From: Planctomycetia bacterium
GTDB taxonomy: Bacteria > Planctomycetota > Planctomycetia > Pirellulales > PNKZ01
Direction: 5' to 3'
DNA length: 64,000 nt
Assembly (NCBI GenBank): GCA_021413845.1
Contig: JAIOPP010000084.1
Span: forward strand, 1-64,000
Part shown: in pieces, positions 1 to 64,000 of the stretch
Numbering within the stretch: the stretch's first letter is position 1
Layout: every line of letters begins with the position of its first letter
Translations under genes and position numbers: made by a program
Notes under the pieces: model-generated
The model's input: the letters and a program-made list of their open reading frames with translations, nothing else
Told to the model about the DNA's origin: nothing
Databases searched by the model: none

Positions 1-204
1 GAGCCGCGCGCCGCGTCCGGCGAGGAGCTCGGCCGCTTGAAACGACGTGAGCTGCTTGGCGTCGACGAGGGCCTGCGCAAAACCGCCGCCGTCTTTCGGT
101 CGCTCGCCGGCGGGCAACGCAGCCCACGAAGCCTTCACCTCATCGGCCGTCAGCAAGCCGGAGGCAATGAGCGACTTCCCGAATTGATCGACCGACAACG
201 CCAT
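1..204 (-). CDS. Ser/Thr protein kinase, N-terminal fragment cut by the window edge
   Basis: The frame starts at ATG 204 and runs off the left edge without a stop, giving 68 visible residues. They begin MALSVDQFGKSLIASGLL, continue with a segment rich in small helices (ALPAGERPKDGG), and end with LTSFQAAELLAGRGARL. This is the N-terminal module that precedes the kinase domain in many planctomycete Ser/Thr kinases, where the next residues are normally the glycine-rich ATP loop. The kinase domain itself lies outside the window, so catalytic residues cannot be checked. The gene is on the same strand as the tonB/golvesin pair, 91 bases downstream of it, so read-through is possible but not shown. 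Confidence 0.75.
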   Translation of the reverse strand, partial: MALSVDQFGKSLIASGLLTADEVKASWAALPAGERPKDGGGFAQALVDAKQLTSFQAAELLAGRGARL

Positions 205-295
205 GACGGGCCCCCGTAAAGTAGTGGGCTACAGCGTAATCGGAAAACCGCGCGGCGCATATCGAGCGGGGGCTCAGCGCGGCATTTTTCGGTGA

Positions 296-910
296 TCACT
301 TCTCGCTATTCTCGCCGAGCGGAATCCATTGCACGGCATCGGCGATGACGTTCTTGCCGTCGGTCCCGTCGTTGGAGATGCGGACCCAACCGGTTTTGCC
401 GGCTTGAAAGCGAAACTTCCCGAGCGTGCGGAAGAGCTTGGCGTGTTCGGGGATCTTTTGCTGATTGATGCGCAGCGTCGTCTCGCCGTCGGCGTGATGG
501 ATCGTCACCGGAGTGTTCGTGGCCCGACGGATGTTGTAGCAATGAGCGAGGCGCACTTCGTAGAGTCCATCGCGCGGCAGGTTCGGAATGAACGTCGCCG
601 ACTTCTTCCCTTTCCCTTCCTTTTGATCGTGCAAGTAGCCGAGGCCGACGTAAGGGGGCGTGTGCGTAGAGTATTGCCATGTGCCGACGAGCACGGCCGA
701 AGTTTCATCGACGACAATGCCGGGCAACGACGCCGGATCGGCAACGATCAGTGGAACCAAGGCCGGCACGTCGACCTCGCCCGGCGCATGCGTATTGGCG
801 ACGGCATCCGGATGCGGCTTGAGCTTCGTCGCCGGCGGCTCCGCAGTTCGGGCCGTCGATACATAGGCGAGGCACAGCAGCGGCACGAGCGTGAGCTTGT
901 GGAACTTCAT
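296..910 (-). CDS. Secreted golvesin C-terminal-like domain protein
   Basis: This is a 204-residue protein. Residues 1-22 look like a signal peptide (MKFHKLTLVPLLCLAYVSTA then RTA), so it should be exported. From about residue 62 to 198 it resembles the golvesin/Xly carbohydrate-binding-like domain, with IVVDETSAVLVGTW at the start, a LPRDGLYEVRLAH strand and an IADAVQWIP ending. In planctomycetes this domain is usually attached to enzymes; here it stands alone after the signal peptide, so it may bind a glycan or other surface ligand. The start is only 18 bases after the stop of tonB, so the two genes are probably co-transcribed and share the cobalamin riboswitch. No catalytic motif is visible. 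The domain assignment is firm in outline; the ligand is unknown. Confidence 0.8.
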   Translation of the reverse strand: MKFHKLTLVPLLCLAYVSTARTAEPPATKLKPHPDAVANTHAPGEVDVPALVPLIVADPASLPGIVVDETSAVLVGTWQYSTHTPPYVGLGYLHDQKEGKGKKSATFIPNLPRDGLYEVRLAHCYNIRRATNTPVTIHHADGETTLRINQQKIPEHAKLFRTLGKFRFQAGKTGWVRISNDGTDGKNVIADAVQWIPLGENSEK

Positions 911-928
911 GACGACTTTCCGGTTGCG

Positions 929-1927
929 TCAGCGCGGCTTCGCCTGATTGCGATCGCGAAACGTAAAGGACCAGATAAACTCCGCCGCGCGGCCGGTCTT
1001 GCGGCCGTCGGCGGGCTCGAATTTCCAGGACAAGATCACATCGAGCGCCGCACGATCGAGGCGTGGGAAGCCGCTCGATCGGTGCAGCGTGGCTGTTTCG
1101 ACGTTCCCCGTCGCATCGACCTTGACCAACAGCTTAACGACTCCCGCCTCGCGCGCCGCCAACGACTCTGCGGGATACAGCGGTTGGATCTGCCGGATCG
1201 GCTTCGGCGGTTCGTCGGCCACGACCCCCGACGAGGCGGCCGACGGGTTGGAAGCGACCGATTCCATGAGCGACTTCGTCGCCACTTCGCGCGGCACCGC
1301 CTGCGGGACGGCGCGCGGCTTACGCACGATCGGAGCCTCGCGCTCTTCGCTCGCCTCGGGAACTTCGATCGCGGCGCGGGTTTCCGAAACCGTCGTCGGT
1401 GGTAGTCGGTCGTCTTCGCGAAGCACCGCGAACGTGGCGGTAGGCCGCTCGGGCTTCGCTTGGTTTCGTTTGACGAGCGGCTGCTCCATGGCCTGAATCT
1501 CGGGTGCCAGAATGTCCGGCGGCTCGACCGTAATTATTTTTTGGTGCTCCGGAGGCGGGGCGGCGACGGAAGCCGAAAGCTCGATCGAGTTCGAGCCCCG
1601 GCTGAGCGGCACGATCCAGCGGGCATCGCCGAACCAAGTGTCGTGTGCGAAGACGACGATCGCCGCCACATGCAGCAAGATGCTGGCAAGGACGAAGCCG
1701 AATGCATTGCGCGGCCAAGCGATATCGGTTCGCACTCCGAACCTCGGGCCCGGCGTCGGCGAGATGTGTAAGGCGAGACCGAGAGCATCGGCTGCGAGAG
1801 CGCCGGCAGGTTCGTTGCGAGCGGTCGACGGCTCGAAGTCGCCCGCCTCGCCCACTACTTGAGGGGGCTGGGCGACGACCGAGACGCAATGGATCGGCGT
1901 AATTACGACGCTGCAGACGCGAGTCAT
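929..1927 (-). CDS. tonB: TonB family protein (energy transducer)
   Basis: TonB proteins couple the inner-membrane proton-motive force to outer-membrane receptors. After a variable N-terminus the protein has one membrane segment (FGFVLASILLHVAAIVVF). A periplasmic linker rich in Pro, Ala and Glu follows, then a C-terminal TonB domain with YPAESLAAREAGVVKLLVKV and the end SWKFEPA. The start is uncertain: ATG 1927 is used here (332 residues). GTG 1981 would add 18 residues. GTG 1735 has a good GAGG ribosome site six bases upstream and would give the short cytoplasmic tail usual for TonB. A cobalamin riboswitch lies upstream on the same strand, so expression should fall when B12 is plentiful, as is common for B12 uptake genes. 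No exbB, exbD or TonB-dependent receptor is adjacent. Confidence 0.88.
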   Translation of the reverse strand: MTRVCSVVITPIHCVSVVAQPPQVVGEAGDFEPSTARNEPAGALAADALGLALHISPTPGPRFGVRTDIAWPRNAFGFVLASILLHVAAIVVFAHDTWFGDARWIVPLSRGSNSIELSASVAAPPPEHQKIITVEPPDILAPEIQAMEQPLVKRNQAKPERPTATFAVLREDDRLPPTTVSETRAAIEVPEASEEREAPIVRKPRAVPQAVPREVATKSLMESVASNPSAASSGVVADEPPKPIRQIQPLYPAESLAAREAGVVKLLVKVDATGNVETATLHRSSGFPRLDRAALDVILSWKFEPADGRKTGRAAEFIWSFTFRDRNQAKPR

Positions 1928-1982
1928 TCCCGGCTGTCCGGAGCCGTGGTCCGAGCATCGCAGCGCCGACGAAAACGACACG

Positions 1983-2004
1983 AACGACGCTGATCGGCGT
2001 CGTT
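1983..2004 (-). promoter_or_regulatory. Perfect 8-bp hairpin between riboswitch and tonB
   Basis: Positions 1983-1990 (AACGACGC) and 1997-2004 (GCGTCGTT) are perfect inverted repeats around a six-base loop. The hairpin lies 91 bases after the riboswitch aptamer in the direction of transcription and directly upstream of the GTG 1981 candidate start. It could be part of the riboswitch expression platform. The downstream T content is weak (GTTTTCG), so it is a poor intrinsic terminator. Its role is inferred from position only. Confidence 0.4.
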
Positions 2005-2094
2005 TACGAGCATTTTCGAGACGGAGATCCGATGCGCAGAAGACGGCCGTTGGGCTAGGTGATCGTCCCGAGCGATCGCAAGCCTCAGTGTTCC

Positions 2095-2313
2095 GTGTCG
2101 GTAGGTCTTCTGACTTCCAAGCCTCGAGTCTTCACGGCCTTCTCATCGGGGCAAGGTCGCCAGGAGCGTGTGCTCCGAGCGAGGATTGCAACGACAATGG
2201 CGATCGAATGGAAGACTCTGTGGCGCTTGGTTACAGCGGCGGGGCCGTTCTGGATTCGCACCAGGTTCCCTGTTTGCCGACGACACGAAAACCGAGCCGT
2301 CGGCCACCGACAC
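2095..2313 (-). promoter_or_regulatory. Cobalamin (B12) riboswitch
   Basis: Read on the minus strand, the region contains the cobalamin riboswitch core. This is GGGAA and GGTGCGAATCC, then a block reading CCCGCCGCTGTAACC (minus-strand image of 2233-2247), then a GCCACAGAG segment. The B12-box-like GAAGTCAGAAGACCTACC closes it at 2098-2119. The ends pair: 2306-2313 (ACCGACAC on the plus strand) is complementary to 2095-2102 (GTGTCGGT), giving an 8-bp P1 helix and a total length near 219 bases. Such elements bind adenosylcobalamin or related forms and repress downstream genes. The first gene downstream is tonB, then the golvesin-domain gene. Confidence 0.93.
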
Positions 2314-2523
2314 TTGGGTGGGAATCGAGCCTAATCGAAGCCACATGAAAGGTCAACGATTCCGCGATTCGCGCCCTACGCCGAATCCGAGAGAGGCATG
2401 CAAGTTACGTCCGAAGCGTCGGCTATGAAAATGCACGGAATTATCTGGAAAAACATATAGACGCCTATAGACTGAGGGAACGGCTGGGGCCTGAGGGGTT
2501 CGCAAAAGAAACAGGAGTTTTAC

Positions 2524-3687
2524 ATGTCTTTGAGGAACAGAACCGCACCATTCGTCGTGCGGCGCGCCGGTTCTCGTGCGCGGATGAAGTCGAGCGGTTT
2601 CACGCTCGTTGAGTTGCTTGTCGTGATCAGCATCATCGGGATGTTGATGGCTTTGTTGTTGCCCGCGATCAACAACGCTCGTGAGACGGGTCGACAAAAT
2701 ACTTGTCGAAGCAATCTCTCCAACGTGGCCGTCGCGATGATTTCGTACGACAGTCGTAACGGTCGCTACCCGGGCTACATGAACGTGTTGCTCACGCAAC
2801 AAGGGAACCTCTACAAGGACATCGGTAGTTCGGTCGCGACTCCGGTGAGTTGGGCCGTCGAGCTTCTGACGGATCTCGATCGTAGCGCGCTGTACGAACA
2901 GTGGCGCACGGACTCCAACAGCGCCAGCGGCACCGGTAGCGGTAGCGGCGGCTCGTCGTCCTATGTTGCGAACTTGAAGGTCTACTTGGAAATCTTCACC
3001 TGCCCGAGCGACGATGCGAATCGTGCGGGAACGCCGACCAGCTATGTCTTGAACACCGGCATGAAGGACTTGGTCACTGCCACGGCTCCCGTATCGACGG
3101 GAATGCCGCGCGACTTCCAAGCCAACGGGATGTTCTTCGACAACTACTCCGACAATCCTAAGGTGAAGACGACCGCCGCTTCGCGTGGTCCGGAAATCGT
3201 GATGCGTTCGGGAAACATTCGTGATCCGAAAGATAAGACGATCATGTTCACGGAGAACGTCGATGCCGGTGACTACACGTTCGATTCGACGCTGACCGGC
3301 GACACGAACTACAACAAGTACTCCGAAGTACAAGTCGGTTGTATTTGGGACGGACTGGGAACCGTCGTCACCAACACGACGGATACGAAGCAAACGCCCG
3401 TCATGACGCCGACCGTCGACGGTTATCGAATCAACTTCGATATGGGTAAGGGAGACTTCCAAGACTACAAGTATTGCCGTCCGTCGTCGCGTCACCCGCA
3501 AGGGGTCAACGTGGCGTTCATGGGCAAGAACGTGGTGTTTATGCGAGACACCCTTTCGTACTTCGTCTTCGCGAAGCTGATGTCGAGCGACGATGCCTTG
3601 ATGAAGGTGCCGGGCACGACCGGGGCATCGACGATCAACATCGCTTTGGTTAAATACCAAATCAACGACGCGGATATCAATCCGTAG
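2524..3687 (+). CDS. DUF1559 family pilin-like protein
   Basis: This 387-residue protein has a type IV prepilin-like N-terminus: a basic leader, then SGFTLVELLVVISIIGMLM around residues 24-42, with cleavage expected before the Phe and a hydrophobic helix after it. The rest follows the DUF1559 pattern, including NNARETGRQNTCRSNLSNV and a C-terminal SSRHPQGVNVAFMGKNVVFM segment. These proteins are greatly expanded in Planctomycetota and are thought to be surface or pseudopilus-like components; their role is not settled. AGGAG at 2513-2517 sits seven bases before the ATG. The gene stands alone and ends at a strong terminator. Confidence 0.93.
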   Translation: MSLRNRTAPFVVRRAGSRARMKSSGFTLVELLVVISIIGMLMALLLPAINNARETGRQNTCRSNLSNVAVAMISYDSRNGRYPGYMNVLLTQQGNLYKDIGSSVATPVSWAVELLTDLDRSALYEQWRTDSNSASGTGSGSGGSSSYVANLKVYLEIFTCPSDDANRAGTPTSYVLNTGMKDLVTATAPVSTGMPRDFQANGMFFDNYSDNPKVKTTAASRGPEIVMRSGNIRDPKDKTIMFTENVDAGDYTFDSTLTGDTNYNKYSEVQVGCIWDGLGTVVTNTTDTKQTPVMTPTVDGYRINFDMGKGDFQDYKYCRPSSRHPQGVNVAFMGKNVVFMRDTLSYFVFAKLMSSDDALMKVPGTTGASTINIALVKYQINDADINP

Positions 3688-3715
3688 TTGATCGCAAACG
3701 TCCGCCTGCAAATGC

Positions 3716-3760
3716 AACAAGGCCCGATCGGAAATTCCGATCGGGCCTTGTTCGTTTTTT
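3716..3760 (+). terminator. Intrinsic terminator after the DUF1559 gene
   Basis: An 18-bp inverted repeat (3716-3733 with 3735-3752, core GGCCCGATCGG / CCGATCGGGCC) is followed by a six-base T run at 3755-3760. The stem is strong and well placed after the stop at 3687. The gene on the other strand ends at 3779, so the structure may partly serve both, but the minus-strand T run is poor. Confidence 0.9.
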
Positions 3761-3778
3761 GAATACGGCGTACCGACG

Positions 3779-4462
3779 TTAACGGAGCGGGTTTCCTACG
3801 GCCGCGGCATTCGTTTCCATGCCGCGCAAAGGATTGCCGGCCGAGGTCGAGGGATTCACAGTGTCGCTCACCCATGCCACGGGTCGCACCGCGGAATCTT
3901 GTCGATAGTTCGGCGCTCGGGAGGCGGCGATCGGCATCGCCGGGGCGGGGATCGGGATTCTTGCGGCGTCGGGCGTGGGAGCCATTCGCGCAGGCTCGAC
4001 CGAAGGGGATGTCGGGAGGAATACCGCAGCGCGCGGCGGAGATTGCTTGTAAGCAATCGTGCTCGACGTGGTTGCTTGATAAGCGTCGTTGAGCGCCGGC
4101 ACCTGAATGGCGATGCGAAGCGCCGCGACTTCATCGCGCGGCAATGTGCGCAGCACGACCGGTGCAGCAGCAGGGGCCGTGCTCACGCTCGGCATACTCG
4201 ACGATTGTGGTGAAGACGCCGGCGACGAAATCGGCGGAGCGCTGAAGGTCGTTTCCGTCGTCGGATAGACGGTGTGCGTCATGCGAGCCGGCATCGCGGC
4301 GGGGGGCGTCGCCTGAGTCGTTTGCGGCGGCCGATTCACCACAGCGGGTGCAGCCGAGTAGTAAGGATTCGCGACGAACTGCGGTCCCGGATCGGCCAGC
4401 GAGAAACTCACCGGCACAAGGACGATCGCACCGAAGCTGAAGGCCCAGCGAGGGAGTCGCAT
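3779..4462 (-). CDS. Secreted Pro/Ala/Ser/Thr-rich protein of unknown function
   Basis: The ATG at 4462 is chosen because it gives a clear signal peptide (MRLPRWAFSFGAIVLVPVSF then SLADPG) and has AAGGA eight to nine bases upstream; the frame is open further upstream to 4510. The product is 227 residues. After the signal peptide almost the whole chain is low-complexity Pro, Ala, Ser and Thr, with a short more ordered stretch (RTLPRDEVAALRIAIQVPALNDAYQA) in the middle. NPLR occurs twice near the C-terminus. I do not recognise a family. It could be an extended envelope or matrix protein. It converges with the DUF1559 gene. Confidence 0.65.
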   Translation of the reverse strand: MRLPRWAFSFGAIVLVPVSFSLADPGPQFVANPYYSAAPAVVNRPPQTTQATPPAAMPARMTHTVYPTTETTFSAPPISSPASSPQSSSMPSVSTAPAAAPVVLRTLPRDEVAALRIAIQVPALNDAYQATTSSTIAYKQSPPRAAVFLPTSPSVEPARMAPTPDAARIPIPAPAMPIAASRAPNYRQDSAVRPVAWVSDTVNPSTSAGNPLRGMETNAAAVGNPLR

Positions 4463-4670
4463 GAAGATGAATCCTTTTGATAGGGGCCGCAAACTTTCTC
4501 TAGGTTCCACAACCCATACAATCGGCAGTTTTCGGGTTAGAGCTTCGGAAATTCGTCGCGGGTTGCAAACCGCGGGTCTCCGTCCGACAATCGTGGTTCG
4601 CTCCGCTGTTTTGCCGGCACCGCTTCGTGCCGGCTCCTACCTGCGATAAGCCCTTGGAAATCAAGTCGTT

Positions 4671-5795
4671 ATGAGCATGTCTACTATGGTTGAGCCTTGG
4701 TACGCGGTCGAGAACGTCGGCGAGATCGCGAGCCCGGCGATGTTGGTCTACCCGGACCGAATCGAACGAAATCTGAAGCGCATGATCGAACTTGCCGGCG
4801 GCACGGCGCGTCTTCGTCCGCATGTGAAGACGCATAAGATGGCCGAAGTGATCCGGATGAATCTCGCGGCGGGAATCACGAAGTTCAAAGCGGCGACGAT
4901 CGCCGAGGCGGAAATGTGCGCCTCGGTCGGCGCCCCGGATGTGCTGATCAGCTTTCCGCAAGTCGGACCGAACGTCGAGCGCCTCATCAACCTGTGCGCG
5001 GCGTATCCGAATACGAAATTCGCGACGATCGCCGACGACCACGGGCACATTCTGCATCTCTCGACCGCGTTCGCTCAAGCAGGCCGGCAAATCGAGGTTT
5101 GGCTCGATATCGATGTCGGTCAGCATCGCTCCGGCATCGCCCCCGATGAACGGGCACTGGCCCTTTATCTACAGCTTCACGAACTGCCGGGCACCGTGCC
5201 GGGCGGGCTGCATGTATACGACGGGCAAGTGCGCGATCCGGAACTACAAGAACGGATCGAGCATGGCGAGTCGTCGTATCGGCCGGTCGTGGAATTGGTG
5301 CGGCGCATCCGCGAGGCCGGCTTGCCGATGCGATTGCCGATCTGCGGAGGCACTCCTTCGTTTCCGGTGCATGCGCGCCATCAAGATCGGGACTGTAGTC
5401 CCGGCACATGCATCTTCTTCGACGTCAGCTACGGGCTTCGTTATCCGGATCTCGGCTTCGAGCATGCGGCGGTGCTGCTCGGTCGCGTCGTCAGCAAGCC
5501 GGGCGAGAATCGAATCTGCGTCGATCTTGGCTATAAGGCTGTGTCGCCCGATAACGCGACCTTGCGCGTGCAACTGTTGAACGTGCCCGACGCGACGGTG
5601 TTCGGTCACTGGGAAGAGCACCTTACGGTCGAAACGCCGGCTGCCGCGCAATTCTCGGTCGGCGATGTGGTGTACGGCGTGCCGTATCACATCTGCCCGA
5701 CCGTCGCGCTGCAGCGCGAGGTGTATACCGTGCGCAACGGCCGTGTCGACGGCAGTTGGAAGGTCGTGGCGCGCGACCGGAAGCTGACCGTTTAA
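4671..5795 (+). CDS. D-threonine aldolase / D-serine dehydratase-like PLP enzyme
   Basis: This 374-residue fold-type III (alanine racemase-like) PLP enzyme has the lysine motif RPHVKTHK; K53 is the expected Schiff-base lysine. The C-terminal domain carries YGVPYHICPTVAL with H340 and C342. A His-x-Cys pair is the metal site of eukaryotic-type D-serine dehydratase, while classic D-threonine aldolases use His-x-Asp. The substrate is therefore probably a D-beta-hydroxy amino acid, but D-Ser versus D-Thr is open. The start at ATG 4671 is followed by in-frame ATG codons at 4677 and 4686. The next gene begins 57 bases later, but no functional link is evident. Confidence 0.88.
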   Translation: MSMSTMVEPWYAVENVGEIASPAMLVYPDRIERNLKRMIELAGGTARLRPHVKTHKMAEVIRMNLAAGITKFKAATIAEAEMCASVGAPDVLISFPQVGPNVERLINLCAAYPNTKFATIADDHGHILHLSTAFAQAGRQIEVWLDIDVGQHRSGIAPDERALALYLQLHELPGTVPGGLHVYDGQVRDPELQERIEHGESSYRPVVELVRRIREAGLPMRLPICGGTPSFPVHARHQDRDCSPGTCIFFDVSYGLRYPDLGFEHAAVLLGRVVSKPGENRICVDLGYKAVSPDNATLRVQLLNVPDATVFGHWEEHLTVETPAAAQFSVGDVVYGVPYHICPTVALQREVYTVRNGRVDGSWKVVARDRKLTV

Positions 5796-5852
5796 CGACC
5801 CGGATCGCTGTTTGTTCCTTCGATTTTCTCCTGCTCAGAGTTCGCTTGCCCG

Positions 5853-6737
5853 ATGTCTCATTCTCGATTGTCCACCGGTGTCGAAGGGCTCGATTCCTTG
5901 CTCGGCGGAGGCTTGCTTCCCGGCACTCTCACCGTCGTCGTCGGTGCGACGGGCATCGGCAAGACGCAACTCGGCTTACAGTTCGCCGAGGCCGGCGCGC
6001 GTGACGAGAAACGTCGTGGAATCATGTTCGATATGACTTCGCGCGGCGATCCGCAAAGCCATGCCGATTACGCGCGACGGATGTTCGATTGGTCGCTGAC
6101 ATCGGTCGATCCGGAAGCCGCGCCGGCGCTCGATCGGGTCTTCGCGGCCGATTTTATGCCGGGAGATTATCTCAATATCTTCCGCTATGCAGGCCGGCGC
6201 GTAGCCCGGGGAGACTTGAGCTTCGAGGAATATCAAGAGTGGCAAGCCGAACTCGCTCGCAAGCTCGGCGCGACGATCGCCTTCTTCTACGCCAACTTCA
6301 TTCGGGGCTGCCGACGCACGGTGATCGACGGCATCGAGCCGCTGGATCGCAAGCGAGACTCGATCCAACTCGAACTCTTCGAATACATCTACCATCAAGT
6401 ATTGCGAAAAGACCCGGAGTGGGTGGCGCGCGATCTATTTCGCGAACACTACCGGAGCCGAGAAGCGGAGATCGCCGCGGCGAAATACGAGCCGACGTCG
6501 ATCGGTTGCGTGCTGCTCTATACGTCGTCGGAAACGATGCTCGACCAATTGATCGAACGCCCGCTCGACGAAGGGGATCTGCTGGCGAATGCCAACACGA
6601 TCATTTACCTCGGCAAAACGCGCACGCATGAAGGTCGCATCGGTCGTGGCTTGCACGTAGCCAAGCATCGCGGCAGCGCCTGCAGCGACGACATCGTGCC
6701 GTATACGCTCGGTGATCGCGGCATGACGGTCGGCTAG
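5853..6737 (+). CDS. RecA/KaiC-like P-loop ATPase
   Basis: The protein has 294 residues. It opens with STGVEGLDSLLGGGLLPGTLT, the usual entry of KaiC/RadA-type RecA-superfamily ATPases, then the Walker A motif GATGIGKT at residues 31-38. RRTVIDGIEPLD near residue 156 is a likely Walker B strand. Only one ATPase domain is present, unlike true KaiC which has two, and there is no kaiA or kaiB nearby. The middle part (an aromatic-rich helical region) has no motif that I recognise. It is likely a cytoplasmic regulator or signalling ATPase; the partner is unknown. It converges with the TPR gene, leaving 24 bases between the stops. Confidence 0.8.
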   Translation: MSHSRLSTGVEGLDSLLGGGLLPGTLTVVVGATGIGKTQLGLQFAEAGARDEKRRGIMFDMTSRGDPQSHADYARRMFDWSLTSVDPEAAPALDRVFAADFMPGDYLNIFRYAGRRVARGDLSFEEYQEWQAELARKLGATIAFFYANFIRGCRRTVIDGIEPLDRKRDSIQLELFEYIYHQVLRKDPEWVARDLFREHYRSREAEIAAAKYEPTSIGCVLLYTSSETMLDQLIERPLDEGDLLANANTIIYLGKTRTHEGRIGRGLHVAKHRGSACSDDIVPYTLGDRGMTVG

Positions 6738-6761
6738 AGTTACATGCCGACGCCGGCGATG

Positions 6762-7088
6762 CTAGCCGCGCATCTGCTGTTGCTGCATCATCTGAGCTCG
6801 GGCCTTGGCGTCTTCGGCGTCTTGGATGCGCCCGGCTCGCACGCAGACGACGCTTAAGGCCGTATAGCTGCGGGGGTCGTTCGGTTCGAGTTCGCAAGCC
6901 TTCTTGGCATGGGCCACGGCTTCGTCGTGGCGCTGGAGCTTGCCGAGATAGATCGAGAGCGCGGAATACGCCAGAGCGTAGGTCGGCTCTTGAACGAGTA
7001 TCTCTTGCAGCTTTGCCACCGCTTCCTCGAACTTTCCTTGGTCCTTCAACTTCACGGCTTCATCGTAAAGCTCGAAACTAGCGGCCAT
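6762..7088 (-). CDS. Small tetratricopeptide repeat protein
   Basis: The 108-residue chain is built from TPR helices: FELYDEAVKLKDQGKFEEAVAKL, then YALAYSALSIYLGKLQRHDEAVAHAKKACEL, then a third pair around PRSYTALSVVCVRAGRIQDAEDAK. It ends with a Gln/Met-rich tail (MMQQQQMRG). There is no signal peptide or membrane segment, so it is cytoplasmic and probably a protein-protein adaptor. It is a single gene converging with the ATPase gene. The partner cannot be told from context. Confidence 0.85.
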   Translation of the reverse strand: MAASFELYDEAVKLKDQGKFEEAVAKLQEILVQEPTYALAYSALSIYLGKLQRHDEAVAHAKKACELEPNDPRSYTALSVVCVRAGRIQDAEDAKARAQMMQQQQMRG

Positions 7089-7391
7089 AAGGGAAACTCC
7101 GACGGAAGAACAAGGAACGCAGGCGAGTAGGATCTTGCTCTAGTTTACCTAAAACTCGTGCCGGCGTCAGGGCTTGCGAAGGCGCGTTGTTGCTACGGAA
7201 TCATAAATTTCCGCCTTGCGTCAAAACAGGTTGCGACGGTACTGTTCTCCCAACCGATAAGTCAATCCTGGCAGCGGTAGAGCGTAGGCGATGCAATAAG
7301 CAACGCTTCCGTTTGCCGCACCGCTCCGACGGTCTCTTGTGGTGAGATCGCGCGACGGTGCCGGGGCGTCCCCAAGCACAAGGAAGTGCAC

Positions 7392-8246
7392 GTGGGTATT
7401 CATCCCCTTTCCGTAGTTCACCCTTCGGCGAAGTTAGGTCGGGATTGTGAAGTCGGTCCGTTTTGCGTGATCGAGCGCGACGTCGTGGTCGGAGACCGCT
7501 GTACGTTCGAAAGCCATGCGACGGTGCGGCGCGGGGTCGTGATGGGAGACGATAACCGCGTCTCCGAAAGCAGCGTGCTCGGCGGCTTGCCGCAACATCT
7601 GCAAGCACGCACTTACGACGGCAAAGTTCGCATCGGGTCGGGCAATACGTTCCGCGAGTTCACTACCGTCCACCGCTCGCTGCATGCGGACGGCGAGACG
7701 ATCGTCGGCAACAATAACTTCTTGATGGTTAATGCGCACATCGCTCACGATTGCATCATCGCCGACCATACGATCATCGCCAACAACTCGATGCTCGGCG
7801 GCCACGTAACGGTCGACGATCGCGCCTTCATCTCCGGCGGCGTGGCGATTCATCAGAACTGCCGGATCGGTCGACAATGCATGATCGCCGGCACTGCCCG
7901 CGTGACGAAAGACGTACCGCCGTTCGTGACCGTCGACGGCTCGAGCAATTACGTCGTCGGTTTGAACTCGATCGGCTTGCGGCGTAGCGGCGTGACGAGC
8001 GAAGAGATGCTGCAACTCAAGCTCGCTTACCGTTTGATCTACCGTAGCTGCTTGCCGTGGCGCGAAATCTTGAGCCGCTTGGCGACGGAGTTCGCCGTTG
8101 GGCCCGCAGCCGAGTTTGCGCGGTTCTTCGAAGGGACGAAGCGCGGCATCGTCGCCGAACGGCGCCTGCCGCCGGGTTCCACGATCAAGCTCGCCACGAC
8201 CGAAGAAGCGGCCGGAGAAGCGGAAGATCGCCGCAAGGCGGGCTAA
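7392..8246 (+). CDS. lpxA: Acyl-ACP--UDP-N-acetylglucosamine O-acyltransferase
   Basis: LpxA performs the first step of lipid A synthesis, moving a 3-hydroxyacyl chain from ACP to UDP-GlcNAc. The chain is a left-handed beta-helix of hexapeptide repeats (for example IHPLSVVHPSAKLGRDCEVG). It includes the NAHIAHDC segment that holds the catalytic His in this family, followed by a C-terminal helical domain. GTG 7392 is preferred: AAGGAA ends six bases before it, whereas GTG 7386 would overlap that ribosome site. The product is 284 residues. lpxC, fabZ and lpxB are not adjacent. The gene supports an outer membrane with lipid A. Confidence 0.92.
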   Translation: MGIHPLSVVHPSAKLGRDCEVGPFCVIERDVVVGDRCTFESHATVRRGVVMGDDNRVSESSVLGGLPQHLQARTYDGKVRIGSGNTFREFTTVHRSLHADGETIVGNNNFLMVNAHIAHDCIIADHTIIANNSMLGGHVTVDDRAFISGGVAIHQNCRIGRQCMIAGTARVTKDVPPFVTVDGSSNYVVGLNSIGLRRSGVTSEEMLQLKLAYRLIYRSCLPWREILSRLATEFAVGPAAEFARFFEGTKRGIVAERRLPPGSTIKLATTEEAAGEAEDRRKAG

Positions 8247-8290
8247 GCCGCAGCACACGGCCCGCACCGCTTCATCGAGAGTCCATAAAA

Positions 8291-8325
8291 AAAGGCCCGG
8301 CGAAATGTTCGCCGGGCCTTTTCGT
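8291..8325. terminator. Bidirectional intrinsic terminator between lpxA and ppdK
   Basis: Positions 8291-8304 (AAAGGCCCGGCGAA) pair with 8308-8321 around a three-base loop. T-rich DNA follows on the plus strand (TTTTCGTTT), and a run of seven A before the stem gives seven T on the minus strand. It lies between the convergent lpxA and ppdK genes and can end both. Confidence 0.92.
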
Positions 8326-8346
8326 TTCTCTTCGGAGCTCGTCCGA

Positions 8347-11085
8347 CTACTTCTTCGCCTTGTCGGCGATCGCGGCTTGAGCTGCGGCCAAGCGAGCGAT
8401 CGGCACTCGGCGTGGGGAGCAACTCACGTAGTCGAGACCGATCGTGTGGCAGAACATCACGCTCGACGGCTCGCCGCCGTGTTCGCCGCAGATGCCGATC
8501 TTCAAGTCGGTTCGCTTGCTGCGCCCCTTCTCGACCCCCAACTTCATCAACGTGCCGACGCCGTCTTGGTCGATCGTTTGGAACGGATCGTTCGGAACGA
8601 TATCGTTTTCCTTGTAGTAGTTGATGAAGCCTCCGTAGTCGTCGCGGCTCATGCCGAGCGTCGTTTGCGTGAGGTCGTTCGTGCCGAAGCTGAAGAACTC
8701 CGCCGACGCCGCGATCTGATCGGCTACGGCGCAGGCCCGCGGCACTTCGATCATCGTGCCGACCATGTAGTCGACCTTGATCTTCTGTTCGGCGAACACC
8801 TTCTCGGCTTCGTCCCGAATCACCTTCTCTTGGTTCTTAAACTCGGCCAAGTAGCCGACGAGCGGGATCATCACTTCCGGCTTCACATCCGTGCCGGCCT
8901 TCTTCACTTGGCAAGCGGCCTCGAAGATCGCTCGGGCTTGCATCGCCGTGATCTCCGGATAGACGATTCCCAAGCGGCAGCCGCGGTGGCCGAGCATCGG
9001 GTTCGATTCGTGCAATTCTTCGACACGGCGAGCGATATCGTCGGCCGAGATGCCGATCTTCTTCGCGAGCGCCTTTTGCGAGGCTTCGTCGTGCGGGAGG
9101 AACTCATGGAGCGGCGGATCCAAGAGGCGGATCGTCACCGGACGGCCTTGCATCGCCGTGAACAAGCCGGCGAAGTCTTCCCGTTGGAACGGCAACAGCT
9201 TCGCCAGGGCCTTCTGGCGGGTCGGCAAGTCGCCGGCGAGAATCATCTCGCGGAACTCATCGACGTGGTGGAAGAACATGTGCTCGGTGCGGCAGAGCCC
9301 GATCCCTTCGGCACCGAACGCGATCGCTTCGGTCGCTTGAGCCGGTTCGTCGGAGTTGGTTCGCACCTTGAGCTTGCGGAACTTGTCGACCCAGGTCATC
9401 AGCTTGGCGTATTGCTGATACACACGCGACTCTTCCGGCTTCAACGTCTTGGCGACGAGCACCTGGATGACTTCGCTCGGCTTGGTCTCGACCTTGCCCG
9501 AGAAGACTTCGCCGGTGAAACCGTCGACGCAGATGTAATCCCCTTCTTTGTACGTCTTACCGCCGACCGTGAGCGTGGCTTTTTCGTAGTCGATGTTCAA
9601 TTCCGAAGCGCCGACGACGCACACTTTGCCCATCTGGCGACTCACGAGCGCGGCGTGCGAACTGGCACCGCCGAAGGCCGTGAGAATGCCCTTCGCGGCT
9701 TTCATGCCGCGAAGATCTTCCGGCGTCGTCTCGCGACGAACGAGAATCAATTCGATCTTCTCGTTGGCGAGGAACTTCGCTTCGGCTTCATCTGCGTGGA
9801 ACACGATCTGACCGGTCGCGGCACCAGGTCCGGCATTGATCCCCTTGGTCATCAACCGACCGTCGGCGATCGCCTTCTTCTTGCCGGCCGGATCGAAAAC
9901 CGGTTGCAGCAATTGGTTGAGGTCGTCGGCCGGAATGCGCTTCGGCGAGATCGCTTCTTCTTCGGTGATGATCCCTTCGTCGACGAGGTCGACGGTGATA
10001 CGCACGGCGGCGAAGCCGGTCCGCTTGGCGTTGCGAGTTTGCAACATCCAAACCTTCCCGCGTTCGACGGTGAATTCGATGTCTTGCACGTCTTTGTAGT
10101 GCTTCTCGAGGATGATGCCGATCTTGTTGAGCTCGTCGTAAGCCTTCGGCATGTCCTTGGCGAGGGTCTCTTCGATCCGGAGCGGCGTGCGGATACCCGC
10201 CACGACGTCTTCACCCTGCGCGTTGATGAGGTAATCGCCGCAATAACCCGGCGTGCCGAGCGCACCGTCGCGGGTCAGGGCGACGCCCGTCGCGCAGTCG
10301 TCGCCGAGGTTGCCGAACACCATCGCTTGCACGTTGACGGCCGTTCCCCACTCATGCGGAATGCCGTAGGTGCGGCGATAAACGATCGCGCGATCGTTCA
10401 TCCAGCTCCCGAACACGGCTCCGACGGCACCCCAAACCTGTTCCATCGGGTCGGTCGGGAAGTCTTTGCCGGTCTGCTTCTTCACGGCACCCTTGAACTC
10501 GGCGACGAGCTCTTTCAACTGGGCGACGGTGAGCTCGTTGTCGTTTTCGACCTTCGCGGCATGCTTCTTCTTTTCGAGTAATTCCTCGAAAGGGTCGGCG
10601 TCGGTCTTCTTTTCCGGCTTCATGCCGAGTACAACGTCGCCGTACATCTGGACGAACCGGCGATAGCTATCCCAGGCGAAACGCTCGTTGCCGGACGACT
10701 TAGCCAGGGTTTGCACCGTGGTGTCGTTCAGGCCGATGTTGAGCACCGTATCCATCATGCCCGGCATCGAGTCGCGCGCGCCGGAGCGGCAGGAGACGAG
10801 CAGCGGGTTGACCGGGTCGCTGAACTTCTTCCCCATCGTCTCTTCGACCTTCTTGATGGCCGCTTCGACTTTGGCCTTCAACTCCGGCGGATACTTCTTG
10901 CCGTTGTCGTAGAAATAGGTGCAAACCGAGGTGGCGATCGTGAACCCTGCCGGTACGGGGAGGCCGATCTTCGTCATTTCGGCGAGATTGGCCCCTTTAC
11001 CCCCGAGGTGGTTCCGCATCTTGGCATCGCCGTCGGTCCCGTTCGGCCCAAATGAATAAACGTATTGATCGACATGCTCTGCCAT
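8347..11085 (-). CDS. ppdK: Pyruvate, phosphate dikinase
   Basis: PPDK interconverts pyruvate, ATP and phosphate with phosphoenolpyruvate, AMP and diphosphate in the cytoplasm. The 912-residue chain has the N-terminal ATP-grasp part ([20 protein letters not shown] and later [16 protein letters not shown]). The central swivelling domain carries [16 protein letters not shown], whose His takes the phosphate. The C-terminal PEP-binding barrel has [13 protein letters not shown] with the catalytic Cys. The length is normal for the family. ATG 11085 is chosen because GAGGAAG lies just upstream and residues before it in the frame are not family-like. It is a single gene, converging with lpxA. It may act in gluconeogenesis or in PPi-linked glycolysis. 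Confidence 0.97.
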
Positions 11086-11496
11086 GACAGGACTTCCTCG
11101 CGAATGCTTAAAAAATGGGGTGCAAGCGCCGTCGCCGGATTTCGGGCGCTCACGAGAGGAAACTCGGAGAGCCCGCAAGGGACGGCTTTTCGTTTGCCGA
11201 TAGGGATAGTAAGTCCCTCGTTTTCGCCCGCAGCGAATACGAACCCGAAAGTTTAGAGAGGGGTCGAAAGACCGTCAAGGACCGGCCGCGGCGCGGAACT
11301 TGCTAAGGTCTCAGCCGATCGCTACGGGGCATGCTTTTTTGGGGAAACGGCTAAGCGGGGTACGAAATAGGACCAACGCCGTTTCTCAGCCTGAAATCGG
11401 TTCCGCCGTAAAAAATCAAAGTATCGGGTATCGCCGGGTAGTGCCGCCGGACATCGCTCAAGGTAGTTTAGGTAGAGTCACTCGCACAGGTCTCCG
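11086..11496. other. Intergenic region between divergent ppdK and desaturase genes
   Basis: About 410 bases carry no convincing gene. The region must hold the promoters of both divergent genes. I saw no strong -10/-35 pair, riboswitch or repeat; short frames here have atypical composition and no recognisable product. Confidence 0.6.
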
Positions 11497-12648
11497 ATGA
11501 ACGACAGCATAGCCGGCAAATCCCCTGCGCAGCGGACGATTCCCGCCGACGGCTTCACGGTACGCGCCGTTACGGAAGTCGTGCGCGATTTGCTTGTCCC
11601 GAAGGCTTGGATCTTTTGGACCGACTTGATCCTGACGCTGGCCGTCGGCCACCTCGCGCTGACGTTGCACTTCGCCGATGTAAATTTCTTGTGGCAGGCC
11701 CTGGGCTTCGTCGTTGCGGGCATGGCCTTCTATCGCTGTTCGATGTTCATTCACGAAGTGCAGCATTTGCGCGAGGGAACGTTCGTCGGCTTTAAGATCG
11801 CTTGGAATTTGTTTTGCGGGATTCCGTTTCTCATTCCCGCTTACACCTACGGCGACCATAAAGGGCACCACGTCAATCGCGAGTACGGCACGCTCGACGA
11901 CGCCGAGTATTTGCAGCTGGTGCATATGCCGCTCACTTCGACCATCTACATGCTCTCGCGCATCTTTTGGCTGCCGGTCGTGTTTCTCTTTCGCTATATG
12001 TTTCTCACCCCGGCGGCCTACGTGCTGGTTGCCGTGCGGCATTGGATTTGGAAATATGCGACCCGAGCGCCGGCGATCAACGTGCTGCGCAATCGCTACT
12101 TGCCGAGCCCGGCGGAAGAACCGATCTGGAAACTGCAAGAAGCCGGCTGCTGCATTTATGCTTGGACTGTGATGACGCTCGTCGCTACGGGAGTGCTCAG
12201 TTGGACCTGGCTGCTGCACATCTATTTCCTGAGCGTCTTCATCATCACCCTCAGCCACACGCGCACGCTTGCCTCGCACCGCTTCATCAACGATGGTCGC
12301 GAGATGACCTACATCGAACAGTTGCTCGATTCGACCACCGTGCCCGGGCATCCGCTGTTGACCGAGATTTGGGGCCCGATCGGCTTGCGTTACCATGCCT
12401 TGCACCATGTCGTGCCGTCGATTCCGTACCACAACATCGGGATCGCTCATCGACGCCTGATGCAGCGCCTCGAACCGGGCAGCCCGTACCACGCTACGCT
12501 CCGAACAGGCCTTTATCACGCCTTGTCGGATGTCGCCCACACGATGTACCGCTCGCACCTCCGGCATCGGGTCGTGGCGCGACGTCGTCGTCGGGCTGAA
12601 CTTGCGGCGGCCCAGTTGCAACTTTCGAGTCAGACCACTTCGGCGTAG
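11497..12648 (+). CDS. Membrane fatty acid desaturase
   Basis: This is a 383-residue integral membrane di-iron enzyme of the fatty acid desaturase superfamily. The three histidine boxes are present: HEVQH (residues 86-90), HKGHH (121-125) and HALHH (300-304). Membrane segments lie near residues 40-58, 66-82, 155-180 and 225-252. The C-terminus is strongly basic (HRVVARRRRR). The position of desaturation and the substrate cannot be read from sequence. The next gene, a PhcB-like methyltransferase, starts 51 bases downstream on the same strand, which suggests a shared lipid substrate. Confidence 0.9.
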   Translation: MNDSIAGKSPAQRTIPADGFTVRAVTEVVRDLLVPKAWIFWTDLILTLAVGHLALTLHFADVNFLWQALGFVVAGMAFYRCSMFIHEVQHLREGTFVGFKIAWNLFCGIPFLIPAYTYGDHKGHHVNREYGTLDDAEYLQLVHMPLTSTIYMLSRIFWLPVVFLFRYMFLTPAAYVLVAVRHWIWKYATRAPAINVLRNRYLPSPAEEPIWKLQEAGCCIYAWTVMTLVATGVLSWTWLLHIYFLSVFIITLSHTRTLASHRFINDGREMTYIEQLLDSTTVPGHPLLTEIWGPIGLRYHALHHVVPSIPYHNIGIAHRRLMQRLEPGSPYHATLRTGLYHALSDVAHTMYRSHLRHRVVARRRRRAELAAAQLQLSSQTTSA

Positions 12649-12698
12649 AATACGCCCGGTGATTTTGATTTCGTGAGTAGTAGGCGGAGCGCGCGAGG

Positions 12699-13736
12699 AT
12701 GACGTTTGGACCCGCCTGGCAAGGGCTGCCCCCTCGGAACGACGCGCCGGATGCCGAGCCCGCGAACTTCGCGCTGATCCGCGCCGCGGCCGAGCGTTTG
12801 GCAGCCGATCTCCGCCTGGCCGAACTGCAAACCGACCATTGGCAACGCCTCGACCTCGGCCAAGCCTTGATCGACGATGCGCTCGACCGCTGCTTGGCCG
12901 CACTCATCGAAACCGGTCTGTGGGGTCGCGACAACCAGATCCCCAGCCATGAACTCTGGCGCATCGCCGGGCCGATCCTCGAATGCGGCGGCTTGCAACA
13001 TCGAGCGCGCTTCAAACCGCGGGGCTACGCCGGCGACTTCGAGATGCTCGACGACTTCTGGACGCGTCGTGAAAACGAATCGCTGCCCGGCAAGTTGTTC
13101 GACCGCTACTTCTTGAAACAAGCGGCCGTCGAAGCGGTGCGGGCTCGTATGGAACAAGCCGCTTCGGCGATCATGCGGCCGGCGCTCGAGCCGGAGCGCG
13201 AGGAATTGCGCGTCGTCAGCATCGGCAGCGGCGCCGCGACCGACCTGTTGCAGGCAGCCAAATTGCTCCCGGAGTCGGCGTGCCGCAAGCTCCGCTATTC
13301 GCTCGTCGATATCGATGAACACGCGTTGGAGTTTGCCAAGCGGCGGCTCGATGCCACGCTGGCTCCCGAGCAGACGACCGCGCATCGCGAGAATTTGTTT
13401 CGCCTGGCGAAGGGGCGTCGGGGAGCGGCGCTCGTTGCCGACGCCGATGTCGTGCTCTGCACCGGGCTCTTCGACTACCTCGGCGATGCCGATGCGGCGG
13501 CGATGCTCGCGATGTTTTGGCGCGGGCTCCGCGCCGGTGGAACGCTGCTCGTCGGCAACTTCGCGCCCCATTGCCCGACGCGCGCCTATATGGAATGGCT
13601 CGGCAATTGGTATCTCGTCTATCGCACGGTCGAGGAGTTTACGCTGATTGCGGACGCGGCGGAAATTCCCGCGGCGCAACGTCGCATCGGAGCCGATCGA
13701 ACCGGCTGCGATTTGTTTCTCGTCGCGGAAAAGTAG
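12699..13736 (+). CDS. Class I SAM-dependent methyltransferase, PhcB-like
   Basis: The 345-residue protein has a class I SAM fold: motif I at about residues 173-180 (VVSIGSGAA), an acidic residue after the second strand (SLVDID), and LRAGGTLLVGNF as motif III/post-III. Upstream is KPRGYAGDFEML (106-117), a segment that I associate with the family annotated as extracellular-factor 3-hydroxypalmitate methyl ester synthases (PhcB of Ralstonia). If so, it would methylate the carboxyl of a fatty acid. That reading is supported by the desaturase 51 bases upstream but is still an inference. The gene converges with oxyR with only five bases between the stops. Confidence 0.75.
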   Translation: MTFGPAWQGLPPRNDAPDAEPANFALIRAAAERLAADLRLAELQTDHWQRLDLGQALIDDALDRCLAALIETGLWGRDNQIPSHELWRIAGPILECGGLQHRARFKPRGYAGDFEMLDDFWTRRENESLPGKLFDRYFLKQAAVEAVRARMEQAASAIMRPALEPEREELRVVSIGSGAATDLLQAAKLLPESACRKLRYSLVDIDEHALEFAKRRLDATLAPEQTTAHRENLFRLAKGRRGAALVADADVVLCTGLFDYLGDADAAAMLAMFWRGLRAGGTLLVGNFAPHCPTRAYMEWLGNWYLVYRTVEEFTLIADAAEIPAAQRRIGADRTGCDLFLVAEK

Positions 13737-13741
13737 GCGGA

Positions 13742-14635
13742 TTATTCGGTGCGGCCGAACTCCTTCGCCCACGGATGAAGCCAGTCGACGAAGCGGCGAA
13801 AGAGTTTCGTTTGATACCGAAACTCATGCCAGGCGATGCCGATCGTCCGTTCGGGTCGATCGCCGGCGAGGGAGCGATAAACGCGCGACTTGGCCGTGTC
13901 GAGCCGCTTCGCCATCTCCGGCACGAACGACAACCCCTGCCCGAGCGAGACGAGCTCTTGCAGCGTCGCCAGTTGGCTGACGCGTGAAGTCACGATCGGT
14001 TGCAGCGACTTTTGTCGGCAGAAGCTCAAGGCGTTTTCGGTCAGACAATGCGTGTCGTTTAAAAGCAGCAGCGGTTCGTCGGCGATGTCGGCCGTCGTAA
14101 TGCGCGGCTTGCCGGCGAGGCGATGCTTCTTCGGCAAGACCAGATGCAACTCCTCGGTGAAGAGAGGGGCGGTGCGTAGATGCTCGAGCACGACCGGCAG
14201 CGCGAGCAAGATCAAGTCAACCTCGCCGCGCACGCACAACTCGATCGCGTTGCGCGTCGTTTCTTCGACGACTTCGATCTTCGCCCCTCGGCACTCGCGG
14301 CGAAAGTCGTCGAGCAGTTGCGGCAACATATACGGCGCAATGGTCGGGATCGCCGCGATCACGAGCCGGCCGGTGTCGGCGGAATCGGTGAGACGCGCTT
14401 TCGCATCTTCGACGAGACGTAGCACTTGTTCGGCATGATCTTGAAACGTCCGGCCGGCTTCGGTGAGTCGGGCGGTCCGGCCGAGCCGCTCGAACAGCGG
14501 CTGCCCGAGCTCCCGTTCGAGCTTGATGATCTGCTGGCTCAGCGACGGCTGCGAAACCAAGCAGGCCTCGGCGGCCCGCGTGAAATTGGCATGATTAGCA
14601 ACGGCGACGAAGTAGCGGAGTTGCTGGAGTTCCAT
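13742..14635 (-). CDS. oxyR: LysR-type peroxide regulator OxyR
   Basis: This 297-residue LysR-family regulator has an N-terminal winged helix-turn-helix (MELQQLRYFVAVANHANFTRAA... SQPSLSQQI) and a substrate-type sensor domain. The sensor has LLLNDTHCLTENALSFC, in which C197 and C206 have the same spacing and flanking His as the redox pair of E. coli OxyR (C199/C208). It should therefore be activated by disulfide formation on peroxide. It is divergent from ahpC-ahpD, the classic target. An OxyR-like site overlaps its own start codon, so self-control is likely. Confidence 0.92.
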   Translation of the reverse strand: MELQQLRYFVAVANHANFTRAAEACLVSQPSLSQQIIKLERELGQPLFERLGRTARLTEAGRTFQDHAEQVLRLVEDAKARLTDSADTGRLVIAAIPTIAPYMLPQLLDDFRRECRGAKIEVVEETTRNAIELCVRGEVDLILLALPVVLEHLRTAPLFTEELHLVLPKKHRLAGKPRITTADIADEPLLLLNDTHCLTENALSFCRQKSLQPIVTSRVSQLATLQELVSLGQGLSFVPEMAKRLDTAKSRVYRSLAGDRPERTIGIAWHEFRYQTKLFRRFVDWLHPWAKEFGRTE

Positions 14636-14670
14636 AGGCCTATCCTATCACATTCATAAATGCTTCGTCT
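14634..14670. promoter_or_regulatory. Probable OxyR binding site overlapping the oxyR start
   Basis: ATAG (14634-14637), seven bases, then CTAT (14645-14648) matches the E. coli OxyR motif ATAG-N7-CTAT exactly. Seven bases later comes ATAA (14656-14659), a three-of-four match to the next ATAG, and then a poor fourth block, GTCT (14667-14670). The site covers the oxyR start region and faces the divergent ahpC gene, the layout expected for an autoregulated OxyR. The first half is strong; the second half is weaker. Confidence 0.6.
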
Positions 14671-14797
14671 TGGACCTATCGTGCCTAAGTTCCTACGATG
14701 GCTTATCGCCGGAACGCCGCACTCGTTCGTGTGAGAATGTCCCCCTCCCGGCGCCGTGCGGCATCCGATAAGTTGGTCGTGTTCGATCGGATCCGCT

Positions 14798-14827
14798 CCG
14801 CGGGGGGCCTTTCGGTTCGCCCCGCGG
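14798..14827 (+). promoter_or_regulatory. GC-rich hairpin in the ahpC leader
   Basis: CCGCGGGG at 14798-14805 is fully complementary to CCCCGCGG at 14820-14827, with a 14-base loop. It lies about 50 bases before the ahpC start and would form in the leader RNA. There is no T run, so it is not a simple terminator. A role in mRNA stability or translation is a guess. Confidence 0.35.
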
Positions 14828-14875
14828 TTTCAAAGCCAACAGCTTGTTCCTACTTTTTCGATACGGAGATGCATC

Positions 14876-15403
14876 ATGTTGACGGTCGGCACCAAGTTTC
14901 CTGAGTTTAAGTGTCATGCAAATGTCGGCCCGAACGCCGAGTCGCTCACGTTGATTACGAACGAATCGGCCAAGGGCAAATGGAGCGTCTTCGTTTTCTA
15001 TCCGAAAGACTTCACGTTCATCTGCCCGACCGAGCTCGTCGATTTCAATAAGCGTTTGGCCGATTTCGCCGATCGCGATGCCGTCGTCTACGGCGCCAGC
15101 ACCGACAACGAATACTCGCACCTGGCGTGGTGTCAGCAACACACCGACTTGCGGAACTTGAAGTATCCGTTGTTGGCGGCGCAGAAGTTGTCGTCGGATC
15201 TTTGGATCCTCGACCCGAACGAGAACGTCTGCCTTCGTGCGACCTACGTCGTCGATCCGAACGGCATCATTCAATGGGCGAGCGCCAACGCGTTGAGCGT
15301 CGGCCGGAGCACGGAAGAAGTATTGCGCGTCCTCGACGCCTTGCAATCGGACGAGCTTTGCCCCTGCAATTGGAAGAAGGGGGAAGCGACGATCAAGGTG
15401 TAG
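14876..15403 (+). CDS. ahpC: Alkyl hydroperoxide reductase / peroxiredoxin AhpC
   Basis: This 175-residue two-cysteine peroxiredoxin reduces peroxides in the cytoplasm. The peroxidatic cysteine is C50 in FYPKDFTFICPTE. The C-terminus has DELCPCNW with C162 and C164, the double resolving-cysteine layout known from mycobacterial AhpC, which is reduced by AhpD rather than AhpF. ahpD indeed follows. ATG 14876 is chosen because GGAG at 14865-14868 lies seven bases upstream; the frame is open further upstream but is not family-like. Confidence 0.95.
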   Translation: MLTVGTKFPEFKCHANVGPNAESLTLITNESAKGKWSVFVFYPKDFTFICPTELVDFNKRLADFADRDAVVYGASTDNEYSHLAWCQQHTDLRNLKYPLLAAQKLSSDLWILDPNENVCLRATYVVDPNGIIQWASANALSVGRSTEEVLRVLDALQSDELCPCNWKKGEATIKV

Positions 15404-15518
15404 TCGCCATTGCTTGAAGAACGATTAAGCATACGAATCGGCGAGCGCAGCCGCCGTCATCCGGCGGCTGCGCCCCCACCTTCTCCCGATGGAAGAAGAG
15501 TTTATTAGGAGCATCTCG

Positions 15519-16061
15519 ATGTCGGCGGAACCTACCATCACCTCGGCAGTGGAAGTGTTGCTCGCCCCGCTTCCGGATGCGTGCAAGGATCTCCGTCTGA
15601 ACCTGACGGGCATGCTGCGCGGCGGTAGCGTCGATCAATCGACGACCTATTGCTCGGCCTTGGCTGCCGCTTATTTCGTCGGCGCTCAGGAGCTCGCCCA
15701 AGCGCTGCGGGCCGACAGCGCGTCGCTTTTGACCGACGACGAAGCCTCGGACGCGCAGGCCGCGGCTTCGCTCATGGGAATGACGACCGTGTACTACAAA
15801 TCGCGCGATTTGCTCGGCAAGCCGACCTACGAGCAAATGCGGCCGAGCCTGCGCATGAATCGGATGATGAGCCCGGCCTCGCGCGTGAAGTACGAAGCGG
15901 CGGCGATGACTTGCGCCGCGATCGCGGCTTGCCCGGCGTGCTTGAAAGCGCATGAGAAGAAGCTGATCGAATACGAATGGAGCGAAGGGCAGATTCACGA
16001 ATTGTTAAGGATCGCTGCGATCGTGCATGGTACGGGCATCGCGCTTGGTTCGATTCGTTAA
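15519..16061 (+). CDS. ahpD: Alkyl hydroperoxidase AhpD, reductant of AhpC
   Basis: This 180-residue protein carries the AhpD CxxC centre CPACLKAH: C138, C141 and H145, with E126 twelve residues before the first Cys. These spacings match the E118/C130/C133/H137 set of mycobacterial AhpD. It is expected to regenerate oxidised AhpC with electrons from a lipoyl protein. ATG 15519 is chosen because of the TAGGAG ribosome site ending seven bases before it; an in-frame ATG at 15489 adds ten residues that are not family-like. It lies 115 bases after ahpC and is probably in the same transcript, controlled by OxyR. Confidence 0.92.
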   Translation: MSAEPTITSAVEVLLAPLPDACKDLRLNLTGMLRGGSVDQSTTYCSALAAAYFVGAQELAQALRADSASLLTDDEASDAQAAASLMGMTTVYYKSRDLLGKPTYEQMRPSLRMNRMMSPASRVKYEAAAMTCAAIAACPACLKAHEKKLIEYEWSEGQIHELLRIAAIVHGTGIALGSIR

Positions 16062-16135
16062 TGTCCGGATAGGTGCCTGAATCCGGCGGTTTTCCTGCCT
16101 TGCCGGCGACGGGCCGTGTCGCGACAATCGCGAGC

Positions 16136-17263
16136 ATGCGACGTCGACGACTATTCTTCTCGATCGGAACCCGGCCCGAGGCCGTTAAACTGGCGCCGCT
16201 GGTGCGCGTCTGTCGCGCCCGCCCGACCGAGTTCGAGGTCTTCGTCTGCCTCAGCGGACAACATCGGGAGTTGGTGACGCCGCTGGTCGACTACTTCGAG
16301 CTTCGGCCCAACTGCGACTTGCAAGTGATGTCGCCGAATCAGAACTTGGCCGAGTTGACGAGCCGATGCTTGCGCAAAGTCGACGACGTGCTCGGCCAAT
16401 ACGGGCCCGACTTCGTGATCGTGCAAGGAGACACGACGACGGCCGCGGCGACGGCGCAAGCGGCGTTTTTTCGTGAGAAGCCGATCGTGCATGTCGAAGC
16501 CGGCTTGCGCACGGGGAGCCTGGCTTCGCCGTTTCCGGAAGAATTCAATCGACGGCTGATTTCGTTGGCGGCGAGCTTTCATTGCGCTCCGACGGAGCAA
16601 GCCGCGGCGAATCTTCAAGCGGAAGGGACGGCGAGCGGGCGGATCCGCATCACGGGAAACACGGGGATCGACGCCTTGCTATGGACCGCCGAACGGGAAC
16701 GCGTGCGGATCCAAGAGTCCTCGGCCGCGCCGAGCCCGCTGGTGTTGATCACGGCCCATCGCCGCGAGAGCGTCGGCTTGGGGATCGCGAACATTTGCGC
16801 CGCGGTGAAGATGCTGGCCGCGCGGTTCCCGAAGCATCGCTTCGCTTGGCCGCTGCATCCGAACCCGAAGGTGGAGGAACCGGTACGCGGGGCGCTCGGC
16901 AACTTGCCGAACGTCGAGCTTGGTCCGGCGCTCGATTATCCGGAGTTCGTGCGGACGATGGATCGCGCGACGTTGATTTTGACCGATTCCGGCGGAGTGC
17001 AGGAAGAAGCACCGTCGTTGGGGAAGCCGGTCCTGGTATTGCGGAACGATACCGAACGGCCGGAAGGAATCGCTGGCGGCTGCGCGGAGCTCGTCGGCAT
17101 CGATCCGGCGCGCATCGTCGACCGCGCCACGCATTATTTAGAGGCATCGCCGGCAGTGGGGAAGCGACTGCCGAGCGCCAACCCCTACGGCGACGGCAAA
17201 GCTTCGGAGCGCATCGCCGATTGGCTGGCGGAGTTCGATCCTGATCGGGTAAACGGATCGTAG
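16136..17263 (+). CDS. wecB: UDP-N-acetylglucosamine 2-epimerase (non-hydrolysing)
   Basis: The 375-residue enzyme converts UDP-GlcNAc to UDP-ManNAc for surface polysaccharide. The family motifs are all present: GTRPEAVKLAPLV near the start, VQGDTTT, HVEAGLRTG, FPEEFNRRL, TAHRRES, and TDSGGVQEEAPSLGKPVLVLR near the C-terminus. ATG 16136 is chosen because the conserved RRLFFSIGTRPE strand follows at once; the open frame begins at 16073. It converges with a nucleotide-sugar epimerase gene (46 bases between stops). No glycosyltransferases are adjacent, so the polysaccharide is unknown. Confidence 0.93.
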   Translation: MRRRRLFFSIGTRPEAVKLAPLVRVCRARPTEFEVFVCLSGQHRELVTPLVDYFELRPNCDLQVMSPNQNLAELTSRCLRKVDDVLGQYGPDFVIVQGDTTTAAATAQAAFFREKPIVHVEAGLRTGSLASPFPEEFNRRLISLAASFHCAPTEQAAANLQAEGTASGRIRITGNTGIDALLWTAERERVRIQESSAAPSPLVLITAHRRESVGLGIANICAAVKMLAARFPKHRFAWPLHPNPKVEEPVRGALGNLPNVELGPALDYPEFVRTMDRATLILTDSGGVQEEAPSLGKPVLVLRNDTERPEGIAGGCAELVGIDPARIVDRATHYLEASPAVGKRLPSANPYGDGKASERIADWLAEFDPDRVNGS

Positions 17264-17308
17264 CTCATGATTTTTCTGATCACCGACCACTGACCACCGA
17301 CCACTGCA

Positions 17309-18262
17309 TCATCTCTTCACGATCGTCCGGTAGTAATCGATGGAGCGTTTGAGCCCTTCTTCGAAATCGATTTCCGGTTCATAGCCGAGCACGGAGCGCG
17401 CGAGCGTGATGTCGGCCATGCTTTCGCGGACATCGCCGATGCGCGCGGGGGCGTGAATCGGTTGCACGTCGGTACCGAGTTGCCGATTCAGCGCGGCGAT
17501 GAGCTCTAGCAGGCTTAGCGAACGTCCGTTCGCCATGTTGATCACACGACCGTTGACGTTCGCGGCCGGAGCATCGGCGGCAAGTAGGTTCCCCCGCACG
17601 ACGTTCGAGACGAACGTGAAGTCGCGCGATTGGCCTCCATCGCCGTAAACGGTCGGGCGACGGCCGGCGAGCAGGGCCGTGATGAAGAGCGGAATCACGG
17701 CCGAGTAGGCGCTGTCGGGATCTTGTCGCGGGCCGAAGACGTTGAAGTACCGGAGGCAGACGGTCTCGATCCCGAACGTAGCGGCGAACGAACGGCAATA
17801 GATTTCGGCGGCGAGCTTCGCCGCACCGTAAGGGGAGATCGGTGCCGGCAGGTCGGTCTCGCGCTTGGCACTCGAGGGTTGATCGCCGTACGCGCTCGAA
17901 CTCGCGGCATAGACCAAGCGCCGCACGCCGGCTCGCCGGGCGGCATCGAGCAAGTTGACGGTTCCTGTGACGCAAGCGGCATGCGTTTGCAGCGGGGCTT
18001 CGACGCTCAGCGAAACGGAAGCGAGCGCCGCTTCGTGGAAGATGCAGTCGACCCCTGCGACCGCTTTCGCAACGATCGCCTCGTCGACCAAGTCGCCTTG
18101 TAGAAACTCGAGGCGATCGGCCCAGGGGGCGATGTTCTCAAGCTTGCCGGTGCAAAGATTGTCGAGCACGCGTACCCGATCGCCGCGACGAACGAGCGCT
18201 TCGACGATGTGCGAGCCGATAAAGCCAGCGCCGCCGGTAACCAAGAAGATGCGCGAAGCCAA
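17309..18262 (-). CDS. NAD-dependent nucleotide-sugar epimerase (extended SDR, GalE-like)
   Basis: This 317-residue extended short-chain dehydrogenase has the NAD-binding motif VTGGAGFIGSHIV at the N-terminus. Its catalytic residues sit in AASSSAYG and in SPYGAAKLAAE (Tyr-x3-Lys). RYFNVFGPRQDP and the late GDGGQSRDFTFV segment are typical of UDP-sugar 4-epimerases. The exact sugar (Glc, GlcNAc or uronate) is not determinable. TTG 18262 is chosen: AGGAG lies nine bases upstream and the next residues start the first beta strand. An open frame continues to 18337 without family-like residues. Likely role: precursors for surface glycans, with wecB opposite. Confidence 0.88.
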   Translation of the reverse strand: MASRIFLVTGGAGFIGSHIVEALVRRGDRVRVLDNLCTGKLENIAPWADRLEFLQGDLVDEAIVAKAVAGVDCIFHEAALASVSLSVEAPLQTHAACVTGTVNLLDAARRAGVRRLVYAASSSAYGDQPSSAKRETDLPAPISPYGAAKLAAEIYCRSFAATFGIETVCLRYFNVFGPRQDPDSAYSAVIPLFITALLAGRRPTVYGDGGQSRDFTFVSNVVRGNLLAADAPAANVNGRVINMANGRSLSLLELIAALNRQLGTDVQPIHAPARIGDVRESMADITLARSVLGYEPEIDFEEGLKRSIDYYRTIVKR

Positions 18263-18576
18263 GGGTGTGCCGCTCCTGAGAGAACTTTGCCGACGGCATG
18301 GAGGCCGTGCGGGCAACGGGATCGTTCGATGTTGCAATCGAGACCGGAAAATTTAGCACATGCGGTAGCTTGCCGACCTGCCGGCTCGCCGCCCGTGGAC
18401 AATCGGCGGCGGATTGGTAGCACCCGCGCTGCCGGCATTCCTTACGATCGGCACGACCGGACTTTCGCACGCCGACGACCGGTATTTACGAGGCCCGAGC
18501 CTTCCGATAACCTCCCTGCCGCATGAGGGGAAGAATGGTTTCGAGCGTCTCGAATTCGGCCGGCGGAGAGCGGAAC

Positions 18577-19362
18577 ATGAACGATTGCAAGTCGCGAGCG
18601 GGATCGGCATTGCGCGGGATCGTGTTAGCGGTCAGCTGTGTGCTCGGCTGCGTCGGCGAAGCGGCGGCGCAAGAGTTTCGGATCGAGAGCCGAGTGTTCG
18701 ACGGCAAGCAACTCGTCGGCGGCAGCACGACCGTTTTCGCCGCCAAGACCTACGACTTTCTCACCGACCCGCCGGAAGCGGTGGTGTTCGATGCCGCGAC
18801 TACGCGGTTCACGTTGCTCGACGACCGCCGCAAGGTGCGCTGCGAACTAGCGATGGAACAAGTGACGGACTTTTGCGAACGCTTACGCGAGCGCTCGAAG
18901 CTGAGCGACTCTAGTTATGTGAAGTTTCTGGCAACGCCGGACTTCGAAGAACAGTTCGACGCCGAGAAGCGCGAGCTGGTGTTGAACAGCGCCTTTATGG
19001 TGTATCGCGCGAAGACAGTCGCAGCCCGCGACACCGAATCGCTCCGCCGATACCAAGACTTCACTTATCGGCAAGCGCAATTGAACACGGTCTTGAATCC
19101 AGGCTCGCAACCGCCGTATGCCCGACTCAAGTTGCACGCCGCCTTGGCTGATCGGCAAGTCATGGCCGAAGAGGTCACGATGCGTCGTGCGTCGGTCGTG
19201 CCGAACTTCGGCAAGACCTTGCGTGCCGAGCATAAGATCGCGTGGACGCTCGACGATGCCGATCGCCGCCGAGCGGCCGAGGCCGACGAGCATGCGACGA
19301 CCTACGCTCCGCTGCCGATCGCCGAGTATTTGCGCCCGGTTTTGGAACAGGCGCAGCAATAA
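18577..19362 (+). CDS. Secreted protein of unknown function
   Basis: ATG 18577 is preferred over 18523 because GGAG lies just upstream and it gives a compact signal peptide (residues about 1-31, ending CVGEAAAQ). The mature chain of about 230 residues is mixed alpha/beta in look. It includes RIESRVFDGKQLVGGSTTVF, FTLLDDRRKVRCELAMEQV and PPYARLKLHAALADRQVMAEEV. No catalytic motif is evident and I do not recognise a family beyond a general planctomycete look. It is on the plus strand, 167 bases before the DUF6807 gene, and may or may not be co-transcribed. Confidence 0.75.
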   Translation: MNDCKSRAGSALRGIVLAVSCVLGCVGEAAAQEFRIESRVFDGKQLVGGSTTVFAAKTYDFLTDPPEAVVFDAATTRFTLLDDRRKVRCELAMEQVTDFCERLRERSKLSDSSYVKFLATPDFEEQFDAEKRELVLNSAFMVYRAKTVAARDTESLRRYQDFTYRQAQLNTVLNPGSQPPYARLKLHAALADRQVMAEEVTMRRASVVPNFGKTLRAEHKIAWTLDDADRRRAAEADEHATTYAPLPIAEYLRPVLEQAQQ

Positions 19363-19529
19363 GCCGCCGGTTCGAGCGGCTTCGGCAGTGCATCGCCGCG
19401 GCAGCTTATTGTATTAAATCGCGAGGCTACCTAAACGGTGGCATCGCCGCCGGCGAGGGATTACGATAGCGGGCGATCGAACCATTCGATTTCCCGCCCA
19501 CCGTTTCATCCTTCGTCGAGGTTGCCGCC

Positions 19530-20552
19530 ATGCCGTACGTCCGAAGTGCGATCTTAGGTTGCTGTTTGTCGCTCTTCTCGGTTCTTACGCCCGACGAAGC
19601 CTCGGCGCAAGGCACGGTCACGGTCGCGGCGCGTGACAAAGCCGTGCATGGCGTGGCGGTGCTCATCGACGGCAAACTGTTCGCCGACTACGTGATCGGC
19701 AACGGGCCGAAGCCGTATATCTGGCCGATTGTCGGGCCGACCGGCAAGCCGATGACTCGGGCTTACGCCAACGCTTGGGTCGACGGTGAAACGACCGATC
19801 ATCCCCATCAACGATCGTTTTGGTTCACGCATGGCAACGTGAACGGCGTCAACTTTTGGGCGGAGAATCCCGGCGACGGCTCGAAGCTGAAGGAGGCGGA
19901 CGGAGACGGCGTGCTCTACTCGGGCCACGGTTCGATCGAGCACAAAGAGTTTACGAAGATCGAAGCGGCAGGGAGCACGGCCACGCTCGTGTCGCGCAAC
20001 GATTGGCTCGGGCCTAAGGGAGATAAGATTCTCGAAGACGAGCGCACGACCGTCTTCCGCGATCTCGGCGACGCGCGGGCGATCGACTTTACGATCGTGC
20101 TGAAGGCCACGAACGGCGACGTGAAGTTCGGCGAAACGAAAGAGGGCTCGTTCGGCGTGCGCGTGCCGACGGAGATGGACGTCGATCACAAGCCGACCGG
20201 CGGCAAGATCGTCTCGAGCGAAGGGCTGACGAATAAAGACGCTTGGGGAACCAAAGCCGCGTGGGTCGATTACAGCGGCACGGTCGGCGGCGAGCAACTC
20301 GGCGTGGCGATCTTCAATCATCCGTTGAGCTTCCGCTTTCCGACCCGCTGGCATGTGCGGCCCTATGGCTTGTTCGCAGCCAATCCGTTCGGTGCGACGA
20401 GCTTCGACAAGAACACGAAGGATGAGAGTGGAGCAACCGTTCGCTCCGGCGAATCGCTGACGCTGCGCTATCGCGTTTTCTTCCATAAGGGAGACGTCGC
20501 GGTCGGGGGCATCGATGCGGCTTATAAGCAATATGCCGCTGAGAAGCCGTAA
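19530..20552 (+). CDS. Secreted DUF6807 (PmoA-like) family protein
   Basis: This 340-residue protein has a signal peptide (residues 1-27, ending DEASAQ). The body matches the DUF6807 family, sometimes named PmoA in databases: KPYIWPIVGPTGKPMTRAY, TDHPHQRSFWFTHGNVNG, GVRVPTEMDV, and NHPLSFRFPTRWHVRPYGLF. The conserved His-rich HPHQRS segment could bind a sugar or metal. The database name does not mean particulate methane monooxygenase: there are no membrane spans or pmoB/pmoC partners. In planctomycetes such genes accompany carbohydrate-degradation genes, so an extracytoplasmic sugar role is plausible but unproven. Confidence 0.88.
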   Translation: MPYVRSAILGCCLSLFSVLTPDEASAQGTVTVAARDKAVHGVAVLIDGKLFADYVIGNGPKPYIWPIVGPTGKPMTRAYANAWVDGETTDHPHQRSFWFTHGNVNGVNFWAENPGDGSKLKEADGDGVLYSGHGSIEHKEFTKIEAAGSTATLVSRNDWLGPKGDKILEDERTTVFRDLGDARAIDFTIVLKATNGDVKFGETKEGSFGVRVPTEMDVDHKPTGGKIVSSEGLTNKDAWGTKAAWVDYSGTVGGEQLGVAIFNHPLSFRFPTRWHVRPYGLFAANPFGATSFDKNTKDESGATVRSGESLTLRYRVFFHKGDVAVGGIDAAYKQYAAEKP

Positions 20553-20921
20553 CGGTTTCAAGACCGCGATGTCGTTCGCTTCTATGCGCTGTTTCCGGCC
20601 GATGGCAATGCCCGGCTGAGATGGGAATCGCACGCGCTGCGCCAAGGGATGTGTGTAACGGCGTTCCCGAATGTAACGTCGCTTTTCAGCGGCGTTTGTC
20701 GCGCCATTGCCGCACTGTTGCGGCTCCATGGGTTCGCGCGTTTAACGGCAAGCTGCGCGACGAACTTTAGCGGAGAAAATTCGGCCGGTGTTGCCCATGC
20801 GCATTTTTACTTGTCGAAGTAGGTTGCGCACATTGCCGATAGCTCAAACAAGCCAATGGCATCCTAAGCCTTTAGCTTTCTCTATGCGACTCATTCGACC
20901 ACCCCAGAGGCGCGCATTCGT
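20553..20921. other. Intergenic region with a weak hairpin
   Basis: About 370 bases without a convincing gene. A nine-bp inverted repeat (AACGTCGCT at 20675-20683 with AGCGGCGTT at 20688-20696, including one G-T pair) is followed by only three T, so it is a weak terminator candidate for the gene ending at 20552. The rest probably holds the promoter of the 98-residue gene. Confidence 0.5.
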
Positions 20922-21218
20922 ATGAACCAGGGTGACTGCCAACTCAATAACTTGAACGAACTTCGAGACTACGTCTACGAAACCCTTTGTCTGAGAGAGA
21001 ATTTAGAGCCCGGTGCGTTCCACATGTCGGAACAGCTTTTGATCCGTGCGGGCAAGCCATGCGGGATGCATTTTTGCCTACACGGCCCTCGTGCGGTGAT
21101 GTTCTCCGCGATTTGGGAGACGAAGCAGCAGACGATTTTGTTTTACGATTCGACGGGAATCCGTTTCCAACGGACTCGCCTGGCGAAAATCCACGAGATG
21201 GAAGCGGTTGCCGCCTAA
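20922..21218 (+). CDS. Conserved-looking 98-residue protein upstream of csrA
   Basis: The 98-residue chain has no signal peptide or membrane span. It has an acidic N-terminal helix (LNELRDYVYETLCLREN) and alternating beta-like segments (SEQLLIRAGKPCGMHFCLHGPRAVMFSAIWE, then TILFYDSTGIRFQRTRL). I do not recognise a named family. It ends 84 bases before csrA on the same strand, so the pair may be one transcript and the protein could act with CsrA, but nothing in the sequence proves it. A weak GAGG lies about ten bases before the ATG. Confidence 0.7.
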   Translation: MNQGDCQLNNLNELRDYVYETLCLRENLEPGAFHMSEQLLIRAGKPCGMHFCLHGPRAVMFSAIWETKQQTILFYDSTGIRFQRTRLAKIHEMEAVAA

Positions 21219-21280
21219 GCGAACGACGTGTTGACCGCCCTGTCATCGTGATGTATACATAAGACCACTAATCATCAATT

Positions 21281-21292
21281 GTACATGGAGGA
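21281..21292 (+). promoter_or_regulatory. CsrA-type binding site covering the csrA ribosome-binding site
   Basis: GTACATGGAGGA agrees with the CsrA RNA consensus RUACARGGAUGU at nine of twelve positions, including the essential GGA. Its GGAGGA is also the Shine-Dalgarno sequence, ten bases before the csrA ATG at 21303. Binding here would block translation, the known CsrA autoregulation logic. A GGAT/ATCC pair (21290-21301) could expose part of the motif in a loop. Confidence 0.55.
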
Positions 21293-21302
21293 TTGATTAT
21301 CC

Positions 21303-21536
21303 ATGCTAGTGCTATCTAGAAAAGAAAACGAACGGATTCGTTTGGGCGATTCCATCATCGTGACCATTGTGCGGGTCTCGGGAGATAAGGTGCGGCTCGG
21401 CATTCAAGCGCCGCCCGATGTGCTCGTGTTGCGAGACGAACTGGAGACCTTTAGCAAGCAAGACGCTCCGCAGTTAGTCACTCCTCTGGTGACAGTCGTT
21501 GATCTGCCGATCGTTCCCCAGGCTTTGGCCGGCTAG
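21303..21536 (+). CDS. csrA: Carbon storage regulator CsrA (first copy)
   Basis: CsrA is a small dimeric RNA-binding protein that represses or stabilises target mRNAs. This 77-residue copy starts MLVLSRKENERIRLGDSIIV and has GDKVRLGIQAPPDVLVLRDEL, which contain the RNA-contacting strand-1 Arg and the second basic strand. The C-terminal tail (about residues 55-77) is longer and more hydrophobic than usual (TPLVTVVDLPIVPQAL). Its ribosome site is inside a good CsrA motif, so self-control is likely. A second copy lies at 40018-40236 and differs in its tail and several core residues. Confidence 0.95.
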   Translation: MLVLSRKENERIRLGDSIIVTIVRVSGDKVRLGIQAPPDVLVLRDELETFSKQDAPQLVTPLVTVVDLPIVPQALAG

Positions 21537-21583
21537 GCAGGCTTAGTTAATTGCGTAGATGCCCGGACCTTTTTAAGCAGTAG

Positions 21584-21618
21584 GCCTGTCGAAGTCGCTA
21601 TTAAGCGCTTCGACAGGC
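21584..21618 (+). other. Long hairpin downstream of csrA
   Basis: GCCTGTCGAAG (21584-21594) pairs perfectly with CTTCGACAGGC (21608-21618), and CGC/GCG inside (21596-21598 with 21605-21607) can extend it past one bulged base. There is no T run after it, so it is not a standard terminator. A T-rich block (21711-21726) farther on could help end transcription. It may be a 3-prime stabilising structure for csrA mRNA. Confidence 0.5.
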
Positions 21619-21884
21619 TGCAGGGCCACGCAAGGAAGGACCCCAGGCTGGGAAATCGCTGGAATTCGGCATCGCTGAAATTAAACTGGTGGTTTACCGC
21701 CGACTTGCGTCTTTTTTTGATTTTTTGAAAATCTGCGCGTAACTGCCGGCATAACCGAGTCAATTAGCGTCGGTAGCCCGAAAAACTTGGTTCACGCCTC
21801 CCTGCGATCCCACCATCGTCTCTCTTAGGCGATCTCTCGCACGGCGTGAACTGCCTTCCTGGCTGCGAATTGGCTGACGACGAA

Positions 21885-21916
21885 TTGCCCGCCTGGCTTG
21901 TTGCCCGCCTGACTTG
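21885..21916. repeat. Tandem 16-bp direct repeat upstream of the DUF1501 operon
   Basis: Positions 21885-21900 and 21901-21916 are adjacent copies of TTGCCCGCCTGRCTTG, differing at one base. They lie about 60 bases before the DUF1501 start, in the 440-base gap after csrA that holds no gene. Abutting direct repeats at this distance could bind a regulator or be slippage-prone leader DNA. Confidence 0.6.
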
Positions 21917-21976
21917 GCAATCTTGCTGAAAACACCCTCCCCGATAACAGTCCCGCTTTGACCGGAGATGGATCTT

Positions 21977-23272
21977 ATGATGAAGCCTAGCCGCCGTGAT
22001 TTCTTGACCGTCGGTGCCTTGGCCGGCGTCGGCCTGACGCTCCCTGAGCTTTTCCGATTGGAAAGCGCTCGTGCCGAGAAGAAGAACTATGACTTCTTGG
22101 AAGCCAAGGCGAAGAGTGTCATTCATATCTACTTGCCGGGCGGTTGCGCTCACCAAGAGACGTGGGATCCGAAGCCGTTCTCGCCGATCGAATACCGCGG
22201 CGACTTGAAGCCGATCAAGACGAAGGTCGCCGGGGTCGAGTTCTCGGAGATGATGGTCAAGTCGGCCGACATCGCCGACAAGCTCTGTATCATCCGCTCG
22301 ATGACCCACGGCGAAGCCGCCCACGAACGCGGCACGCACAACATGTTCACCGGTTATCGCCCGAGCCCGGCATTGCAATACCCGAGCTTCGGCAGCGTCG
22401 TGAGCCATGAATACGGCCCGCGCAACAACCTTCCGCCTTACGTCTGCGTTCCGGGTCAGCCGAACGAGTTTGCCGGCACGGGCTACCTGAGCTCGTCGTT
22501 CGCACCGTTCAGCCTCGGTTCTGATCCTGCTCAGGGTGGCTTCCAAGTTCGCGACCTGACCTTGGCGAACGGGGTCGACGACACCCGTTTCGCTCGTCGC
22601 CGCTCGGCACTCGACGCGGTCAACGAATACTTCCATGCCAAGGAAAAGTCCGACGCGATCGACGCGATGGACACCTTCTACGATCGGGCCTACAGCCTGA
22701 TCAGCTCGAAGGAAGCTCGCGAAGCGTTCAATATCAACGCGGAATCGGAAGCCGTTCGGAACGAATACGGCCGCAACGAAGCCGGTCAACGGATGTTGAT
22801 GGCGAAGCGTTTGGTCGGTGCGGGGGTTCGTTTCGTGAGCCTCACATACGGCGGCTGGGATATGCACTCCGGCATCGTCGGCGCGATGAAGCGCCAATTG
22901 CCGATTTTCGATCAAGCCTTCTCGGCCTTGATCACCGATCTCGATCGCAGCGGCTTGCTCGATAGCACGCTCGTCATGGTGAGCAGCGAATTCGGCCGGA
23001 CGCCGAAGATCAACAACACCGCCGGTCGCGACCACTGGCCGAAGGTGTTCAGCGTGGCTCTTGCCGGCGGCGGCGTGAAGAAGGGAGTCGTGTACGGCAC
23101 GTCGAACGCAATTGCCAGCGAACCGGAAGACGATCCGGTCAGCCCGCAAGACTTGGCGACGACCGTTTACAACCAGCTTGGAATCGTGGCCGACAAGGAA
23201 TTGATGGCTCCAGGCGATCGTCCGATCGAAATCATCGACGGCGGCCGGGTCATCAAGGAAATCTTGGTCTAG
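21977..23272 (+). CDS. DUF1501 protein with Tat signal
   Basis: The N-terminus MMKPSRRDFLTVGALAGVG is a twin-arginine signal, so the protein is exported folded. It is 431 residues from ATG 21977, chosen because GGAG at 21964-21967 is nine bases upstream; ATG 21968 is too close to it. DUF1501 belongs to the alkaline-phosphatase/sulfatase-like fold. IHIYLPGGCAHQETWDPKP, MTHGEAAHERGTHNMFTGY and VSSEFGRTPKINNTAGRDHW are the conserved blocks, with several His/Asp/Glu that could hold a metal. The usual sulfatase Cys/Ser maturation motif is not evident. It leads a block of four exported-protein genes. Its substrate is unknown. Confidence 0.92.
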   Translation: MMKPSRRDFLTVGALAGVGLTLPELFRLESARAEKKNYDFLEAKAKSVIHIYLPGGCAHQETWDPKPFSPIEYRGDLKPIKTKVAGVEFSEMMVKSADIADKLCIIRSMTHGEAAHERGTHNMFTGYRPSPALQYPSFGSVVSHEYGPRNNLPPYVCVPGQPNEFAGTGYLSSSFAPFSLGSDPAQGGFQVRDLTLANGVDDTRFARRRSALDAVNEYFHAKEKSDAIDAMDTFYDRAYSLISSKEAREAFNINAESEAVRNEYGRNEAGQRMLMAKRLVGAGVRFVSLTYGGWDMHSGIVGAMKRQLPIFDQAFSALITDLDRSGLLDSTLVMVSSEFGRTPKINNTAGRDHWPKVFSVALAGGGVKKGVVYGTSNAIASEPEDDPVSPQDLATTVYNQLGIVADKELMAPGDRPIEIIDGGRVIKEILV

Positions 23273-23652
23273 GCTGCGGTCCGACGAAGTCTGGTTTGCT
23301 GAGAAGTAGTCGAACAGCTAATCCGCTTTTTACCGCACGAAATCGCGTCTCGAAGGGGCCGAGACTAGACGGATCGTGCGAGCGAAGATTAGTATGATAT
23401 CGGAATGATCCACCCGGTGATGCCTAGGGCTTGCCGGGTGGATCGTTCGTAGAATGGTGTGGTCGCATTTGCGTGCATCTTCGCTTCCGTTCGGTTCGTG
23501 CTGCACCACGATGAGATGACCGCGATGAAATCATCGCGATTCATCTTTGGGTGTGGCGCTTGTTTCGATAGTCCGCGGTCCTTGCTTGCCGCGTTGCATT
23601 GCCTACCCCGATTGTTGCCTTCCCCGGCACGCCCTCCCTCCTGAGGTTTTTC
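23273..23652 (+). other. Gap inside the PSCyt gene block, with a strong hairpin
   Basis: About 380 bases without a convincing gene. Positions 23403-23417 and 23434-23448 form a 15-bp stem (core GATCCACCCGG / CCGGGTGGATC, one G-T pair). No T run follows. It may mark the 3-prime end or a processing site of the DUF1501 message, and a promoter for the next gene could lie after it. Confidence 0.55.
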
Positions 23653-26181
23653 ATGTTTGCCTCGCTCCGTGCTTACGGAATCCGTTTCGTTGCGACGGCC
23701 GTCGTCGTCTGCTGTACCGCGCCGAACTTCGTTTCGGCTGCGAACCCTTCGCTCAGCTCCATCGCACCGAACGGCGGTAAGCGAGGGGGCGATATCGAAG
23801 TGCAAGTGAGCGGCCGGGCGATCTCCGATGCCCCGGAGTTGGTCTTCTATTCGCCCGGCATCAAGGTCAAAAGCATCGAGCAGATTAAAGACAAGGCCGG
23901 CGTGGTGAACGACAACCTCGTCAAGGCGGTGTTGACCCTCGCTCCCGATTGCCGCCTCGGCGGTCATGCGTTCCGAATTCGGACGGCGAGCGGCTTGTCG
24001 GATATGCCGATCTTGTTCAGCGTCGGCGCTCTCGATGTGGTCGAAGAAAAAGAACCGAACAGCGAATTCACCACGCCGCAGGAAATTCCGCTCGGCGTGA
24101 CGATCAACGGCTCGATCGGCAACGAAGACGTCGACTACTTCGTCGTCAACGCGAAGAAGGGCGATCGCATCTCGGCCGAAGTGGAAGGGATTCGCCTGGG
24201 CCGCGCGGCGTTCGACCCTTATCTCGCCATTCTCGACTCGGATCGTTTCGAGTTGGCTCGCAGCGACGACTCGGCCATGGCGTGGTACGACTGCACCTGT
24301 TCGGTCCTTGCTCCGGCCGACGGCAAATACACCGTTCTAGTCCGTGAGAGCACGTTTGTCGGTGGCTCGGTATATCGACTCCACATCGGCAAGTTCCCTC
24401 GCCCGACGGCGATGATTCCCGCCGGCGGCAAGCCGGGCGAAACGCTCGACGTCACGCTGCTCGGCGACCCTTCGGGGCCGATCAAGCAAAAGTATACGGT
24501 CCCCGCGAAGCCGGAGTTCCTCTCGTCGACCTATGCCAAGGACGACAAGGCGACGCCGTTCTTCCCGAAGGATGCCTTGGGTATCGCTCCTTCGCCGCTG
24601 GTGTTTCGGGTCTCGAATTTGAACAACGTGCTGGAAGTCGAACCGAACGACGAGCCTGCCAAGGGGACGACTTGCGAAGCTCCGATCGCGATGAACGGCG
24701 TGATCGAGAAGCCGCGCGACGTCGATTGTTTTCAATTTAAGGGAACGAAGGGACAGGTCTTAGAGATTCGCGTGCATGCCCGCAGTCTCCGCTCGCCGCT
24801 CGACTCCGTGCTGACCGTGTTGCGGCTATCGAACGGCTCGAGCCTAGGCACGAACGACGACTCAGCCGGACCGGATAGTTACCTGCGGGTGAACATCCCG
24901 GCCGACGATGTGTACGTCGTGCAGGTGAAGGACATGCTCGATCAAGGGGGGGCTGACTTCTCATATCGCGTCGAAGTCACGCCGGTCGAACCGAGCGTTG
25001 CGCTGACGTTCGCCGAGAAGATTCAATACGTCGACGTGACGATGCCGGTCGCTAAGGGGAATCGCGGTGCGTTGATGGTCAATGTCCAGCGCATCGGTTG
25101 GAACGGCGATCTGAAACTGGATTTGCAAAACGTACCGAAGGGAATGAAATACGAAACGCTTCCGCTGCTCGGCAATATGACGAACGTGCCGGTTCTGTTC
25201 ACGGCCGCCGACGATGCCCCGGTAGGAGCTTCGACGGTCGGCATGACGGTGAGCCCAACCGATCCGAAGGCCGAGAAGGTAACCGGCTTCGCCAAGCAAA
25301 CGACGATGCTGATTCGGGGCGGCAACAATGCCCCGATCTATACGCAAACGATCCACGGTCTGACGACCGCCGTGATCGAAAAGGTTCCGTTTAAGATCGA
25401 GATCATGGAGCCGAAAGTTCCGCTCGTGAAAAACGGTTCGATGGATCTCAAGGTGCGCGTCGTACGTGCGAAAGACTTCAAAGCGCCGATCGCGATTCGA
25501 ATGCTATTCAATCCGCCGGGCGTGAGTGCTTCGAGTTCGGCGCAGATCGCCGAAGGAAAAGACGAGGGGATCTTGCAAATCACCGCCGGCAGCAATGCCG
25601 AAATCAAAGATTGGAAAATTCTCGTGCTCGGCACGGCGAACGTCGTCAACGGGCCGGTGGAAGTCGCTTCGCAATTCGCGACGTTGAAAATCGGCCAACC
25701 GTTCTTTGATTTCGCGATGAAGCCGAGTGCCGGCGAGCAAGGGAAGCCGGTCTCGTTCGTCGCTCAGATTACGAACAACGTCGAATTCACGGGCAAGGCG
25801 AAAGTGCAACTGGTCGGTCTTCCGGCGGAAGCGGTCTGCCCTGAGATCGAGATCGGGAAGGATGCCACCGAGGCGATCTTCAACGTGACCACGACGACGA
25901 AGACCCCGCCGGGTCGGCACAAGGCGATCTATGTGAATTTGGTCGTGATGCAAAACGGCGAGCCCGTCGCGCATACGTTCGGCCCCGGCGAGATCCGGGT
26001 CGATGCTCCGCTGCCGCCGAAGGTAACGGCCAAGCCTGCCGCTGCGGCGGTCGTTGCTAAGCCGCAGCCGGCAGCCGTCGTCGCGAAACCTGCCGCTCCG
26101 AGAGCATTGAGCCGGTTGGAAACCTTGCGTCTGCAGAAGAATCAAGATGCCGCGGCACCTGCCACGGGTAATAATAAGTAG
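23653..26181 (+). CDS. Exported PPC-domain protein (842 residues)
   Basis: ATG 23653 gives a clear signal peptide (residues 1-30, ending FVSAANP). The frame is open to 23599 but upstream residues are not signal-like. The first domain (PSLSSIAPNGGKRGGDIEVQ) is an IPT/TIG-like Ig fold. At least two bacterial pre-peptidase C-terminal-type domains follow, marked by EKEPNSEFTTPQEIPLGVTI... DVDYFVVNAKKGDRI and EVEPNDEPAKGTTC... DVDCFQFKGTKGQVLEIRV. Further beta-rich domains come next, and the C-terminus is Ala/Pro/Lys-rich (about residues 790-842). No protease domain is present. It is probably a large extracytoplasmic binding or scaffold protein working with its neighbours. Confidence 0.88.
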   Translation: MFASLRAYGIRFVATAVVVCCTAPNFVSAANPSLSSIAPNGGKRGGDIEVQVSGRAISDAPELVFYSPGIKVKSIEQIKDKAGVVNDNLVKAVLTLAPDCRLGGHAFRIRTASGLSDMPILFSVGALDVVEEKEPNSEFTTPQEIPLGVTINGSIGNEDVDYFVVNAKKGDRISAEVEGIRLGRAAFDPYLAILDSDRFELARSDDSAMAWYDCTCSVLAPADGKYTVLVRESTFVGGSVYRLHIGKFPRPTAMIPAGGKPGETLDVTLLGDPSGPIKQKYTVPAKPEFLSSTYAKDDKATPFFPKDALGIAPSPLVFRVSNLNNVLEVEPNDEPAKGTTCEAPIAMNGVIEKPRDVDCFQFKGTKGQVLEIRVHARSLRSPLDSVLTVLRLSNGSSLGTNDDSAGPDSYLRVNIPADDVYVVQVKDMLDQGGADFSYRVEVTPVEPSVALTFAEKIQYVDVTMPVAKGNRGALMVNVQRIGWNGDLKLDLQNVPKGMKYETLPLLGNMTNVPVLFTAADDAPVGASTVGMTVSPTDPKAEKVTGFAKQTTMLIRGGNNAPIYTQTIHGLTTAVIEKVPFKIEIMEPKVPLVKNGSMDLKVRVVRAKDFKAPIAIRMLFNPPGVSASSSAQIAEGKDEGILQITAGSNAEIKDWKILVLGTANVVNGPVEVASQFATLKIGQPFFDFAMKPSAGEQGKPVSFVAQITNNVEFTGKAKVQLVGLPAEAVCPEIEIGKDATEAIFNVTTTTKTPPGRHKAIYVNLVVMQNGEPVAHTFGPGEIRVDAPLPPKVTAKPAAAAVVAKPQPAAVVAKPAAPRALSRLETLRLQKNQDAAAPATGNNK

Positions 26182-26222
26182 TCGAAGTCGGCCGGTGGTT
26201 TTGAGTTTCGTTTCGGACACGC

Positions 26223-28718
26223 ATGAGAGAGGTTATCGCCGTGAGTCGCTTCGCAAAACCGTTTATCGCCTCGTCGATCTTGGCGATCGTCGCCGGATTC
26301 GCTTCGCCGCTTACGACCATCGCCGCTCCGGCCGCTGCGGCGAACGGATCGGACGCCAAGGCCATCGTGAAGATCGAGGTGTTTCCTCCCGATGTGAATC
26401 TTTCGACGAAGCGCGATAGCCAGCGCTACCTCGTCATGGTCACGCGTGCCGACGGCGTGACGCAGGATGTGACGAACGAAGCGAAAGTGTCGATTGCCGA
26501 CAAGACGTTCGCCCGGGTCGATCAACAGACGCTCTATCCCGTCGCCGACGGCACGACGACGCTCGACGTCACCTACGGCACGCAGAAGCTGCAAGTTCCG
26601 GTCGTGGTGAAAGACGCCGCTGCCGATCGGCCGGTCAGTTTTCATCTCGATGTGATGCCGGTCTTCATGCGTTCGGGCTGCAATACCGGGAGTTGCCATG
26701 GTGCGGCTCGCGGTAAAGACGGCTTCATGCTCTCTCTATTCGGCTATGATCCCAAGGGGGATCACATGCGGATCACGCACGAACTCGGCAATCGCCGGAT
26801 CAACCTCGGCATGCCTGCCGAAAGCCTGTTGTTGGAAAAGAACGACGGCTCGGTTCCGCACACCGGCGGCAAGCGATTCGATCGGACGAGCGCTTACTAT
26901 CAAGTGATTCTCGAATGGCTCAACAACGGCGCCCCGCTCGACGAAGGGGAAGTCGTCAAGGTGGTGCGGGTCGATCTCTATCCGAAGATCGCCGTGCTGG
27001 AAGGCTCCGGCACGACGCAGCAGATGATCGCCCGAGCGGTTTACGCCGACGGCACCGATCGCGATATCACGAACCTCGCCGTGTTCCTTACGAACAACGA
27101 CAACTCGGCTCCGATCAACGAAAACGGCTTAGTCACCGCCGCGAATCGGGGAGAGGCGTTCGTCATGGCTCGCTTCGATACGCACACGGTCGGCAGCCAG
27201 TTACTCGTCTTGCCGAAAGATGTGAAATATACCGAACCGGCTGCCAAGCCGGCGAACTACATCGACGACCTCGTCGGCGCGAAGCTGAAGAAGCTGCGCA
27301 TCATTCCGAGCGAACTCTGCACCGACGAAGTCTTCCTGCGCCGCGTGACCCTCGACATCACGGGCCTGCTCCCGACCGAAGAAGAGTTCGCCGCTTTCTC
27401 GAACGACAAAGATCCCTCGAAGCGCACGAAGCTTGTCGACCGTTTGTTGGAGCGGAAAGAGTTCGCCGAAATTTGGGCGATGAAATGGGCCGAAGTCTTG
27501 AAGGTGCGTACCAATCAAAACGTGGTGAGCACTAAGGCCGCCGTGGCGTATGCCGACTGGCTGACCGCGCAGATTTCCGACAACGTGCCGCTCGATAAGA
27601 TGGTTCGCGATCTGCTCTCGACGAGCGGCAGCGCTTTCAAGAGCCCGGCCGTGAACTACTATCAAGTCGAGCAAGACTTGCTGAAGACCGCTGAAAACAC
27701 GGCTCAGGTGTTCTTCGGAATCCGGACGCAATGCGCCCAGTGCCACAACCATCCGTTCGATCGCTGGACAATGGACGACTACTACAGCTTTGCGGCGTTC
27801 TTCGCGCAAGTCGGTCGCAAGCCGACGGAAGACTATCGCGATATCGTGATCTACAACCGCGCCGGCGGCGAGACGTCGAACCCGGTGACGAAGAAGCAAA
27901 TGACTCCGAAGTTCCTCGGCGGCGTGGTTCCTGAAATCAAGCCGGGCGAAGATCGCCGCGTGGTGCTCGCCAACTGGCTGACCTCGACCGACAACAAGTT
28001 CTTTGCGCCGAACGTCGCCAACCGCATCTGGGACCACTTCTTCGGCCTCGGCATCGTCGACCCGGTCGACGACATTCGCGTGAGCAACCCGGCGACGAAC
28101 CCGGAACTGCTGCAAGCGCTCGGCGATAAGCTCGTCGAATACAAATACGACTTCAAGCGGCTCGTTCGCGATATCTGCCTCTCGAACACCTATCAGCGTT
28201 CGGGCACCGTGAACGAAAGCAATGCCGGAGACGGGAAGAACTTCTCGCATTCGACCGTCCGTCGCGTGCGGGCCGAGAGCTTGCTCGACATCATCACCCA
28301 AGCGACCGAAACGAAAGAGAAGTTCCAACGTTTGCCGCTCGGAGCCCGCGCCGTGCAGATCGCCGATGGAAGCACCTCGAATTACTTCCTCGATACGTTC
28401 GGGCGCTCGAACCGGTTGACCGTCTGTGCCGACGACGTGAAGACCGATCCGTCGCTTTCGCAATCGTTGCACTTGCTGAACGGCCCGACGATCGAATCGA
28501 AGATCTCGAACGGCGGTTCGATCGATCGCTGGTTGAAGGCAGGGAAGACCCCGTCCGAGATCATCGATACGATTTTCATTCGCTGCTTGACGCGCAAGCC
28601 GACCGCCGAAGAGAAAGCCAAGCTCTTGGCGATCATGCCGGAAAAGAATCCGCAAAAGGAATTGACGGACGTCTATTGGGCCGTGCTGAATTCGCGCGAG
28701 TTCGTGTTCAACCACTAG
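26223..28718 (+). CDS. Exported PSCyt2 (DUF1549) / PSD1 (DUF1553) protein
   Basis: This 831-residue protein has a signal peptide (to about residue 40), an Ig-like domain of the BIG2 type (about 48-130), and CNTGSCHG (C153, C158, H159), a CX4CH haem-like site. DUF1549 runs from about 340 and contains CAQCHNHPFDRW near residue 503, a second CXXCH-type site. DUF1553 fills the C-terminus (DNKFFAPNVANRIWDHFFG to LTRKPTAEEK). Haem attachment is a prediction. The gene starts 41 bases after the PPC gene. GTG 26241, with GAGAGG nine bases upstream, is an alternative start that shortens the signal peptide to a more usual size. Confidence 0.92.
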   Translation: MREVIAVSRFAKPFIASSILAIVAGFASPLTTIAAPAAAANGSDAKAIVKIEVFPPDVNLSTKRDSQRYLVMVTRADGVTQDVTNEAKVSIADKTFARVDQQTLYPVADGTTTLDVTYGTQKLQVPVVVKDAAADRPVSFHLDVMPVFMRSGCNTGSCHGAARGKDGFMLSLFGYDPKGDHMRITHELGNRRINLGMPAESLLLEKNDGSVPHTGGKRFDRTSAYYQVILEWLNNGAPLDEGEVVKVVRVDLYPKIAVLEGSGTTQQMIARAVYADGTDRDITNLAVFLTNNDNSAPINENGLVTAANRGEAFVMARFDTHTVGSQLLVLPKDVKYTEPAAKPANYIDDLVGAKLKKLRIIPSELCTDEVFLRRVTLDITGLLPTEEEFAAFSNDKDPSKRTKLVDRLLERKEFAEIWAMKWAEVLKVRTNQNVVSTKAAVAYADWLTAQISDNVPLDKMVRDLLSTSGSAFKSPAVNYYQVEQDLLKTAENTAQVFFGIRTQCAQCHNHPFDRWTMDDYYSFAAFFAQVGRKPTEDYRDIVIYNRAGGETSNPVTKKQMTPKFLGGVVPEIKPGEDRRVVLANWLTSTDNKFFAPNVANRIWDHFFGLGIVDPVDDIRVSNPATNPELLQALGDKLVEYKYDFKRLVRDICLSNTYQRSGTVNESNAGDGKNFSHSTVRRVRAESLLDIITQATETKEKFQRLPLGARAVQIADGSTSNYFLDTFGRSNRLTVCADDVKTDPSLSQSLHLLNGPTIESKISNGGSIDRWLKAGKTPSEIIDTIFIRCLTRKPTAEEKAKLLAIMPEKNPQKELTDVYWAVLNSREFVFNH

Positions 28719-28734
28719 TTCCCGTCCCGTTCGC

Positions 28735-28782
28735 GACTTGCCGGCGCAGCGATCGAAGTCTTGATCGTTGCGCCGGCAAGTC
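28735..28782 (+). other. 20-bp intercistronic hairpin
   Basis: GACTTGCCGGCGCA (28735-28748) and its exact complement (28769-28782), extended by GCGATC/GATCGT with one G-T pair, make a 20-bp stem with an eight-base loop. It begins 16 bases after the PSCyt2/PSD1 stop and lies 53 bases before the next start. No T run follows. It is likely a processing or stability element that sets relative expression of the two genes. Confidence 0.6.
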
Positions 28783-28834
28783 GGCCGTTCCTTCCTACTT
28801 CGCAAGTTCGTCGACTCTCGTTCGAGTAATTTTT

Positions 28835-31126
28835 ATGCGTATCGCTTTGCGCTCGGTGTCGTTCGTTCCCGCGGTCGGTTTTCGCGCCGGGATGCTGCTC
28901 GCCGTCGTAGCCTGCACCGGTGTCGCGCTCGCGGCCGATCAGAAGCCTGCCGACCCGAAGGCTCCCGACGCCAAGGGGCCGAAGATCACTTACGACGAAC
29001 ACGTTCAGCAGATCTTTCGCGAGCATTGCTACACCTGCCACAACCAAAACGAGTCGAAGAGCGATTTAGCCCTTGATAGCTACACGCGCACGATGGCAGG
29101 TGGTGCGGGTGGCGAGTGCGTCATTCCCGGCGATCTCGAAAGCTCGCGGCTCTATGCGTTGGTCGCCCACATCGAATCGCCGAAGATGCCCCCGGCGCAA
29201 GACAAGATCGCCGAGGCGAAGCTCACGCTCATCAAGCAATGGATTCTCGGCGGTGCGCTGGAGAATGCCGGCTCGAAAGCCAAGATCAAACCGAAGGTCG
29301 AGTTGAAGGCCGCCACGACGGCCGGTAACAAGCCGAACGGTCCGGCGGCGATGCCCGAGAAATTCCGTCGTCAGCCGTTCGTCGTTGCGACGCGCCCCGG
29401 CTCGTCGACCGGGATCGCAGCGAGCCCTTGGGCGCCGCTGATCGCCGTGGCCGGTCAGAAGCAAATCATGTTGCACAACAGCGACACCGGCGCGCTGCTG
29501 ACGATCTTGGCGTATCCCGAAGGAATTCCGCACATCTTGAAGTTCAGCCGCGACGGCTCCGTGTTGCTCGCCGGCGGCGGGCGGGGCGGATCGTCGGGCA
29601 AGGTCGTATTGTTCAAAGTGAAGACCGGCGAGCGGATCACCGAAGTCGGCGATGAGCTCGACGTCGTACTGGCCGCCGACGTCAGCAGCGATCTGTCGCT
29701 CGTCGCACTCGGCGGGCCGAAGAAAATGGTGCGGGTCTTCTCCGTTGCCGACGGCACGTTGCAATATGAGATGAAGAAGCACACCGATTGGATCTATGCC
29801 GTCGAGTTCAGCCCCGACGGCGTCTTGCTCGCCTCGTCGGACCGGAGCGCGGGCCTGATGATTTGGGAATCCGACGGCGGTCGTGAATACCAGAACCTCA
29901 CCGGACACACGGCGGGCATCACCGATCCGAGTTGGCGGGCCGACTCGAACATCTTGGCAAGCGTGAGCGAAGACGGCTCGCTTCGCCTGTGGGAAATGGA
30001 AAACGGCAAGCAAGTGAAGACCTGGGTTGCCAACAACGGGGGCTCGCTCGCAGTCGAGTTTGCGCCGAACGGCCAAATCGTCACGGCGGGGCGCGACAAG
30101 ACGTGCAAAGTTTGGGACCTCGACGGCAAGCTTCTCGCCACGAGCGAAGCGATGCCCGAGATGGTGATGGACGCGGTACTGTCGTACGACGGCAAGCGGA
30201 TCATCGCCGGCGATTGGGCGGGCAACGGCCGATTTTTCGATGCAGTGACCGGCAAGCCGGCGGGCAATCTGTTGCTCAACCCGCTGCCGCTCGAGCAACG
30301 GGTGTCGTACACGGCGCAACTCGCTTCGGAAGCGGAGAAGCTGGCCGTTGCGGCGAAGACCTCGGCGGAGAATGCCGGCAAGAATGCCGAAGCCGCCGCT
30401 GCCGGGGTCGCCAAGGCAAACGCTTCGGCGAACGAAGCGGTTGCGGAAGTGAAGCGGCTCGAAGCGTTGCGGCCGGAGCTCGATCGGCAAACTCCGGTCA
30501 AGCAAGCCGCGGTGAATACGGCTCAACAAAAGGTAACCGCGCTGCGTCGGCAACAGGCGGACGTGAAGGGGGCGGAAGCCAAGGCCGTCGCTCAGGCCAA
30601 GCAAAAGGCCGACGCTTCGACCGCGGCCGCAGACGCCGTGAAGAAGATCGAAGCGGAAGTCGCCAAGCTCACGGCTGAGAAGAAGGAAAAGGAAATTCCG
30701 CCGGCAGCGAAGCGGCTGGATGCCGCTAAAGCCGATGCCGCGGCCAAGACCGCACAAACGACCGAAGCGGCGAAGGCCCTCACCGACGCGCAAGCGAAGG
30801 CCAAAAAGCATGGCGAAGATCTCGCCGTCGCCGAGAAGGCGATCGTGGATCTCAACGCCGATTTCGAGGCGCATCGCAAAGCGATCGGCACGGCAGCCAC
30901 GACGCTGAACGCTTTGAAGCCGCAGATCAAGCCGCGGCAAGATGCGATCGCTCCGGCGATCAAGGCGAAAGAAGCCGCCGACAAATACTATGCCGAGCAA
31001 CAAGCCCTCGCGAAGACGGCAGACGACGCCGCTAAGGCCGCGAAGCAGATCGCCGAGCAAGCAGTGGCCGATAAAGCCGAGTACGATAAGGCAGCCAATC
31101 CGCAGCAAGCCAACGCCGCGAAATAG
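28835..31126 (+). CDS. Exported PSCyt1 cytochrome c-like / WD40 / coiled-coil protein
   Basis: ATG 28835 gives a 763-residue protein with a signal peptide (to about residue 34, ending ALAADQ). The PSCyt1-type domain has EHCYTCHNQNESKSDLALD, a CXXCH haem site (C65, C68, H69), and SPKMPP, whose Met is a possible sixth ligand. A WD40 propeller of about six or seven blades spans roughly residues 170-490 (for example HTDWIYAVEFSPDGVLLASS). The last 270 residues are a long Ala/Lys/Glu-rich coiled coil (AEKLAVAAKTSAENAGKNAE onward). The combination suggests a redox-active scaffold in the periplasm or at the surface. It is the last gene of the block and precedes a strong terminator. Confidence 0.9.
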   Translation: MRIALRSVSFVPAVGFRAGMLLAVVACTGVALAADQKPADPKAPDAKGPKITYDEHVQQIFREHCYTCHNQNESKSDLALDSYTRTMAGGAGGECVIPGDLESSRLYALVAHIESPKMPPAQDKIAEAKLTLIKQWILGGALENAGSKAKIKPKVELKAATTAGNKPNGPAAMPEKFRRQPFVVATRPGSSTGIAASPWAPLIAVAGQKQIMLHNSDTGALLTILAYPEGIPHILKFSRDGSVLLAGGGRGGSSGKVVLFKVKTGERITEVGDELDVVLAADVSSDLSLVALGGPKKMVRVFSVADGTLQYEMKKHTDWIYAVEFSPDGVLLASSDRSAGLMIWESDGGREYQNLTGHTAGITDPSWRADSNILASVSEDGSLRLWEMENGKQVKTWVANNGGSLAVEFAPNGQIVTAGRDKTCKVWDLDGKLLATSEAMPEMVMDAVLSYDGKRIIAGDWAGNGRFFDAVTGKPAGNLLLNPLPLEQRVSYTAQLASEAEKLAVAAKTSAENAGKNAEAAAAGVAKANASANEAVAEVKRLEALRPELDRQTPVKQAAVNTAQQKVTALRRQQADVKGAEAKAVAQAKQKADASTAAADAVKKIEAEVAKLTAEKKEKEIPPAAKRLDAAKADAAAKTAQTTEAAKALTDAQAKAKKHGEDLAVAEKAIVDLNADFEAHRKAIGTAATTLNALKPQIKPRQDAIAPAIKAKEAADKYYAEQQALAKTADDAAKAAKQIAEQAVADKAEYDKAANPQQANAAK

Positions 31127-31189
31127 CCCGGACGCCGGCGTTGCCGGATGTGGCGTGGCTGTGCTGCCGGCTCAGCTTTTTAACTCTTC

Positions 31190-31229
31190 AAGGCCCTCGA
31201 TCCTATCGGATCGAGGGCCTTTTCTTTTC
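31190..31229 (+). terminator. Intrinsic terminator closing the PSCyt gene block
   Basis: A 14-bp stem (31190-31203 AAGGCCCTCGATCC with 31208-31221) and a four-base loop are followed by TTTTCTTTT. It lies 63 bases after the stop of the WD40 gene and ends the block cleanly. Confidence 0.93.
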
Positions 31230-31279
31230 GCATAGCCCGCACACTGCGCATCTGAACGCCAGAATCGTCTTTTTGGATG

Positions 31280-31341
31280 ACTTTGCCGGTTGTGGTGAGT
31301 TGGAAAACTTTGCCGATTGTATCGATTGCCCCAAGTTTTCC
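31280..31341. repeat. Direct and inverted repeats upstream of the TolC-like gene
   Basis: ACTTTGCCGRTTGT occurs at 31280-31293 and 31307-31320, one mismatch, 27 bases apart. The second copy overlaps an inverted repeat, GGAAAACTT (31302-31310) and AAGTTTTCC (31333-31341). They lie about 170-230 bases before the lipoprotein start in a gap that has no gene. They may be operator half-sites; no match to a known motif was made. Confidence 0.45.
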
Positions 31342-31509
31342 GGCCGGCGTTCCGATAACAAGGCTAACGCATTCTCCGCCGGGGGGCGCAGGGTCGACGC
31401 AGCGCGTCGGTCCTGGAGATGCGGAACAGGACGATTCGTGCCGTCGCTCGGTTTCGGCGTGCTCGATCGTCTCCTAAAGTTCCTCGTTTCACATAGGACG
31501 CGACCTCCC

Positions 31510-33900
31510 ATGAAACGGCAAGCTCGCCAGGTGTTGGTATCCGTGACGTTGCTCTCGATGCTCGTCACCGGCTGTTCACCGACCCGACCGTTTTACTTCT
31601 TCGACGACGGCAACCTTTCACACTATAAGGGTGCCGCGACCGAGATCGAGTATCCCGATGTGCAAACGACGATGTTGGAGGACGTGGCGCAGGCGCTACC
31701 GCCGCTGACCGTCGCCAACAACGACCCGCGTGAGATCTGGGATCTCACGTTGGAAGAAGCCATGCAGAACTCGATGGCGAACAGCAAAGTGCTGCGAACG
31801 TTAGGCGGCACGCCCGTCACGTCGAGCAACATTCAAGTCGCCTCGCTCAACAACGCTCGATTGCTGCTCGGGGCAGATAACGCCTCGACGGTTTATAACC
31901 CGGCCTTGCGTGAAAGCGATCCGCGCTTCGGCACCGAAGCCGCTTTGAGCGCGTTCGACGCGCAATTGTCGAGTAGCTTGTTCTGGAACCACAACGATCG
32001 CCCGATCAACTTGCGGCAAGACTTGCAAGTGTTCTCGCGCAGCGTGTTCATGCAAGATACGGCCGCCTTCACGGGCCAGATCTCGAAGATCGCCGCCGAC
32101 GGCAGCACGTTCTACGCTCGCCAAGGTACGAACTACGAATGGAATAACAACCCGTCCAACCAGTTTCCGAGCATCTACACGGCGACGTTGGAAGCGGAGT
32201 TCAAGCATCCGTTGTTGCAAGGTGCCGGCGTCGATTTCAATCGTATCGCGGGACCGAACTCGACCTCGGGCGTGTATACCGGCGTGGTCATCGCTCGTAT
32301 CAATACGGATATCGCTCTCGCCGACTTCGAAGCGGGCATTCGCAACCTCGTGAACGACGTCGAAAACGCGTACTGGAACTTGTACTTCGCTTATCGTCGG
32401 CTCGATGCCAACGTGGTCGGCCGCGACAGCTCGTTGCAAACGTGGCGCAAAGTACACGCGATGGCGCAAGCCGGTTCGGCCGACGCTGCACAAGAAGCCC
32501 AAGCTCGCGAACAATACTTCCTCTTCCGCGGCAACGTGGAAGCGGCCCTCAGCGATATGTACTCGGCCGAGAGCGCCCTCCGCTACCTCATGGGCTTGTC
32601 CGCCAGCGACGGCCGACTGATCCGTCCGGCCGACGAACCGACGACGGCGAAGGTCGACTTCGAGTGGGCCGGCGTGCATCAAGAAGCGTTGGGTCGCTCG
32701 GCCGAATTGCGTCGCCAACGTTGGGTCATCAAGCGACGTGAGATGGAGCTCATCGCTTCGAAGAACTTCTTGCTCCCGCGTCTCGATGCCGATGCCATCT
32801 ATCGCTTCCGCGGCCTCGGCGACGACTTGATCTCCGCTAACGGCGGCGGCAAGGGACCGTTCAACAACGCTTGGCAGAGCCTCCTCGGCGGCAACTACCA
32901 AGAGTGGCAGATGGGTTTCAACTTCAACATGCCGCTCGGGTTCCGTCAGGCTCTCGCCGGTGTTCGCAACGCTCAACTGCAACTCGCTCGCGAACGGGCC
33001 GTGCTCGACGACATGGAGCTCGAAGTGTCGCACTTGCTCGCCGAAGCGATTCGCTTCCAAGACCGGACCTATATGTTGAGCCAAACCAACTTCAATCGTC
33101 GTGCCGCTGCAATCCGCCAAGTGCAGGCCGTGCAGCAGAACTACGAAGTCGGTCGGATCACGCTCGACCAGTTGCTCGACGCTCAACGTCGCTTGGCCGA
33201 TGCCGAGTCGAGCTACTTCCAATCGCTCTCGGATTACAACCGTGCGATCGCCGCGGTGCATTACCGCAAGGGTTCGCTCTTGGAATACAACGCCGTACAC
33301 TTGGCGGAAGGCCCCTGGGCCAGCAAAGCCTACTTCGACGCCGAAGAGCGTGCTCGGGCTCGGGATGCCGGTTTGTTCATGAACTACGGCTTCACTCGCC
33401 CGGGCGTCTTCAGCCAAGGCCCGATCGCTCAAGAGCAAGACGGCGGCAACTTCATCAACGGTGAAACCGTGGAAGGGGTCGAAGAAGGGACGATCATCAA
33501 CGATGGGTCCGCAGGGCCGCAAGTGCCGACGATCGCTCCGGCTCAAGAAGGGGGCAGCCTGCCGATGGTCGTCCCGCCGAGCACGATCCCACCGAGCCTG
33601 ACGCCGCCGGCGATCCCGAGCCCTGCCCCGGCCGGTAAAGCTCCGGGACCGAAAGCCCTGCCGATGGGCCGCTCGGAAGGTCGCTCCGCGTCGTACGACA
33701 TGAACGAGTACGGCACGCCGAAGTTGCGAGATTCCGGTCGCACTTTCAGCACGGCCGGCGGCGAGCTACAACAAGAGCCGTCCGTCAGCGATCATCCGAC
33801 CGAGCTTTTAGAAAGCCGCACGCGTAATGAAAGTCGGAAAAGTCGTACGGCTGCTGGAATTGATCGGTCATTTACAAGCGGGCCGCGGCTCGAACGCTGA
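31510..33900 (+). CDS. TolC-family outer membrane lipoprotein
   Basis: ATG 31510 starts a lipoprotein signal (MLVTGCSP, lipidated Cys at residue 22). The 796-residue chain has the two repeated helical parts of TolC-type exporters: WDLTLEEAMQNS near the start, LADFEAGIRNLVNDVENAYWNLYFAYRRLD, then the second half with VRNAQLQLARERAVLDDMEL and YEVGRITLDQLLDAQRRLADAES. After the TolC part (about residue 610) there is a tail of some 180 residues rich in Pro, Gly and Glu, unusual for the family. No RND or ABC partner is adjacent. The final 74 bases overlap the start of the regulator gene in another frame. Confidence 0.9.
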   Translation: MKRQARQVLVSVTLLSMLVTGCSPTRPFYFFDDGNLSHYKGAATEIEYPDVQTTMLEDVAQALPPLTVANNDPREIWDLTLEEAMQNSMANSKVLRTLGGTPVTSSNIQVASLNNARLLLGADNASTVYNPALRESDPRFGTEAALSAFDAQLSSSLFWNHNDRPINLRQDLQVFSRSVFMQDTAAFTGQISKIAADGSTFYARQGTNYEWNNNPSNQFPSIYTATLEAEFKHPLLQGAGVDFNRIAGPNSTSGVYTGVVIARINTDIALADFEAGIRNLVNDVENAYWNLYFAYRRLDANVVGRDSSLQTWRKVHAMAQAGSADAAQEAQAREQYFLFRGNVEAALSDMYSAESALRYLMGLSASDGRLIRPADEPTTAKVDFEWAGVHQEALGRSAELRRQRWVIKRREMELIASKNFLLPRLDADAIYRFRGLGDDLISANGGGKGPFNNAWQSLLGGNYQEWQMGFNFNMPLGFRQALAGVRNAQLQLARERAVLDDMELEVSHLLAEAIRFQDRTYMLSQTNFNRRAAAIRQVQAVQQNYEVGRITLDQLLDAQRRLADAESSYFQSLSDYNRAIAAVHYRKGSLLEYNAVHLAEGPWASKAYFDAEERARARDAGLFMNYGFTRPGVFSQGPIAQEQDGGNFINGETVEGVEEGTIINDGSAGPQVPTIAPAQEGGSLPMVVPPSTIPPSLTPPAIPSPAPAGKAPGPKALPMGRSEGRSASYDMNEYGTPKLRDSGRTFSTAGGELQQEPSVSDHPTELLESRTRNESRKSRTAAGIDRSFTSGPRLER

Positions 33901-34798
33901 GTCGCTGGCCCGAGAGCTCGGCGTAGCGTCGCGAACGATCTTTCGCGATCTGGATACGCTGAAGAAAGCCGGCGTGCCGCTGGTTTACGAAGAGTCGGAA
34001 CAGCGCTACCGCATTCCGACGAACTACTACCTTCCTCCGACGAACTTCACGCCGCAGGAAGCACTCGCCCTGCTCGTGCTCTGTTATCAGCTCGGCGATC
34101 GCTCGGGGCTGCCGTTTCAAACTTCGGCCCGTCAGGCGGCGCTCAAACTCGAAAGCAATCTGCCGTCGAAGTTGCGAGCGTATGTGCATGACCTGGCGGA
34201 AGCGGTGCGCATTCGCTTGCCGCAGTCGGGGCGAACCGAAGGGCACGAGTCGACGTATCTCGAATTGCTCGACGCCGTCGGCTCGCATCGGGCCGTGCGG
34301 ATCTCGTACGGCAGCTTAAGCGAGCAAAGCGAGATCACGACGAAGCTGCTGCCATATCAATTGCTGTTCAGTCGGCGAAGTTGGTACGTCGTAGGGCGCT
34401 CGAGCCTGCATCGCGAAGTGAGGATGTTCAATCTCACGCGCATCAAGAAGCTGGAAAGCTTGGAAGACAAGTTTCGCGTTCCGGCCCGCTTTAATATGGA
34501 GCGGTTCCTGCGCAACGCGTGGCATCTGATTCCGGAGCCGGGCCCTGATCGGCAAGTGTTGATTCGCTTCGAGCCGATGGTCGCGCACAACGTCGCCGAA
34601 GTCCTCTGGCACAAGACGCAGACGATCGAGTGGCGCGACGACGGCCGGATCGACTTTCGCGCACTGGTATCGGGCCTGCACGAAATCGCCTGGTGGGTGC
34701 TCGGCTACGGCGATCAAGCCGAAGTGATCGAGCCGCCGGAACTGCGCGAGATCGTGCGAGACCGAGCCCGTAAGATGTGCGCGAAGTACGACGCATAG
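33827..34798 (+). CDS. HTH and WYL-domain transcriptional regulator
   Basis: The 323-residue protein begins with a DeoR/HTH_11-type winged helix (VVRLLELIGHLQAGRGSNAE, then ELGVASRTIFRDLDTLKKAG) and continues with a WYL domain from about residue 150 (AVRISYGSLSEQSEITTKLLPYQL... WYVVGRSSLHREVRMFNLTRI). WYL domains bind nucleic acid or nucleotides and control the HTH. The start at ATG 33827 is needed because the first helix begins directly after it. This places its first 74 bases inside the TolC-like gene, in another frame, so translation may be coupled. Targets are unknown; the TolC-like gene is the obvious candidate. Confidence 0.88.
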   Translation: MKVGKVVRLLELIGHLQAGRGSNAESLARELGVASRTIFRDLDTLKKAGVPLVYEESEQRYRIPTNYYLPPTNFTPQEALALLVLCYQLGDRSGLPFQTSARQAALKLESNLPSKLRAYVHDLAEAVRIRLPQSGRTEGHESTYLELLDAVGSHRAVRISYGSLSEQSEITTKLLPYQLLFSRRSWYVVGRSSLHREVRMFNLTRIKKLESLEDKFRVPARFNMERFLRNAWHLIPEPGPDRQVLIRFEPMVAHNVAEVLWHKTQTIEWRDDGRIDFRALVSGLHEIAWWVLGYGDQAEVIEPPELREIVRDRARKMCAKYDA

Positions 34799-34811
34799 GA
34801 GTCGCCAAACT

Positions 34812-34921
34812 CTTCTCCCGGCGGGAGAAGGTGGCGGCGTACAAAACCTCAGATAAGCAAACCGAAGCGTATACCGCTTCGCCCCTCATCGGCCTTCGGC
34901 CACTTCTCCCGGTGGGAGAAG
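34812..34921. repeat. Two REP-like palindromes between convergent genes
   Basis: CTTCTCCC-GGY-GGGAGAAG occurs twice, at 34812-34830 and 34903-34921: perfect 8-bp arms with a three-base loop. They lie between the WYL gene and sucD, which converge. They look like dispersed short palindromes and may limit read-through. Whether they recur elsewhere in the genome cannot be judged from this window. Confidence 0.6.
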
Positions 34922-34951
34922 GGTTGAATACGGAACACGATGCGATAACAA

Positions 34952-35836
<885 letters not shown>

Positions 35837-35928
35837 AGGATCGGCCGAGAAGGAACGGTTGGAATGGTGTCGTAAATCTTCAAACGATTGCGCGTGCGAG
35901 AGAAGCTGTATCGCACAAAGGAAACGGA

Positions 35929-37113
35929 CTACCCTGCGGCGGCGACGACTTTCTTCGCCGCGTCGGTGAGCCCTTCGGCCGAGATGATGTTCACGCCGCT
36001 TTCGGCGAGCATCTTTCGGCCTTCTTGAACCTCGGTCCCTTCGAGTCGCACGACCAGCGGGACGTTGAAGCCGACTTGCTTGTAAGCTTCCAGCACGGCA
36101 TTGGCGATCGTCGTGCAACGCATGATGCCGCCGAAGATATTCACGAGCACCGCCTTCACGTTCTTATCCGCCAGCAGAATGCGGAACGCTTCCGTCACTT
36201 GGTCGACGTTGGCACCGCCGCCGACGTCGAGGAAGTTGGCCGGAAAGCCGCCGTGGAGTTTGATGATGTCCATGGTGCTCATCGCGAGGCCGGCGCCATT
36301 CACCAAGCAACCGATGTTGCCGTGGAGTTTCACGTAGCTCAGGCCCGACTGCGCGGCGCGAACTTCGGCCGGTTCTTCCTCGGCGAGGTCGCGGAGTTCG
36401 GCAAGTTCCGGATGGCGGAACAACCCATTGTCGTCGAATGTGACCTTGGCGTCGAGCGCCATCAATTCGCCTTCCGCCGTGACGACGAGCGGATTGATTT
36501 CGATCATGCTGCAATCGTAGGCGACGAACATCTTCGCCAGTGCCCGCACGAACTTATCGAACGAAGCGACCGACTTCCCCTTGAGGCCCAAGAACTCGGC
36601 GAGTTTGCGCGATTGGTACGGGAGCAAGCCGGTGTCGACGTCGAACGCTTCATGCACGATGCGCTCCGGCGTCTTCTCGGCGACCTCTTCGATGTTCATG
36701 CCGCCGTCGGGCGAGACCATGAGGATCGGCCCTTTGGCGCTCCGGTCGACGATGATCGCCAGATACAACTCGCGCGCGATGTTGCAGCCTGCCTCGACGA
36801 AAACTTGATTGACCTTTTGGCCTTCTTCGCCGGTCTGGATCGTGACGAGCGTCTTGCCGATCAACTTCTCGGCCGCCTTAGCGGCGTCTGCGGCGCTTCG
36901 TACGAGTTGCACGCCCCGTTGCGAGGCGTCTTCCTTCGTCGTGCCTTTGCCTCGTCCGCCGGCGTGGATCTGCGCTTTCACGACCGCAATCGCACCGCCG
37001 AGCTTCGTATAGGCTTCGGCCGCTTCTTGCGGGTTCTTCGCGACGATGCCTTGCGGCACGGCGACGCCCGCCTTACGGAAGATTTCTTTCGCCTGGTATT
37101 CGTGAATTTTCAT
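35929..37113 (-). CDS. sucC: Succinate--CoA ligase, beta subunit
   Basis: This 394-residue beta subunit starts [20 protein letters not shown] and has the ATP-grasp fold. [20 protein letters not shown] is the nucleotide loop region and [21 protein letters not shown] the metal-binding part. [13 protein letters not shown] lies in the ligase domain. The length is usual. It is the first gene of sucCD and is divergent from the thiolase across a 175-base gap. Confidence 0.97.
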
Positions 37114-37228
37114 AATGCGGGAAACTCGTAGACGCCAATGAGCCGCGGCTCTGACCGAAGGAAACGCCGATTATAGAAGCCATGCGCAGGGTGGGCAAGG
37201 AGCGGAAATTCAAGCCTTACCGTGAGAG

Positions 37229-37245
37229 AACGAATATAATTCGTT
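37229..37245. promoter_or_regulatory. Palindromic operator over a TATAAT -10 box before the thiolase gene
   Basis: AACGAAT-ATA-ATTCGTT is a perfect 7-3-7 palindrome. It contains TATAAT at 37235-37240, which could be the -10 of a promoter for the thiolase ATG at 37289, 48 bases on. No clear -35 is visible. A dimeric repressor bound here would block RNA polymerase, so the thiolase is probably regulated, perhaps by an acyl-CoA or TetR-type repressor; the regulator is not in the window. Confidence 0.5.
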
Positions 37246-37288
37246 ACGCGCTCGATTCTTCCGCACGACCCTTTCTATTTCTTATCGC

Positions 37289-38476
37289 ATGTCTCCCATG
37301 TCGTATTCATTGATCGTGGCCGGTTGTCGCACTCCGATCGGAAAACTTCTCGGCGGTCTTTCGACTTTGCCTGCGCCGAAGCTCGGCGCGGTTGCCGTTG
37401 CCGAAGTCGTCCGGCGAGCCGGTGTGCAGCCCACGGCTGTCGACGAAGTAATCTTCGGAAACGTCTTACAGGCCGGAGTCGGGCAAGCGCCTGCGCGACA
37501 AGCCGCGCTGTTCGGTGGACTCCCTGCAACCGTCGCCGCCGTGACGATCAACAAGGTTTGCGGATCCGGATTGAAAGCGGTGATGCTGGCCGATCAAGCG
37601 ATTCGCGCCGGCGATGCCGACTGCATCGTCGCCGGCGGAATGGAAAGCATGAGCCGGGCGCCGCATCTGTTGCTCGGAAGCCGCACGGGCTTCAAATACG
37701 GACATGAGAAACTGCTGGATGCCATGATCCACGACGGGCTCTGGTGCGCGTTCGAGAACACGGCGATGGGCTGCGCGGCCGACTATACGGCTTCGAGTCG
37801 CAACGTAAGCCGCGGCGATCAAGATGCCTGGGCTCTCGAAAGTCATCGGCGAGCGCTCGCCGCGCGCGAAGCGGGAAAGTTCCACGATGAGATCGTCCCG
37901 GTGAGCGTGGTCGTAGGGAAGGCGACGACGGTCGTGCGCGAAGATGAGGGGCCGCGCGCCGATACCACGCTCGAGCGGCTCGCCGGATTGAAGCCGGCGT
38001 TCGATCCCACCGGCTCGGTCACGGCAGGGAACGCTTCGCAGATCAGCGACGGCGCGGCGGCCCTCTTGGTCGTCAGCGAAACCATGCGCGATACACTCCA
38101 GCCGGCTTGGGCCTTTCGCATCGTCGCTTCGGCGACGAGCGGCGTCGAGCCGAAAGAGATCTTCATCGCACCGGTCGAGGCGGTGCGGAAGTGTTTGGCG
38201 AAGGCCGGCCGCACGATCGGAGACGTCGATCTTTGGGAACTCAACGAAGCCTTCGCTTCGCAAACGCTGGCTTGTGCTCGCGAGTTGGGAATCGATCCTG
38301 CGAAGTTGAACGTCGGCGGCGGTGCGATCGCGCTGGGGCACCCGATCGGCGCCAGCGGCGCACGGGTTCTGGTGACGCTGATCTACGCACTACTGGATCG
38401 AGGCCTGAAAACGGGGGTCGCCTCGCTCTGCCTAGGCGGCGGAAATGCGGTAGCGTTGATGATCGAGCGCGTCTGA
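37289..38476 (+). CDS. Acetyl-CoA C-acetyltransferase (thiolase)
   Basis: This 395-residue thiolase has the full catalytic set: C91 in INKVCGSGLKA, H351 in IALGHPIGASGAR and C381 in SLCLGGGNA, at the spacing of biosynthetic thiolases. It condenses two acetyl-CoA or cleaves acetoacetyl-CoA. No partner genes for polyhydroxybutyrate or fatty acid oxidation are adjacent, so direction is open. It has its own likely promoter/operator and converges with hemH (31 bases between stops). Confidence 0.93.
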   Translation: MSPMSYSLIVAGCRTPIGKLLGGLSTLPAPKLGAVAVAEVVRRAGVQPTAVDEVIFGNVLQAGVGQAPARQAALFGGLPATVAAVTINKVCGSGLKAVMLADQAIRAGDADCIVAGGMESMSRAPHLLLGSRTGFKYGHEKLLDAMIHDGLWCAFENTAMGCAADYTASSRNVSRGDQDAWALESHRRALAAREAGKFHDEIVPVSVVVGKATTVVREDEGPRADTTLERLAGLKPAFDPTGSVTAGNASQISDGAAALLVVSETMRDTLQPAWAFRIVASATSGVEPKEIFIAPVEAVRKCLAKAGRTIGDVDLWELNEAFASQTLACARELGIDPAKLNVGGGAIALGHPIGASGARVLVTLIYALLDRGLKTGVASLCLGGGNAVALMIERV

Positions 38477-38507
38477 GACCGCTCATCGCTTGCGATTTCG
38501 CGGAGCG

Positions 38508-39551
38508 TTACGTCGCGCTAGGCCGAGGGGTCGGTCGCGCAGGCGGCAAGCAGCAATTCACAGGGCAAACATCATGCGATGGTCCCAAAGCTCCTAGAGC
38601 CGGCTTTGGCAATTCAGCATGCATGCGTTCGTGCACCAGTTCGGCGATCATCTGCACGAACCGGGGATGCGAACCGGCGGTGCCGGCACGAACCATATTT
38701 ACTCCGTGCTCGCGCGCGATCTCGAGTGCCTCGAAGTCGAGATCGAACATCACTTCCATGTGGTCGGAAACGAAGCCGATCGGCACGACGATCACGTCCG
38801 TTATTCCTTCCCGAGCGGCCGACTTGAGATAGTCGCCGATGTCGGGACCGAGCCACGGTTGCGTCGGCGGACCGCTCCGGCTTTGATACGTGAGCACGAA
38901 GTCGTCGTAACCGAGAGCCGTCGAGACGAGCCGGGCGGATTCTTCGAGTTGACGCACGTAGTTGCAATTCGCCGCCATCGAATCGGGAATGCTATGGGCC
39001 GTGTAGACGAGTTTCGTCGCGCGGCGTCGTTCGCTTGGAATCGCTTCGAGGGCCGTGCGAACGCGATCGACCATCGTCTCGATGAAGCCCGGATGGTTGT
39101 AGAAGACGCGGATCTTGTCGACCGCCGGGGCGTCGGCTCCGACGAGTTCCTGCGCGGCGACGATGTTTTCGCGATACTGTCGGCAACCGGAGTAGGAGCT
39201 GAACGCCGAGGTAAAATAAGCGATCGCGCGTCGTACGCCGTCGGCTTTCATTTGCGCCATCGTGTCGGTAAGCAGCGGAAGCCAATTGCGGTTGCCCCAA
39301 TAAATGGGCAACGTGATTCCTCGGCGCGCGAACTCGGCACGCAAAGCCTCGATCAACGCGCGGTTTTGGGCATTGATCGGGCTCACGCCGTCGAAGTGGT
39401 AATAATGTTCCGCGACTTCGAGCATCCGTTCGCGCGGCACGTTGCGACCGCGCAGCACGTTCTCGAGAAACGGCAGCACGTCGTCTCGCTTCTCAGGACC
39501 ACCGAACGAGACGAGCAGAAAAGCATCGTACTGGAGGGCGCTGTCGGGCAT
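38508..39551 (-). CDS. hemH: Ferrochelatase, with possible Fe-S cysteines
   Basis: This 347-residue ferrochelatase inserts iron into a porphyrin. Catalytic residues are H186 (VYTAHSIP) and E266 (SDHMEVMFDLD). Four cysteines stand out: C123 (YSGCRQY), C329, C333 and C334 (DVCPVNCC), reminiscent of ferrochelatases that bind a [2Fe-2S] cluster through one internal and three C-terminal Cys. Whether the substrate is protoporphyrin or coproporphyrin is not clear from sequence. The next elements upstream on the strand are tRNA-Glu and csrA, but a terminator separates them. Confidence 0.93.
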   Translation of the reverse strand: MPDSALQYDAFLLVSFGGPEKRDDVLPFLENVLRGRNVPRERMLEVAEHYYHFDGVSPINAQNRALIEALRAEFARRGITLPIYWGNRNWLPLLTDTMAQMKADGVRRAIAYFTSAFSSYSGCRQYRENIVAAQELVGADAPAVDKIRVFYNHPGFIETMVDRVRTALEAIPSERRRATKLVYTAHSIPDSMAANCNYVRQLEESARLVSTALGYDDFVLTYQSRSGPPTQPWLGPDIGDYLKSAAREGITDVIVVPIGFVSDHMEVMFDLDFEALEIAREHGVNMVRAGTAGSHPRFVQMIAELVHERMHAELPKPALGALGPSHDVCPVNCCLPPARPTPRPSAT

Positions 39552-39654
39552 CGGTCTCTCGCGGGTAGGGGCGTCGATCTAGAGATTAATTATAGTCGAC
39601 GAGCCGAAGTCGGCGGCGCGCGATCCGCTTCGGCAACGAGTTCGCACCGGCGCA

Positions 39655-39687
39655 TAAAAAAACCGCGTCGAGCTGCTCGACGCGGTT
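39655..39687 (-). terminator. Intrinsic terminator after tRNA-Glu
   Basis: AACCGCGTCGAG (39661-39672) pairs with CTCGACGCGGTT (39676-39687), a 12-bp stem with a three-base loop. Seven A on the plus strand (39656-39662) give a T run when read on the minus strand. It ends the tRNA transcript before hemH. Confidence 0.88.
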
Positions 39688-39712
39688 TCCGGTTCATCGT
39701 TTCGCTATGAAA

Positions 39713-39786
39713 TGACCCCAATGGGATTTGAACCCATATTATCGCCGTGAAAGGGCGGTGTCCTAACCGGGTTAGACGATGGGGCC
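39713..39786 (-). tRNA. tRNA-Glu (anticodon UUC)
   Basis: The minus strand folds as a 74-base tRNA. The acceptor is GGCCCCA with TGGGGTC (one G-U pair), the discriminator is A, the anticodon loop is CTTTCAC with anticodon TTC, and the T-loop GGTTCAAATCC is standard. CCA is not encoded. It lies between csrA and hemH on the same strand. Confidence 0.97.
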
Positions 39787-40017
39787 TAAGTCCGAAAGCG
39801 ACGAACAAGTGAATCAAGATTTTTAACTTGCGGGCGGGCGCTTCGTCAAGCCCGCAAAGGCATGTCGACGAAATCGAGGAGCGGCGGGAGAGTCGAGAAG
39901 GTCCGTGTCGTGCAAGGAACGGAAGATTCGGGACCGCGGCTCAAATGAGAAATGTTCGGAGTAGAGATCAATTCTCGTGCCGACTCAAATCGCAGAGTTC
40001 GCCAAGCCGCGAAGAAG

Positions 40018-40236
40018 CTACTTCGCTTCTTCGTCCTTCAACGCTCCGGCGTCCGCCGTGGATTCGGAGGCGTTGGCGCGTTGGATCGCGTCGTAGACCT
40101 CGCGGCGATGGACGGGAACTTCCTTCGGCGCTTCCACGCCGAGGCGCACCTTGTCACCACGAATCTCCACCACGACGATCGTGATGTCGTTGTTGATGAC
40201 GATGCTTTCGTTCTTCTTTCGAGATAGCACCAACAT
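40018..40236 (-). CDS. csrA: Carbon storage regulator CsrA (second copy)
   Basis: This 72-residue CsrA starts [20 protein letters not shown] and contains [26 protein letters not shown], closer to the classic family sequence than the first copy. The C-terminal tail is acidic ([15 protein letters not shown]). AAGGAAG lies seven bases before the ATG; no CsrA-type GGA motif comparable to the first copy is seen. tRNA-Glu lies 231 bases downstream. The two copies probably have different targets or regulation. Confidence 0.96.
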
Positions 40237-41028
40237 AGTTGTCTTCCTTCGTCGTTCGTCTCCGGCTTCCGGTAAGGCTTACTTGCACTAACCTTGAGTA
40301 AACGCCGTGTGGTTATTTCAACGGCGAGAAATCCGGCGACAACGGACTCGTTCCCGACCGCAGGGTCGGGCCCAAGTAGCAGGCCAATCCTTCAATGTCA
40401 CTCTACGCGCAAGTTAGTATGAGTCAAGCTACTAGGGCGACGGGAGTCGTTTTTAGCGGGGTTTTTCGACGAACCCCCTCTTACAGGCTTCTGAAATCCA
40501 CCAGACTGCCAAGTTTCTTGTTTTCGTTCAATACGGTTTGGTCGAGGCTTAACGTCTTCCGGCAGAAGTGTTTACTCTACATGCGCGGATGAAAGGGATG
40601 TGTGGATTAAATCGACATGAATATGTCGCCGTTTTATGCGCCAAACGTGGGGGTGTCGTCGATGAAGGCCGATGCGCGAGTGTCGTCAATCGGATAAGTG
40701 CGTCGTTGTGACGGAACTCGATGGTCCGGTCGGTTGCTCGGCTCCGGTATTGCGTCGCTCTGGTCGGCCGTCGTATTCGGCATTCATCATTCGCAGTAGA
40801 AGTCACGTGCCGACGACCCAAGGTTCGCCGTGCGATCGGCGCTTCCTTACGATTTTTCAAGTTCGAAGATCTTGGTGGGCCGCCATTGCCGCAGGCGAAA
40901 ACGGAGAATGCAAATCGCCGCTTGCGAGCGGAAGGAGCCTGCCTATAATTCAGCGGCTAGTCCGTCGCGCATTCGCGCTTCGTCGTGCAAGCCGCGTCTT
41001 GCAGGGAAACGATTGCAAGGAAAAGTGC
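40237..41028. other. Intergenic region between csrA and nuoI
   Basis: Nearly 800 bases with no convincing gene on either strand: the short frames present lack ribosome sites and recognisable products. It holds the csrA promoter on the minus side and a good promoter for nuoI at its right end. GGGGTT/AACCCC near 40459-40478 can form a small hairpin. Confidence 0.6.
40922..40949 (+). promoter_or_regulatory. Likely sigma-70 promoter for the nuo operon
   Basis: TTGCGA (40922-40927), 16 bases, then TATAAT (40944-40949) fits a sigma-70 promoter, with a perfect -10. It lies about 80 bases before the nuoI start. This is a pattern match only. Confidence 0.5.
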
Positions 41029-41562
41029 ATGCGTCAGTGGTTTCGAGACGTCTTCGACGCCGTATTCACCGTAGCTCAAGGGCTATGGATTACGATGCGG
41101 TATTGGGTTAATTCGTACGACCCGGCGCGTAAGACTTTCACCGAGCACTTCGAATATCCCGAGCTTCCGGTGCCGGTGGCGCCACGCTATCGGGGCTTTC
41201 ATCGCTACGATCTCACGACCTGCATCTCTTGCGATCAATGTGCGAAGGCGTGCCCGGTCGATTGCATTTATATCGGTAAAGAGCGGGTCGAAGGAGGCAA
41301 GGGCTTCCAAATCACCGGCTTCACGATCGACTATTCGAAGTGCATGTTCTGCGCCTTGTGCGTCGAGCCGTGTCCGGTCGATTGCATCTTCATGGGTGCC
41401 ACGCACGACTTGAGTTGCTACAGTCGCGATGGCTGCATCGTCGACTTCTCTCGCTTGCCGACCGAAGTAGCCTGGGGACGTGCCACGTTGAATCCAACGG
41501 CCGTAGCCCAATCGAAGGTAATCGAATCGCCTGTTCACGGCGGCCCGAACCAAGTCAGCTAG
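41029..41562 (+). CDS. nuoI: NADH-quinone oxidoreductase subunit I
   Basis: This 177-residue subunit carries two 4Fe-4S ferredoxin motifs, CISCDQCAKACPVDC and CMFCALCVEPCPVDC (clusters N6a and N6b), which pass electrons toward subunit B. ATG 41029 has AAGGA eight bases upstream; the longer open frame is not family-like. It opens the operon, whereas in the common gene order it sits between nuoH and nuoJ. Confidence 0.95.
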   Translation: MRQWFRDVFDAVFTVAQGLWITMRYWVNSYDPARKTFTEHFEYPELPVPVAPRYRGFHRYDLTTCISCDQCAKACPVDCIYIGKERVEGGKGFQITGFTIDYSKCMFCALCVEPCPVDCIFMGATHDLSCYSRDGCIVDFSRLPTEVAWGRATLNPTAVAQSKVIESPVHGGPNQVS

Positions 41563-41607
41563 CGAAGCCAAGTCAGCGAGCGAACTCCTGCCGCGAAAGT
41601 TGCCGCC

Positions 41608-42069
41608 ATGTCGACAAATCGATCCGAGTCGCTTGGCCCCGCGGCGGAACGAAAGCTGTTTACGATCGATGGCGCAAACGCCGCGCTACCGTTGGTGCGA
41701 GCGATCGTGCAAGACGTGGTAGCCCTATCGCACGAGATGGTCGATCGCCGCGAACGCTTGATTTCGCTCCGTTCAGGCCGAACGAGCGAGCGGCAAGACG
41801 TGTACTCCGAGGAATTGGCCCACGTCGAGGAAGAACTCGAGCGCAGTAGAGCTAGGCTCTACGAATATGCCGATGAGCTGCGTGCGCTAGGCGTGGAATT
41901 GAAAGATGGCCTGATCGGGCTCGTCGATTTTCCTTCCCTCCATGAAGACCGAGTCGTGTACTTGTGCTGGAAGTTGGACGAGCCGGAAGTCGCCTACTGG
42001 CACGAACTCGATTCCGGCTTCTCCGGCCGCCGCTCGTTGGCCGACTTCGCTGCGGCCGATCATAACTAA
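41608..42069 (+). CDS. DUF2203 family protein inside the nuo operon
   Basis: The 153-residue protein follows the DUF2203 pattern: KLFTIDGANAALPLVRAIV at the start, a long central helix pair (EELAHVEEELERSRARLYEY) and GLIGLVDFPS... VVYLCWKLDEPEVAYWHEL at the end. It is cytoplasmic by sequence and of unknown function. It starts 45 bases after nuoI and precedes nuoA by 306 bases, so it may be co-transcribed. Nothing directly ties it to complex I. Confidence 0.85.
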   Translation: MSTNRSESLGPAAERKLFTIDGANAALPLVRAIVQDVVALSHEMVDRRERLISLRSGRTSERQDVYSEELAHVEEELERSRARLYEYADELRALGVELKDGLIGLVDFPSLHEDRVVYLCWKLDEPEVAYWHELDSGFSGRRSLADFAAADHN

Positions 42070-42375
42070 GTCGGTCTTGCCGAGTCGCCCATTGGGCCGT
42101 TGTCGAATGGGCCGTTTCGACTGGCGCGAACCGCACGATTACACGTTCGTAAGTTCGATCGGGCAAGCCTGCGCGATCGATCGTATTCGGCGAGCGTCCG
42201 CGGTTTTCGAGCGGCGTTTCTCCGACCTCGCCGGCTTGCAAACGGCCCGGTCTCTTCTACAATGCCCGGATTGTTATTTTCGTCCGGTGCCGGCATCGCC
42301 CGACCGGCGCATGTCTGATCGCTTCACGTTCCGTTCGTTCCCGGCAATCCCGACTCGTTTCCGAAACGGCAAGTT
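42070..42375. other. Gap between DUF2203 gene and nuoA
   Basis: About 306 bases. I see no gene here; frames present have no family match. No terminator was found, so transcription may continue through from nuoI. Confidence 0.55.
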
Positions 42376-43020
42376 ATGTCACCGACTCTCGTCGCCGCTT
42401 ACTTGGCATTGTTTTTCGCGATCGGGGCGATGTTCCTGTTCACGAACTTGCTGATCGGCCGATTTCTACGACCCAAGAATCCGAACGAAGAGAAGCTTTC
42501 CGTATATGAATGCGGCGAGCCGACGATCGGGTCGAGCTTCGTGCAGTTCGATCTCCGCTTCTATGTGATCGCGTTGTTGTTCATCATCTTCGATGTGGAA
42601 GTCGCATTCTTCTTTCCTTGGGCCGCGGCATTCGGCAAGTCGACGCATCTCACCGATCCGAAGTTCGCAGTCGTTTCCAATGTTTCGGAAACGGACTCCA
42701 GCGTGAAAGTTCCGGTTCACTTGACACCGAAGGCCGCGCAAGTTCAGCGCGAGCTCGGTGTAGCGAATCCTACGGTGCCGGACTCGGCCGCGAGTGTCGC
42801 CAAGAACGAAGAGGTGGTTCGCGGGAGCGCCGCGTTGCTCGCGAAGACCTCGATCGGGGATATTCTCGTCTTCTTCGCCGTGCTCATGGTCGGCTTCGCT
42901 TACGTTTGGAGTCGCGGCGACTTGGATTGGGTTCGCGCACTTCAAGACGATCATGCGCAAACGGCGCAGCTGCGCGCGGTCGGAGTCGACGAAGGGGCCG
43001 ATTCGGTGTTGGCGGGCTGA
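42376..43020 (+). CDS. nuoA: NADH-quinone oxidoreductase subunit A, with insert
   Basis: This 214-residue membrane subunit has the conserved KLSVYECGEPTIGSSFVQFDLRFY loop and FDVEVAFFFPWA in the second membrane helix. The family is normally about 120-150 residues with three helices. Here about 75 mostly polar residues (roughly 88-162) are inserted before the third helix (IGDILVFFAVLMVGFAYVW). The gap to nuoC is 90 bases and the expected nuoB is missing. Confidence 0.92.
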   Translation: MSPTLVAAYLALFFAIGAMFLFTNLLIGRFLRPKNPNEEKLSVYECGEPTIGSSFVQFDLRFYVIALLFIIFDVEVAFFFPWAAAFGKSTHLTDPKFAVVSNVSETDSSVKVPVHLTPKAAQVQRELGVANPTVPDSAASVAKNEEVVRGSAALLAKTSIGDILVFFAVLMVGFAYVWSRGDLDWVRALQDDHAQTAQLRAVGVDEGADSVLAG

Positions 43021-43110
43021 TTGGTCGAGTCGGATGGATGCGAAGTTCAAGCGAGGTCGGTTGTCGAGCGGTAGCGTTTTAACGTCACTTGTGAAAAAGA
43101 TCACAATCGT

Positions 43111-43641
43111 ATGGGCCAGCCATTACCCGATCGTCTGAAGAAGAAATTCGGCGATCAAATCACGGTGTCGAGTCCTCCGACGGCGATCGATCCTTGGATC
43201 GAAGTCGCGCCTGGGGCGCTGCAGGCCGTCTGCACTTATCTGCGCGACGAAAAGGATTTGGCGTTCAACTACCTGAGCTGCATCTCGGGGGTCGACTACT
43301 TCGAGGCCGATGCCAAGAAGGCGGCTAAGGTCGATTGGAAGCCGCACACCGAAGTCGTGTACCACCTCTGGAGCCTGACTCATAAGACCAGTTTGGTGCT
43401 CAAGGTAATCCTGCCCCGCTGGAAGAACGACGTTGAAGGAGAGCTTCCCGAGGTGCCGACCGTCTCGGCGATCTGGCCGACCGCCGATTGGCACGAGCGC
43501 GAAGTCTACGACTTGAGCGGCGTCCGCTTCCTCGGCCACCCGAACATGCGGCGCATCCTCTGTCCGGAAGACTGGGAAGGTTACCCGCTCAGAAAAGACT
43601 ATGAGATGCCGCTCGAGTATCACGGGATTCGCGGAAAATAA
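43111..43641 (+). CDS. nuoC: NADH-quinone oxidoreductase subunit C
   Basis: The 176-residue peripheral-arm subunit shows LSCISGVDYFE and the highly conserved WHEREVYDLSGVRFLGHPNM and PLRKDYEMP segments. It is a separate protein, not fused to NuoD. It is followed 57 bases later by nuoD. Confidence 0.95.
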   Translation: MGQPLPDRLKKKFGDQITVSSPPTAIDPWIEVAPGALQAVCTYLRDEKDLAFNYLSCISGVDYFEADAKKAAKVDWKPHTEVVYHLWSLTHKTSLVLKVILPRWKNDVEGELPEVPTVSAIWPTADWHEREVYDLSGVRFLGHPNMRRILCPEDWEGYPLRKDYEMPLEYHGIRGK

Positions 43642-43698
43642 GACGGAAGTTTGAGGCCAACGGGCAGCCGACAACTGACACCGAACAACTGACGAAAC

Positions 43699-44904
43699 AT
43701 GGCAACTGAAATAGACGATCCGCGGATCATTGAATTCGATGTCCGTACCGACGAGATGCTCGTCAACATGGGCCCGCAACATCCGAGCACGCACGGCGTG
43801 TTGCGTTTGGTGTTGCGCACCGATGGTGAAATCGTTTCGGAAGTGACGCCGCATATCGGCTATCTGCATCGTTGCGCGGAGAAGATCGGCGAGAACCTCA
43901 CGCCCCGCCAGTGGATTCCGTATACCGACCGGATGGACTATCTGGCCGGCATGAACATGAATCTCGGCTGGGCGCTGACGGTCGAAAAGCTGCTCAAGCT
44001 CGAATTGCCGGAGAAGGCGAAGCACCTGCGCGTCATCATCAGCGAGATGGGGCGCATCGCGAGCCATCTCGTCGGCATGGGGGCATATGGTCTCGATCTC
44101 GGCTCTTTCAGCCCGTTTTTGTATGCGTTTCGCGAGCGCGAGAAGATTCTCGATCTGTTCGAGAAAGCCTGCGGCGCGCGGTTGACCTACAGCTACCTCA
44201 CGGTCGGCGGCGCCACGCACGACCTGCCGCGCGGCTGGCTGCAAGAGTGCGATGCATTTCTCGATCAGCTCTTGCCGATCATCGTCGAATACCACGCTCT
44301 GCTCACGACGAACTCGATCTTCGTCAGCCGGACGGCGAACATCGGTATCATGTCGCCCGAGATGGCGATCGCCTACGGCACCAGCGGGCCGGTGCTGCGC
44401 GGCAGCGGCGTCGATTGGGATCTGCGTCGCGACGGTGAAGACCGCTACACGGAAATGTACGACGGCTACGCTTTCGAGGTCATCGTCTCGAAGAACGGCA
44501 AGTATCCGAACGACCAGAAATATCCCGACGTCCCCGAATCGGCCGTCCTCGGCGATTGTTGGCATCGGTTCTATGTCCGGATGCTCGAAGTCATGCAATC
44601 GATCGACCTCGTGCGCCAAGCGATCGCGCGCTACAGCAAGGCGTCGGGCACGCACGGCCTGCCGGTCAAGCTGAACGAGAAGCTTCCTAAGGGGGAAGTT
44701 TACTTGGAGACGGAAGCGCCCCGCGGCCAAATGGGCTTCTACCTCGTCAGCGACGGTTCGTCGATTCCGTGGCGAGCTCGGGCTCGCAGCAGTTGCTTTT
44801 GCAATCTTTCGGTCACGCATGAACTTTGTCGCGGTTGCTTGATCGCCGACGTGCCGGCGATCGTCGGTTCGCTCGATATCGTGATGGGGGAAATCGATCG
44901 ATAA
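43699..44904 (+). CDS. nuoD: NADH-quinone oxidoreductase subunit D
   Basis: The 401-residue 49-kDa-type subunit forms the quinone site with subunit B. It has NMGPQHPSTHGVLRLVL with the quinone-site His, HIGYLHRCAEKI, and the C-terminal ADVPAIVGSLDIVMGEIDR. The family's usual length is kept. Confidence 0.96.
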   Translation: MATEIDDPRIIEFDVRTDEMLVNMGPQHPSTHGVLRLVLRTDGEIVSEVTPHIGYLHRCAEKIGENLTPRQWIPYTDRMDYLAGMNMNLGWALTVEKLLKLELPEKAKHLRVIISEMGRIASHLVGMGAYGLDLGSFSPFLYAFREREKILDLFEKACGARLTYSYLTVGGATHDLPRGWLQECDAFLDQLLPIIVEYHALLTTNSIFVSRTANIGIMSPEMAIAYGTSGPVLRGSGVDWDLRRDGEDRYTEMYDGYAFEVIVSKNGKYPNDQKYPDVPESAVLGDCWHRFYVRMLEVMQSIDLVRQAIARYSKASGTHGLPVKLNEKLPKGEVYLETEAPRGQMGFYLVSDGSSIPWRARARSSCFCNLSVTHELCRGCLIADVPAIVGSLDIVMGEIDR

Positions 44905-45049
44905 TCGCGTCGACGACGCAGTTTTACGGTTTGGGAAAATCAAGTTCGGGTACTTGTGTACTAGCAGCGCCGTGTGCCATATTTCTTGCTCTTATCACCT
45001 TCGTCGGACGGCTCGAAAGCGCTCCCGAAACGCGGTTTAGGAACCTCTC

Positions 45050-46279
45050 GTGGCTGAATATCTTTCGCAGTATCTCTGGACATGGGTGGCATATTTAGTC
45101 ACCGGTCTCATCCACTGCGCGCTGTTGATTCAAGTCGGAGCGGTCGGGGCGTTGGTCTTCATTTGGGCCGAGCGGAAAGTCTCGGGCCGGATTCAAGATC
45201 GTCTCGGCCCGACGCGCGTCGGCGGCAAGTTCGGTTGGCTGCAGAGCTTGGCCGACGGCGTCAAGCTGATCACGAAAGAAGACTTGTGTCCGGACGGTGC
45301 CGACACCGTGCTGTTTCGCGTCGCGCCGTATATCAGCTTTTGCGCGTCGTTCGCCGCCTTGATGGCCTTGCCGTTCAGCGACGGTTGGGTCGCGATTCCG
45401 ATCAATACCGGCGTGTTCTTTATCCTCGCCGTCATCGGTTTGGAAGTGTTCGGCGTGATCCTCGGCGGCTATTCTTCGGCGTCGAAGTGGTCGTTGTTCG
45501 GTGCGATGCGTGAAGCGGCCCAGGTCGTGAGCTATGAAGTGCCGCTCGGCATGTGCGTCGTCGTGCCGGTGATGATCGCCGGCTCGATGGATCTCGTGCA
45601 GATCGGCAACATGCAGCAAGGGTGGTTCACCAACTGGTTGATGTTCCACGACCCTTTCACGTTCATCACGTTTTGGGTTTACTTCACCTGCGCATTAGCC
45701 AGCGTGAATCGCGCTCCGTTCGACTTGGCCGAAGCAGAAAGCGAGTTGGTCGCCGGTTTCCATACGGAATACTCCGGCCTTCGCTGGAGCTACTTCTTCA
45801 TGGCCGAATACGGCTCGATGTTCGCCGTGAGCGGCTTGGCGACGATCCTGTTCTGCGGCGGCTGGAACGGCCCGATTCCGGTCGTCGACGTGCTGAAGTC
45901 GACCTTCGGCATCACGCACGAGAGTGCTCCGTTCTTGAACTACGCGGGCAACTTCATCGGGATGCTCAACTTCATCCTCAAGTCGTCGCTGTTCGTGATC
46001 GTGATGATTTGGGTTCGTTGGACGTTGCCGCGTTTGCGAATCGATCAGGTTATGAAGATGTGCTTGAAGTATTGCGTGCCGATCGCGGCCGTGATGTTCC
46101 TCGGTGCGACGTTGTGGACCTACAGCTTCCCGGGCGGCGTGGTCCTTCCGGTCACGTATGGCAACTACTACAGCGAGCCGAAGACTGCCGCACCTGCCGT
46201 TCACGTCGAGAAGCCGCATGCCGCCGACCCGCATGCCAAGACTGCGTCCCTAGATTCTCATGTAGTGAAAGGAAGCTAG
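45050..46279 (+). CDS. nuoH: NADH-quinone oxidoreductase subunit H
   Basis: This 409-residue membrane subunit has about eight helices. Key loops are AERKVSGRIQDRLGPTRVGG near the start and FDLAEAESELVAGFHTEYSG, which contacts the quinone channel. It is some 80 residues longer than the E. coli protein, partly through a His-rich polar C-terminal tail (HVEKPHAADPHAK). nuoJ begins two bases after its stop codon, so the genes are tightly coupled. Confidence 0.95.
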   Translation: MAEYLSQYLWTWVAYLVTGLIHCALLIQVGAVGALVFIWAERKVSGRIQDRLGPTRVGGKFGWLQSLADGVKLITKEDLCPDGADTVLFRVAPYISFCASFAALMALPFSDGWVAIPINTGVFFILAVIGLEVFGVILGGYSSASKWSLFGAMREAAQVVSYEVPLGMCVVVPVMIAGSMDLVQIGNMQQGWFTNWLMFHDPFTFITFWVYFTCALASVNRAPFDLAEAESELVAGFHTEYSGLRWSYFFMAEYGSMFAVSGLATILFCGGWNGPIPVVDVLKSTFGITHESAPFLNYAGNFIGMLNFILKSSLFVIVMIWVRWTLPRLRIDQVMKMCLKYCVPIAAVMFLGATLWTYSFPGGVVLPVTYGNYYSEPKTAAPAVHVEKPHAADPHAKTASLDSHVVKGS

Positions 46280-46280
46280 G

Positions 46281-46865
46281 GTGGAATCGATCAACTGGCA
46301 TTCGTTTTTCTTTTTGCTCTTCGCGCTGGTCGCCGTGGCGTTTGCCCTGGCGGTCGTCGTGTCGAGCAACGTCGTGCGAATGGCCTTCTATCTGATTATC
46401 TCGCTCGGCTCGACCGCCGGATTGTTCTTTCTGGCCGGAGCCGATTTCGTCGGTGCGATGCAATTGATGATCTATGTCGGCGGCACGCTCGTGTTGCTCG
46501 TGTTCGGCGTGATGCTTACGGCGCAAGGTCCGTTCGTGAGCATGAAGACGTCGAGCGGCGATTGGATCTTGGCGGCGCTCGTCGGCGGTTGCTTGCTCGC
46601 GATGCTCGTGCCCGCGGCTTTCAGCGTGGCATCGTGGCGCGGCGGGGATACGAAACACGTCGTCGCTCCGGCGACTTCGACGCCGATCGGAATGGGATTG
46701 CTTGGCGTTCGGGTCGACAAGCTCGATGCCGATCGCGCCCCGCAACTCAAAGCGGGCATGAGCAGTTATCTGTTGCCGTTCGAAATCGTCTCGATGCATT
46801 TGCTGGTCGTGCTTGTGGGTGCGGCCTACTTGGCCCGCACGAAGCGCCGGCGAGCGGCGGCATGA
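46281..46865 (+). CDS. nuoJ: NADH-quinone oxidoreductase subunit J
   Basis: This 194-residue membrane subunit starts at GTG 46281. FYLIISLGSTAGLFFLAGADFVGAMQLMIYVGG is the conserved third-helix region, including the pi-bulge glycine and tyrosine area. A loop of about 60 residues precedes the last helix (VSMHLLVVLVGAAYLA). The ribosome site (AGGAAG) lies in the last codons of nuoH. Confidence 0.92.
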   Translation: MESINWHSFFFLLFALVAVAFALAVVVSSNVVRMAFYLIISLGSTAGLFFLAGADFVGAMQLMIYVGGTLVLLVFGVMLTAQGPFVSMKTSSGDWILAALVGGCLLAMLVPAAFSVASWRGGDTKHVVAPATSTPIGMGLLGVRVDKLDADRAPQLKAGMSSYLLPFEIVSMHLLVVLVGAAYLARTKRRRAAA

Positions 46866-46954
46866 TTCCGGTCGCCTATGGGCTGGAGGTTAGTGGTCTT
46901 GGGGAAGAGTTCGTTTCGGTTGGGTTGTGTGTCGGTTGAGAAGTTGAGTCGCTT

Positions 46955-47299
46955 ATGAATCTGCTAACGGATCCGATCGGCGTTTCGCACTACATGGTCG
47001 TCGGCGCGATGATGTTCGCGGCCGGTGTCGTTTGCATGTCGATCAAGCGCAATGCGCTCGGCGTGCTGATGGGGATCGAGCTGGTGCTGAACGGCGCGAA
47101 CATCAACTTCGTCGCCTTGGGAAGTAAGTTCTTGCAAAAAGATCAGGCCCATTCGCTCGGTCTCGACGGCCACTTCATCGCGCTCTTCGTGATCGTGCTC
47201 GCGGCGGCGGAAGCGGCCGTGGCACTCGCGATCACTTTGAATTTCTACAACAACCACTCCACGATCGATGTCGATCGGGGCGACGAACTGAGCGGTTAG
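46955..47299 (+). CDS. nuoK: NADH-quinone oxidoreductase subunit K
   Basis: This 114-residue, three-helix antiporter-like subunit carries the two conserved membrane glutamates in MGIELVLNGAN and LAAAEAAVALAI. It is slightly longer than usual because of the N-terminal MNLLTDPIGV and a polar loop (GSKFLQKDQAHSLGLD). Confidence 0.95.
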   Translation: MNLLTDPIGVSHYMVVGAMMFAAGVVCMSIKRNALGVLMGIELVLNGANINFVALGSKFLQKDQAHSLGLDGHFIALFVIVLAAAEAAVALAITLNFYNNHSTIDVDRGDELSG

Positions 47300-47360
47300 G
47301 TCGGCGGCTTCTTGGTGCGATTCCGTTGCGTTTGAAATAGTACAGTTAGGCGAAGTTCGT

Positions 47361-49934
47361 ATGGAACCGGATATCTTAATACCGAAGTTGCTGTGCATCG
47401 CCTGGCTGTTGCCGTTGGCGTCGTTCACGGTGATCTTGTTCTTCGGTCCTCGGCTCGGAAAGCACGGCTACCTGGCGTCGTATGTCGCCACTGGGGCGAT
47501 TCTCGGTTCGTTTGCGTTGTCGTTCGTCTCGTTCGTCTCTTGGATCGGCAACGAAGGAACCGCTTCGCCGTTAGGCCATCATGCCGAGGCGCACGCTTCG
47601 CTCGAAGGCGCCTCGCAAACTGCCGAAGGCTCCGGTCCTTTCAGCTTGGCCGCGTTCACGATGGCCCATGACCACGCCGGCGATCATGCGCACGACGACC
47701 ACGGCTCGGCGCACCCGCTCCATAAGCCGACCGCCTTCACCGGCACATGGTATACGCTCGCGAATTTCGGCACCTTGCCGATGACGATCAGCTACTACGT
47801 CGACGCGCTTACGGTCTGCATGTTCACGATGGTGACGTTGATCGCTTCGTGCATCCATTTCTACGCCGCCGGCTACATGCACGACGAACTGCACGACATC
47901 ACGGATCATGAAGTGATCGTGACGAAAGGTCGCTCGCACGCCCACGGCCATGCGCACGGCGGCGAAGCTCCGCACGACGAAGACGCTCACGCACCGAAGT
48001 CGGTTGCGTCGGCGCACTCCGATGAAAAGTCGCACGGCCACGCCGACGTCGATCACCCGCACCTGCCGAAAGATAAGGAATATCTTACTCGGCCGGGCCG
48101 GTTTCACCGGTTCTTTCAGTATCTCTCGCTGTTCTGCTTCAGCATGCTCGGGCTCGTCATCGCCGGCAACATCGCGATGGTGTTCGTCTTCTGGGAGTTG
48201 GTCGGCGTTTGCTCTTATTTCCTCATTGGTTTCTACATCGAGCGCAAGAGTGCCTCGAACGCCGCGAATAAGGCGTTCATCGTCAATCGCGTCGGCGACT
48301 TCGGCATGATCATCGGCCTGATGGCTCTCTGGGGAAGCATGGGCACGTTCGCGTTCGGCGATGTCGACGGCAAGCAAGGTTTGTTCTCGCAAGTACGCAG
48401 CGAAGCCCACGGCTACGCTCTGCAAACACCGGACGGCATGGTGAAGCAAGCAGCAAGCGACGAAATCGCGCGGGGTGTCGAGCCGACTGCGAAGCAGATC
48501 GAGAAGTGGCGCAGCGAGAAGTACGGCTACGGGTTGCTCGTCGTCGCGGGCTTAGGAATCTTCTGTGGCTGCGTCGGCAAGAGCGCGCAATTTCCGCTGC
48601 ACGTCTGGTTGCCCGACGCGATGGAAGGCCCGACGCCCGTCTCGGCCCTCGTGCATTCGGCGACGATGGTTGCCGCGGGCGTCTATTTGGTCGGGCGGTT
48701 CTATCCGATGTTCACGCCCGAGGTGTTGCTCGTCATTGCTTATATCGGCGCAATCACGCTCGTCATCGCCGCCACGATCGCCATCACGGCTTCCGACATC
48801 AAACGGGTGTTGGCTTATTCGACCGTCAGCCAACTCGGCTACATGATGCTCGCCTTGGGGGTCGGTGGTTGGGCGGCCGGGTTGTTCCACCTCATCACGC
48901 ATGCGTTCTTCAAGAGCCTCCTCTTCATGTGTTCCGGCTCGGTGATTCACGCCTGCCACACGAACGACATGTTCCGCATGGGGGGCCTGCGCAAGAAGAT
49001 GCCTTGGACCGCCTACACGATGCTCGTCGGCTGCTTGGCGATCATCGGAGCCGGCGTGCCGTTCGTGCTCGGCTTTAGCGGTTACTACTCGAAAGATTCG
49101 ATCATCGCGCAAGCCTTGTCGTTCTGGAATCACAACCCTCGACACGGCGGCATCTTGTTCGCCGCGGCAGCCGGTGGGGCTGCGATGACGGCGTTCTATA
49201 TGTTCCGGCTTTGGTACCTGACGTTCTCCGGCACCCCGCGCGATCGCCATGTCTACGATCATGCCCATGAGTCGCCGAAGATCATGTACGTGCCGCTGGT
49301 GATTCTGTCGGTCTTCGCCGTGGCGATCGGCTGGCCGACGCTGGTGCCGTTCGTCGATCTTTCGGTGAACAACATGCTCGAGCAGGCCCGACCGATCGGC
49401 GAGCTCGGCACGGGCGTCTTCATGCCGGACTTGGTTTATCCTCACGAGCATGAGAGCCATGCGACCGGCATCCACATCACGGCGACCCTCACGGCGTTCT
49501 CGACCGCACTTTCCGGCTTCTTGCTGGCGACCCTCTTCTACGGCCTGCGCAAGCTTGATGCCGCCGAAGTTCGCAAGCAGTTCAGCCCGATCTACGGCCT
49601 GCTGATTCACAAGTGGTGGTTCGACGAGCTGTACGAGTTCGTATTCATCAAACCGGTTCATTTCGTAGCCGGCTTGGTTTCCAAATTCGACAAAAACATC
49701 ATCGACGTATTCATCAACAAGCTGGCCGCCGGAACGAAAGCGATCGCGAAGGTCGACGACCTAATCGATCGCCACTTTGTCGACGGCTTGGTGAACGTCG
49801 TCGGTAATTGGACCTATTCGACCGGCCGGTCGTTGAAGGTCGTGCAGACGGGTAAGCTGCGACACTACGTGATGTTCATCGTCATCGGCACGGTCGCGCT
49901 GACGGTCGTCATGCAGTGGGCCTTCGCTGCGTAA
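47361..49934 (+). CDS. nuoL: NADH-quinone oxidoreductase subunit L, with His-rich inserts
   Basis: The 857-residue antiporter-like subunit has conserved helices with FVFWELVGVCSYFLIGFY, LPDAMEGPTPVSALVHSATM and AYSTVSQLGYMMLALG, including proton-channel Glu, Lys and His residues. E. coli NuoL has 613 residues. The extra length comes from three inserts. One is His-rich at about 72-121 (HHAEAHAS, HDHAGDHAHDDHG). One at about 174-235 has HAHGHAHGGEAPHDEDAH. A charged insert lies near 345-390. The frame is continuous. The C-terminal amphipathic helix is present. Confidence 0.95.
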   Translation: MEPDILIPKLLCIAWLLPLASFTVILFFGPRLGKHGYLASYVATGAILGSFALSFVSFVSWIGNEGTASPLGHHAEAHASLEGASQTAEGSGPFSLAAFTMAHDHAGDHAHDDHGSAHPLHKPTAFTGTWYTLANFGTLPMTISYYVDALTVCMFTMVTLIASCIHFYAAGYMHDELHDITDHEVIVTKGRSHAHGHAHGGEAPHDEDAHAPKSVASAHSDEKSHGHADVDHPHLPKDKEYLTRPGRFHRFFQYLSLFCFSMLGLVIAGNIAMVFVFWELVGVCSYFLIGFYIERKSASNAANKAFIVNRVGDFGMIIGLMALWGSMGTFAFGDVDGKQGLFSQVRSEAHGYALQTPDGMVKQAASDEIARGVEPTAKQIEKWRSEKYGYGLLVVAGLGIFCGCVGKSAQFPLHVWLPDAMEGPTPVSALVHSATMVAAGVYLVGRFYPMFTPEVLLVIAYIGAITLVIAATIAITASDIKRVLAYSTVSQLGYMMLALGVGGWAAGLFHLITHAFFKSLLFMCSGSVIHACHTNDMFRMGGLRKKMPWTAYTMLVGCLAIIGAGVPFVLGFSGYYSKDSIIAQALSFWNHNPRHGGILFAAAAGGAAMTAFYMFRLWYLTFSGTPRDRHVYDHAHESPKIMYVPLVILSVFAVAIGWPTLVPFVDLSVNNMLEQARPIGELGTGVFMPDLVYPHEHESHATGIHITATLTAFSTALSGFLLATLFYGLRKLDAAEVRKQFSPIYGLLIHKWWFDELYEFVFIKPVHFVAGLVSKFDKNIIDVFINKLAAGTKAIAKVDDLIDRHFVDGLVNVVGNWTYSTGRSLKVVQTGKLRHYVMFIVIGTVALTVVMQWAFAA

Positions 49935-50023
49935 CGATCACGCCGCAAAAGTAATGATGCCGCCGGACAAGACTCTCGGTAACTCAAAGAACACAGAACT
50001 ATCTCGGAACAGACGAGTTTGAC

Positions 50024-51826
50024 ATGAATTCGGACGCCGCTCTCCTCAGCCTTGTCGTCTTTCTGCCCACGCTCGGCGCTTTGCTGCTCGCGTTCTTCCC
50101 GAAGGACAAACCGGAAGCGACGAAGCTGGCCGCGCTCGCCGTGACGGCGGCCGTGTTCCTGCTGACGCTTTATATGTTTCTCAACGGCTCACCGAACCAT
50201 TACAAGGTCGGTGAAGCGCAACTGCAAAACGCGTTTTCCCTCGATTGGATCCCGTCGTTCAACATCTACTACATGATGGGCATGGACGGTATCAGCTTCA
50301 CGCTCGTCGTGCTGACCTCGTTTCTCAGCATGCTCTCGATGGCCGCGAGTTGGCCGATCAATAAGCATGTCAAAGCGTATTGCATCCTGTTTCTCTTGCT
50401 CGAAACCGGCATGCTCGGCGTCTTCCTCGCCTTAGACTTCTTCCTGTTCTACGTGTTCTGGGAAGTCATGCTGCTGCCGATGTACTTCCTCATCGGCGTG
50501 TGGGGCGGGCCGCGGCGCGAATACGCGGCGATCAAGTTCTTCCTCTATACGTTGCTCGGCAGCGTGCTGATGCTCATCGCCATCTTGATGCTCTACTTCA
50601 ACAGCGACGTGCGTAAGCTCACCGACCCGCAACTCACGGCGACGTACGTCGTCGCGGAAGGGGCCGACTCGGCGAAGCAAATCGAAGCTTTGCGTGCCAA
50701 GCCCGATCCGGTCCACACGTTCAACATCGTGGCGTTGACGCAACTCGGCCAAACGACGGCTCAATTCGATCGCGAAGTGTTGTTCGGCAAGTCGATCCAG
50801 TGGTGGTCGTTCGTGTTGTTGTTCATCGGTTTTGCCGTGAAAGTGCCGACGGTTCCGTTGCACACTTGGTTGCCCGACGCGCACGTCGAAGCTCCGACGC
50901 CGATCTCGATGATCCTGGCCGGCGTGCTGCTGAAGATGGGTGGCTACGGCATCATTCGCATCTGCTATCCGATTTGCCCCGACGCCGGCTACGACCTCGC
51001 TTGGCTCGTCTGTACGATCGGCGTGGTGAGTATGGTTTACGGTGCGTTCGCCGCGCTTGCTCAGAAAGACTTCAAGCGGTTGGTCGCGTATAGCTCGGTG
51101 AGCCATATGGGCTACGTCGTGCTCGGGCTCGGCGTGTGGAGCATGTCGGCCGGCAATAATTACAACCCCAACTATATGGCTCAGGGTTGGAACGGCGCGA
51201 TGTTCCAAATGATCGCCCACGGCATCAGCTCGGCCGGCATGTTCTTTATGGTCGGCGTGGTTTACGATCGGGTCCATCACCGCAATCTCGACGAATTCGG
51301 CGGGCTCTTCGCGCGGATGCCCGTCTATAGCGGCATGGCCTATGTCATGTTCTTCGCCGGCCTCGGGTTGCCGGGCCTGTGCGGTTTCTGGGGCGAAGTG
51401 TGGGTCACGCTCAGCGCTTGGAACTACAGCCACACGCTCGCGATCATTTCCGCCGCGACCGTGATCCTCACGGCTGGGTACATTCTCTGGACCTTGCAGC
51501 GCGTTTACCTCGGGCCGGAATACAAGGGCCCGCACGGCGACCATCTGCATGATGTCGATGCTCGCGAACTGGCGATCGGAATCCCCTTGATCGTGTTTGC
51601 GATCTTCTTCGGCGTGAACCCGAACTTCGTCGTGCGATCGATGGAGCCGACCATCTCGCAAGACGTGCAGCAATTGGCCGATTGGACGGAGAAAGTTAAA
51701 ACGCCGCGGCTCAAAGCCGAGGCGATCGCCAAGCAGAAGCTCGAAGAGAAGGCCGCGGTCGAGCCGGTAAAAGCCGCCGGCGTCGCCGCGCCCGTTGCTC
51801 CTGTCGAACGGCTCTCCGCCAAGTAA
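50024..51826 (+). CDS. nuoM: NADH-quinone oxidoreductase subunit M
   Basis: The 600-residue antiporter-like subunit shows MGMDGISFTLVVLTSFLS, FYVFWEVMLLPMYFLIG, LPDAHVEAPTPISMILAGV and AYSSVSHMGYVVLGLG. A polar insert of about 65 residues (roughly 195-263) between helices is not seen in E. coli NuoM (509 residues). A C-terminal extension is Ala/Lys/Val-rich. Confidence 0.95.
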   Translation: MNSDAALLSLVVFLPTLGALLLAFFPKDKPEATKLAALAVTAAVFLLTLYMFLNGSPNHYKVGEAQLQNAFSLDWIPSFNIYYMMGMDGISFTLVVLTSFLSMLSMAASWPINKHVKAYCILFLLLETGMLGVFLALDFFLFYVFWEVMLLPMYFLIGVWGGPRREYAAIKFFLYTLLGSVLMLIAILMLYFNSDVRKLTDPQLTATYVVAEGADSAKQIEALRAKPDPVHTFNIVALTQLGQTTAQFDREVLFGKSIQWWSFVLLFIGFAVKVPTVPLHTWLPDAHVEAPTPISMILAGVLLKMGGYGIIRICYPICPDAGYDLAWLVCTIGVVSMVYGAFAALAQKDFKRLVAYSSVSHMGYVVLGLGVWSMSAGNNYNPNYMAQGWNGAMFQMIAHGISSAGMFFMVGVVYDRVHHRNLDEFGGLFARMPVYSGMAYVMFFAGLGLPGLCGFWGEVWVTLSAWNYSHTLAIISAATVILTAGYILWTLQRVYLGPEYKGPHGDHLHDVDARELAIGIPLIVFAIFFGVNPNFVVRSMEPTISQDVQQLADWTEKVKTPRLKAEAIAKQKLEEKAAVEPVKAAGVAAPVAPVERLSAK

Positions 51827-51877
51827 CCTTATTCCACCGGCTTTTCCGCACGACCGAGCCGACCTACGAAACGACCG

Positions 51878-53632
51878 ATGAACGCAAATCTCTACACACT
51901 GTTAGACGCCTTTCGCTACGACTTGCTGAAAGTCTCGCTGCCGTCGTTCGGCCCAGAGTTGGCGATCTGCGCAACGATCGTGTTGATGCTGCTCGTTCGG
52001 ATGCCGGGCTTCGGCCGTAAGGTCAACTCTTTCTGGATCGCGCTGCCGGGCTGCTTGATCGCGTTGTGGCTCGCGGCTCCTTGGGCTCATCTCGATGCCG
52101 GGTACATGAAGGCCCACGACGTCGCCGGGCAAGCGGGCAAGCAGATCTTCGACGGCTTGCTGATCTACGACGGTCTCACCGTCTACTTCCGCACGATCTT
52201 GCTGGTCTTCGCCGTGTTGTTTCTCGTCTTTACGAAGCTCTCGGGCATTCCCGATCGCGAAGACAGTCCCGACTTTTATACGCTCGTGCTCGGTGGCTTG
52301 CTCGGCATGTGCGTGATGGCTTCGGCCAATCATTTGCTCACCGTGTTCCTGGGCGTCGAGATGGCGAGCGTGCCGTCTTATGCGTTGGCGGGCATTCTCA
52401 AAGGCCGGCGCAAGTCGGGCGAAGCGGCGATCAAATACGCGGTGTATGGTGCCGGAGCCGCCGGCGTGATGCTCTACGGAATCAGCCTGTTGGCCGGTGC
52501 GCTCGGCACCGTCCACATGCCGACGATGGCCGCGCAACTTGCGGCGTTGTCGCCCGAGGCTTTCGCCGATCGTCGCACGGTCTTGATTCTCGGCTCGCTG
52601 ATGGTCACGGTCGGACTGGCGTTCAAGCTGTCGGCTGTGCCGTTCCACTTTTGGGCTCCCGACGTTTTCGAAGGGGCTTGTGCCGAGGTCAACGCATTTC
52701 TCTCCGTCGCCTCGAAGGCCGCCGCCTTGGCATTGTTGATTCGCGTGGCGATCGGACTTACGCACGTACCTGCTACGCATGCCCCGCCTGTCATCGCCGC
52801 CGTCGAGCAGGGCCACGCGCAGCTTGAAGAGTCGCTGTCGACTACGCAGCCGTTCCGCCTCGTATCGGCCGCCGATCCGCATCTTCCGCCGGCGAAGAGT
52901 TTGACCGTTCAAGATCCAATCGCCGTGAATCATAGTGCCAACCTTTCCGCGGCGCGCAAGTTCGCCGCCGGGCTCGTGGCATTGCTCGCGGCGATTACCT
53001 GTACGTTCGGCAACCTCGCGGCTTACGGCCAAACCAATATCAAGCGACTGCTCGCCTACTCCACGATCGCGCATGCCGGCTACATGATGATGCCGATCGC
53101 CGCCGCGATCACGATGTCGGCGAAAGACCCCAGCGGTGCCGAGAAGGCGATCGGCGCCCTCGCCTTCTACGTGGCGACTTACGTGTTTATGAATCTCGGG
53201 GCGTTCGCGATCGTCGCCTTCTTGCGCAACGCGATCCGCAGCGAAGAAATCGCCGACTACGCCGGGCTCATCAAGCGTTCGCCGGGGCTCGTGATCTGCT
53301 TCTCGGCGATCCTGATCAGCCTCGTCGGGCTGCCGCCGCTGGCGGGCTTTCCGGCTAAGCTGCTGGCCTTCGGAGCGCTCACGAACGCCGAAATGTACCT
53401 TCTGCTCTTGATCGGCTGCATCAACTCCGCGATCAGCTTGTTCTATTACATCCGCGTCGTGAAGACGATGACGATCGATCCCGAACCGGCCGATCGGGTG
53501 CCGGCGAGCTTCTCGATGATTTCTCCCGAAGGTATTTACGTCGCACTTGTGACGATTCCGGTCGTCTTGCTCGGCGTGTGGTGGGAGTCGCTCTACGGTT
53601 GGGCTCAAGCTGCGGCAGCGCAACTGCTCTAA
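51878..53632 (+). CDS. nuoN: NADH-quinone oxidoreductase subunit N
   Basis: The 584-residue third antiporter-like subunit has NHLLTVFLGVEMASVPSYAL, FKLSAVPFHFWAPDVFEGA and LAYSTIAHAGYMMMPIAAA. A polar insert of about 60 residues near 300-360 breaks the usual helix order. It is the last nuo gene and is followed 91 bases later by a small gene of unknown function. Confidence 0.95.
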   Translation: MNANLYTLLDAFRYDLLKVSLPSFGPELAICATIVLMLLVRMPGFGRKVNSFWIALPGCLIALWLAAPWAHLDAGYMKAHDVAGQAGKQIFDGLLIYDGLTVYFRTILLVFAVLFLVFTKLSGIPDREDSPDFYTLVLGGLLGMCVMASANHLLTVFLGVEMASVPSYALAGILKGRRKSGEAAIKYAVYGAGAAGVMLYGISLLAGALGTVHMPTMAAQLAALSPEAFADRRTVLILGSLMVTVGLAFKLSAVPFHFWAPDVFEGACAEVNAFLSVASKAAALALLIRVAIGLTHVPATHAPPVIAAVEQGHAQLEESLSTTQPFRLVSAADPHLPPAKSLTVQDPIAVNHSANLSAARKFAAGLVALLAAITCTFGNLAAYGQTNIKRLLAYSTIAHAGYMMMPIAAAITMSAKDPSGAEKAIGALAFYVATYVFMNLGAFAIVAFLRNAIRSEEIADYAGLIKRSPGLVICFSAILISLVGLPPLAGFPAKLLAFGALTNAEMYLLLLIGCINSAISLFYYIRVVKTMTIDPEPADRVPASFSMISPEGIYVALVTIPVVLLGVWWESLYGWAQAAAAQLL

Positions 53633-53723
53633 TCGGTAACGAGGTTCGCTTGATTGCGAGCCTTGTCGTCGTTCTCGTTCGTGTCATCCGTTCGTGTCAT
53701 CTATTCCGCAAACGAGCCTTGCT

Positions 53724-54161
53724 ATGATCTCGACCTCTCGACGACTCAATCGCTTGCTCGCGATCCATTGTCGCTCGTTGCCGATGTATATGCTCGACGC
53801 CGGCTCGTGGCAAAGCGATGCGCCCAAGGAAAACGAGTTCGTGCAAGCGATGCACAACATCGTGATCGGCCAAAAGGAACTCTCGCAACGGATCGCGACC
53901 GTGATCATGGATCTCGGCGGCGTCGTGTCGCCGGGTCCATTTCCGATGGAGTTCACCGACATGAACTTCCTCTCGCTCGACTTCATGGTTCGCGAAACGC
54001 TTGGGCTCCAGCGACGCGATATCGGCGAGATCGAAGGCATCGTGCGGGGCGTCGGCAACGAACCGGAAGCCAAGGCGATCGCACAAGAAGCCCTGGGTGC
54101 GGCGAAGGCCCATCTGGAAACGCTGGAAGCCCTCACGGCTAAGCAGCCCGTTGCGACCTAG
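53724..54161 (+). CDS. 145-residue protein of unknown function after nuoN
   Basis: ATG 53724 gives MISTSRRLNRLLAIHCRSLP as the N-terminus; the frame is open to 53694. The protein is predicted cytoplasmic and largely helical, with VQAMHNIVIGQKELSQRIAT, an FTDMNFLSLDFMVRE segment and a C-terminal helix (EAKAIAQEALGAAKAHLETL). I do not recognise a family. It lies between nuoN and tatD on the same strand, 44 bases from tatD, and may be in either transcript. Confidence 0.65.
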   Translation: MISTSRRLNRLLAIHCRSLPMYMLDAGSWQSDAPKENEFVQAMHNIVIGQKELSQRIATVIMDLGGVVSPGPFPMEFTDMNFLSLDFMVRETLGLQRRDIGEIEGIVRGVGNEPEAKAIAQEALGAAKAHLETLEALTAKQPVAT

Positions 54162-54205
54162 GCTCGGCAGCCTGCCATCCTCGCGGAAGTCGAGTTTCAC
54201 CCGTC

Positions 54206-54976
54206 GTGATCGACACGCATTGCCATCTCGATCAGACGGAGTTCGACGTCGATCGTGACGAGGTCGTGCGGAGGGCGCAAGCCGCCGGGGTCGAGGCCCT
54301 GGTCGCCGTCGCCGTGACGGCCGACAGTAGCGACGCGATCTTGAAGTTCATCGCCGATCGCGCGGGCCTTTTCGCCGCCGTCGGCATTCATCCGAATTAT
54401 ACGCATCAGGCGGTTCCCGGCGATTGGGAGCGGATCGAAGCGCTGGTCGACCGGCCGAAGGTCGTCGGGCTCGGCGAAACGGGGCTCGACAAGCATTGGG
54501 ACTACGCCCCGTTCCCGCTCCAGCAAGACTACTTCGATCGGCATATTCGCTTGTCGCAGCGAACGGGGCTGCCGTTCATCGTGCATGCGCGCGACTGCGA
54601 AGCCGACGTCGTTGCGATGCTGGAAGCGGCCCGCGTCCGTGGTCCGTTGCGAGGGGTGATGCATTCGTTCGCCGGCGAGGCGACGACGGCGGCGCGTTGC
54701 TTGGAGCTCGGCATGTACGTCAGCTTCGCGGGCATGGTGACGTTCAAGAAGTCGGAATCACTGCGCACGATCGCAGCGTCGATACCCGACGATCGGCTCT
54801 TGGTCGAAACCGATAGCCCATATCTATCGCCGCAACCGTTGCGAGGGAAGCGAAACGAGCCGGCAAACGTCGCGCATACGCTGCGACTCTTGGCCGAAGT
54901 GCGAGAAACGACGTTCGAGAAGCTCGATCTGCAAACGACCGTGAACGCGCGGCGGCTGTTCGATCGCTTACGTTAA
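54206..54976 (+). CDS. TatD family metal-dependent hydrolase
   Basis: This 256-residue TIM-barrel hydrolase starts at GTG 54206 (MIDTHCHLD). The metal ligands are present: HxH in THCHLD, Glu in GLGETGLD, His in VHARD, His in MHSFAG, and Asp in VETDSPYL. TatD enzymes are 3-prime DNA/RNA exonucleases linked with DNA repair. It converges with the ABC transporter genes, leaving 24 bases between stops. Confidence 0.93.
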   Translation: MIDTHCHLDQTEFDVDRDEVVRRAQAAGVEALVAVAVTADSSDAILKFIADRAGLFAAVGIHPNYTHQAVPGDWERIEALVDRPKVVGLGETGLDKHWDYAPFPLQQDYFDRHIRLSQRTGLPFIVHARDCEADVVAMLEAARVRGPLRGVMHSFAGEATTAARCLELGMYVSFAGMVTFKKSESLRTIAASIPDDRLLVETDSPYLSPQPLRGKRNEPANVAHTLRLLAEVRETTFEKLDLQTTVNARRLFDRLR

Positions 54977-55000
54977 CCGCCAGGGCATCGATCGCCGAGG

Positions 55001-57295
55001 TCAGACCGCGACATGCTCGCGGTGTTCGCGAATCGCTTCCTGAAGCTCTTCTTCGTAGCTCAACGGGTGCGGCAGCCGCGAGAACCACCGCAAGATTCCT
55101 CCGGCGACGACGATGCCCGCCGCGATGATGAGCGGGTGGTACGACAAGCCGGTCTGATCGCTATTGATATCGGCGACCCATTTCCACTGCGGATAGGTCT
55201 CGATCTTCGTTCCGACCCACGTCGTAAGGAACAGCACGGAAGCGTTGTGCGTGATGTGAAACACCATGCCGGGGAAGATGCTTCCCGACTGTACGGCAAG
55301 GTATCCGATGACGAGCCCCAGCAGCGAGGCATTGATCGCTTGCTGCACGGCCATGCCGTGGCTCATGCCGAAGAAGAGCGCACTGAGAACGATGGCTCGC
55401 GTCGGATGCCCGAGCTTGCGAAAGCCCGAGAGAATGAAGCCGCGGAAGGCGAGCTCTTCACAGATCGCCGGCAGGAGGGCGAACGTCGCGAACAGGATAT
55501 AGGGCGTGCGTGGGTCGTCGTTGTTGAAAAGGCTTTGTAATGCGCCGAGTTTCGCCACCATCTCGGGGTTCATCGGATAGAGCTTGGTCAGGAATTGGCT
55601 GACCAGCATCGCCGACGGATATAAGGCGAACGCGAGCAAGATCGCCGCCGGAATGCAAAGCAAATTCGGCTTCGTAAGCAGCAGCGTCTTGCGCGGGCTG
55701 CGCGTCGTGATGATCGTCATCAGAGCCATCGGCAGCATCACGACGACGAGCTGCGTCGTGATCGTCGCTTTCACGATGCCCATGAAGTCGGGCGTCACGT
55801 CGACGATCTTACCGACGAGGAAGTTCATGAAGAAATAAACGGTGAGAATCAGCACGCCGCACAAGGCAGCGCCGGCCGTGGTCGGCGTGTCTTCGCGATC
55901 GCGCAAGAGATGGCGAAACCAAGAGCCGATGCCGCCCCGCTCGCTTTCGCGGAACAGCACGTTTTCGGAATTGAATTGATCGACGGCCCAGCGAATCGCC
56001 AACAGGCAGCAGCTTCCCGTCACGGCGACGACCGGTAGCATGTACCGCAGCACTTCCCAATAATGACCTTCGAGCATCATCTTAAGCAGCAGCACCACTC
56101 CAGTAACGGGAATGAGGCTCATTCCTAAGTTCAACTCGACGCCCGGCGCCATCGGCAGAATGACGAGCGGCATCGTCACGAGCACGAGCGGCATCAGATA
56201 ATACTGGCCTTCCTTCGTGCTGCGCGCGAACGATGCCAGTGCGATGCACAACGCGCTGAACATCGCCGACATCGGCAAGAGCGCGAGGAACAACCAAATC
56301 GGTGCGAGCGGCGGTGGCGGGCCGAAGGCCATGTGCCCTTCGCCACCGAGCAATCCGCCCAGCACGACGGAGCCGGTCAGGCCCATGCTTAGGATGTTGA
56401 GCACGGCCGTGAGCACGCTGAAGAGCATGACCGTCAGGAGTTTCCCCCAGACTATTTCTATGCGCTCGGCAGGGCTGCTCAAGAGCGTTTCGAGCGTCCC
56501 TCGTTCTTTTTCACCGGCGCAAAGATCGATCGCCGGATAGAAGGCGCCGGTAAGTGCCCAAATCAGCAGTAGAAACGGTAGGATCTTGCTCCACATCGCC
56601 GCGTGGCGCTGATCTTTTTCGGCGACGTCTTGATTGTCGAACTCGAACGGCTTGGCCGTCGTTTCCGGGAGATTGCGGCTAGCGAGATTCTCGCGGCCGA
56701 TCGCATCGCTCCAACGATCGAGCACTTCGCGCAGCCGGACGAAAGCAAGTTGCGATTTCTCCTTCGAGGTGTTGTAAAACACTTCGGGGCTCGGCACCGT
56801 GGGGCGCATGTCGACGGGAAGCTCGCTCTTGCCCGTCGCGTCGGCGGTGCGCAACTGCCGGCGGAAGTCTTGGAGCTTGGCGTTGAAATCGGCCGGAAAG
56901 AAGACGGCCGCTTCGTATTCGCCGTCTAAAATCGATTTCTTCGCCGCCGCGGCCGCCGCTTCCTTCGCGTGGGGGTCGCTCCCAGGCTCGGGATCGCGGA
57001 CTTCGAGCTTCAACAGCCGAACGGTATCGACCGTCGAAAACAACTCATCGGCGAAGTGCAGCGTTCCGTCTTCGTCTTTGCGCAGCAGCTTGGGAAAGTC
57101 GGCCGGTTCGTGAAAGCCGAGTACGAGAACCTTCGTCGGTTGCTCGCGCACGAACTGCGTAACCTGAAACAGACTCATTCCCAAGAGCGGATAGAGCAGC
57201 AGGGGCAATACGAAGATCATGAACAGCGTGCGACGATCTCGCATCTGATCGCGCACTTCGCGGGCCAGGACTTCGCGAACGATTTTCCACTTCAT
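55001..57295 (-). CDS. ABC-2 type permease fused to CPBP intramembrane protease
   Basis: The 764-residue protein has two parts. The N-terminal half is an ABC-2/NatB-like permease: a first helix ([17 protein letters not shown]), a large extracytoplasmic domain to about residue 235, then [23 protein letters not shown] and further helices. The C-terminal half, from about 500, is a CPBP (CAAX protease/bacteriocin-processing) domain with EELAFRG (E613, E614, R618), FGMSH (H646) and HITH (H680, H683). These are the metal-binding and catalytic pattern of the family. Such a fusion suggests export coupled to membrane proteolysis. The ATPase gene overlaps its start by four bases. Confidence 0.9.
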
Positions 57296-58107
57296 GGCTT
57301 CGCGCTCGCCTCGATTTCGTGGACCGCAACGGCCGTGTCGTCGACCGCGGCCCCTTCTTCGGTCCGTTGTCGTTCGTGGTCGGAAATGAGACGGAAGAAA
57401 AGCTCTTCCAAATCATGTTCGCTATGACGATCGCGCAGCTCTTCCAACGTCCCTTCGGCGAGAATGTGTCCCCGATACATGATCGCGATGCGGTTACAGA
57501 GCTTCTCCGCCTCACGCATGATGTGTGTGCTGAAGATGACGCATTTGCCTTGCTCGCGCAATTCGGCGACCGTGTTCACCAGCGCTCGGGCGACGAGCAC
57601 ATCGAGGCCCGACGTGGCTTCATCGAAGATCAGCACCGGGGGATCATGCACTAACGCGCGGGCGATCGATACCTTCTGCTTCATGCCGGTCGACATCTTC
57701 GCGCCGAGCTGATCGCGAATGTCGTTCATCTTCAAACGGGCGAACAGGTCTTCCATGCGCGAGCGCAGATGCTCGTCGCTCAGACCATAGAGCCGGCCGA
57801 AGAACTCAACCATTTCCCAGGCCGTCATCCGATCGTAGATGCCGGTATTGGCCGACATGAAGCCGATCTGATGCCGCACTTGCGACGGCTGCGTGAGGAC
57901 GTCGCAACCGTTGACGGTCGCGGTGCCGTCGCTCGGCCGGAGCACGGTGCTGATGATGCGCAGCGCCGTCGTCTTGCCGGCGCCGTTCGGGCCGAGCAGG
58001 CCGTAGATCTCGCCGGGGAACGCGTCGAAAGAAATGCCTGCGAGCGCGGAGAACTTGCCGCGCTTCACGTCTGCATAAACTTTCGTGAGATTCCGAACGT
58101 GAATCAT
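57292..58107 (-). CDS. ABC transporter ATP-binding protein (NatA-like)
   Basis: This 271-residue ATPase has Walker [10 protein letters not shown], signature [15 protein letters not shown], Walker [15 protein letters not shown] and the switch His in [11 protein letters not shown]. It powers the permease/CPBP protein next to it. The ATG of the permease overlaps its TGA (ATGA), a translational coupling. ATG 58107 starts at the conserved [11 protein letters not shown] strand; the open frame extends to a TTG at 58164. Confidence 0.93.
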
Positions 58108-58270
58108 CGCCAAAGGCCGCCGGTGCGAAGGAATCTTGGAACGAAGAGAACGAGGCTCAGCCAACGGTGTCGTTTAAGTTTGCGTCACGCTCGGAGGTAG
58201 CGCATAGCCCCTCTAGTCGGAGGACTGCGCGCACTTTCGTGAAACGGATACCTGAATGTAGCTTATTTCG

Positions 58271-59377
58271 TCAGGCCGTCACGGCGACAACCGGCTCTTC
58301 CGGCGCGGCGTCGATCAATTCGTAGCGGACGTTCCGTTGGCGGGGGATATAACCGAGCTCGCTGATCGCTCCTCGAATTTGTTCCAAATTCAAATAATGC
58401 ACGGTGCCCGCCGAAGCCACGACGTTCTCCTCGATCATGAGGCTGCCCATGTCGTTGGCCCCGAAAAGCAGGGCTAATTGGCCGATTTTCAAACCTTGCG
58501 TGACCCAGCTCGATTGGATGTTCGGGAAGTTATCGAGATAAAGCCGCGCAACCGCTTGCGTTTTCAAGTAGTCGAACGAGCCGTGCTTCTTGAGGTGCGC
58601 AAGGTCCGTATGTTCCGGTTGAAACGACCAACAGATAAATGCCGTGAAGCCGCCGGTCTCGTCTTGCAATCCGCGTAATCGTTCTAAGTGTTCGATTCGT
58701 TCGGCGAGCGTTTCGACATGGCCGAACATCATCGTCGCCGAGCCGAGGCCGCCGAGCAGGTGCCATTGCCGGCAGACCTCGAGCCATTCGTTGGTCATCG
58801 CCTTGCCGCGCGTGATTTCCTTGCGGACCCGATCGACGAGAATTTCGCCTCCGCCTCCCGGCAGGCTGCCGAGGCCGGCCGCTTTCAGCCGTTCGAGCAC
58901 GGTCCGAATCGGCAGCTTCGAGAGCTTATGCAAGGCATAAATCTCGGGGGGCGAGAACGCATGGAGGTTCACTTGCGGAAAGCGTTCTTTAAGCGTTCGT
59001 AAAAGGTCTTCGTACCACTCGATCGGCAACTCGGGATTCATGCCCCCTTGCATCAGCACCTGGTCGCCGCCGAGAGCGATCGTCTCTTCGATCTTCTGAA
59101 AGATCGTCGGTTTGTCGAGCACATAACCTTCCGGACTCTTCGGCTTGCGGTAGAACGCGCAAAAATCGCAAACCGCACTACAAACGTTCGTGTAGTTGAT
59201 GTTGCGGTCGATGTTGTAGGTGCGATACGGCTCGGGATGCAGGCGGCGCGTCACGGCATCGGCGGCACGCCCGATCGCCGTGAGCTCACGGCTTTCCAAC
59301 AGCGCAAGGCCTTCTTCCGGCGACAAGCGTTCGCCGGCCACGGCCTTATCAAGCACCTTCGAAATGGAAGCTACCAA
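58271..59377 (-). CDS. mqnC: Cyclic dehypoxanthinyl futalosine synthase
   Basis: This is a radical SAM enzyme of the futalosine menaquinone pathway, 368 residues. The cluster motif is CSAVCDFCAFYR. GGDQVLMQGGMNPELPIEWY and VASAGTVHYLNL are family blocks that separate MqnC from MqnE. The start is TTG 59377 with GGGAG seven bases upstream, inside the end of mqnA (29-base overlap), so translation is coupled. Confidence 0.93.
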   Translation of the reverse strand: MVASISKVLDKAVAGERLSPEEGLALLESRELTAIGRAADAVTRRLHPEPYRTYNIDRNINYTNVCSAVCDFCAFYRKPKSPEGYVLDKPTIFQKIEETIALGGDQVLMQGGMNPELPIEWYEDLLRTLKERFPQVNLHAFSPPEIYALHKLSKLPIRTVLERLKAAGLGSLPGGGGEILVDRVRKEITRGKAMTNEWLEVCRQWHLLGGLGSATMMFGHVETLAERIEHLERLRGLQDETGGFTAFICWSFQPEHTDLAHLKKHGSFDYLKTQAVARLYLDNFPNIQSSWVTQGLKIGQLALLFGANDMGSLMIEENVVASAGTVHYLNLEQIRGAISELGYIPRQRNVRYELIDAAPEEPVVAVTA

Positions 59378-60155
59378 CGTCGACTCCCGGTGGAGCGAGA
59401 TGCATTTCTCTCGCTAACTTTTGAAATAGCGCGAGCCCACGGGCCTCGCGCGATCCCAAGTAAAAATACAGATTATCGCGCAAGTATGCGAGGCATTCGG
59501 GCACGGTGAGACCAAGCGCTGGCGCTTCGCGCTCGGCGATCGAAGCGAGATTGGCGATGCCGGCGTCGCGCGAGCGTTCGAGGGCTTTATCGATCCCTTG
59601 CAAATCGACGCCGGCCCGAGCGGTCCACATGGCGAATACGAACGGCAGCTCGGCCCAACGACACCACTCGTCGCCGAGATCCCAGATCGTGTGGAACGAT
59701 CCGGCCGGTGCGTGCATGGCTCGATCGCCGATCAGCAGCACCGCGTCGGCCCGGCTTTGTCCGAGCGAGTCGCCGAGCGGCAGCGGCTCGATCTCGGGCT
59801 CGATGCCGTAACGCTGTTTGAGCAGGATCTTCGTCAGGGCGGCGCTGGTACGCGAGCCCTCGTCGAGTGCGAGCGAGCGAATCTTATCCGGTGGGGTGCG
59901 GCAATACAGCTTTACGGACAGGACCGGCCCTCGGCAGCCGATGCATGCGTCGGAGACGATCGTATAGGTCGGATCTTGAAAGAACTCGATCGACGGGATC
60001 AGTGCAACGTCGAGCGTGCCCGCCGCTAAGGCGTCGGCGAGCTTGCTGGGATAGTCGAGTACGAGCTCGGCATCGGGCGCGAAGCGAGCGAAGTCGTAGA
60101 TGAGCGGCTTCGTATTGAGATAGCTAACCGCGCCGACGCGGATTTTGGTTGCCAT
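59349..60155 (-). CDS. mqnA: Chorismate dehydratase
   Basis: MqnA converts chorismate to 3-[(1-carboxyvinyl)oxy]benzoate, the first step of the futalosine route. The 268-residue periplasmic-binding-protein-like fold starts IRVGAVSYLNTKPLIYDF and has ALIPSIEFF, LALDEGSRTS and LPFVFAMWTARA. It heads the mqnA-mqnC pair; mqnB, mqnD and mqnE are not in the window. Confidence 0.93.
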   Translation of the reverse strand: MATKIRVGAVSYLNTKPLIYDFARFAPDAELVLDYPSKLADALAAGTLDVALIPSIEFFQDPTYTIVSDACIGCRGPVLSVKLYCRTPPDKIRSLALDEGSRTSAALTKILLKQRYGIEPEIEPLPLGDSLGQSRADAVLLIGDRAMHAPAGSFHTIWDLGDEWCRWAELPFVFAMWTARAGVDLQGIDKALERSRDAGIANLASIAEREAPALGLTVPECLAYLRDNLYFYLGSREARGLALFQKLAREMHLAPPGVDVGSFHFEGA

Positions 60156-60482
60156 AATAAGTTCGCCGATTTGATCGCAAAGCGCGATTCCCGATCGTGA
60201 ATCCTTTCACAATGTATTATAGGGCCCTTAGGTAAAGGGAAAAGGGCCTGAGAACGCATCTCCTCACGGTTGGTAACCGCATCCTGAGGTCGAAATTAAC
60301 CGCCGAATGGGATGATATCTGAATCGGGCTGCGGAAAATCACGGCTTCGACTGAGCTTGCTCGAAATGGCTACTTCTCCGATGATATGCCCGCTAGAAAA
60401 CCGGTTCGCTTAGATTGTCGGCGCGACGTTTCGTCGCCGGCAATTTTCATAGTTCAGCATGGAATGCTGGAGGAGAGTTAGG
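60156..60482. other. Divergent promoter region between mqnA and the cyclophilin gene
   Basis: About 326 bases with no gene. On the minus strand TATAAT (60221 to 60216) lies about 60 bases before the mqnA ATG and could be its -10; no good -35 is present. GGAGGAGAG just before 60483 is a strong ribosome site for the next gene. Confidence 0.5.
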
Positions 60483-61211
60483 ATGACTCATGGATTCGTT
60501 CGCGGCGCTCTGTTTCTCTCGGCGCTGGTTTGCACGGCGGCCATAGGTTGCAATAAAGCGGCCGAAGAAGCTCCGACGGCTTCGGCGAACGCCGGCGCAC
60601 CGGCTGCTGCCGAGCCTGCCCCTGCCGGCGGACCTGCGGTTGCGAAAAACGAAGTGAACCACGTCAGCGCTGACGGCGTCCGCACGGTGACGAAGGTCGA
60701 GTTGCCGAACCCGGTCATTCTGATGAAGACCTCGCTCGGCGATATCTATCTGAGGCTGAATCAGAAAGCGGCTCCGCGAACCGTTTCGAATTTCGTCGAT
60801 TACGTGATCACGCGGCATTACGACGGCACGATCTTCCACCAAATCAACGGTGGTTACGTCGTGCTCGGCGGCACGTTCGACGAAAAGTTGAAGCCGAAAA
60901 CGGTACGATATCCGATCCCGAACGAAGCGGCGAACGGCTTGAAGAACAAACGGGGCACGATCGCGATGTCGCGTAATCCCGCCGACCCGAACAGCGCGAC
61001 TTCGCAGTTCTTCATCAACCTATCCGACAACCCGAAGCTCGATCGAGCGGGCGACAAGCCGGAAGACGCCGGTTTTTGCGTATTTGGTGAAGTCGTCGAA
61101 GGGCTCGATGTGCTGGAGAAGATCGCGCAAGTTCAAACTGCGTCCGTGAAAGGCTTCGAGAAGCTTCCGGTGCAGACGGTCTCGGTGCAGACGATGAAGC
61201 TGATGCGCTAG
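60483..61211 (+). CDS. Cyclophilin-type peptidyl-prolyl isomerase lipoprotein
   Basis: The 242-residue protein has a lipoprotein signal (VCTAAIGCNKA, lipidated C23), a Pro/Ala-rich linker to about residue 55 and a cyclophilin domain. ATG 60483 is chosen over 60459 because of the GGAGGAGAG site upstream. The domain keeps TSLGDIYLRL, RGTIAMSR and TSQFFINL. But the FHR...QGG segment reads TIFHQINGGYVVLGG: the catalytic Arg is Gln (Q120) and the Gln of QGG is Leu. Isomerase activity may therefore be weak or lost, leaving a binding or chaperone role in the periplasm. Confidence 0.88.
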   Translation: MTHGFVRGALFLSALVCTAAIGCNKAAEEAPTASANAGAPAAAEPAPAGGPAVAKNEVNHVSADGVRTVTKVELPNPVILMKTSLGDIYLRLNQKAAPRTVSNFVDYVITRHYDGTIFHQINGGYVVLGGTFDEKLKPKTVRYPIPNEAANGLKNKRGTIAMSRNPADPNSATSQFFINLSDNPKLDRAGDKPEDAGFCVFGEVVEGLDVLEKIAQVQTASVKGFEKLPVQTVSVQTMKLMR

Positions 61212-61218
61212 TCGCGTT

Positions 61219-61872
61219 CTAACGGCTACCGGTGCCGGTGCGTTGCGCACCGGCTTGGCGGGCGAGCGCCGACTTATGGAGTTGCGCCAAAGCCAGCGTC
61301 AATTGCTTCTCGTCATAGATCTTTCCGGTCGGCTTCTCGAAGTTTCCTTTGCCGTCTTGCGAGAGCATACGGCTTAAGTCGTGGCCACCTGGGCTGTTCG
61401 CCATATATTGCAACAGTTTGTGGCCGTCGGGACCGATGACGAGCCGTTCGATCGTACTCCGGCCTTGCGGGAGTTGCGAAAGCCGATCGAGCTTGTCGTA
61501 GCCGAGCGGTAGGGCTTGGATGTTACGCGAGAATTGCTTGCCGAGTTTGCTCGATAGCTGTTGCGCGAGGAAGCTCTTGTCGTCGAGCGTTTGCTTCAGC
61601 AACGTTTCTCGATCGCCGGCTTCCAGTTGCCAGCCGGTCTTGCGCTCCAATGTTTTGAGCGCCTCTTCGACCTTGCCGCGGGTCAGAAAGTCGCCGCTGC
61701 GATAGTCTCGTTGGTAAGAGAAATGCTCTTGGATCGCAGCGTGGATGTCGATCGTACGGGGCACGGAGGCCGTTTGCGCGGCTTCGAGCTTGCTCGCCGA
61801 ACCGACGAGGCCGACGAAGGTGCCGAGCCCGATGGCAAAGATCGATCGAAAGATCCGAATTGCTCGCAACAT
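61219..61872 (-). CDS. Secreted protein of unknown function
   Basis: ATG 61872 gives a signal peptide (MLRAIRIFRSIFAIGLGTFV..., cleavage near SKLEAAQ). The frame stays open to 62295 but upstream sequence is not protein-like. The mature part of about 185 residues is helical and charged (YRSGDFLTRGKVEEALKTLE, LAQQLSSKLGKQFSRNIQAL). It has GKIYDEKQLTLALAQLH near the C-terminus. I see no known motif. It converges with the cyclophilin gene, with seven bases between stops. Confidence 0.72.
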   Translation of the reverse strand: MLRAIRIFRSIFAIGLGTFVGLVGSASKLEAAQTASVPRTIDIHAAIQEHFSYQRDYRSGDFLTRGKVEEALKTLERKTGWQLEAGDRETLLKQTLDDKSFLAQQLSSKLGKQFSRNIQALPLGYDKLDRLSQLPQGRSTIERLVIGPDGHKLLQYMANSPGGHDLSRMLSQDGKGNFEKPTGKIYDEKQLTLALAQLHKSALARQAGAQRTGTGSR

Positions 61873-62049
61873 GATGCGCACCTGGAAGTGAATCCAACGG
61901 AAACCGGCAAGTTTGCCGCTCAAGTAACCGTACCTTGATTGTTTCGGCTTTTTTGCATCGTCGGGTGCAAGCGACTCGAATTCGAGTAAGCTAGCGATCG
62001 TCCGCCGTTCCGGTCGTACCGCTTTTTCCAGATAACGAGCCCCGCGCCG

Positions 62050-62352
62050 ATGTCGATCCTTGTCCATGCCGTCGATCGACCGAGCCTCGCACCGTTCGAG
62101 ATGCCCGACCGTTTCCGTACGGAAGTCGCGTATTTTATGAGCCTTCCCGGCGAACCGGGCGTGCCGGAGTTGAAGCCGGGGGAGTATTGGATTTCGCCGG
62201 CAAGTGCCAAGACATGGCTTGAGGAAGGGATCTTCAGTCTCGTCTCGCCGCTCGATAGCGCCAGCCGTGCCGAGATCGAACTGAGCGAAGCTCAAGAGTC
62301 GTGGCTGGAATGGATGGTTGCCTCGGGCGTCGATCGTATTCGCCTCGGCTGA
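62050..62352 (+). CDS. Small acidic protein of unknown function
   Basis: This 100-residue protein, MSILVHAVDRPSLAPFEMPD to SGVDRIRLG, has no signal peptide or membrane span. It contains GEYWISPASAKTWLEEGIFSLVSPL and an acidic helix (IELSEAQESWLEWMV). I do not recognise a family. It is divergent from the secreted-protein gene at 61872, 177 bases away. Confidence 0.65.
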   Translation: MSILVHAVDRPSLAPFEMPDRFRTEVAYFMSLPGEPGVPELKPGEYWISPASAKTWLEEGIFSLVSPLDSASRAEIELSEAQESWLEWMVASGVDRIRLG

Positions 62353-62666
62353 CGGAATCGTTAACGGCGTGATTCCGCCAACTTGTCGTGCTCACGGCTC
62401 ATGATGGGCTACGGCATTTTGTCGTGTTGAGCGCCAAGAGCGAACCTCGTACAACGATTTGCCTCTTATTTAGCACCAAACGCATGTACGAACCGTACAT
62501 CGCCCGGCGGCTTTGTAAGGGAAATTGCTATCATGCAAGGCAGATTAAATTCTGCATATTTTCCCCGTAACCACACGGAAAACATTGAAATTTCGGATCG
62601 AGAATGGTTAGGATAAAAACGGCACAAATGCCGACGTTCAGTACGCAGGTGGAAGGAATTACCGAC
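62353..62666. other. Intergenic region
   Basis: About 314 bases. No gene is supported; a small hairpin CGGCA-CAAA-TGCCG (62620-62633) lies in the leader of the next gene. AAGGA just before 62667 is its ribosome site. Confidence 0.5.
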
Positions 62667-62963
62667 ATGGCTAACACGACTTATTACGTTCAAGAGTGCC
62701 CGACATGCGGGCGAAAACTCAACGTGCGCGTCGAATATCTCGGCCGTAAAGTCGTTTGCCAACACTGTCGAGCCCCGTTCCTCGCCTGGGATCCCGAAGG
62801 GGCTCCGACTCAAGAATCGTCCCTGTCCGGTACCCGACTCTTAGACCGCGCACAAGAGCTGATCGAGCAAGCCGAAGCGAAGATCGCGGAGTCGCGCATC
62901 ATCCGCGCACGGATCGATCCCGATAGCGCGAAGGCTCGCGAAAAGACGAACGCCGTGACCTAA
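62667..62963 (+). CDS. Small zinc-ribbon protein
   Basis: The 98-residue protein has CPTCGRKLNVRVEYLGRKVV and then CQHC: two CxxC knuckles at about residues 11-14 and 32-35 that should bind one zinc. A charged helical C-terminus follows (LLDRAQELIEQAEAKIAESR). ATG 62667 is chosen because AAGGA is nine bases upstream. Function is unknown; such ribbons in planctomycetes often occur at the head of larger proteins, here alone. Confidence 0.75.
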   Translation: MANTTYYVQECPTCGRKLNVRVEYLGRKVVCQHCRAPFLAWDPEGAPTQESSLSGTRLLDRAQELIEQAEAKIAESRIIRARIDPDSAKAREKTNAVT

Positions 62964-62988
62964 CGCCGCCACGAAATCGCCGATTTTT

Positions 62989-63029
62989 CAAGCTGCCGTG
63001 TCGTGCCCGACACGGCAGCTTGCGTTTTT
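62989..63029 (+). terminator. Intrinsic terminator after the zinc-ribbon gene
   Basis: A 15-bp perfect stem (62989-63003 with 63008-63022, core AAGCTGCCGTGTCG) with a TGCC loop is followed by five T at 63025-63029. It ends the zinc-ribbon transcript before the convergent aroA. Confidence 0.92.
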
Positions 63030-63039
63030 GGGCCGAGGT

Positions 63040-64000
63040 TTAGGAAGAGCTCAGCTTCGCGAGATCCGTGAAGAACTCAGGGTACGTCTTGCGCGTGCAA
63101 TCAGGATCGCGAATCACGACGCCGGGCACGCGGAGCCCCGCTAGGGCAAAGCTCATTGCCATCCGATGGTCGTCGTAGGTGTCGATCTCTGCGCCGTGCA
63201 GCGGCGCGCTCGGCGTGATTCGCAAACCATCATCGAATTCCTCGACCTGAGCACCGAGCTTGCGCAGCTCCACGGCGACGGCGTGAATCCTATCGGTTTC
63301 CTTGTGGCGATTATGGGCAACGCCGCGAATCGTCGTCGGTCCGGCGGCGAACAACGCGACCGGCGCTAAGGTCTGCATCGTATCGCTGACGGCGTTCATG
63401 TCGATGTCGATCCCACGCAGGGCCCGACCGACGACCGTGATTCCCGCATCCGATTCGGAAACCTCGCAGCCCATTCGTTCTAAGACGTCGATGAAGCCGA
63501 CGTCTCCCTGCAATGCGCGGCGCGTGAGCCCCGCGACGGTCACCCGCCCGCCCGTGATAGCGGCCACTGCGAAGAAGTAGCTGGCGGCCGAAGCATCCGG
63601 TTCGATTTCGTAATCGCAGCCGGTGTATCGACCGAGCGGAATCGTGAACCGTGTAACGTCGTCGTTGGCGCGTTCGATGCCGAAGGATCGCATGACCGCG
63701 AGCGTCATATGAATGTAAGGTTGCGAGACGAGCGTGTCTTCGACGATGAGTTCGATCGGCGTTTGAGCATAAGGAGCGGCCATCAGCAGACCGCTGAGAA
63801 ACTGGCTCGAGACATCGCCGCGAATCGTCGAGCGACCTCCGGCGAGGCCCGCGGCATGCACGATGATCGGCGGGCAACCGGTCTTGTGTTCGCTTTCGAT
63901 GCGCCCACCCAAGCGACTGACGGCATCGATCAAATCTTGGATCGGCCGCTCATGCATCCGCGTGGTGCCGTGCAAGCGAAACGTTCCTTGCGCGGTAGCA
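63040..64000 (-). CDS. aroA: 3-phosphoshikimate 1-carboxyvinyltransferase (EPSP synthase), 5-prime end outside window
   Basis: The frame is open to the right edge, so the N-terminus is missing; about 319 residues are visible. They contain FRLHGTTRMHERPIQDL, STIRGDVSSQFLSGLLMAAP, EPDASAASYFF, the NRHKETDRI motif and YDDHRMAMSFALAG, with key substrate-binding Arg, Lys, Asp and Glu of the family. The enzyme joins PEP and shikimate-3-phosphate, making the chorismate precursor that MqnA also uses. Confidence 0.95.
   Translation of the reverse strand, partial: ATAQGTFRLHGTTRMHERPIQDLIDAVSRLGGRIESEHKTGCPPIIVHAAGLAGGRSTIRGDVSSQFLSGLLMAAPYAQTPIELIVEDTLVSQPYIHMTLAVMRSFGIERANDDVTRFTIPLGRYTGCDYEIEPDASAASYFFAVAAITGGRVTVAGLTRRALQGDVGFIDVLERMGCEVSESDAGITVVGRALRGIDIDMNAVSDTMQTLAPVALFAAGPTTIRGVAHNRHKETDRIHAVAVELRKLGAQVEEFDDGLRITPSAPLHGAEIDTYDDHRMAMSFALAGLRVPGVVIRDPDCTRKTYPEFFTDLAKLSSS

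Follow-up and report, generated by a model that had tools for sequence, protein, structure and literature searches.

A conserved four-gene cassette encoding DUF1501, PPC, PSD1 and PSCyt1-WD40 proteins in Planctomycetota and Verrucomicrobiota

Do four genes that lie in a row on a planctomycete contig, and whose products carry DUF1501, PPC, PSCyt2/PSD1 and PSCyt1-WD40 domains, belong to one system, and what might that system do? An earlier note on this DNA had suggested a single exported system with redox and scaffold parts. Having analysed the window (the whole stretch of 64,000 nucleotides presented here) together with its relatives, we conclude that the four genes very probably form one functional unit. 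Its mechanism is a more tentative matter, and to the reading that we prefer, a periplasmic or surface complex in which a metal hydrolase is paired with three c-type haems, we assign a probability of roughly 0.4.

Layout of the locus

Open reading frames and Pfam matches bear out four plus-strand genes in a row with the domains that had been claimed for them (Table 1). The E-values are 2e-115 for DUF1501, 4e-16 for PPC, 1e-49 for PSCyt2, 9e-38 for PSD1, 2e-12 for PSCyt1 and 2e-23 for WD40, and all of these matches score above cut-off. Likewise, motif searches place C65-C68-H69 of the WD40 protein exactly as claimed, the CXXCH expected at about C503 of the DUF1549 (PSD1) protein at C504, and the CX4CH site at C153 of the PSD1 protein; neither motif occurs in the DUF1501 or the PPC protein. 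What had been described as a terminator after the WD40 gene is a terminator-like hairpin with a 14-pair stem and a T-rich tail (TTCTTTTC), the longest stem among 23 sites found, where 14.2 sites are expected in shuffles. The gap between the DUF1501 and PPC genes measures 380 bp in the window versus a median of 139 in 18 relatives.

Export of all four products, also claimed, is predicted from a strict twin-arginine pattern in 18/19 DUF1501 orthologues and from hydrophobic N-termini in most orthologues (19/19 for DUF1501, 18/19 for PPC, 19/20 for PSD1 and 18/18 for WD40), the latter scored by hydropathy and not by signal-peptide prediction. For the window's own DUF1501 protein, Pfam's TAT_signal model scores below cut-off. 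To call the proteins planctomycete-specific, on the other hand, was too strong, given that two control genomes out of 14, those of Caulobacter and Deinobacterium, contain DUF1501 and that the cassette is also found in Verrucomicrobiota.

Table 1. Positions in the window of the cassette, its domains and motifs, and other features observed nearby
Feature	Position	Strand	Basis or remark
DUF1501 gene	21977-23272	+	ORF; alternative ATG at 21968
PPC protein gene	23653-26181	+	ORF opening at 23599
PSCyt2/PSD1 gene	26223-28718	+	ORF; Pfam
PSCyt1-like region of PSD1 protein, residues 133-245	26619-26957	+	Profile comparison, invariant residues
CX4CH C153-C158-H159 of PSD1 protein	26679-26699	+	Motif search
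Invariant H213 of PSD1 protein	26859-26861	+	Alignment
PSCyt2 domain of PSD1 protein, residues 347-530	27261-27812	+	Pfam
CXXCH C504-C507-H508, within PSCyt2 domain	27732-27746	+	Motif search
PSD1 domain, residues 578-803	27954-28631	+	Pfam
PSCyt1-WD40 gene	28835-31126	+	ORF opening at 28676
PSCyt1 domain of WD40 protein	29027-29197	+	Pfam
CXXCH C65-C68-H69 of WD40 protein	29027-29041	+	Motif search
Invariant M118 of WD40 protein	29186-29188	+	Alignment
Terminator-like hairpin, 3' of last gene	31190-31221	+	14-pair stem, then T-rich
TolC-type outer-membrane protein gene	31141-33900	+	Adjoins cassette; kept only in near relatives
WYL regulator gene	33827-34798	+	Beside TolC-type gene; the two stay together in near relatives only
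Complex I (NADH dehydrogenase) gene run	40672-53632	+	About 10 kb downstream of cassette
Cobalamin riboswitch	2083-2326	-	82 bits
DUF1559 protein	2524-3687	+	Pilin-like N-terminal methylation motif

Conservation and edges of the gene set

Gene order across relatives had been set beforehand as the check on the single-system idea, and the adjacency of the four genes survived it. With the PSD1 protein as query, 26 of 30 genomes searched (the window's own included) returned an orthologue-level best match, and four (G009, G017, G023 and G025) returned none. Leaving the window's own genome aside, 24 of 25 matches showed 49 to 79% identity, one of them being a fragment; the match in G008, at 43%, was accepted as an orthologue because its gene set is in order, and the remaining matches reached at most 47% among the matches listed. 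Of 20 informative loci from the same taxonomic order, 19 preserve both the order and the strand of all four genes. Informative here, as in the wider phylum, means uncut by a contig end, so that L051, L052, L053 and L054 were set aside; G006 is represented by a fragment alone (L025, with PSD1 and WD40). In the sole split, L036 of G014, DUF1501 and PPC are still paired elsewhere (L198). A DUF1501 gene truncated by the end of its contig (L050, L148, some named loci) was scored as present, and the non-orthologous loci L055, L056 and L183-L185 were left out of the counts.

The same arrangement extends through the phylum. When a best PSD1 match of at least 989 bits is taken to mark a cassette genome, 40 of 246 sampled Planctomycetota genomes qualify, namely, 16/16 from the window's own genome, order and class and 24/230 others. 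Among 37 additional loci, 27 hold all four genes in order, five are cut by contig ends and were set aside (L155, L158, L164, L169 and L175), and five are not intact, which gives 27/32 informative loci. In the latter five, DUF1501 is absent from the 1.1 kb upstream of the PPC gene (L153, counted as an exception), the WD40 gene is absent from the 7.5 to 7.7 kb downstream (L157 and L162, genus g166), or DUF1501 and PPC lie away from PSD1, with a PPC orthologue elsewhere that has no DUF1501 beside it (L176 and L181, genus g31).

A scan of named genomes returned a best 80 of loci that are nearly all labelled Planctomycetota or Verrucomicrobiota and that, being the best matches, lean towards close relatives. 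Here 52 of 61 informative loci, defined by at least 4 kb upstream and at least 1.5 kb downstream of PSD1 (19/80 were set aside), carry all four genes in order, counting L113, in which a second DUF1501 lies in between. Six of the nine exceptions are Verrucomicrobiota (L107, L122, L128, L129, L133 and L136) in which the WD40 gene is inverted and lies, divergently, just upstream of DUF1501 and the other two. As for the rest, the WD40 gene is absent from the available sequence of L120 and from the 1.6 kb downstream in L112, and the contig of L117 starts at PPC. The locus sets overlap, since some named and G-handle loci look like the same records, and we have not summed their counts.

In a PSD1 tree of the best 80 named proteins, the window's own protein and ten paralogues from its genome, the 81 orthologues form one group with a support of 97, within which ten Verrucomicrobiota rows group together; the tree was made by a quick method and has long paralogue branches. 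The distance matrices of the proteins agree (Mantel r of 0.84 to 0.95, 18 rows), as expected for joint vertical inheritance, which alone is no proof of interaction. The named set includes MAGs with doubtful names: the labels of L083, L117 and L134 (Kuenenia, Bacteroidales and Akkermansia muciniphila) clash with the placement of their PSD1 proteins among Planctomycetaceae, Gemmataceae or outside other Akkermansiaceae, and these MAGs are probably misnamed or contaminated.

The edges of the set are hard. Clustering of 457 flanking ORFs from the best 80 named loci (of which 47 extend 3 kb or more upstream and 55 as far downstream) yielded no family in more than six loci, and the window's own neighbour genes are mostly gone from the neighbourhood outside near relatives. 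DUF6807 lies upstream in 5/26 loci, a TolC gene accompanies the cassette in three (one partial) and a WYL gene in two, mostly within the same genus or family, and all three were rejected as further members because they are too rare beside the cassette. Since the flanks are not kept and no flank family recurs, the conserved unit consists of these four genes.

Could the genes be neighbours by descent only, with no shared function? The 380-bp DUF1501-PPC gap and the splits in a few lineages would fit this. However, the flanks are lost while the four genes are kept down to about 50% PSD1 identity, and separate rearrangements still keep the set together, so that this reading is already strongly disfavoured and, in our estimate, highly improbable. 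The single-system idea gains instead from a gene order kept across two phyla, from the hard edges and from further four-gene sets in the window's own genome, and the persistence of the cassette in both Planctomycetota and Verrucomicrobiota points to a shared job. Full adjacency is nevertheless not indispensable, as the splits in L036, L153, L157, L162, L176 and L181 and the WD40-less L120 indicate.

Predicted chemistry of the four products

The DUF1501 protein matches PF07394 over residues 48-433 with 386.5 bits (cut-off, 27). A Foldseek search with its structure model, which is of low confidence (pLDDT 56), returned LtaP at an E-value of 1.5e-5, with the alkaline phosphatase superfamily matching along residues 45-434, as well as sulfatases. 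With the same model, VIA returned ENPP and PafA at a Z score of 14.8 and an rmsd of 3.3 to 4.8 over 225 to 262 aligned residues. Identity among the fold matches listed is 10 to 16%. A sequence search of solved structures gave nothing useful for this protein (2rk5 at an E-value of 0.009). H114, H119, D298, H300, E341, D355 and H356 are invariant in 64/64 DUF1501 proteins of named relatives from the best-80 set, in which D67 is found in 63/63 and E64 in 61/63, and these histidines and acidic residues are candidate metal ligands. The earlier description of the protein as hydrolase-like thus agrees with the fold match, and we regard DUF1501 as a candidate metal hydrolase with an alkaline-phosphatase-superfamily fold. 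The PPC protein has a hydrophobic N-terminus and two PPC domains that a solved-structure search identifies as collagenase-like, and it is a candidate for the part that binds or positions the substrate.

Conceivably, such an enzyme could serve carbohydrate processing, with DUF1501 stripping phosphate or sulfate or cleaving another sugar ester, the cytochromes oxidising the freed sugars and paralogues serving different glycans. Passages of a 2017 paper on freshwater Verrucomicrobia (PMC5615132) describe PSCyt2 and PSCyt3 genes that adjoin two unknown families, call the functions unknown and suggest carbohydrate use; its reports of carbohydrate-binding domains in a subset of PSCyt proteins and of neighbouring sulfatases are in line with this, as are the structural match of DUF1501 to sulfatases, three sub-threshold sulfatase-profile matches that fall within DUF1501 genes, and the collagenase-like PPC domains. 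Yet no glycoside hydrolase or sulfatase recurs at the cassette flanks of the best 80 named loci. In the own genome, a sulfatase above cut-off lies within 10 kb of only 2 of 69 PSD1 genes (C115 and C69), and a sulfatase partnership was rejected for this genome on that count. Moreover, genomes poor in PSD1 matches (seven in G022 and nine in G015) retain the cassette, a pattern that a core job fits better than glycan breadth. We consider carbohydrate processing possible but rather unlikely.

The PSD1 protein scores 169.7 bits for PF07583 (cut-off, 29.8) and 130.6 bits for PF07587 (cut-off, 28.5). It is assigned two Ig-type domains: in its model (pLDDT 80), residues 246-333 give an Ig-type match and residues 48-130 form another beta domain, and the structure matches found with it are confined to the Ig domain and similar beta parts; for the helical PSCyt2/PSD1 core, the model and sequence searches made returned no covering solved structure. 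C153, C158, H159, H213, C504, C507 and H508 are invariant in 80/80 PSD1 proteins of the best 80 named loci. The N-terminal region that holds the first four of these (residues 133-245) has no Pfam match, but aligns with PSCyt1 with an hhalign probability of 82.9 and an E-value of 9e-6, compared with 0.4 for a control region. Judged by this profile comparison, the region is probably a relative of PSCyt1 with a CX4CH in place of the CXXCH haem motif. It offers no residue to match the distal Met of PSCyt1, and its H213 pairs in the alignment with H112 of the WD40 protein rather than with M118, so one might guess at a His/His ligation of the predicted CX4CH haem. In nine Verrucomicrobiota loci, comprising all six with an inverted WD40 gene and L095, L120 and L123, the N-terminus of the PSD1 protein bears an additional canonical site of PSCyt1 type.

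PSCyt1 of the WD40 protein (PF07635) scores 48.2 bits against a cut-off of 22. C65, C68, H69 and M118 are invariant in 70/70 WD40 proteins of the best-80 set, and H112 is found in 69/70; M118 would be the distal haem ligand. Together with the invariant CXXCH and CX4CH of PSD1, this invariant CXXCH is consistent with the haem-binding-type partners that had been predicted. The coiled-coil scaffold proposed alongside them did not hold up: the coiled-coil-like tail after the propeller ranges from 17 to 454 residues in relatives of the same order and is essentially absent in 3/23 (L034, L038 and L043), and we rejected it as a core feature for that reason. The conserved part of the WD40 protein is PSCyt1 plus the propeller.

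The loss of this tail bears on the proposal that the cassette is a machine for structure or trafficking in the planctomycete cell envelope or internal membranes, with the haem and hydrolase-like parts serving assembly and not metabolism. Its most scaffold-like part is the least conserved one, and the invariant candidate haem and metal residues suggest chemistry, which makes this proposal improbable to our minds even though Ig domains and propellers are common scaffold parts and DUF1501-containing genomic clusters have been tied to PVC species with internal membranes (Kamneva et al. 2012, as cited in passages of PMC4452313 and PMC5122149).

Three predicted haem sites in two exported proteins could also belong to a system that oxidises Fe(II) or another metal, or that carries out some other extracellular electron transfer, DUF1501 then being an accessory. 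The sole solved-structure sequence match of PSCyt1 is the haem domain of FoxE (5mab), called an iron oxidase in the literature, at an E-value of 0.0011. The architectures differ, however, and the aligned stretch, of about 64 residues, may reflect a shared haem fold alone. Porin-cytochrome electron-transfer systems of the MtrCAB/PioAB type have an outer-membrane porin beside a multihaem cytochrome. In contrast, Pfam finds no porin family among the four genes, no family recurs at their edges, and the predicted haem sites number only three; the TolC-type gene next to the cassette accompanies it in three near relatives only (one partial). This alternative has, in our view, a slim chance of being right.

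In the mechanism that we prefer, the four products would assemble as one periplasmic or surface-attached complex. DUF1501 would fold in the cytoplasm, be exported by Tat and act as a metal-dependent hydrolase of the alkaline phosphatase/sulfatase superfamily, on a substrate that the PPC/Ig protein would bind or position. The PSD1 protein would carry two c-type haems, a CX4CH haem, possibly with His/His ligation, and a CXXCH haem, and could relay electrons between the site of reaction and the WD40 protein's PSCyt1 haem, whose ligands would be His and Met; the propeller of the WD40 protein would be the docking site for partners. From the PSCyt1 haem, electrons might pass to the respiratory chain. 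The gene unit with its edges and conservation, the invariance of the candidate ligands and the alkaline-phosphatase-type fold match come straight from the computation; complex formation, haem occupancy and ligation, the direction of electron flow and any coupling of hydrolysis to oxidation we infer. Several points count against this mechanism: a fold shared by a model of pLDDT 56 by itself shows no function of DUF1501, a gap of 380 bp follows its gene, no solved structure covered the helical PSCyt2/PSD1 core in the searches made, splits of the set occur, and the CX4CH region has no equivalent of the distal Met.

Known systems and paralogues

The PSCyt2 and PSD1 domains were first described in Rhodopirellula baltica, according to passages of PMC5615132 and PMC2754498, the latter of which places a PSD1/PSC2 gene of that organism near a stress-induced ECF sigma factor. 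The window's own genome has 14 matches to PF07638 and none on the window's contig, and an adjacent ECF sigma factor was rejected on that count. PMC5587647, in the relevant passages, lists DUF1501 for genes in the neighbourhood of planctomycete WD40 genes, so that DUF1501 clusters and the WD40-DUF1501 neighbourhood, as these sources present them, were known before. The cassette shares with them the clustering of DUF1501; the four-gene order, edges, orthology, taxonomic reach and haem sites do not feature in the passages concerned. DUF1501-DUF1800 pairs beside chitin synthase genes of Proteobacteria resemble the cassette in having a Tat-exported DUF1501 in a conserved gene group, but the partners differ, and the passages in question (PMC5122149) make no mention of PPC, PSD1 or WD40. 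The alkaline phosphatase superfamily (ENPP, PafA, LtaP/LtaS and sulfatases) has the fold of the DUF1501 model in common, at the low identity given above for the matches listed. Searches of the open literature returned no description of the four-gene cassette, part of which may be in Kamneva et al. 2012, a paper represented here by those that cite it. With regard to essentiality, term searches in passages of two PVC transposon papers (PMC10632474 and PMC12283558) did not bring up the cassette families.

The closest likeness is to the PSD1-DUF1501 pairs of Planctomycetota and Verrucomicrobiota, which draw on the same Pfam families. In the window's own genome there are 69 PSD1 genes, alongside 128 matches to DUF1501 and 67 to PSCyt1. 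No more than 5.5 kb from 64/69 PSD1 genes lies a DUF1501 gene with the same orientation (55 downstream and 9 upstream), where by our own arithmetic density would predict about 7/69. In the pairs, DUF1501 is directly downstream of PSD1 (55/69). The cassette, in contrast, has DUF1501 upstream, PPC in between and PSCyt1-WD40 after, so that no DUF1501 directly follows its PSD1 gene, and its PSD1 protein is set apart from the common pairs by Ig domains and the CX4CH site. The same genome holds other four-gene sets, one in the window's order (L204) and one with WD40 first (L203), a locus with weaker, permuted matches to all four (L215), and several loci with DUF1501, PPC and PSD1 only. The window cassette thus represents, in widely conserved form, a larger class, which stands beside the commoner two-gene form with PSD1 ahead of DUF1501.

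DUF1501, PSCyt1/2 and PSD1 fill planctomycete genomes, with dozens of copies per genome, and the cassette offers a handle on their function: usually there is one clear orthologue per genome (a second high-scoring copy occurs in G134, G165 and G221), it is present in PSD1-poor hosts, its partners are fixed, and the residues of haem and metal type are invariant. Compared with dozens of possibly redundant copies, a four-gene cassette makes the question of function directly testable. Tentatively, and at well below even odds, it may be a core machine, as yet undescribed, that Planctomycetota share with many Verrucomicrobiota: an enzyme of four exported proteins in which alkaline-phosphatase-type hydrolysis is coupled to c-type haem electron transfer, and as such the best-conserved member of a duplicated cassette family and a key to the PSCyt/PSD1/DUF1501 expansion.

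Haem-assembly proteins of PF01578 have two matches in the own genome. A COX1 match is present in 39/40 cassette genomes versus 153/206 others (Fisher p of 0.0006, ignoring kinship); the link to aerobic respiration that this suggests is weak and may reflect kinship only. In G134, the top-scoring PSD1 copy no longer has DUF1501 and PPC beside it, and a second, complete DUF1501-PPC-PSD1-WD40 set lies elsewhere in that genome (L202, G134:C1:1297000-1316000). Finally, the PPC paralogue of L203 (G000:C1:38987-41599) reads through one TAA and is either a decayed copy or the product of a sequence error.
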